Below, one piece after another: positions 1 through 24,417 of a DNA stretch of 24,417 nucleotides. How positions within the stretch are numbered: position 1 is the first letter of the stretch; each line of letters begins with the position of its first letter. The notes below the pieces were generated by a model that searched no databases, was not told the origin of the DNA, and worked only from the letters and a program-made list of their open reading frames with translations. Both the position numbers and the translations under genes were made by a program. The stretch lies in IMG/VR virus record IMGVR_UViG_3300035698_015603, positions 1-24,417 of that record. One strand, 5' to 3'. The DNA comes from a virus.

Positions 1-856
1 CGCTCGCATTGTACGGGGCTTCCGTCACATCGATCGCCCCGCGTTTTTGGGCGAGAAGGCTCGCCCGTCGGGCCGGTGCCGTCGCGTCGGCCAGAATCGT
101 TTGCGCCCAGGCAGAAAACCCGAGATCGGTCAGGGCGTTGGCGTCGGCGGCATGGGCGATCCAGGACTGGCCCCAATCGGAGAAGCCCAGGTCCGTCAGG
201 CCCTGAGCGATCTCGGGGTCCGTGGGACTGCCGGCGACGATGCCCGTCCAACTGGCCGACAGCGTTGCATCCGTCGTCGTGCCCATCGAGACATCGCCAT
301 CGTCGTCGAAGCCGAGGAAGCCGCTGGCCCGTGTCACCGAGGCCGGGACATTCATATCGCGGGTGCCGCCTTCGCTCTCGGGGATCAGCAGGCTCCGCTC
401 GATCAGGCGGCGGAGGTGCTGGTTCTGGAGGGCCAGCTTATCGATCGCATCCTCCAGGGCGCCCAAGCGCATATAGCCCGTGCCGTCGAGATCCGTCGTC
501 TGGGTCAACGGTGGGGCCGCCAGCAGATGGACCGTGACGCCGGTGGCCGGGGCGGTGACGAAGGTCACGGTCCCGCCGGGCGTCGTACTGGCGTCGGTGT
601 AGTCGCCGTCCCCGTCGTTGTCGGCCATCGTGTACGCGCTGTTGAGCACCTGAAGGCTCTCGGCGCCGGTAGCGGTCGTCCGGCACACAACGCGGAGATC
701 CGTGGTCGCGTAGATCGGGAAGGCGAAGACGAAGGCCACCGTCGCGCCGTCCCCGCTGTAGCTAACGGAGTACGCGGTGGTACTGACCTCGGCGGCCGCC
801 GGGATGGCGGCCAGAGTGACAAGGGTTAGAAGGGTGAGAAGGGTGCGGGGTCTCAT
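1..856 (-). CDS. T7-type tail fibre protein, N-terminal part, with signal peptide (3' end outside window)
   Basis: The reading frame is open to the window edge; 285 codons are visible. The start is set by GGAG five bases upstream of ATG, directly after the stop of the giant internal protein. Residues about 1-22 form a clean Sec-type signal peptide: basic start (MRPR), a Leu/Thr/Val core and an AAA-E cleavage site. Residues about 26-165 match the T7 gp17 N-terminal tail-binding domain: SYSGDGATVAFVFAFP, an extended beta pattern, GGTVTFVTAPATGVTV, PLTQTTDL, then a helical LEDAIDKLALQNQHLRR stretch typical of trimeric fibre stems. A DNDGDGDYTDA loop at 79-89 resembles a calcium-binding loop. Residues about 220-270 hold two DLGFS.W.Q repeats of the kind common in fibre shafts. 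The role is host receptor binding. The receptor-binding tip is not in the window. The fibre assignment is firm; actual export is inference. Confidence 0.88.
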   Translation of the reverse strand, partial: MRPRTLLTLLTLVTLAAIPAAAEVSTTAYSVSYSGDGATVAFVFAFPIYATTDLRVVCRTTATGAESLQVLNSAYTMADNDGDGDYTDASTTPGGTVTFVTAPATGVTVHLLAAPPLTQTTDLDGTGYMRLGALEDAIDKLALQNQHLRRLIERSLLIPESEGGTRDMNVPASVTRASGFLGFDDDGDVSMGTTTDATLSASWTGIVAGSPTDPEIAQGLTDLGFSDWGQSWIAHAADANALTDLGFSAWAQTILADATAPARRASLLAQKRGAIDVTEAPYNAS

Positions 857-857
857 G

Positions 858-3800
858 TCATCTCCTTCGCTTGGCCGCGAGGCGCTTGGCGGCGGCCATG
901 GTCTTGGGTTTCTTCGATTCCGGCTCTTTCGGCGGTCCGCCGACGAGGTACCATGCGTTTTTGTTCGTCACCGTCTGGACCACCCGGCGGGGGGCAGAGT
1001 AGGGGACGCCGGCGACGATCGCCAGGCCCTCGAGCGTTCGGCGAATCTCCTGGCTGGGGTCGTCCCCTTCGCGGATCGCGGCGACCGCATCGAACGGCGC
1101 AGTCACCAGGTCGGCGATCGCCCGGACGCCCGGGATGTCGGTATCGGCTCCGTAGCCCTGATGCCAACTGGAGAGCATCTTACCGATGATCGGAATGGTC
1201 GCGAGGAACTGCTGGGCGTGGGCGTCGTAGGCGTCCTCGGCAAAACCCTCGGGGTCGTCCCACGGGGCCCTCGGCAGCCGGCGATTGCTCACCATCCAGA
1301 TCGCCCAGGCCATCGTCGAGAGGCTCGCCATCGTGTAGAACGCCTTCTGGTACTGGCTGCTCTTCATGTAGACAGACAGATCGTATCCCATATTGAAGAG
1401 CTGATTGAGCTGGCGCGTGAAGAGGTTCATCCAGTTCATCAGTTCCGAGCCCGTCTTGAACAGTTGCGGCAAGTCTTTGGTATAGGTCGTCGGCTGCGTC
1501 CGCGCGACACTGCCGTCCGCCTGGCGGATCGCTTCGGATTCGTTTCCTTCAGGGTACGCCTCATCACGCGTCTCGGCCATGGCCCGATCGTAGACGGCCT
1601 TCCACGCAATCACCCGGCCCATCGTATCGAACATCCGAATGCCGTCGAAGAGCACGTCCACGTGCCGCTTGCTGAATTCGGAAACCTTATCGAGCAGGCC
1701 GTCACCCACCGGCGACAGGCGGCGCATCTCCTCCAGCTCGCGCATCACCGTGACATCTTCAATCTGGGGCGATCGCTGGCGCACGAACTCGATCGTCGCG
1801 AGTGGATTCGTGAAGAACTGGACGTTCGCCCCGAACATCGCCTCGACGCCCGAGTCGGCCAGGGCCAGCATGAAGCTCACCGGCTGGCGCAGCATGACGA
1901 CCAGATTGCCGCCGAGATAGGCGACGGCCGTATTGCGCCGCAGTAGGGCACTGGCGCGATCGAAGAAGTCGTAGTGCCGGAACGTCTTCGGGTCGGCGAT
2001 GCTGTTGACGTGCTGCTGGAGCACCTTGAACCAGGTCGTCCCGTAGTTGTCCAGAATCGAATCTTTGAATAGCTTATCCCGCATCAGACGCTGCGTCAGT
2101 TTGAGCGTCGGCTCGACGTTGATGTAGTGCTCCTGTTTGGCAACTTGCTCGGCCCAGAGGGTCCAGCCGTCCAGGCGGATCGGGGCCTGATAGTCCTCGC
2201 TGAGGTCCTGGATGCGGGACTTCATAAAGCCGCTCTCGGCGTGGACCTTGCCCAGTGCCAGGCGACGGATCGCCGCCTCCTGCTGCTCTTCGGCCAGTGC
2301 GGTATAAGTGATCTCCATGCGCCGCATCGGCGTATAGTTTTTCTCCATCGGCGGGGGGTCCGCGATCGGCTCGATCTCCATGAACGCATCGAAGAGGCGG
2401 TCCTGATTGTCGCCATAGTCCTCGATCAAAAAGTCCGCGATGGTCTTGAGCTTCGGATCGCCATCGACCATCTTCTGGATCTGCCCGAATAGCAGCGAGA
2501 CATCGTTCATTTCCCACGTGCCATAGTTGCCGAACGTCACCGCCAACGTCGAAAGTGGATTGCGGAGGAAGTTGTACAGACTGACGATCTGCTCGACGCT
2601 CAGTCGCTCGCTATTCCAGAGCGTCCGCCGGGCGTGCAGATCCTCCAGTGACATGCCCACCGATTCCAGCATCGCCTTGCCCGCCGCCATGCGCCGTCGC
2701 GTGTGGCGGATCTCTTCGTTCGTCCCGCGATCGATCTGATTGTAGAACAAATCGTAGAAGAAGTCGCCGAGCTTGCCGAAGCTGCCCTTGGCCCCATCCA
2801 TCCAGTCCAGCATGCGAGCGAGCTGCAACGCCTGAGCGATCCCCCCCATCAGCTTTCGCCTGGGGCCCTCCTTAACGAAATTGGTAATCGATTCGCCGGC
2901 GCTTCGCAACCGATGGCCGCCCTTGCGGGCCTGAAAGACGCCAATGTCCCGCACGCTCTCGTATTCGGCCTGGAGGTTCTTTTCGATCAGCTCGGCCTTG
3001 AGCCTTCCCTGTTTCCGCAGGCGAGCCACCTCGGCCGCCACCTCCGACAGTTTCGCCACCGTCATCTCGCCCACCGACATCTGATTAATCTGCTTCATCA
3101 GGTCGGCCGGGATCGTCGCATCCGCGTTGGCCTCCAGGTACTCGAGTGTCGCCATGCGCTGGTGGATGGTCTTAGCCAGGCGGATCGCGGGATCGATCCC
3201 CCGCTGAATGTGGCGAATCGCCTGTCGCTGCTCGCGGGCGATGGTCCGACCGGCGGGCTTTCTGATGGCGGCGATCCACTGGTCGATCTGGGCCCTCAGT
3301 TCCTTGCGGGCCTTGGCCCGGGCCCGCTGCTGGCGGTAGTTCTCACTGGCCTTGGCCGTCGCCTCCTCGGCCCCGGCGGTGTAGGCGTCGCGCACCATCC
3401 CGCGCGCCCGGGCCCGCACGCGGGTATCGGCGGCTTCCAGTTGGACCAGTTCACCCACCGTCCGCTGCCTCTCCTCGGCCAGTGTCCGGTCGCGAGGATT
3501 GGCGTTCTCGATCTCGACGATCGCCTTGAGCTGCTCGGGGGTCAGCTTGGCATCCTTATCGCTCAGTGCCTCGGCCGCCATTAGATCGATCAGCTCGGCG
3601 TTTCGGCTCGCATCGTAGTCGGCCTTGAGCCGCCGGTGCATCTGGCGGGGCGATTCGGCGACCTCCAGATGATAGCGCTTCATCCAGGCGGAATTGCGAT
3701 CACCCAGCTCTTCGCCTAATTTGCTGTAGAATTCGTCGAACGTCATCGAGCCCGGATGCCGCTCGGGCGGTGGGGCGACGATCAGATGCTCCCCGATCAG

Positions 3801-6800
3801 GAGCTCGGCGATATCGGCCTGATCGATCTCGTAGCCGGCCGCCGTCTCGGCCAATGCGGCGTTGATGCTATCGACGTCGTCCCCCTCGATCAGCCGCCGC
3901 CGCTTCTCGGCCAGTAGCACGAGGTCGGGCGGATCGCTCAGAACGGCATCGTCCAGCGCCTTTTCGTTCAGTCCGCCGCCGGCACCGGCCCTATCGCCCT
4001 CGATCGCCGCCTGCCAGCTCGCCATGAACTCATCGAAACTGAACTCGAAGCCCTGCTCTTGTGCCGCATCGTCCCAGGCCTGGCCCTGGCTCTTGGTATA
4101 GGTGACGTGGCGGCCCATCGCCATATTGTAGCCGGGGGTCCCGGGCTTGCCCGTGTAGCCCTCGACGTCGCCCTTATACTTGGCCTCGAAGAAGTACGTG
4201 ATATCCGGATCGATCCGGCGGCCCTCGAACCAGGCGTCGGCCTGGGCAAATTCCAGGTACACCTCATGCCGGCGAATCGCCTTCTCCGTCTTGGCCAGTT
4301 CGCGGCGCCGGGCGGATGGATCGTCACGGGCGGCCTTGAGCTTGGCGCGAAGCCCTTCCCGAATCAAGTCGGCCAGTTTTTCCTTCGTCCCGCCGGCCGA
4401 GATCCCCAGCTTCTTGGCCTTTTTCTGCATCTGGCGGTAGGAAAGCTCACCGAGGTCCGCACCGTCCGGCGCATTGATCGGATCGATCGGCGTCAGCTCG
4501 TAGTCGTACGCCGTACCGGGCGATGCCTGCCCGCCGATCTTTTCAAACACGGGGCGGTAGTCGTAGGCAGGCTTCGTTCGATCTGTGTGTCGCGCGGCCC
4601 CCCAGTCTGTGTCGTAGTGGAAAGACTTGGCCGCCGGGAACTTGGCTTTTACAAGATTGCGAATCCGCGTTTCAGCCGCCTCAACCCTTTTGTATTCTGC
4701 CAGATGTTCGTCGCCCGCATTGTCAGGGGCCTGCTCAAGATAAGCGGCTGTCGCCTCCCCCGTCACCAGATCAACAAACACCTCGTAGGGCATCTCCGAG
4801 ATATCGGAGTCGAGAAAGTGGAGCACGCGATCCAGTCTATCCGATTCGCCCGCCTCCTGCAACTGCAAGAGAGCGACTTGTTTCTCCGAGAATACGATAT
4901 AGGAGTCCTCTGCCTCGGGAAACCACTTCTTGAACTCTTTATCCGACAGCCGATCCAGGTCGATGCCCGCCTCGTGCGCCTTGACGACGTTTGCGGTGGT
5001 CATCCCCTCGTATCGATTCAGGTAGACGATTGCATCCTTCCCCTTGGCTTTGGCCGACGCAATCTTCTTTTTCCAATTTCCGCCCATGTCTTTGCATCGC
5101 CTGGGGTTCTTGACGTCGAGATGAGCAGCCAGAATCTTACTGTCCTCGCCGGCCCGACGCATCTTGGCTTGTGCCATTGAGCCGAAGTGAATTTCTGGGC
5201 CCGTCAGAGCATCCGTCGTTGCCTGGGCGCCATGATAGAAGACCGATCCCCCCGCCTCCTGCAACTCCCAATCGAACTGATCCATCTGCTCGGTCGCGGT
5301 GCCGGGTCTTACCTGATTGGCCGCGAGGCCGGCCTCAACTTGTTCTAGCCAGTTGGGCGGCAGACCCTCGGGGGGGTATAAGGCCCAATTTGCCGTTTGA
5401 TCGAGCGCGATACGCACAGGGCCATCGTCTCGGTCCACTGCCGCGTCGAACGATGTGACCTCCAGCCCGGTCACGGGATAGGGCAGAGCCGCGACCATAC
5501 GCCGCAGTGCGTCTTGTTGGGGTGAGGTCAAGGGGCCCGCGACATCGAGGGTCAGCAGGTTAAAATCCCCCTCAATCGTCTCTGCGTTTTTGATCAGGGT
5601 GACGCCCAGGCCGCCACGCAAGAGCACTGTGCCCAAAGCCTCGTAGCCGGGAAGAATGTCTTCATACCAAGCCGCTGGGGCGGCGATGCCGACGGATTCC
5701 CCGGATGGATCTATAAAGGCGGCGACGTTATCAGTCACCTCAGTAATAATTTCATCGACAGTCGGCGCGACCACGTCGGGGGTCTGTCCATGGTTCACTG
5801 GCATGTCTTCGTAAATAGTTGGAACGCCCTCGTCACCCTCCATCGTGCCAACCCACTCAATCTCCGTCGGTCGAAACGAGTCACCTTGGCCCGGTCGTCG
5901 CAGTGTTTCCCCCGTTCCGGGGGGGGCGGCCATCCCTTCGCCGGCGGATCGAAACTTCTCAACTGTGACCGGTGGGACGGCCAGTTGTTCCCCCGGCTCG
6001 GCGGGGCCGGCCACGCCTTCGCCGACGGATCGGTACAGGGCCTCGATCTCGGTCGGTAGGGCCGCACCGCGTAGTTTGCGGATGCGTCCGATCAATTTTC
6101 GCAGACTGGCCCGCACGCGATCGTACGTCTGCTGCACGGAATCATACAGTTCTCGCACGCCGCCGGCCCGTTCGTGCAATTTGGCACTGAAAAAGAAGTC
6201 GCGACCCTCCTGGGCGAAATGCTCGCGCACGGAGCGCTCGTCCGTTCCCGCTTCGTGCCACGCTTCGAACCGTCCGCGATCGGCCAGGCTCAGTCGGTCC
6301 CAGGCCCGATGATACCATTCGTGGACCACCGTCCCGGCATCGTGGCCGTGATAGAGCTTGACCGCCGTCTGAAGGACGTCACCGACCAGCCCGCTTCGAT
6401 GTTCGCCGGTGACCAGGTGCGGCGATTCGGGATCCAGCCCTTCGGCGGCAATCACCTCGGCCGTCGCGAACTTCACCTCGGCACTCACCTCGAGCGCGGA
6501 GTCCGCATCGAATTCCGGATCGATCTCCTGCAGGAGGTGGCTGGCGATCCGGTGAACGCCCGGCGTCACGCGACCGTCGGCGAGCGCTTCATCGATCCCC
6601 GCCTGGGCCCGGCCCTGGGCCTGTTCTTTGAGGGCTTCGGTGACGTAATCGACCGGGGCCTCCGTCGGCCGCTCGGGGACGGCGGGGCCGCTCTCGACCG
6701 CCATGGTCACCTCGCGCGGGGCCTTGGCCGGCCCCTTAGCATCGTCTGCCTTTGCCGGTCCGGCAGTCTTGCCGGGCGCAGGCGTTGCAGCGTCTGCAGG

Positions 6801-8153
6801 CTTGGCCGTCTGGACCGCGGAGCCAATGGCCGTCGGCAGAACGCCCATCGTAGCGAAGGCATAACCGGATTTCTCGGCGACCTCACGATAGACCTCCTTG
6901 ACCTCGGCCCAGGTCCGGGCATCCAGCTCGCGGCCGCCGAGCTCTTCCTGGACGTACCGCGAGAACTCCGAGAAGACCAGGTTGCTCGATTCCTGGAGCA
7001 ATTCCTGCGCGGTCTCGGCCGTAATGAACGTCCCGTACTGAGCCGTGAATCGGGCCGCCAGTTCCGCCAGGGCCCCGCTGGCTCGCAGTCGGGCCGCCAC
7101 GACCCGCCCGGCGTTCTTCACGATGCCTTTGCCGCCCGGCAGCATCCGCAGCGCTGTGCCCGCCTGCAGCATCTCGATGGCCCCATTCAAAACGCCCACG
7201 CCCCAAGCCGCCGGGACCGCGATGGCCGGATCGATTCCGCGATCCAGCATCTCGATCAGTGCCATGCCCCCCTCGATCTCACCGGCGCGAACGCCCCCGG
7301 CAATCCCACCGCCCAGTTTCACGCCGCCCCAGAAGGCCGCCGGAATCGCCGCCTCTTCGCCGATCGTCGGACTCATCACCGAGACGGCCGTCATCGCGGT
7401 CCCGGCCACGGCCCCCCCGAGCATCGCGCCCCAGCCGCCGCGTTCGGCCACGTCCAGCATCATCGGCAGCATCTCGGCCAATTCCGACGGGCCCTTCTCG
7501 TACCAGTCGCGCAGGTCGCCGAGATAGTCGCCCCGGACCTGTTTTCGCAAGTCGGCGATCTTTGCGAGGCTCTTTTCCCAATCGCCCCGGCCCTGCATCA
7601 GCGCGGCCGCCAGGTCCGCCTGGGCCACCATCAGCTTACCGTTGTGATAGCGATCCTTGATGCGACCCCACATCGTCGCCGCCCCCTCGGGCCGATCGAT
7701 GCCGCTGAAGGCCTTGAGCATATCGAAGTTCAGGTCCGCCTTCTCGGGGGGGATGTTGTGGATGAGGCTGAAATAGGTCACCGCCTTCATGCGACCGTCG
7801 ACGTCGGGGATCTGCTCCGTCTTGATGCCGCGCACGCGATACCAGTCGGGATCCAGCAGTTGCTTGTCGTCGCCGCCGGTGGCCAGCAGGGTCTCCAGGT
7901 CCATGCCCGCGAACACGCTTTGCTTGAAGACACTCGGGTCGGATCTCGCCAGGTCGCTCGGCCACATCGGCACGAGCTCGCGGTCGGGGACATCGAAGCC
8001 CCGCGTCGCCGTGCGACCGGCCAGCAAATCGTCACGGCTAATAGGACCGCCCGGCCGATCGTGCCGCACGGCGGAGAGTCCGCTCGCCAGATCCTTTCGC
8101 GACAGGCGACGTGGGGCGGCTACTTGTACAGGTCTGTCCACTTGCCCCTCCAT
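858..8153 (-). CDS. Giant polyvalent internal virion protein (gp16 position) with HExxH, ADP-ribosyltransferase-like and SAP-like segments
   Basis: This protein of 2431 residues sits where T7 encodes gp16, after gp14-like and gp15-like genes and before the fibre, so it is probably ejected into the host. Features in order: Gly/Ala-rich hydrophobic region about 241-345, possibly membrane-inserting; Ala/Pro/Lys linker about 450-500; HEWYH zinc-protease motif at 611-615 within a helical region about 530-705; imperfect tandem linker repeat about 705-765; ADP-ribosyltransferase-like domain about 970-1095 (FYHGA, IHFGSMAQA, DAIVYLNRYE, DSYIVF); SAP-like motif about 1236-1270; long Arg/Ala/Glu coiled coil about 1480-1760; hydrophobic segments in the C-terminal third; very basic C-terminus. 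No lytic transglycosylase domain is evident, unlike T7 gp16. The first ATG (8153) has a poor SD. GTG at 8141, five bases after GGAGG, is a credible alternative. The gp15-like gene overlaps the start. Enzyme activities are inferred from motifs only. Confidence 0.85.
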   Translation of the reverse strand: MEGQVDRPVQVAAPRRLSRKDLASGLSAVRHDRPGGPISRDDLLAGRTATRGFDVPDRELVPMWPSDLARSDPSVFKQSVFAGMDLETLLATGGDDKQLLDPDWYRVRGIKTEQIPDVDGRMKAVTYFSLIHNIPPEKADLNFDMLKAFSGIDRPEGAATMWGRIKDRYHNGKLMVAQADLAAALMQGRGDWEKSLAKIADLRKQVRGDYLGDLRDWYEKGPSELAEMLPMMLDVAERGGWGAMLGGAVAGTAMTAVSVMSPTIGEEAAIPAAFWGGVKLGGGIAGGVRAGEIEGGMALIEMLDRGIDPAIAVPAAWGVGVLNGAIEMLQAGTALRMLPGGKGIVKNAGRVVAARLRASGALAELAARFTAQYGTFITAETAQELLQESSNLVFSEFSRYVQEELGGRELDARTWAEVKEVYREVAEKSGYAFATMGVLPTAIGSAVQTAKPADAATPAPGKTAGPAKADDAKGPAKAPREVTMAVESGPAVPERPTEAPVDYVTEALKEQAQGRAQAGIDEALADGRVTPGVHRIASHLLQEIDPEFDADSALEVSAEVKFATAEVIAAEGLDPESPHLVTGEHRSGLVGDVLQTAVKLYHGHDAGTVVHEWYHRAWDRLSLADRGRFEAWHEAGTDERSVREHFAQEGRDFFFSAKLHERAGGVRELYDSVQQTYDRVRASLRKLIGRIRKLRGAALPTEIEALYRSVGEGVAGPAEPGEQLAVPPVTVEKFRSAGEGMAAPPGTGETLRRPGQGDSFRPTEIEWVGTMEGDEGVPTIYEDMPVNHGQTPDVVAPTVDEIITEVTDNVAAFIDPSGESVGIAAPAAWYEDILPGYEALGTVLLRGGLGVTLIKNAETIEGDFNLLTLDVAGPLTSPQQDALRRMVAALPYPVTGLEVTSFDAAVDRDDGPVRIALDQTANWALYPPEGLPPNWLEQVEAGLAANQVRPGTATEQMDQFDWELQEAGGSVFYHGAQATTDALTGPEIHFGSMAQAKMRRAGEDSKILAAHLDVKNPRRCKDMGGNWKKKIASAKAKGKDAIVYLNRYEGMTTANVVKAHEAGIDLDRLSDKEFKKWFPEAEDSYIVFSEKQVALLQLQEAGESDRLDRVLHFLDSDISEMPYEVFVDLVTGEATAAYLEQAPDNAGDEHLAEYKRVEAAETRIRNLVKAKFPAAKSFHYDTDWGAARHTDRTKPAYDYRPVFEKIGGQASPGTAYDYELTPIDPINAPDGADLGELSYRQMQKKAKKLGISAGGTKEKLADLIREGLRAKLKAARDDPSARRRELAKTEKAIRRHEVYLEFAQADAWFEGRRIDPDITYFFEAKYKGDVEGYTGKPGTPGYNMAMGRHVTYTKSQGQAWDDAAQEQGFEFSFDEFMASWQAAIEGDRAGAGGGLNEKALDDAVLSDPPDLVLLAEKRRRLIEGDDVDSINAALAETAAGYEIDQADIAELLIGEHLIVAPPPERHPGSMTFDEFYSKLGEELGDRNSAWMKRYHLEVAESPRQMHRRLKADYDASRNAELIDLMAAEALSDKDAKLTPEQLKAIVEIENANPRDRTLAEERQRTVGELVQLEAADTRVRARARGMVRDAYTAGAEEATAKASENYRQQRARAKARKELRAQIDQWIAAIRKPAGRTIAREQRQAIRHIQRGIDPAIRLAKTIHQRMATLEYLEANADATIPADLMKQINQMSVGEMTVAKLSEVAAEVARLRKQGRLKAELIEKNLQAEYESVRDIGVFQARKGGHRLRSAGESITNFVKEGPRRKLMGGIAQALQLARMLDWMDGAKGSFGKLGDFFYDLFYNQIDRGTNEEIRHTRRRMAAGKAMLESVGMSLEDLHARRTLWNSERLSVEQIVSLYNFLRNPLSTLAVTFGNYGTWEMNDVSLLFGQIQKMVDGDPKLKTIADFLIEDYGDNQDRLFDAFMEIEPIADPPPMEKNYTPMRRMEITYTALAEEQQEAAIRRLALGKVHAESGFMKSRIQDLSEDYQAPIRLDGWTLWAEQVAKQEHYINVEPTLKLTQRLMRDKLFKDSILDNYGTTWFKVLQQHVNSIADPKTFRHYDFFDRASALLRRNTAVAYLGGNLVVMLRQPVSFMLALADSGVEAMFGANVQFFTNPLATIEFVRQRSPQIEDVTVMRELEEMRRLSPVGDGLLDKVSEFSKRHVDVLFDGIRMFDTMGRVIAWKAVYDRAMAETRDEAYPEGNESEAIRQADGSVARTQPTTYTKDLPQLFKTGSELMNWMNLFTRQLNQLFNMGYDLSVYMKSSQYQKAFYTMASLSTMAWAIWMVSNRRLPRAPWDDPEGFAEDAYDAHAQQFLATIPIIGKMLSSWHQGYGADTDIPGVRAIADLVTAPFDAVAAIREGDDPSQEIRRTLEGLAIVAGVPYSAPRRVVQTVTNKNAWYLVGGPPKEPESKKPKTMAAAKRLAAKRRR
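5877..6038 (-). repeat. Two-copy imperfect 81-nt tandem repeat inside the giant internal protein gene
   Basis: Two adjacent copies offset by 81 nt (27 codons) are recognisable. For example, ccttcgccggcggatcg starts at 5935 and ccttcgccgacggatcg at 6016; cagt(g/t)tt-rich runs before cccc recur at about 5901 and 5982. The repeat encodes Pro/Gly-rich linker units (GEGVAGPAEPGE... and GEGMAAPPGTGE...) between the HExxH region and the ADP-ribosyltransferase-like region. Being a multiple of three, it keeps the frame. The outer boundaries are approximate. Confidence 0.65.
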
Positions 8154-9739
8154 TTCTCGTAGTAGACATCCCGCTCGTTCGGATCGAGGATGTCGAGATA
8201 GGTCTGCTCGAAGGCCTCGGCCGTCTCGGGCTCGACATTCGGATTCGCCAACGGGCGGAGCACGAGATCCCCGAGCGATTGCAGTTGGGGCTCGGCCGGC
8301 AGGCCCGCCGGCATCGGCTGGATATCGCCGTAGCCCGAACGCGAGGCGGCGGAGGCACTGTTCTCGCCGATCGCCGTCAGGTTCGACCAGAGCGCGCTCC
8401 AGAAGCCGCTCGGCTTCGCCACGGGCATCGTAGCAGCGAAGGCGTCGTTGAGCTGCTCATCGGTCGCGTCGGGGTTTTTGGCGAAGTCCCAGAATTGTTC
8501 CTTGGCCTGATGGTACGCCGTCTCGCTGGCCCGATCGCCGACGGGTCCAAACGTCCCGAACACCTCGTAATGGTCGTCGAGCGCCCGCGCCAGCATCTTC
8601 ACCGTCGGGCGGGCCAGGGGATCGGCGGGGTCGGTCGTCGCGTAGAGCTGGGCGCTGAACTGCTCGTACGTCGCGGGCCTCAGTTTGTGGGTCTTCGTGC
8701 GCAGATAGCTCAGCGCCCCGGCTCGCTCACTCGGATCATCCATCGCGGCGTTCACCTTGGCGAGCGCCTGCTGGTAGACGTCCGGATCGTTCATCGTCGG
8801 CGGGCCGTTAACGGCGATCGCCCGGGCGGCCTTGGCGACGGCCGGCTCGATCTGATCGTCCCGAATCCGCTGGGCCAGGGTCGTGACATCGAGCTTGCCC
8901 TCATAGGCATCGGCGATCAGGGCATCGGACGCCTGCTCTTTCGCCTCGACGGCCAGGCGGGTCTGCCGGGCCGATTCATCGTGGACGAAGCTCGCCAGGT
9001 CCGCCTTGATCCCACTGGCCTCATCGAGATCGAGGCCCCAGTCCTGTTGAAACTCGGGATCGCTGAGCAATTCGGCCGCCGCCGGCCATCCCGATTGACG
9101 CGCCACATCCTGAAGGTAGTCCTGGACGGCATCACGACGGGCGTCGATCGCCGCCTGAATCACGGCCCCGCCGATCCGGTGACGGTCGGACGCCGAATAG
9201 CGATCCCGGTACTGTTCGAACAATTCGCTCGCGGCGCCCACCTGATCGCTGCCCGCCAGGTCGAGAATCTCGGTGGTAATGTCTTCCAGCTCCAGGCCCT
9301 CCAGCGAGCCCGTCGTCTGATCGGCCCAGCTCGGGGCCGCCGCGTTGTAGCGCACTTCGAAGGCCGCCCGGGCATCGGTCGATAGCGGCTCGGCCAGACG
9401 CTCGAATTCGGCGTTGACCCGGTCGGGATATTGCTTGAGCTCCGCCTCGTAGCCGGTGACGTTCTGGCCCGTCTGGTCGTCCAGTGAGATCGCCGCCAGT
9501 TCGTCACGCCGCTCGGGCAACTGGCGCAGGTAGCCGATCTGATAGCTCTCCATCTGCCGCCACGCCCGACTGGCCGCCAGGCCGTCGGATCGTGCGATCC
9601 GCTTTTCGCCTGCCCGCTGGAGGCTGGCCCCGGCCCCGGCGATCGCCTGACCGATCCCGGCGGCCGCCCGGGCCCCGAAGCCCGCATACTGTTGCGTGCT
9701 CACCGTCGGGCCGGTCTGTTTATAGAGTTGTGGGACCAT
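8120..9739 (-). CDS. Internal virion (ejection) protein, gp15 position
   Basis: This protein of 539 residues is assigned mainly by position between the gp14-like and gp16-like genes, and by composition: long, soluble, almost wholly alpha-helical, acidic, with no signal peptide or transmembrane segment. T7 gp15 is longer (747 aa), so this would be a shorter relative. The N-terminus has a Gly/Ala-rich segment (AGFGARAAAGIGQAIAGAGASL) typical of phage internal or injected proteins; the rest holds repeated helical segments rich in D, E, A and R. The role is probably as part of the inner core and of the ejection tube through the periplasm. The start has AGGA nine bases upstream. The end overlaps the start of the giant protein gene by 34 nt. 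No catalytic motif is seen. Confidence 0.75.
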   Translation of the reverse strand: MVPQLYKQTGPTVSTQQYAGFGARAAAGIGQAIAGAGASLQRAGEKRIARSDGLAASRAWRQMESYQIGYLRQLPERRDELAAISLDDQTGQNVTGYEAELKQYPDRVNAEFERLAEPLSTDARAAFEVRYNAAAPSWADQTTGSLEGLELEDITTEILDLAGSDQVGAASELFEQYRDRYSASDRHRIGGAVIQAAIDARRDAVQDYLQDVARQSGWPAAAELLSDPEFQQDWGLDLDEASGIKADLASFVHDESARQTRLAVEAKEQASDALIADAYEGKLDVTTLAQRIRDDQIEPAVAKAARAIAVNGPPTMNDPDVYQQALAKVNAAMDDPSERAGALSYLRTKTHKLRPATYEQFSAQLYATTDPADPLARPTVKMLARALDDHYEVFGTFGPVGDRASETAYHQAKEQFWDFAKNPDATDEQLNDAFAATMPVAKPSGFWSALWSNLTAIGENSASAASRSGYGDIQPMPAGLPAEPQLQSLGDLVLRPLANPNVEPETAEAFEQTYLDILDPNERDVYYEKWRGKWTDLYK

Positions 9740-9751
9740 CTGGCAAATTCC

Positions 9752-10246
9752 TTAGAAACTGCTGAAGGCACCGATGATGCCGGATCTTTTCGCCGCGGAG
9801 GCGGCCTTGCGCATTTGCCTGGCGTCGGCGTGCAGGGCGGAGACTTCGTTGCGGAAGTTCCGGGCGGCCATCATGCGATCCAGGACCGCCGCCTGATTGC
9901 TTCGCCGCATCAGATGGCCCGGGGCGCCGTCGAGTGTCACGCCGGCGGCCCCGAAGATCGCCCGCTGCGTGGCCATCGCCCGTCGCCGCTGTTCGTTGCC
10001 CTGGATCTGCGTCCAGATTCCCTGCTGGCGGACCTGCTCGGCCTCCAGCTCTTTGGCCTTGGCCGAGGCCTTCAGACTCCGCGACTGCTGAAAACCGGAA
10101 TAGATCGAGCCCACCGCCCCGGCGACCGCTCCGACAGCCGCCATCGCGCCGCCGGCGCCGCCACCGCCACCGCCACCGCTGCCGCCGCCGGGTTGCATGC
10201 TGATTTTGCCCGTGTCCGGATTATAGACGTTGATTGAGCCGGCCAT
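9752..10246 (-). CDS. Internal virion protein, gp14-like
   Basis: A protein of 164 residues (T7 gp14 is 196). After a short polar start it has a run of Gly at about 20-31 and then a hydrophobic Gly/Ala/Val segment about 33-50 (AMAAVGAVAGAVGSIYSGF), followed by a long basic helical part rich in K, A, R, E and Q. A hydrophobic Gly/Ala segment followed by a basic helix is typical of the small internal core protein that inserts in the outer membrane on ejection. The GAAGVTLDGAPGHLM motif is characteristic of these podovirus proteins. The start ATG shares one base with the tubular B stop (TGATG), so translation is probably coupled. It lies just before the gp15-position gene. Confidence 0.8.
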   Translation of the reverse strand: MAGSINVYNPDTGKISMQPGGGSGGGGGGGAGGAMAAVGAVAGAVGSIYSGFQQSRSLKASAKAKELEAEQVRQQGIWTQIQGNEQRRRAMATQRAIFGAAGVTLDGAPGHLMRRSNQAAVLDRMMAARNFRNEVSALHADARQMRKAASAAKRSGIIGAFSSF

Positions 10247-12627
10247 CAGTGGATCTCCAGAGTGGGGACAATGGCCCGGACGGTCATCGGCCAGGGTTGC
10301 TTTTGGATGATGGATAGCTCGGCCGCGTCGGTCGAATAGCTCGTCTCAATGCCGATCCGCCGGTCGCCGGTAAACAGATCCGGCACGCCGCCGAGGATGG
10401 GGGCCCCCTCGATCCGCCACGAGGGCTCGAACAGATGATCGCTGTCGGGCCCGACGCTCGCGCCGAGGGTTTGGTAGAAACTGATCACGGCGTGATTGAT
10501 CGCCTTCGGCCGGCCCCAGGTCGCCCCCTGCTGGCCGGCCAGGTCGTAGCGGACCGTCCGCAGCGTCGAGGTGTAGGCCAGGCCGAGGTGGACGGTGGTC
10601 GCACTATTGGCCAGTGTCACCTGCCCCTCGGCCACGGTCCCGGTCACCGGCCCACCGTCGGCCAGGCCGGCGATCGAGCACGCTTCCAAATGCCCGATGC
10701 CGGCAAAGGTCGTCGCGGCCGAGTCATCGTAGCTGATGGCCGAATCCACGAATACCTGATCGCACGGATCATCGCCACAGGCCCACGGCGAGAGGTATTC
10801 GATATAGCGGACGGTATTGGCGTCCACGGTCCGGGCGACGGCCAGCCAGAGCTCATCCTCGCTCTCGGTGCCGCTGCCGGGGACGACGCAGAGACTCTCG
10901 ACCACACCGTCACCGCCCAGGCTGTGCGTGCCCCACGCGACGACCTGATAGTTGCGATCGTAGGTGAAGCCGATCAGCGTACCGTCCGCCCGGGCCGCCC
11001 AGAGCAGGGTGTAGGGCTGATTGGTCCAGGCCATCGCGGTCAGGCCGCCGGTCGTGACATGCTCGGCGAACAGGGTCAGGTCCGGGGCGACCAGGGCATC
11101 CGCTTCGTAGGAGTACAGCACCTCGCGCAACTTGCGGCCGCCGCGCTGAAGGACCAGCAGTAGATTGTCCGCCACCACGGGGGCGACATCCGCACAGCCG
11201 ATCGCCAGGGTATTGGTGATCGTCGGTAAGTTGTTCGGGGTAATGCCGATCGATTCATCCATCGGGCCCACCTCGAAGAGCGAGCCGCTGGTCCCGGCGA
11301 TCAGGCCGCGCCGACGCTGCGCCGCCAGCCAGAGGATCGGGTCCTGTTCCGCACGGCCGAGCTGATACCCGAACGCATCGGCATCCGTCCCTTCGCCCAC
11401 GTCGAAGCTGTCGTATTCGCCCGTCGCCGAGAACCAGAGATTCAGCGGCTGGTGCGTCGTACTCGCGACCACCAGGCGATCGTTGTAGGTCGCGACGGCG
11501 GAGGGATAGCCGCGAGCCGGGCTCCAGGCCCCCTCGCTCCATCGCACGGTCGCGTCCGTCGAGGCCAGGGTCCGGACGACCGTCGCGGTGACGTTGCAGG
11601 GGTCGGTGTAGGCCGTGATCTCGACCGCCCCGGTGTGCATCGTGGCGTGGACCCAGAGATTGTACGTCACGCTGCCCGAGGTATAGGCCGTCAGGGCCGC
11701 GCGGACCAGCAGGTCCTGGCCGGTGTCGTTATCGTAGACGGTCTCGGTGGTCGAGCTGCTGCCGGTGGAACTGAACACGGTATAGGCCGCCCAGGTCACG
11801 CCGTCGTCGTACGAGATCTGGAGCTCGGCCGTCCCGACCCAATTGCCCGAGAGGGTCCACTGAAAGTTGTTGGTCGATTGGAGGATGAGCTCATCGCTCG
11901 GCGTATTGATATCGTCGATCTCGTTGAAGGTCCCATTGCTCGATTGCACCTCCACGAGATCGCGCAGCCGCCAGAGTCCGCCGACGTCGTCGGCCTCGAA
12001 CGTGGCGGCCGAGGCGACCAGGTTGACGTCACCGGTGACGGCATCGGCCGCGATCGTGGCGCCGGTGAGATTCTCATCGAGGAACGGGCCATCGGTAATC
12101 GGGGCATCGGCGATCGACCAGTCGTTATGATCGGTCCGCACCAATTTCTGGGGCCAGTCGGTGCCGTCCAATAGCCACATGACATCGGCATTCTGGACGA
12201 CCTGGATCTCGTCGATTTCGTTGGCGTCGAACGGCGTCACCAGCTCGTAGATCGAGTCATCGTCGTCGGTCACGCGCCCGTGCTCGCGGCAGACCTGCAT
12301 CGTCAGATCGGTGAACGCCAGAACGTAGACATCGTCGGCCGAGTAGCGAAACGGGATCAGTCGGCAGGCCTGATTGGCGTCCGTGGGCCCCACGTAGACC
12401 GTCCCCGGCCGGCGGACGGCGGGGCCCTGGGGGATCGCCACCATATTGGTCAGTTCCGCCAGGCACGTATAGTACCGCTCGGCGTCGATGCGGGCCGCCG
12501 CCAGGGGCGACAGCTCACCGCCGGTAAAACTCGACTGCATCAGCGTCATCGACGTGGCCGAGGCCACCGTCGCCAGAAACACACAGAGCAGAAGTGAAAG
12601 ATCGTGGCTGTTGGCTCTTCGTTTCAT
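10246..12627 (-). CDS. Tail tubular protein B (gp12-like nozzle) with N-terminal signal peptide
   Basis: 793 residues, essentially the T7 gp12 length (794). Family features run throughout: SSFTGGELSPLAAARIDAERYYTCLAEL at the normal N-terminus, PAVRRPGTVYVG, LIPFRYS, YNDRLVVAST...LWFSATGEYDSF, GRKLREVLYSYEAD, DLTLFAEHV and DGTLIGFTYDR. It forms the distal tail nozzle with the tubular A ring. The first 26 residues are extra relative to the expected family start: KRR, a Leu-rich core (LSLLLCVFLATV) and an ASA cleavage site. The start at 12627 overlaps the tubular A stop by four bases (ATGA), which supports it. The internal ATG at 12549, which would give the normal family N-terminus, has no SD. 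Family assignment is firm; the signal peptide depends on the start. Confidence 0.9.
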   Translation of the reverse strand: MKRRANSHDLSLLLCVFLATVASATSMTLMQSSFTGGELSPLAAARIDAERYYTCLAELTNMVAIPQGPAVRRPGTVYVGPTDANQACRLIPFRYSADDVYVLAFTDLTMQVCREHGRVTDDDDSIYELVTPFDANEIDEIQVVQNADVMWLLDGTDWPQKLVRTDHNDWSIADAPITDGPFLDENLTGATIAADAVTGDVNLVASAATFEADDVGGLWRLRDLVEVQSSNGTFNEIDDINTPSDELILQSTNNFQWTLSGNWVGTAELQISYDDGVTWAAYTVFSSTGSSSTTETVYDNDTGQDLLVRAALTAYTSGSVTYNLWVHATMHTGAVEITAYTDPCNVTATVVRTLASTDATVRWSEGAWSPARGYPSAVATYNDRLVVASTTHQPLNLWFSATGEYDSFDVGEGTDADAFGYQLGRAEQDPILWLAAQRRRGLIAGTSGSLFEVGPMDESIGITPNNLPTITNTLAIGCADVAPVVADNLLLVLQRGGRKLREVLYSYEADALVAPDLTLFAEHVTTGGLTAMAWTNQPYTLLWAARADGTLIGFTYDRNYQVVAWGTHSLGGDGVVESLCVVPGSGTESEDELWLAVARTVDANTVRYIEYLSPWACGDDPCDQVFVDSAISYDDSAATTFAGIGHLEACSIAGLADGGPVTGTVAEGQVTLANSATTVHLGLAYTSTLRTVRYDLAGQQGATWGRPKAINHAVISFYQTLGASVGPDSDHLFEPSWRIEGAPILGGVPDLFTGDRRIGIETSYSTDAAELSIIQKQPWPMTVRAIVPTLEIH

Positions 12628-13208
12628 CGGCGGCTGTTCGTCCAGGTCGTTGCTTGGATCGTTTCGGGGCTCTGCTCGGCCGAGTCGACGAATCGGCCCA
12701 GGGGCAGGCAGACGCGCTCGTACCAGATCTTGAGTTGCTCCTGCTGGGTCTCGCTGCTCGGCAGGGCCATCGAGAGAAACGCCCCCATCCGCAGGACCAA
12801 CGCCTCGACGAGACAGGCGTCGTAGAGCGACGTATCGTTAGTCCGCCGAATGTAGAGGATCTTCACCTCGGTCTCATCGGTATAGAGCAGCCGCCCGGCG
12901 GGGGTCCATCGGCTGTCCAGATCCTCCATACGTATCACACGCAGGCAGTCGGGCGGCAGCGAGTAGGCGTAGTCGTAGCCCCAGGCGGGCGTCGTGGTCA
13001 GGGCGGCCGAGATATCCGCCGGGACTTGCAGGCACTTCCAGTCGTGGGACCGCGCGACCACGTCGAACGTCAGCGGCCAATAGAGCTTACAGAGGCGGGC
13101 CTCTTTCGGCACCGTCTCGTCATCGCTGAATTCCAGTTCGTGGATCTGCTGGCTGGATCCCGCCTGGCCGAGGCTCATATTACAGATGTCGATAATCGAA
13201 CAGCTCAT
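12624..13208 (-). CDS. Tail tubular protein A (gp11-like)
   Basis: 194 residues, against 196 in T7 gp11. This adaptor ring joins the portal to the tail nozzle. Recognisable family pattern: SIIDICNMSLGQAG at the N-terminus, KEARLCKLYWPLTFDVVARSHDWKC, then a short beta stretch with WGYDYAYSLPPDCLRVIRM (the aromatic-rich 'lPaDclRv' signature), and a C-terminal helix with MGAFLSMALPSSETQQEQL. A longer upstream frame is open, but the start at 13208 is chosen because GGAG lies six bases before the ATG and the family N-terminus begins there. It overlaps tubular B by four bases. There is no signal peptide, in contrast to its partner. Confidence 0.9.
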   Translation of the reverse strand: MSCSIIDICNMSLGQAGSSQQIHELEFSDDETVPKEARLCKLYWPLTFDVVARSHDWKCLQVPADISAALTTTPAWGYDYAYSLPPDCLRVIRMEDLDSRWTPAGRLLYTDETEVKILYIRRTNDTSLYDACLVEALVLRMGAFLSMALPSSETQQEQLKIWYERVCLPLGRFVDSAEQSPETIQATTWTNSRR

Positions 13209-13221
13209 CAGGTTCTCCTGG

Positions 13222-13965
13222 CTAGGGGTAGCGACTGCGGAGGCCGCCGCCGGCGTATCGGCTGCGGATTCCGACGGGCCTGTGCGGCCTCGCATCGACT
13301 TCGGCTTCGGCGGTGAAGATGGAGCCCGGATCGGCCGCCAGGGCCGCCAGTTGCTCGGTCGAAAGAAGGGCGTCGAATAGATACGCCCGCGTGACGGTAC
13401 AGTGCCCTCCGATCCCGATCGCGCTGGTGGTACTGTCCGTCTTGGGACTGGCTCCCGCTGCTGCCGACGCAATCTCGGTGCCGTCACTGTAGGCCCTCGC
13501 TGTATCCGCTACGGTGTCCCAGGCCAGGCTCAGCATCATCTCCGACGCCACCTCGGTCGTCGTGAGCGTCGCCACCGTGTAGCCCGTGCCATTGTGATTG
13601 AGCTTGAAATAGGCATTGGTGCTGTAGCGCTGCCAGGCGAGCGTGCTGTCGCCGATGTACAGGACCGACTGCCAGGCGTCCAGCGTCACGCCATCGTGCC
13701 ACAGGCAGACGGTATAGGCCGACCCGAAACTGTTGTGCCAGCTTTGAAAGCTCTGCGTAATCGGCGTCGCAAAGCCCGTCGCCCCCTCGGTGGTCCCGAC
13801 CATCGTACCGGTCCCGGCGATATTGTCGCCATCGTCGGCCCGGTTGTCGAAGACGTAGACGCCCAGCATATGGCTGTACAGGTCGTGGCCCGTATCGAGC
13901 GTATGGGCCAGGGCCATCGAGCCCCAGCAGAGCACCGCCATTGCCATCAGCAGGAGAGATCGCAT
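13222..13965 (-). CDS. LamG/concanavalin A-like domain protein with signal peptide
   Basis: A protein of 247 residues. Residues about 1-20 are a strong Sec signal peptide (MRSLLLMAMAVLCW, ALA before HTLD). The rest follows the LamG/ConA-like jelly-roll pattern: LGVYVFDNRADDG near the start, YTVCLWHDGV, LSLAWDTVADTARAYSDGTEIASA, and the terminal TRAYLFDALLSTEQLAALAADPGSIF motif that ends many LamG domains. Such domains bind carbohydrate or protein. In a tail cluster it could be a minor tail or adhesin subunit, or a secreted lectin. The start abuts the previous stop (TAGATG) with only a GGTGG upstream, so coupling is likely. The C-terminus ends in two RSRY motifs separated by a Gly run. The fold call is moderately sure; the role is inference. 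Confidence 0.72.
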   Translation of the reverse strand: MRSLLLMAMAVLCWGSMALAHTLDTGHDLYSHMLGVYVFDNRADDGDNIAGTGTMVGTTEGATGFATPITQSFQSWHNSFGSAYTVCLWHDGVTLDAWQSVLYIGDSTLAWQRYSTNAYFKLNHNGTGYTVATLTTTEVASEMMLSLAWDTVADTARAYSDGTEIASAAAGASPKTDSTTSAIGIGGHCTVTRAYLFDALLSTEQLAALAADPGSIFTAEAEVDARPHRPVGIRSRYAGGGLRSRYP

Positions 13966-14589
13966 CTAATACCACCGCACATCCGCATAGAGGGTCGTCG
14001 CCGCCTCGCAGGTCGTGGCGATCAGCAGCACGCGCTTATAGCCTCGCAGGTCCACGCGGTAGACGGCAATCCGATCGGCGGCCGAGTCGACGATACTGTT
14101 GGCGTCGGCCGTCCCGCTCAGGACGTAGTGCACGGCGGTCATCGTATCACAGAAGACGTTGCTGTGTGGGCCCACCTGCTTGCCGCCGGTCAGCGTGAGA
14201 ATCCCGCCCAGCATGAAGTGGTCCGCCTGCGTCCGGCTGCCCGTGGCCGTATCGAGATAGACGTTGTCGGCCGCGACCCAGAGCTCGACGACGTAGGCGT
14301 TGGCGTCGGCCGTGCATTGGAACCGCATCTCCAGGCCGGTGACATCGTTGGGCACCGTCCAGAGGATCGAGTTGGCGTCGGTCAGGGCACTGGCGCTGGC
14401 GTAGTCGCGATCCGCTACCGCGAGCGTCGCGTTGGCATCGGTGATCGTGCCGATCTCCAGCCAGCCGGCGGTCGGCGTCACGATCTTGACCGGGGTGACC
14501 GGCGTATCCACGCGCGTCCGCTCGATCGCCATCAGCATCGGCAGGGACGCCAGGATCAGGACGGTACAAATTAACGGCAGTCGTTTCAT
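13966..14589 (-). CDS. Signal-peptide-bearing protein of unknown function in the tail cluster
   Basis: A protein of 207 residues with no family I recognise. Residues about 1-21 are a signal peptide (MKRLPL, hydrophobic core, LMA). The mature part is predicted mostly beta, rich in T, A, D and V, like phage tail or decoration proteins. A T/A-DAN motif occurs four times (residues 51, 71, 95 and 162), mostly followed by a hydrophobic strand, suggesting repeated beta-turns. The start is fixed by GAGG seven bases upstream of ATG, 10 nt after the glycosyltransferase gene. It ends in TAG directly before the LamG gene ATG. It is probably a partner of the LamG protein, or a surface-exposed virion component. 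Confidence 0.7.
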   Translation of the reverse strand: MKRLPLICTVLILASLPMLMAIERTRVDTPVTPVKIVTPTAGWLEIGTITDANATLAVADRDYASASALTDANSILWTVPNDVTGLEMRFQCTADANAYVVELWVAADNVYLDTATGSRTQADHFMLGGILTLTGGKQVGPHSNVFCDTMTAVHYVLSGTADANSIVDSAADRIAVYRVDLRGYKRVLLIATTCEAATTLYADVRWY

Positions 14590-14599
14590 TTTGGCACCT

Positions 14600-15193
14600 C
14601 TAAACAGGATGTTGACAGATGACATTCGGGTGAGCGACGATCTCGATCCCGGCCGCCCGGGCGTGATCGCAGAAATATTCATCGTCCGATCGAACCAGCA
14701 GTTCCCGATCGTCGGGCGTCGCATGGTGAATCTCGGTCAAAAACCACGGCCAGGGCAGGGCGTCGACGAGGGCCCGGCGAATCAGCAGGCACGCGGTCCC
14801 GGCTCGATCGACGGTGAAGGGCCCCGGCGGCAATGGCTCCTGGCGAGGGCGATAGCCGACGCGATCGGTGACGTTCCAGCAGGGGACGCCGTTCTGATCG
14901 ATGGGGCAGAGGCCGGCGGCGATCGGGACATTCAAATCGATCAGGCGGGCGAGGGCATCGGGCGGTGGCTTCACGTCGGCATCGAGGAAGAGGATCGCCT
15001 CGGCCTCCCGGTGACACTCGACCAGGAAGTTTCGCTGGGCATCGATGTAATTGCCCGGCACCACGTCCCAGGTCAATTGCCCCCAGACCGAGCCCGCCGC
15101 CCGGCGAAGCGCCATCTGGAACTGAACCCACTGGGCCGTCTGGACTGCGACCTTCAGGTCCGTTCGCACACAAGTCGCGATGACGATATTCAT
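14600..15193 (-). CDS. GT-A type glycosyltransferase, second of a tandem pair
   Basis: A protein of 197 residues starting at MNIVIATC, set by a four-base ATGA overlap with the upstream glycosyltransferase. The pattern is a GT-A fold: beta-alpha-beta N-terminus, RNFLVECHREAEAILFLDADV with the metal-binding DAD at 71-73, PPPDALARLIDLNVPIAAGLCP after it, GTACLLIRRALVDAL, then SDDEYFCDHARAAGI (acidic catalytic motif) and a final ICQH metal-ligand His. It aligns motif by motif with the product of the preceding gene, so the two are diverged tandem paralogues. It would transfer a sugar from a nucleotide-sugar donor. Substrate unknown: virion proteins, host surface glycan or DNA base are all possible. 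There is no signal peptide, so it acts in the cytoplasm. Confidence 0.8.
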   Translation of the reverse strand: MNIVIATCVRTDLKVAVQTAQWVQFQMALRRAAGSVWGQLTWDVVPGNYIDAQRNFLVECHREAEAILFLDADVKPPPDALARLIDLNVPIAAGLCPIDQNGVPCWNVTDRVGYRPRQEPLPPGPFTVDRAGTACLLIRRALVDALPWPWFLTEIHHATPDDRELLVRSDDEYFCDHARAAGIEIVAHPNVICQHPV

Positions 15194-15858
15194 AGGGCCA
15201 CCCGATTGAAATGGTCGCAGGTGCAGGTGACATCGACGAACAACGGATAGCCGCACTCGATCGCGCGGTGAGCGAAATAGACGTCCTCACCGTAGACCAC
15301 GTCGCGGTCCTGATCATCGAGCGGCTGATAGAGCACATCGTACCAGGGCCAGCCGATCGCTCCGAACACGTCCCAGCGACTGAGCACACAGGAGCCGGCC
15401 ACCGCCTCGACCTCGATCAAGGGATAGCCCGCCTCTTCGCCCAGCTCGATTCGCGGATCGACGGCGGTACACCATTGGCCATCCCGCTTGAAGCTCCACA
15501 TTTTGCAGCGCCCGATCTGCATCGGGTAGATCCCGGCGACGATGGGCTTATCGTGGGCCAGCAGTCGCTCGATCATATCGGGCTGCGGCAGGACATCGGA
15601 ATCCAGTGTCAGGATATGCGTATAGGGCCGCTTGGCCCGCGCGGCGATCTGTATGATGACGTTGCGGCCCCGCTCGCAGGCGTTGCTGGGGCTGAACATG
15701 AATTCGACGTCCAGTCGCGTCGCGCCGGGCTGCCAGGCCAGGCGGTCGGCCCACTGGATCGTTCGGATATCGCCCCTCATCTCCGTACCGATCGGCATGG
15801 CGATCAGGATGCGAGGTCCGTGGTGCCGGCGACATCTTAGTTTTCGTTTCGTTGTCAT
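15190..15858 (-). CDS. GT-A type (family 2-like) glycosyltransferase, first of a tandem pair
   Basis: A protein of 222 residues from the ATG at 15858, chosen because GGAG lies nine bases upstream; ATG codons at 15873 and 15891 are open but lack a good SD. GT-A features: RILIAMP strand, SNACERGRNVIIQIAARAK, THILTLDSDV with the DSD metal site at 86-88, PQPDMIERLLAHDKPIVAGIYP, EAVAGSCVLSRWDVF, YGEDVYFAHRAIECGYPLF with the ED catalytic pair, and a terminal CDHF His. This layout is common in small phage-encoded glycosyltransferases. It overlaps its paralogue by four bases, so the pair is co-translated, perhaps as two sequential transferases. It lies between the capsid decoration gene and the tail genes, pointing to virion modification, but the target is unknown. 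Confidence 0.83.
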   Translation of the reverse strand: MTTKRKLRCRRHHGPRILIAMPIGTEMRGDIRTIQWADRLAWQPGATRLDVEFMFSPSNACERGRNVIIQIAARAKRPYTHILTLDSDVLPQPDMIERLLAHDKPIVAGIYPMQIGRCKMWSFKRDGQWCTAVDPRIELGEEAGYPLIEVEAVAGSCVLSRWDVFGAIGWPWYDVLYQPLDDQDRDVVYGEDVYFAHRAIECGYPLFVDVTCTCDHFNRVAL

Positions 15859-15890
15859 GGTGGCTTGCTCCATTTTCAAAGGGTGCCCCA

Positions 15891-15927
15891 CGGGCGCCGG
15901 GTCGCAAGAACAAGCCGGCGACGCCCG
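15891..15927 (-). promoter_or_regulatory. Intergenic RNA hairpin between decoration protein and glycosyltransferase genes
   Basis: On the minus strand CGGGCGTCG (15927-15919) can pair with CGGCGCCCG (15899-15891), a 9-bp stem with one G-U and a 19-nt loop. No T-run follows, so it is not a standard intrinsic terminator. A role in RNA processing, or in separating capsid from glycosyltransferase expression, is possible. It lies in the 93-nt gap before the glycosyltransferase start. Confidence 0.4.
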
Positions 15928-15951
15928 GGAGCATAAAAGGTTTCGGTTGGG

Positions 15952-16392
15952 TTATTCCAGGACGTACCTGATCCGCGTGCGTACGATCTCACTGGCGCTC
16001 AGGGCGGCGCCGGCTGTGGTGATGTAGATCTTCTTGTCCTCGGTCGTCGGGGTTTCACCGATCGTCGGCAGACAAGAGACGGGCTGGGCCGTCGTCAGGC
16101 TGTTGGCCAGGGTGGTCAGTGTGCCCAGCGCATCGGCGTCCCCACTGTACCCGACCGTGCCGGTGACGGCGGCGGTCGTATTGCTGACGACCTGGACGTC
16201 GCTGACAACGGCCCCGGCCGGCAGAATGCCGATATACAGCAGCGACCCGGCATCGGCGGCCGCAAGGCCGATGGTGGTCGTGTCGGCGAGAACCCGTTCC
16301 TTGCCCTGCCATTTGCAGGCTTCCAGGGCGGTCGACGGTGTGACGTTGGCGGCGACCGAATAATTGGCGCCGTAGACTGTGGCTGTCGCCAT
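15952..16392 (-). CDS. Probable capsid decoration/cement protein
   Basis: A protein of 146 residues immediately downstream of the major capsid gene, with a strong AAGGAG six bases before ATG. The sequence is rich in A, T, V and G and looks all-beta: LLYIGILPAGAVVSDVQVVS, then TTAAVTGTVGYSGDADAL, then a variable loop and KKIYITTAGAALSASEIVRTRIRYVLE. Small proteins with this 'G.LPaGAvv...tvGysgD' pattern are commonly encoded right after podovirus capsid genes and are thought to be virion proteins on the head surface. It has no signal peptide. It is also the nearest gene upstream of the glycosyltransferases, making it a candidate substrate. The family call is by pattern and position. Confidence 0.62.
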   Translation of the reverse strand: MATATVYGANYSVAANVTPSTALEACKWQGKERVLADTTTIGLAAADAGSLLYIGILPAGAVVSDVQVVSNTTAAVTGTVGYSGDADALGTLTTLANSLTTAQPVSCLPTIGETPTTEDKKIYITTAGAALSASEIVRTRIRYVLE

Positions 16393-16425
16393 GATATTCT
16401 CCTTACAGCGGGCGTTCCGCTATTG

Positions 16426-16467
16426 TTGATCCTTGATTTTTGATCTTTGATCTTTCATCTTTGATCT
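16426..16467 (-). repeat. Six tandem 7-bp repeats just after the capsid stop codon
   Basis: On the plus strand six consecutive heptamers read ttgatcc, ttgattt, ttgatct, ttgatct, ttcatct, ttgatct, ending two bases before the complement of the capsid stop codon. On the transcript this is a purine/A-rich AGATCAA series in the 77-nt capsid-decoration gap, followed by a small AGCGG/CCGCT hairpin. It is one of the few AT-rich patches in the window. Confidence 0.85.
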
Positions 16468-16469
16468 TC

Positions 16470-17405
16470 TTATGCGGCCTTCAGCAGGACCTCAACAACG
16501 GCCGGGCCTTCGTTCCGCTCGGCGCCGATGTCCAGCGTCGCGAGCACCTGGTCGCAGCCTTTGTCGGGTCGACGTTCGACGACCGTCTTGATGTCACTAC
16601 CGACGCCCAGCGTGATCGCGCCCTGAGCGAACGCATAGCACTCGACGCAGGTCGTATCGATCGTGTGGTAGGCCAGGCCGGTGCCGCTCGCGCGGTACTC
16701 GATCTGAATGAATTCAAAACCCATGAACTTGGTGATCAGGCCATTGACCAGATCGCGGACCTGTCGCATCTCTTCGGCGCCCAGGGTGGTATCGATCAGC
16801 AGGGCATTGATATTGGCCGCGTTGGTCACGAAGTAGCGCGGCCGCTCGCGACCCACCTCGGCCTGATCCAGCAGAGTGGCCGCCACCTTGAGCTTCGTGA
16901 CGGTGAGATTCGTGTCGGTCGTGCCACTGCCGTCGCTGCCGGCGGTGACGAGCGTGCCATCACCCTCGACGAGGCGGCATTCGCCGGCATCATAGTTGTT
17001 GATCGAGGTCGCACCGGCCACGCCGCCGTGAGCGACGCCGCCCAGGGCCCGGAGAATGCGGGAATCCTTGGCACGATTGGCCGCGGCCACAGCACTCTGG
17101 ACGTACTTGCCGTTGATATCGATCAGCGTCTTCTCGCCGTCCTGGGGATCGATCAGGTCCGACCACTCCATATCATGGACGGTCCCTTTGCGGCGGGTGT
17201 GGGGTGTGTTGACGGGACGGACGTCGGCGTGCCGAGAAGTCCGCTCATACATTTCGGTCGAGCCGATCCGCTCGGCATAGAACGCCTTGCCGTTCACGTC
17301 GGCGATCTGGCAGGTCTTCTGCAGCCGGCTGTCACGCTGCTGGCTCAGCATAATGACGTTGGCGTTGTACTGCTCGACCATGGCGGTCGTAATTGAGAAT
17401 GACAT
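16470..17405 (-). CDS. Major capsid protein
   Basis: A protein of 311 residues following the scaffold gene. It begins MSFSITTAMVEQYNANVIMLSQQRDSRL, a helix-rich N-arm of the kind seen in T7/phiKMV-type HK97-fold capsids. It then has GKAFYAERIG, RKGTVHDMEWSDLIDPQDGEKTLIDINGKYVQS, NRAKDSRILRALGG, a Gly/Thr-rich loop, TKLKVAATLLDQAEVG, RYFVTNAANINALL, and a C-terminal FMGFEFIQI strand region ending in AFAQGAITLGVGSDIKTVVERRPDKG. These are the usual steps of podovirus capsid proteins (E-loop, spine helix, P-domain, A-domain with 'a.a...i.lg...d'). The start ATG has GGAGAG upstream, but both are folded into a 15-bp stem in the leader. No signal peptide. Spacing to the scaffold gene (190 nt) is the longest gap in the window. 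Confidence 0.85.
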   Translation of the reverse strand: MSFSITTAMVEQYNANVIMLSQQRDSRLQKTCQIADVNGKAFYAERIGSTEMYERTSRHADVRPVNTPHTRRKGTVHDMEWSDLIDPQDGEKTLIDINGKYVQSAVAAANRAKDSRILRALGGVAHGGVAGATSINNYDAGECRLVEGDGTLVTAGSDGSGTTDTNLTVTKLKVAATLLDQAEVGRERPRYFVTNAANINALLIDTTLGAEEMRQVRDLVNGLITKFMGFEFIQIEYRASGTGLAYHTIDTTCVECYAFAQGAITLGVGSDIKTVVERRPDKGCDQVLATLDIGAERNEGPAVVEVLLKAA

Positions 17406-17478
17406 CGGGGAACTCTCCTAGTTCAGTGTGATCGTGGACGATCGAATCGTTTCGACCGCTGCTGGAGAGCTCCCCGAT
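17404..17478 (-). promoter_or_regulatory. Leader hairpin sequestering the capsid gene SD and start codon
   Basis: On the transcript ATCGGGGAGCTCTCC (17478-17464) pairs with GGAGAGTTCCCCGAT (17418-17404): 14 Watson-Crick pairs and one G-U. The 3' arm contains the SD (GGAGAG) and the first two bases of the capsid ATG (17405-17403). The 45-nt loop contains smaller stems, for example GATCGT/ACGATC. The pairing is directly seen; a regulatory role is inferred. Opening could come from translation of the leader ORF across the 5' arm, from RNase processing, or from a binding protein. Confidence 0.6.
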
Positions 17479-17491
17479 CTATCCGACTCAT
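17423..17491 (-). CDS. Putative 22-codon leader ORF before the capsid gene
   Basis: ATG at 17491 opens a 22-residue frame (starts MSRIDRGALQQR, Arg-rich) ending in TGA at 17425-17423, a few bases before the capsid SD. Its codons run through the 5' arm of the stem that hides the capsid start, so a translating ribosome would melt the stem. It has no strong SD (a GGGTGGG lies further upstream). It may be chance; listed because of its layout. Confidence 0.25.
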   Translation of the reverse strand: MSRIDRGALQQRSKRFDRPRSH

Positions 17492-17538
17492 GCCGGACTC
17501 ACGGACCCACCCGTTGTGCGTTTTTCGGCGCCCCGCTG

Positions 17539-17602
17539 CGGACCTCGATGAGGCTACCCGCCAAAAAGACACACGCGACTCGGACCGGGATGAGGCTACC
17601 CG
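17539..17602 (-). repeat. Duplicated 22-bp segment of the scaffold gene 3' end
   Basis: Plus-strand cggacctcgatgaggctacccg at 17539-17560 matches cggaccgggatgaggctacccg at 17581-17602 in 20 of 22 positions, offset 42 bp. The second copy includes the scaffold stop codon (cta at 17596) and its last codons; the first copy lies wholly in the intergenic leader. It looks like a local duplication of the gene end. Confidence 0.8.
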
Positions 17603-18447
17603 GCCGCGTGCAGTTGATTCCGAAGTTGCATCACTCGGGCCGTCGCCGCATTGTGGCGCGCGCCGGTTTCTTTCATGTAGACATCGCTCGCCATGATCTC
17701 GTCGATCTGGCTCTGGATCCCGGAGGCATCGATCCCGCCGTCGCTCTTGGCGTGCAGGCGGTCGGGCGAAATCGCCCCGCCGATCTTGTGCATCACCGCC
17801 AGGAACGCCGGGTCGTCCAGATAGCCGGCCTCTTTGAAATGGGCCAGCTCCGCTTCATCGGCGAACGCGGCGGCCGCCGTATTGGCGAGCTGGACGTTGG
17901 CCTCGTACTTGCCCTGCCATTGATTCTTCAGCGCCGTTGTGGCCGTCTCCATTTCGGCGGCCTTGCCCTGCTCGGTGAGGTTGTGACTGCTCACGTTGAA
18001 GGCCTGGACCCGCTCGGTCATCACCTTCATCTGCGCCGGTGTCAAATGAGCATCGTGGCACCACTGTCGCCACTGGGTATCGAGCTCGGGGTCGGGACTC
18101 ATGCCCTTGGGCATCTCGGCGGGCACGATTTCGGGATAGGCCTCCGCCGTCTCGGGCCAGCCGGCGGCCTTGTAGAAGGCGTCCCAGCCGGCGGTGTCGG
18201 TCGGATCGGCCGGCAGGGGGACGCCCCGCTTGCCGACCAGGCTCTGCGCGTTGACGGTCATCTTCGCGAGGCCGGCCACATCCTTAATGCCGGCGAGCGT
18301 CTCATTGCCGGCGTAGCTCGGATCCAGTGTCGTGTGCCAATTCTCGACGAACGTGCCGTCGGCATTGACCAGTGACGGCGAAGCCGCCGGTGGCGTTTCG
18401 CCCGGCGGTGTCGCGGGCGTTGTCTCAGTTGGTGCGTTCGGGTCCAT
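17596..18447 (-). CDS. Capsid assembly scaffold protein
   Basis: 283 residues (T7 gp9 is 307) between the portal block and the major capsid gene, the usual scaffold position. The N-terminus is a disordered Pro/Thr/Ala-rich stretch, followed by ADGTFVENWHTTLDPS and a LAGIKDVAGLAKMTVNAQSLVG helix. This order, with the AGWDAFYKAAGWPETAEAYPEIVP motif, is typical of podovirus scaffolds. The centre is helical (MKVMTERVQAFN, EMETATTALKNQWQGKYEANVQLANTAAAAF). The basic C-terminal helix (ARVMQLRNQLHAAG) would contact the capsid protein. It guides procapsid assembly and leaves the head. AAGGA sits six bases before ATG. The gene end is duplicated downstream. Confidence 0.87.
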   Translation of the reverse strand: MDPNAPTETTPATPPGETPPAASPSLVNADGTFVENWHTTLDPSYAGNETLAGIKDVAGLAKMTVNAQSLVGKRGVPLPADPTDTAGWDAFYKAAGWPETAEAYPEIVPAEMPKGMSPDPELDTQWRQWCHDAHLTPAQMKVMTERVQAFNVSSHNLTEQGKAAEMETATTALKNQWQGKYEANVQLANTAAAAFADEAELAHFKEAGYLDDPAFLAVMHKIGGAISPDRLHAKSDGGIDASGIQSQIDEIMASDVYMKETGARHNAATARVMQLRNQLHAAG

Positions 18448-18456
18448 CGGTCATCC

Positions 18457-18480
18457 TTACTCAGAAACGTGGCTTGTCAT
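18457..18480 (-). CDS. Putative seven-codon leader ORF overlapping the scaffold SD
   Basis: AAGGA lies four bases before an ATG at 18480 that opens MTSHVSE and ends in TAA. The TAA overlaps the AAGGA used by the scaffold gene, ten bases before the scaffold ATG. Termination here would place a ribosome at the scaffold start, so reinitiation or coupling is plausible. It is very short and may be coincidental. Confidence 0.22.
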   Translation of the reverse strand: MTSHVSE

Positions 18481-18495
18481 TGCGTCCTTGCTCGG

Positions 18496-18957
18496 TCAGG
18501 TCGTGGCCAGCAGTCGGCGGGCCTCGGCGATCTGATCGATCGAGATTCCGGTCATGTCGCCCGAGCCGGTCGGGAACTCATAGAGAGCCGCCGCCCGATT
18601 CGTCACGGTATGATCGATCGGCAGATCCGACAACGGCTTCAGCGCACGGCGTATCTCCGCCAGGGACACGGCGGGGTCGTTATACGCCTTCGTCGCCCCA
18701 GCCAGGTGCCCGGCGGTCAGGACGCCCGTCTGGCCGGCCCGGCTGATCTTGTACCGCTCGCCGTATTCCGGGGCGTTCGGCTGGATGCAGGTCAAAGGCT
18801 CGATCGCGGCTTTGCACGCGGCGATCACCGCCCGCTCGGCGGCCTTCTCGGCCTCCTTCTTCGCGGCGTTCTCGGCGGCCTTGCCGGCGGCTTCCTCGGC
18901 GGCCTTGGCAGCCGCTTCGTCGGCGAGTTGTTGCATGTTGTTCTCTGTTTTGGCCAT
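18496..18957 (-). CDS. Ala/Glu/Lys-rich coiled-coil protein between portal and scaffold genes
   Basis: A protein of 153 residues that I cannot assign to a family. Residues about 8-48 are a near-pure A/E/K helix with AAEEAAGKAAENAAKKEAEKAAERA, a predicted coiled coil. The remainder (about 50-153) is a mixed region with LTCIQPNAPEYGERYKIS and VTNRAAALYEFPTGSGDMTGISIDQIAEARRLL. Its start shares one base with the previous stop (TGATG), and the position between portal and scaffold suggests a head-assembly or minor virion protein. An accessory scaffold would fit the coiled coil, but that is inference. Confidence 0.72.
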   Translation of the reverse strand: MAKTENNMQQLADEAAAKAAEEAAGKAAENAAKKEAEKAAERAVIAACKAAIEPLTCIQPNAPEYGERYKISRAGQTGVLTAGHLAGATKAYNDPAVSLAEIRRALKPLSDLPIDHTVTNRAAALYEFPTGSGDMTGISIDQIAEARRLLATT

Positions 18958-19163
18958 CAGGCTTTCTCCTGTCTGTCGGCCGGCTGAGCGGCCATGTTTT
19001 GAATGATATATTCGACCACGGCCAGGCCACCACAGCGGTAGCTGGTGCTGTGCGGATTGTCGGCCACAAAAGGATTGCCCCCGAATCGGGCATTGAGATC
19101 GGCGACGATCAGGCCGCCCATCTCGGTCGCGGCGAATTGGCGATAGGCCTCGGCCAGCTCCAT
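18957..19163 (-). CDS. Small Bbp19-like phage protein
   Basis: A protein of 68 residues, MELAEAYRQF..., directly following the portal gene with a one-base overlap (TGATG), which fixes the start. The pattern (F-x-G-LIVADLNARFG, then NPF..DNPHSTSYRCGGLAVVEYIIQNM) resembles the Bbp19-like proteins encoded next to podovirus portals, where 'tp.G..vL.dL', an 'F..dP' turn and 'r.G.r.vv..I...l' recur. The usual function is unknown; a small virion or assembly protein is likely. The next gene also starts on the stop codon of this one. The family call is by motif and position. Confidence 0.65.
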   Translation of the reverse strand: MELAEAYRQFAATEMGGLIVADLNARFGGNPFVADNPHSTSYRCGGLAVVEYIIQNMAAQPADRQEKA

Positions 19164-20764
19164 CAGGCGGCCTCCATCGATGCCGCCGGCTGTTTGTCCA
19201 TCACCTGCATCATCATCTGGGCCTGGGCGTCCGCCGCCTGCTGCTGCATGCGAGCCTCGCGAAGGGCCCGCACCTCGGTGACAGACTTGAGCCATCGGGG
19301 CGGCAGGCACATTTTGTAACTGATCTCTCGGCTAATCTCATCGAAGGAAAAGTTGTCCCAGACGGTGGGATCGATCTCGGCGAACGGCGACAGGAACATC
19401 ATCGCATCGTTCATCGCCGTCAGCTCGGCGTATTCCATCGCCAGCGCGAGCGTTGAGGTGTAGCGGATATTCGCCATGGCCAGGACCGCCGACGGGATCC
19501 CGCCCAAAAGATACGGCTGCTCGCTAAGGATCGACAGGTCCACGCGCGTCATCGGATCGAACAGCTCCACTTTGAGTCGGCCGAAGTTCGGCCCGAGTAG
19601 ATTCAATTTCTCGGCCAGCAGGCCACGCACCTCGGTGGCGGTGCGGCTTTTTTCGTCCGAGAGGATCGCGAAAATATCGTTATACATCGCCCGCTTAATG
19701 ATCATGCGTTTGCTCTCGGCGTACTCGACGCCGAAGGCGGGCTGCGCCCCGCTGATGAAGGCCTCGGGCTTGACCGCCGCGTTGATCGGATTGACGCGAT
19801 AGTATAGCAGACTGCCCGGTTCAAGCTTGACGGTGCCCAGGAACGCACTATCGGGGACCAGGATCGGCGGACGCACGACGTGCTCGGCGGCGACGATCAC
19901 CGTCTCCTCGATCATATTGACCATCTTGACATCCGGCAGGCAGGTCATCCCCGGCGAACGCCCTTCCTTTTCGCCCGAGGCCTTGGCGAATCGGCAGACG
20001 AGGTATCGCTGCTGGGGCCAGCCGCTCTTGCGGAGGGTCTCGGCATCGGTGACAGTCACCCAGGTCGATTCGACCGGCATATTGAGATTGTCACGAGTGC
20101 CGCCGGCAAACTCGGTACGCGGCACGGCGGCGTGAACGATCTCGAACGTCTTGTCGCGACCGACGCCACCCTGTTCGTTGTAGGCGTCGCGAATCGTCTT
20201 ACCCACGTTGTCGATCCCGAACTCGCCGACGGCCTGCCGGGCGGTCCAGGTGAATTTCCGCATCACGGAATCGACGCGCCCGCGATGGTTCTCGGCGAAG
20301 GTCACTTGCTCGTAGGGGTGGGCCGTGTATTCGAGACTGCTGTCCAGTCCGCGACTCGGTTCGATCGTCGCCATCCCGGCCGAGCCCAGATCGAGAAACG
20401 CCTCATAGATCGCCTCGGGGAAGTTGCTCTTGCCGCTTTCCTCTCGCAAGGTCTCGCTGATCGCCAGCAGGCTTCGCCCGAATTCCCCCTCCATCCGCCC
20501 GTGCTCGATCGGCGGCGTCACCATCCGCCACGACCGGCCCGGCGGGCACATGAAATCATACAGCCCCGTGGCGAACCGCTCGAGCGCCGTCTCGAACGTC
20601 GAATCGAACAGCTCGGCCTGAAGGTCCGCCCCCGGCGTCTGGCCGCTCATCACGGAGCCGCGACGCGGCAGGCCATACTGATACACCTGTCGCACCAGGC
20701 TCTTGGCGGTCGAACGCTGGGCGTCCCATCGGTTCCACGTTCCGACGATCTCTTTGCCGTCCAT
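19163..20764 (-). CDS. Portal (head-tail connector) protein
   Basis: 533 residues (T7 gp8 is about 536) with the podovirus connector pattern throughout. The N-terminus has WNRWDAQRSTAKSLVRQVYQYGLPRRGS, then AELFDSTFETALERFATGLYDFMCPPGRSWRMV (the clip/stem start seen in T7-type portals) and LGSAGMATIEPSR, followed by a central beta part with ENHRGRVDSVMRKFTW. The later part has PGSLLYYRVNPINAAVKPEA, a long helix ESKRMIIKRAMYNDIFAILSD and RTATEVRGLLAEKLNLLGPNFGRLKVELFDPM, a classical portal 'crown' helix region. It forms the twelve-subunit ring for DNA entry and exit. The start ATG follows the previous stop without a gap (TAAATG). The C-terminus is Gln/Ala/Met-rich. Confidence 0.93.
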   Translation of the reverse strand: MDGKEIVGTWNRWDAQRSTAKSLVRQVYQYGLPRRGSVMSGQTPGADLQAELFDSTFETALERFATGLYDFMCPPGRSWRMVTPPIEHGRMEGEFGRSLLAISETLREESGKSNFPEAIYEAFLDLGSAGMATIEPSRGLDSSLEYTAHPYEQVTFAENHRGRVDSVMRKFTWTARQAVGEFGIDNVGKTIRDAYNEQGGVGRDKTFEIVHAAVPRTEFAGGTRDNLNMPVESTWVTVTDAETLRKSGWPQQRYLVCRFAKASGEKEGRSPGMTCLPDVKMVNMIEETVIVAAEHVVRPPILVPDSAFLGTVKLEPGSLLYYRVNPINAAVKPEAFISGAQPAFGVEYAESKRMIIKRAMYNDIFAILSDEKSRTATEVRGLLAEKLNLLGPNFGRLKVELFDPMTRVDLSILSEQPYLLGGIPSAVLAMANIRYTSTLALAMEYAELTAMNDAMMFLSPFAEIDPTVWDNFSFDEISREISYKMCLPPRWLKSVTEVRALREARMQQQAADAQAQMMMQVMDKQPAASMEAA

Positions 20765-20986
20765 TTACGCGATCCCCACGAGCGAGGGCATCGTCAGGCG
20801 GGCGGTGCTATCGGCGAGGCCGCCGGAGACCAGTGTGGATTTGCCCCCCGTCTTCGCCATGGATCGCCGAAGCCGCTGATCGCTGGCCAGGACCTCGGCG
20901 TCGGTCGGACCGGGCAGGGAGGCGGGGGCCTTGGTCTGCTTCTTCGCTGCGTACATCATACCGAGCAAAAACGGGATGCCGAACAT
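20765..20986 (-). CDS. Small protein preceding the portal gene
   Basis: A protein of 73 residues. The N-terminus is hydrophobic (MFGIPFLLGMMYAAKKQ), then Pro-rich, then LRRSMAKTGGKSTLVSGGLA, a basic/Gly 'R..a...GksT...GG' motif seen in small unnamed proteins encoded just upstream of podovirus portals. Function is unknown; a minor virion or membrane-associated protein is possible. GGGAAA precedes the ATG by a few bases. It ends directly at the portal ATG, so the two are co-translated. Confidence 0.65.
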   Translation of the reverse strand: MFGIPFLLGMMYAAKKQTKAPASLPGPTDAEVLASDQRLRRSMAKTGGKSTLVSGGLADSTARLTMPSLVGIA

Positions 20987-20989
20987 CGT

Positions 20990-21175
20990 CTATTTCCCGA
21001 ACACACGTCCAATTTCCGCCTTCTGTTGGCGGTCGGGCGGCCGGCCACAGGGCCGGGCCTCATTCGGGCTAATTGTACAATGACCGCTCCTCGCGTTCCA
21101 AAAAGGGCAGTCGGTGCAATCCACCGGGCCCACCGAACCCGTGCGGACAAAAGGGTTTACGCCTCGCGGTAGCAT
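20990..21175 (-). CDS. Small four-cysteine protein, possible zinc-binding
   Basis: A protein of 61 residues from the ATG at 21175, preferred over the ATG at 21202 because GGAG lies seven bases before it. Four Cys at residues 20, 23, 33 and 43 (C-x2-C-x9-C-x9-C) with CTDCPFW and HCTISP could bind zinc or an iron-sulphur cluster. No family is recognised. The C-terminus is basic. It sits three bases before the next small gene. Confidence 0.5.
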   Translation of the reverse strand: MLPRGVNPFVRTGSVGPVDCTDCPFWNARSGHCTISPNEARPCGRPPDRQQKAEIGRVFGK

Positions 21176-21216
21176 CAGAACACTCCAAAAACGTGTATAC
21201 AAACGATTGACACGGC

Positions 21217-21498
21217 CTACGGGGCCTTGGCTTTCTCCTCGCTGGTCTCTTGCATGGCCACCCTGATCGCCCTCATAATCTCCATCGCCCTGTCGTCGCG
21301 TTCCTCATCGCTCTCGCACTTGACGACAGACTCACCGCCACCGCTGTACTCGACTATTATTCGGGGCGGATGGGCGCACGGGAACATGGGTGATGCCGCT
21401 ACGGCATCTGCTACGCGGACCGCCGTAATCGTCGAGGCCAACAGCGAATCTCCATTCCAAAACGTGATCCATCCCGGTGTGCCTTGATCGTGCACCAT
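21217..21498 (-). CDS. Hypothetical protein
   Basis: A protein of 93 residues, not recognised. It has a beta-type N-terminal half (TPGWITFWNGDSLLASTITAVRV), RIIVEYSGGGESVV in the centre and an acidic C-terminal helix (DEERDDRAMEIMRAIRVAM). There is no signal peptide or membrane segment. AAAGGA precedes the ATG at a proper distance, and the frame follows the gene for the LuxR-type HTH protein after a 62-nt gap. That gap contains only a small GCCC-GCGA-GGGC hairpin. Confidence 0.6.
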   Translation of the reverse strand: MVHDQGTPGWITFWNGDSLLASTITAVRVADAVAASPMFPCAHPPRIIVEYSGGGESVVKCESDEERDDRAMEIMRAIRVAMQETSEEKAKAP

Positions 21499-21560
21499 GG
21501 GTGATCCTTTCCGCCCTCGCGGGCAACTCTTGAGTATTCCTTAACCGTTCAATGTGTGAT

Positions 21561-21842
21561 CTACTTGCCCAGCAGCAGGCCACTGTGAAGCAGCAGGCGG
21601 ACGATCAGTTCCGCCCGATGCCTCGCGCCCGCCTTGGTCTTAATGCGTGTGATGTAGGTGAGCACGGTCCCTTTGGCGATCCCGAGGCGCTTGGCGATCT
21701 GCCCGGCCGAGCAGCCCAGGACCAGTAGGATGGCGACGTCGAGCTCGCGGGGACTCAGTCGAAGCTCGCCCGCCAGGTCGCGCCAGAGCCGCACATCGTG
21801 CAGCCGCTCATAACTCAGCTCGGCCGTCGTCGGTGACGTCAT
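21561..21842 (-). CDS. Stand-alone LuxR/GerE-type HTH DNA-binding protein
   Basis: A protein of 93 residues. Residues about 28-85 are a complete LuxR-type HTH: LSPRELDVAILLVLGCSAGQIAKRLGIAKGTVLTYITRIKTKAGARHRAELIVRLLL, with the usual 'LSpREldV', 'IAkrLgi..gTV' recognition helix and 'R.elI' ending. No receiver or autoinducer domain is attached, so it would bind DNA without a sensing module of its own. It overlaps the preceding gene by four bases (ATGA). It may be a regulator of late genes. A small-terminase-like DNA-recognition role near terL cannot be excluded, since no small terminase is seen in the window. HTH identity is sure; role is not. Confidence 0.85.
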   Translation of the reverse strand: MTSPTTAELSYERLHDVRLWRDLAGELRLSPRELDVAILLVLGCSAGQIAKRLGIAKGTVLTYITRIKTKAGARHRAELIVRLLLHSGLLLGK

Positions 21843-22420
21843 CCCAGCACCTTCCCCGGCCAGGTCGCCCGGCTGGGCCGGGCCTGGCCGTCCGACCGCG
21901 TGCGCTCCAGGCCCAGGACCGCATAGGCCAGGGCGGCGATCCCGGGATAGTCCCCCAGCTTCAGCAGGGCCGGGTCCTCATGCACCGGGGCGGTCAGCAG
22001 TTCCCCACGCAGCCGACTACTCACCGGCACGATCAACCGCCCGCGATCGCGCATTTGTTTCAGGACGGGCAGGGCGTAGCCCATTGGCCCCGGCATCACG
22101 TCCAGTAAGGCGGGGGTAAATCGCAGGGCGGGCCACGCGGCCACGAACTGCAGCGCCGCCACGTGGGCGCAGTCGGCAAACGCCATCTCCGGATGGTAGT
22201 AGCCGCGAAGGGCGGCCGCCAGATCGACCACCGCCCCCAGGTGCCGATCGGTCGCCTCATCGAGGACCACCAGCTTCGGGCCCCCGACAATCCGCTCGAT
22301 CCGGTGCTCGCCTACGACCGCGACAAACCCGCTTCGCCCGGCCGGCCAACTGACGCCCATCGCGATACGGCTATACTCGGAGTCCGCCGTCGGGTCGAAA
22401 TGCTTCGTCCCTGGAATCAT
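21839..22420 (-). CDS. Unknown protein, possibly a degenerate RNase H/terminase-nuclease-like fold
   Basis: 193 residues from the ATG at 22420, fixed by a four-base overlap with the preceding gene. I do not recognise it with certainty. The layout resembles the C-terminal nuclease domain of large terminases: a first strand pair IAMGVSWPAGRSGFVAVVGEHR, strand KLVVLDEA, an ADCAHVAALQFV segment, then a helix VLKQMRDRGRLIVPVSSRLRGELL and a final LGDYPGIAALAYAVLG, like 'hDD.pDAlayal'. The usual first Asp is replaced by Ser (GVSW for GVDW), and the final acidic pair is reduced to one Asp. If the fold is right, it is probably not a normal nuclease. Downstream of terL it might assist packaging. The fold is inferred. 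Confidence 0.55.
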   Translation of the reverse strand: MIPGTKHFDPTADSEYSRIAMGVSWPAGRSGFVAVVGEHRIERIVGGPKLVVLDEATDRHLGAVVDLAAALRGYYHPEMAFADCAHVAALQFVAAWPALRFTPALLDVMPGPMGYALPVLKQMRDRGRLIVPVSSRLRGELLTAPVHEDPALLKLGDYPGIAALAYAVLGLERTRSDGQARPSRATWPGKVLG

Positions 22421-22605
22421 TCGGCCGAGGCCTCCACGTATGCAAATCGAAACGCCTTGACGTAGAAGATGCGGTCGTTGCCCTCGGCATCGACGCCCGT
22501 CACCCGCTCCTTCTCGCTCGTGCTGCACACGCACGGCATGCCCGTCGTCAACGCCCGCCCGGTCGCCTCCAACACACTGAATGCCTGCCCCCTTTTCGGC
22601 CTCAT
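22417..22605 (-). CDS. Small hypothetical protein
   Basis: A protein of 62 residues starting MRPKRGQAFSV, selected because AAGGG lies eight bases before the ATG; the longer open frame runs across the previous gene. Not recognised. Its pattern (ATGRALTTGMPCVC...ERVTGVDAEGNDRIFYVKAFRFAYV) suggests a small beta-sheet protein. It overlaps the next gene by four bases. Confidence 0.55.
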   Translation of the reverse strand: MRPKRGQAFSVLEATGRALTTGMPCVCSTSEKERVTGVDAEGNDRIFYVKAFRFAYVEASAE

Positions 22606-22618
22606 CTGAAGCACCCTT

Positions 22619-22972
22619 TCAAAACAACATTCCCGCTTTCGGTTTTCCCGCCACCGGCACGAGTTTCGTCTCGGCCCGGGCGCGGGCCCGGCCCTTCTCG
22701 ATCCATTCCCACGAGCCCCACCAGGCCCACCACTCACGCACGAGCCGCTCCTGCGTCCGGACCACCGGCAGCAGGCTCTCGACCTGCGTTCGCGGCATCG
22801 GTCGACCGTCACTGAAGCGTAGCATCATCGCCAGAATCTCGTCGTCGGTGTGCCCCATGCAGTTCCACGGAAAGCCGTCCGGCACCACCTGCCGGCCCCG
22901 GGCCGTGACATCGGCCGCGAATTCCCCATACCGCGGATCGCTCATAATCTCCTGGATCGTCGGGCTGGTCAT
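22619..22972 (-). CDS. Hypothetical protein with a tryptophan cluster
   Basis: A protein of 117 residues, start ATG overlapping the preceding stop by four bases, with GAAGG seven bases upstream. No family is recognised. The N-terminal third (MTSPTIQEIMSDPRYGEFAADV) and centre (HTDDEILAMMLRFSDG) look helical. The striking part is WWAWWGSWEW at about residues 81-90, six Trp in ten residues, followed by a basic ARARAETK segment. The Trp cluster plus basic stretch could bind membrane or nucleic acid. No enzyme motif is visible. Confidence 0.6.
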   Translation of the reverse strand: MTSPTIQEIMSDPRYGEFAADVTARGRQVVPDGFPWNCMGHTDDEILAMMLRFSDGRPMPRTQVESLLPVVRTQERLVREWWAWWGSWEWIEKGRARARAETKLVPVAGKPKAGMLF

Positions 22973-23412
22973 GGCTGGACCTTCGTAGGATTGCGATTAC
23001 GAAAGCCCCCCGTCGCTTTGAGCAATCCCTCTGCCCGCGTGAACCACGCCGTCATCAGTTTGCGCATCAGACCGGCGGGTTCGCCTTTCGCCCACAGCCC
23101 CAAGATGGGCACTCCTTTGCCCCAGGCGATACCGACCTCCGCCCATGCGTCCGTGCCTGATGGGCCGATGTAGACCACCAGATCGCTGGTGGCGGCGCCT
23201 TCCGTGTCATAGGCGAACGACCCGTCGGCCTGCTCGGTGCGAATCCACGCCTCGAAGTCCATCGGCTTCTCTGGTCCGTGCCCCTCGTCGTAGTTGTTCT
23301 CGACAAACGACCGCACCGTGTGGCCCTGCTCTCTCAACTTCGCCGTCAGTAGCTCCACGGCGTGCTGGTTCTTCCAACTGGACGCAATGCAGATGATCGT
23401 TTCGTTTCCCAT
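22969..23412 (-). CDS. Nucleoside 2-deoxyribosyltransferase-like protein
   Basis: A protein of 147 residues with the Rossmann-like nucleoside 2-deoxyribosyltransferase/TIR-like fold pattern. First strand TIICIASSW, helix NQHAVELLTAKLREQ, strand HTVRSF, then DFEAWI. Next comes ATSDLVVYIGPSGTDAWAEVGIAWGKGVPILGL: the 'aDlvv...g.s....ElG.a.a.gkpv' core, with Glu92 as the candidate nucleophile. Members exchange or hydrolyse the N-glycosidic bond of deoxynucleosides, or cleave NAD in TIR-like relatives. In a phage, nucleotide salvage or host-factor manipulation is plausible. AAGGG lies upstream of the ATG. It follows the terminase gene after a 47-nt gap containing a palindrome. Substrate unknown. 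Confidence 0.7.
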   Translation of the reverse strand: MGNETIICIASSWKNQHAVELLTAKLREQGHTVRSFVENNYDEGHGPEKPMDFEAWIRTEQADGSFAYDTEGAATSDLVVYIGPSGTDAWAEVGIAWGKGVPILGLWAKGEPAGLMRKLMTAWFTRAEGLLKATGGFRNRNPTKVQP

Positions 23413-23439
23413 TTCTTCTAACCCTTCACACCTTCACAC

Positions 23440-23471
23440 GGGCGAATGATGATTCGCCCCTACCGGGCGAA
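23440..23471 (-). repeat. Overlapping palindromes at the end of the terminase gene
   Basis: Plus-strand gggcgaat (23440-23447) and attcgccc (23452-23459) form a perfect 8-bp stem with a GATG loop. The same attcgccc can instead pair, over 7 bp, with gggcgaa at 23465-23471, inside the last terminase codons. Two hairpins therefore compete across the stop codon. No T-run follows, so this is not a classical terminator. The sequence resembles dispersed intergenic GGGCGAAT palindromes of bacterial chromosomes. Confidence 0.75.
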
Positions 23472-24417
23472 ATAAGAATCCCCGTCGACGCTGTAGACCG
23501 CATAGCGCAAGGGGTCGACCGCATGGTCGTCCTTCTTGATCGGCTCATCGAGCGGGTCGCTCCGTTCGGTGCCCTCGCGCCATCGGTAGCCGATCATCTC
23601 CGAAATCAGATGGATACAATGCTCCTGAATCGCCAGCTTCGGCCGGCCGTTCTCTCTCACCTTCAGCAGCGACTGCACGAGCTCGATCCCCAAGCGAACC
23701 TCTTTCTTCGCGGGCAAGGTCTCGACCCCCAGCACCGCCAGCTCAAAGACGTCCTGGGCATCGTGGTCCGCCCAGGTCGCGACGTACCGCTCGGCCCCGC
23801 TGATCGCCTTGATCCGACCGGCCTGATAGGCGAGCGACTCGCGGGCCCGGTAGTGCTCGTTGTACGCCGTCCAGCAGCCATCATGATCCCGCGCCAGCCA
23901 CAGACAGCAGAAGGGATTGTTGAATCCGAGGTCGATCGCCCGGTACCGCTCGACGTCACCGGTGACGGGCGCCGTCGGCACGACGTGGACGGCTCGGCGA
24001 AAGCTCTTATAGACGGCCCCGAGAAACGCCGCGAAGTGGCCCTTGATCCGCGTCTCCTGAACCTCCTCGGGCCAGTCGTCGATCAGGGCATCCACCTCTT
24101 CGTCGAGAATGTAGCCGCCCCGACTGATCCGGTTGTCGTTCAAATCCGCGAAGAAGATGTTGTCACGCGGTCCCGGATTCGTGGCCCTCGCCTCGATGTT
24201 GGCCTGGGGGATCAGCGGCGTCATCGACCACGCCAGAAACCGCTCGCACCCGACGTCCGCCGGATCCTCATAGGGATCGGCCAGTCGCATCTGCTGTTCC
24301 TGGAAGATCGGCTCGTAGTCGTGCTCGCACTGCTCATCGTTATAGATCGCATCGATCGATCGGCCCTGGAACGTCACGCGCCCCTGCTCGAACGCCTTCA
24401 ATTCGATCCGGTTGCCA
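23460..24417 (-). CDS. terL: Terminase large subunit, C-terminal part (5' end outside window)
   Basis: The frame is open to the window edge; 318 residues are visible. A Walker B-type IDAIYNDEQ lies at about visible residues 20-29, with the catalytic Glu after Asp. The ATPase coupling motif follows (FLAWSMTPL). The RNase H-fold nuclease comes next: YRAIDLGFNNP with the first metal Asp at about 162, ATWADHDAQD at about 213-222 with the second, and KKDDHAVDPLRYAVYS near the C-terminus with the third. TerL cuts concatemeric DNA and drives it through the portal. Walker A and the translation start lie outside. In T7 the terminase is near the end of the late genes; here it precedes the portal. The TAG stop is flanked by the palindromes. 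Confidence 0.93.
   Translation of the reverse strand, partial: GNRIELKAFEQGRVTFQGRSIDAIYNDEQCEHDYEPIFQEQQMRLADPYEDPADVGCERFLAWSMTPLIPQANIEARATNPGPRDNIFFADLNDNRISRGGYILDEEVDALIDDWPEEVQETRIKGHFAAFLGAVYKSFRRAVHVVPTAPVTGDVERYRAIDLGFNNPFCCLWLARDHDGCWTAYNEHYRARESLAYQAGRIKAISGAERYVATWADHDAQDVFELAVLGVETLPAKKEVRLGIELVQSLLKVRENGRPKLAIQEHCIHLISEMIGYRWREGTERSDPLDEPIKKDDHAVDPLRYAVYSVDGDSYFAR

Follow-up and report, generated by a model that had tools for sequence, protein, structure and literature searches.

Assembly of tailed phages is usually viewed as a cytoplasmic process. The question raised by this locus is why the nozzle, the fibre and two putative appendage proteins of a T7-like phage begin with Sec-type signal peptides, and what such signals would imply for the building of its virion.

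The window and its virion module

The window, that is, the whole 24,417-bp virus record that was analyzed, corresponds to one phage. Its virion module lies on the minus strand in the order terminase, portal, scaffold, capsid, two glycosyltransferase-like genes, a 207-aa protein, a 247-aa protein, adaptor, nozzle, internal proteins, and fibre. The portal, or head-tail connector (19163-20764; phrog_332, E 3e-91), the major capsid protein (16470-17405; PF19821, E 1e-61), and the adaptor, or tubular A (12624-13208; phrog_394, E 2e-31), all lack a signal. The nozzle, or tubular B (10246-12627, 793 aa), matches phrog_376 with E 2e-176, and a family profile relates it to the solved nozzle 8CK1 with E 1.6e-198. 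Its AlphaFold model, with a mean pLDDT of 88, was aligned by Foldseek with 8CK1 (TM 0.77) and with T7 gp12 (6R21, TM 0.56). The fibre (1-856) is cut at the window edge, matches phrog_1640 (E 4e-13) and other tail fibre PHROGs, and has homologues in Pelagibacter phages. These matches bear out the original prediction that fibre and tubular B are T7-type tail proteins. Between capsid and adaptor lie two putative appendage genes, for the 207-aa protein (13966-14589), which has no family match, and the 247-aa protein (13222-13965), which has no match in Pfam, PHROG, or PDB; the earlier description of the latter as a LamG protein with a signal is therefore borne out for the signal, and its LamG label is not confirmed.

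Other features of the module were also recorded. The two glycosyltransferase-like genes (14600-15891), the second a weak Anp1 match, are located between a putative decoration protein and the appendage genes, and similar genes occupy the same place in the related contigs L002 and L141. The largest gene (858-8153) encodes a 2431-aa internal virion protein with an uncertain start that overlaps the gene before it. A 6-kb contig from another sample (L135, IMGVR_UViG_3300025697_002110) encodes a portal 100% identical to that of the window and stems from this phage or from one very close to it.

Signal peptides of the four proteins

The signals were assigned with a home-made rule for Sec/signal peptidase I substrates that demands a positive n-region, an uncharged hydrophobic 10-mer, and small residues at -3/-1; cleavage sites, marked below by a slash, are our own reading. 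In the fibre (start 856), the signal covers residues 1-22 (791-856, minus strand) and reads MRPRTLLTLLTLVTLAAIPAAA/EVSTT, with the site AAA/EV and a Shine-Dalgarno-like AAGGAG upstream. The nozzle (start 12627) carries MKRRANSHDLSLLLCVFLATVASA/TSMTLMQSS, residues 1-24 (12556-12627, minus strand), with the site ASA/TS. For the 247-aa protein (start 13965), whose ATG lies right after the upstream stop, the signal is MRSLLLMAMAVLCWGSMALA/HTL (13906-13965, minus strand; ALA/HT), and for the 207-aa protein (start 14589) it is MKRLPLICTVLILASLPMLMA/IER (14527-14589, minus strand; LMA/IE), preceded by GAGGTG. It should be noted that the A-x-A-type site once described for all four is present in the fibre, nozzle, and 247-aa protein, while the 207-aa protein has a weaker -3 residue, Leu.

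Exactly these four proteins are positive by the rule and the other 18 of the 22 curated window proteins are negative, so that the presence of Sec-type signals on the proteins originally singled out is strongly supported. None was detected by the same rule in the window adaptor, capsid, putative decoration, scaffold, portal, or internal proteins, in agreement with the earlier remark that tubular A, capsid, decoration, and internal proteins are free of them. When the nucleotides of each N-terminal segment were shuffled, only 8-16 of 2000 sequences (<1%) were open and passed the rule, and 10 of 387 out-of-frame decoy ORFs passed it. Inspection of the four peptides by eye revealed neither the lipobox cysteine of lipoproteins (SPII) nor the Tat motif SRRxFLK; an RR pair occurs in the nozzle, but the residues after it depart from the Tat consensus.

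Position of the signals and choice of start codon

The peptides of fibre and nozzle stand immediately ahead of the usual N-terminus of each family. Family profiles begin at residue 24 of the window fibre and residue 27 of the window nozzle, so that the peptide is an added N-terminal module in both, as had been claimed. In the nozzle model, a helix at residues 7-22 is separated by a break from the domain, whose first strand is at residue 25. Most nozzle homologues in IMG/VR start with MARVA, MAKAS, or similar at the mature position of the window nozzle.

The reading depends on translation from the upstream start codons. The nozzle ATG at 12627 overlaps the adaptor stop, and a second ATG at 12549 is located exactly at the family N-terminus. 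No clear Shine-Dalgarno motif was found upstream of 12627, and a gene caller based on codon usage, written for this work, prefers 12549 for the nozzle and 13917 for the 247-aa protein. Little weight was given to this preference because hydrophobic segments have a codon bias of their own. An error in the start codon is an unlikely cause of the signals, since the same genes in relatives bear different, equally clear signals, some with no start near the old N-terminus; a tubular B that begins at 12549, the alternative raised with the original prediction, does not explain the signals of the relatives. In the window fibre and in the nozzles of L124 and L089, no start codon occurs within eight codons of the family N-terminus.

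Signals in relatives

Signals of unrelated sequence are present on both nozzle and fibre in L002, L088, L028, L111/G013, and L124/G014. For example, the nozzle of L002, about 60% identical to that of the window, begins MNTMRLGCMVFLWIASAVLA/QT, and its fibre MKTIFALLCVLCALCGSTLA/EV. As such comparisons show, the signals are conserved as a function and not as a sequence. The interval between capsid and adaptor displays the same property: N-terminal signals are carried by each of the 1106-, 339-, and 410-aa proteins of L002, by each of the 989-, 402-, 186-, and 203-aa proteins of L088, by a 968-aa protein of L028, and by a 1148-aa protein of G014. LamG and right-handed beta-helix domains could be recognized among these tagged appendages, together with a weak match to PKD. 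Alignment of the 410-aa protein of L002 with the 402-aa protein of L088 gave no convincing relation, and unrelated appendages thus seem to have been provided with signals. Untagged exceptions in the appendage region are a 486-aa protein of G013 (L131:325-1782) and a 121-aa protein of L028. The peptides are therefore conserved as a group, relatives of the same clade being tagged on nozzle, fibre, and most appendages.

The adaptor of L028 is 340 aa long (L097:6848-7867, G003), with about 120 extra residues before the phrog_394 domain and no signal.

Cysteine content is higher in the nozzle, fibre, capsid, and portal of the signal-bearing phages than in other phages of the family, and not in the adaptor. 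Raised cysteine is a possible mark of periplasmic folding, but in these phages it extends to the untagged capsid and portal.

Survey, nozzle tree, and a test by portal sequence

A wider survey was performed by profile searches, in which every start close to the expected N-terminus was judged by one decision rule and counts were made per distinct contig. Signals were found on 8 of 99 nozzles and 6 of 49 fibres, and on none of 93 adaptors, 65 capsids, 43 portals, or 4 copies of one internal protein. Among the eight nozzles, that of L111 was scored by hand since its n-region is long, its rule score of 1.65 being below the threshold of 2.0. In the 37 contigs with both nozzle and fibre, both were tagged in six, neither in 31, and there was no mixed case (Fisher 4e-7, ignoring kinship). 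Loci whose nozzle lacks a signal contain almost no tagged genes by the same rule. In this group of uncultured short-tailed phages, the tag is thus limited to the outer tail parts, namely nozzle, fibre, and appendages, as against head and adaptor, and the boundary between tagged and untagged proteins falls between adaptor and nozzle, which is a joint in T7 tail assembly.

The nozzle tree groups the window with L002, L088, L111, and L028 in a single clade (SH-aLRT 99) and places L124, L051, and L089 apart from it. The signal label changes at least four times on this tree, while by the starred branches alone a single origin stays compatible. The tagged nozzle of L089 (L089:2930-5743) and the untagged nozzle of L101 (L101:1966-4631) are 65% identical and differ in the signal, which points to a recent gain or loss; the nozzle frame of L101 is broken in two, and the quality of that contig is uncertain.

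An independent set of relatives was gathered by portal sequence alone, with the window portal as query. One new contig, L141/G015, had at least 45% portal identity together with a complete nozzle, and it carries signals on nozzle (MAGIKRVICFLLAWLFAGSTWG/ATSV) and fibre (MRRSYLLTFLASYLLTFPPLPAIA/EITT), as predicted. Further signals are located on a 177-aa protein next to its adaptor and a 215-aa protein after its fibre. In the remainder of the portal-gathered set, a signal was found in 0 of 39 other nozzles, 0 of 44 adaptors, 0 of 61 capsids, and 0 of 78 portals.

Comparison with known systems

The T7 gp11-gp12-gp17 tail (PMC6702177; PDB 6R21) and the tail of the Carin 1 phage (PDB 8CK1) have the same nozzle family and fold as the window phage, and they share with it the gene order adaptor-nozzle-internal proteins-fibre and the type of fibre N-terminal domain. 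The nozzle, fibre, and appendages of the window phage are tagged, whereas surveyed T7-like homologues start at the mature position. By homology, the phage has a T7-like tail machine, and by targeting a variant of it: lack of an export signal, a usual though not formally defining trait of such tails, was tested for and does not apply here.

The closest cultured kin of nozzle and fibre are the Pelagibacter podoviruses (HTVC010P, HTVC035P, and relatives), with about 30-37% identity and the same module layout; the HTVC035P nozzle starts with MARVAV and has no signal. In the other records listed, the nozzle match opens near window residues 18-32, where the signal ends or beyond that point. No cultured phage with a tagged nozzle occurs among the INPHARED and plasmid matches listed, all of which start at or near the mature N-terminus; an apparent exception in HTVC035P among these matches proved to be a misjoined piece. 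In Manatee Spring podovirus (MW202898), a 906-aa protein adjacent to the tail has a clear signal (L007:20905-23625), and the nozzle and first fibre have none. A host search by scanning genome contigs returned only a distant Rhodobacteraceae MAG at 28% identity, and a hunch from the peptide style that the host might be of planctomycete type was not supported.

Export signals on virion proteins before assembly are familiar from filamentous phages (inoviruses), the coat proteins of which are inserted by Sec or YidC. Unlike the window phage, inoviruses have no capsid, packaging motor, or tail, are extruded without lysis, and share no homology with the window proteins. Phage endolysins and spanins exported by Sec also use the host pathway, but they are lysis enzymes and not virion parts, whereas the tagged proteins of the window are structural by homology. 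No report of an exported nozzle, fibre, or other distal tail part in tailed phages was found in the open-access literature, which agrees with the initial statement that no described system of this kind was known. Relatives and survey together support the wider claim of a real export signal, added before normal tail proteins, absent from their head neighbours, and lacking a known precedent.

Proposed assembly route and alternative explanations

The original prediction offered export of tail parts with unusual assembly, a membrane anchor, and a second secreted role. The first is best supported, a choice among the three that we infer from the evidence above. It is rather probable that the distal tail parts are Sec-exported, cleaved pre-proteins and that their joining to cytoplasmic heads takes place at the time of lysis, later, or at a docking site on the membrane; export and cleavage themselves, like the time and place of joining, are what we infer from the signals. 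The cytoplasm would be the site where heads with portal, internal proteins, and adaptor are formed and filled with DNA. Nozzle, fibre, and appendage or adhesin proteins would be made with cleavable signal peptides and cross the inner membrane via Sec. Removal of the signal would restore the normal N-terminus of each family, and the distal parts would fold in the periplasm. The adaptor-nozzle joint is where the two halves would then come together, either upon rupture of the inner membrane during lysis or at a docking site on the membrane.

T7 tail assembly begins with the adaptor, to which the nozzle is added distally, followed by the fibres, and gates in the nozzle retain the packaged DNA (PMC6702177). 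Heads without a nozzle would therefore need another plug or late addition of the adaptor, and DNA retention is the main difficulty for split assembly. Head-tail joining in other tailed phages can run in vitro without cell factors, which makes joining after lysis plausible.

The DNA-retention problem would be eased by docking at the membrane, as in an unlikely alternative in which the peptides are retained as signal-anchors. Nozzle and fibre would then be tethered to the inner membrane, where heads dock, or the hydrophobic N-termini would be kept as part of the virion and exert an effect on membranes during infection. The L111 fibre peptide, a long hydrophobic stretch, is compatible with an anchor. 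However, in most of the peptides a short hydrophobic core is closed by small -3/-1 residues precisely where the family N-terminus begins, and unrelated appendages bear the same type of peptide. Moreover, residues 1-45 of the T7 nozzle are part of the adaptor-binding platform (PMC6702177), and a helix left uncleaved would obstruct it.

A second, secreted role, for example the covering of receptors against superinfection or loss of progeny, is less likely again. Virions would use untagged forms from internal starts, and the window nozzle has an ATG at the appropriate point, 12549, but the absence of nearby start codons in the window fibre and the L124 and L089 nozzles leaves no untagged form evident for these proteins. 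The appendage domains (LamG, beta-helix, PKD) are adhesin-like; the nozzle is no obvious receptor mask. Since a single nozzle gene is present in each genome searched, the tagged protein must serve as the virion nozzle as well, unless an untagged form is also produced. Finally, that the genes begin internally and that the hydrophobic segments further upstream are not translated or arose by chance is very improbable, whatever the codon model and the missing Shine-Dalgarno motif before 12627 suggest, given the overlap of the 12627 ATG with the adaptor stop, the rarity of passing shuffled segments, the recurrence of different signals on the same genes with full nozzle-fibre concordance, and the predicted signals found in the portal-selected L141/G015.

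Implications

Returning to export and split assembly, a more general form is proposed tentatively. Assembly may be trans-membrane, with a cytoplasmic head half and a periplasmic receptor-binding half that come together only once the membrane has opened; a complete virion would then at no time be present inside the cell. Such a mode may have arisen or disappeared repeatedly in T7-like phages, perhaps in association with certain hosts. If this is true, a virion could be built from two compartments, and these phages would represent a natural split-assembly system. The absence of signal peptides from phage-encoded variable proteins has been taken as support for phage origin (PMC6199706). The finding, if true, would also matter for annotation that treats a signal peptide as the mark of a host gene.
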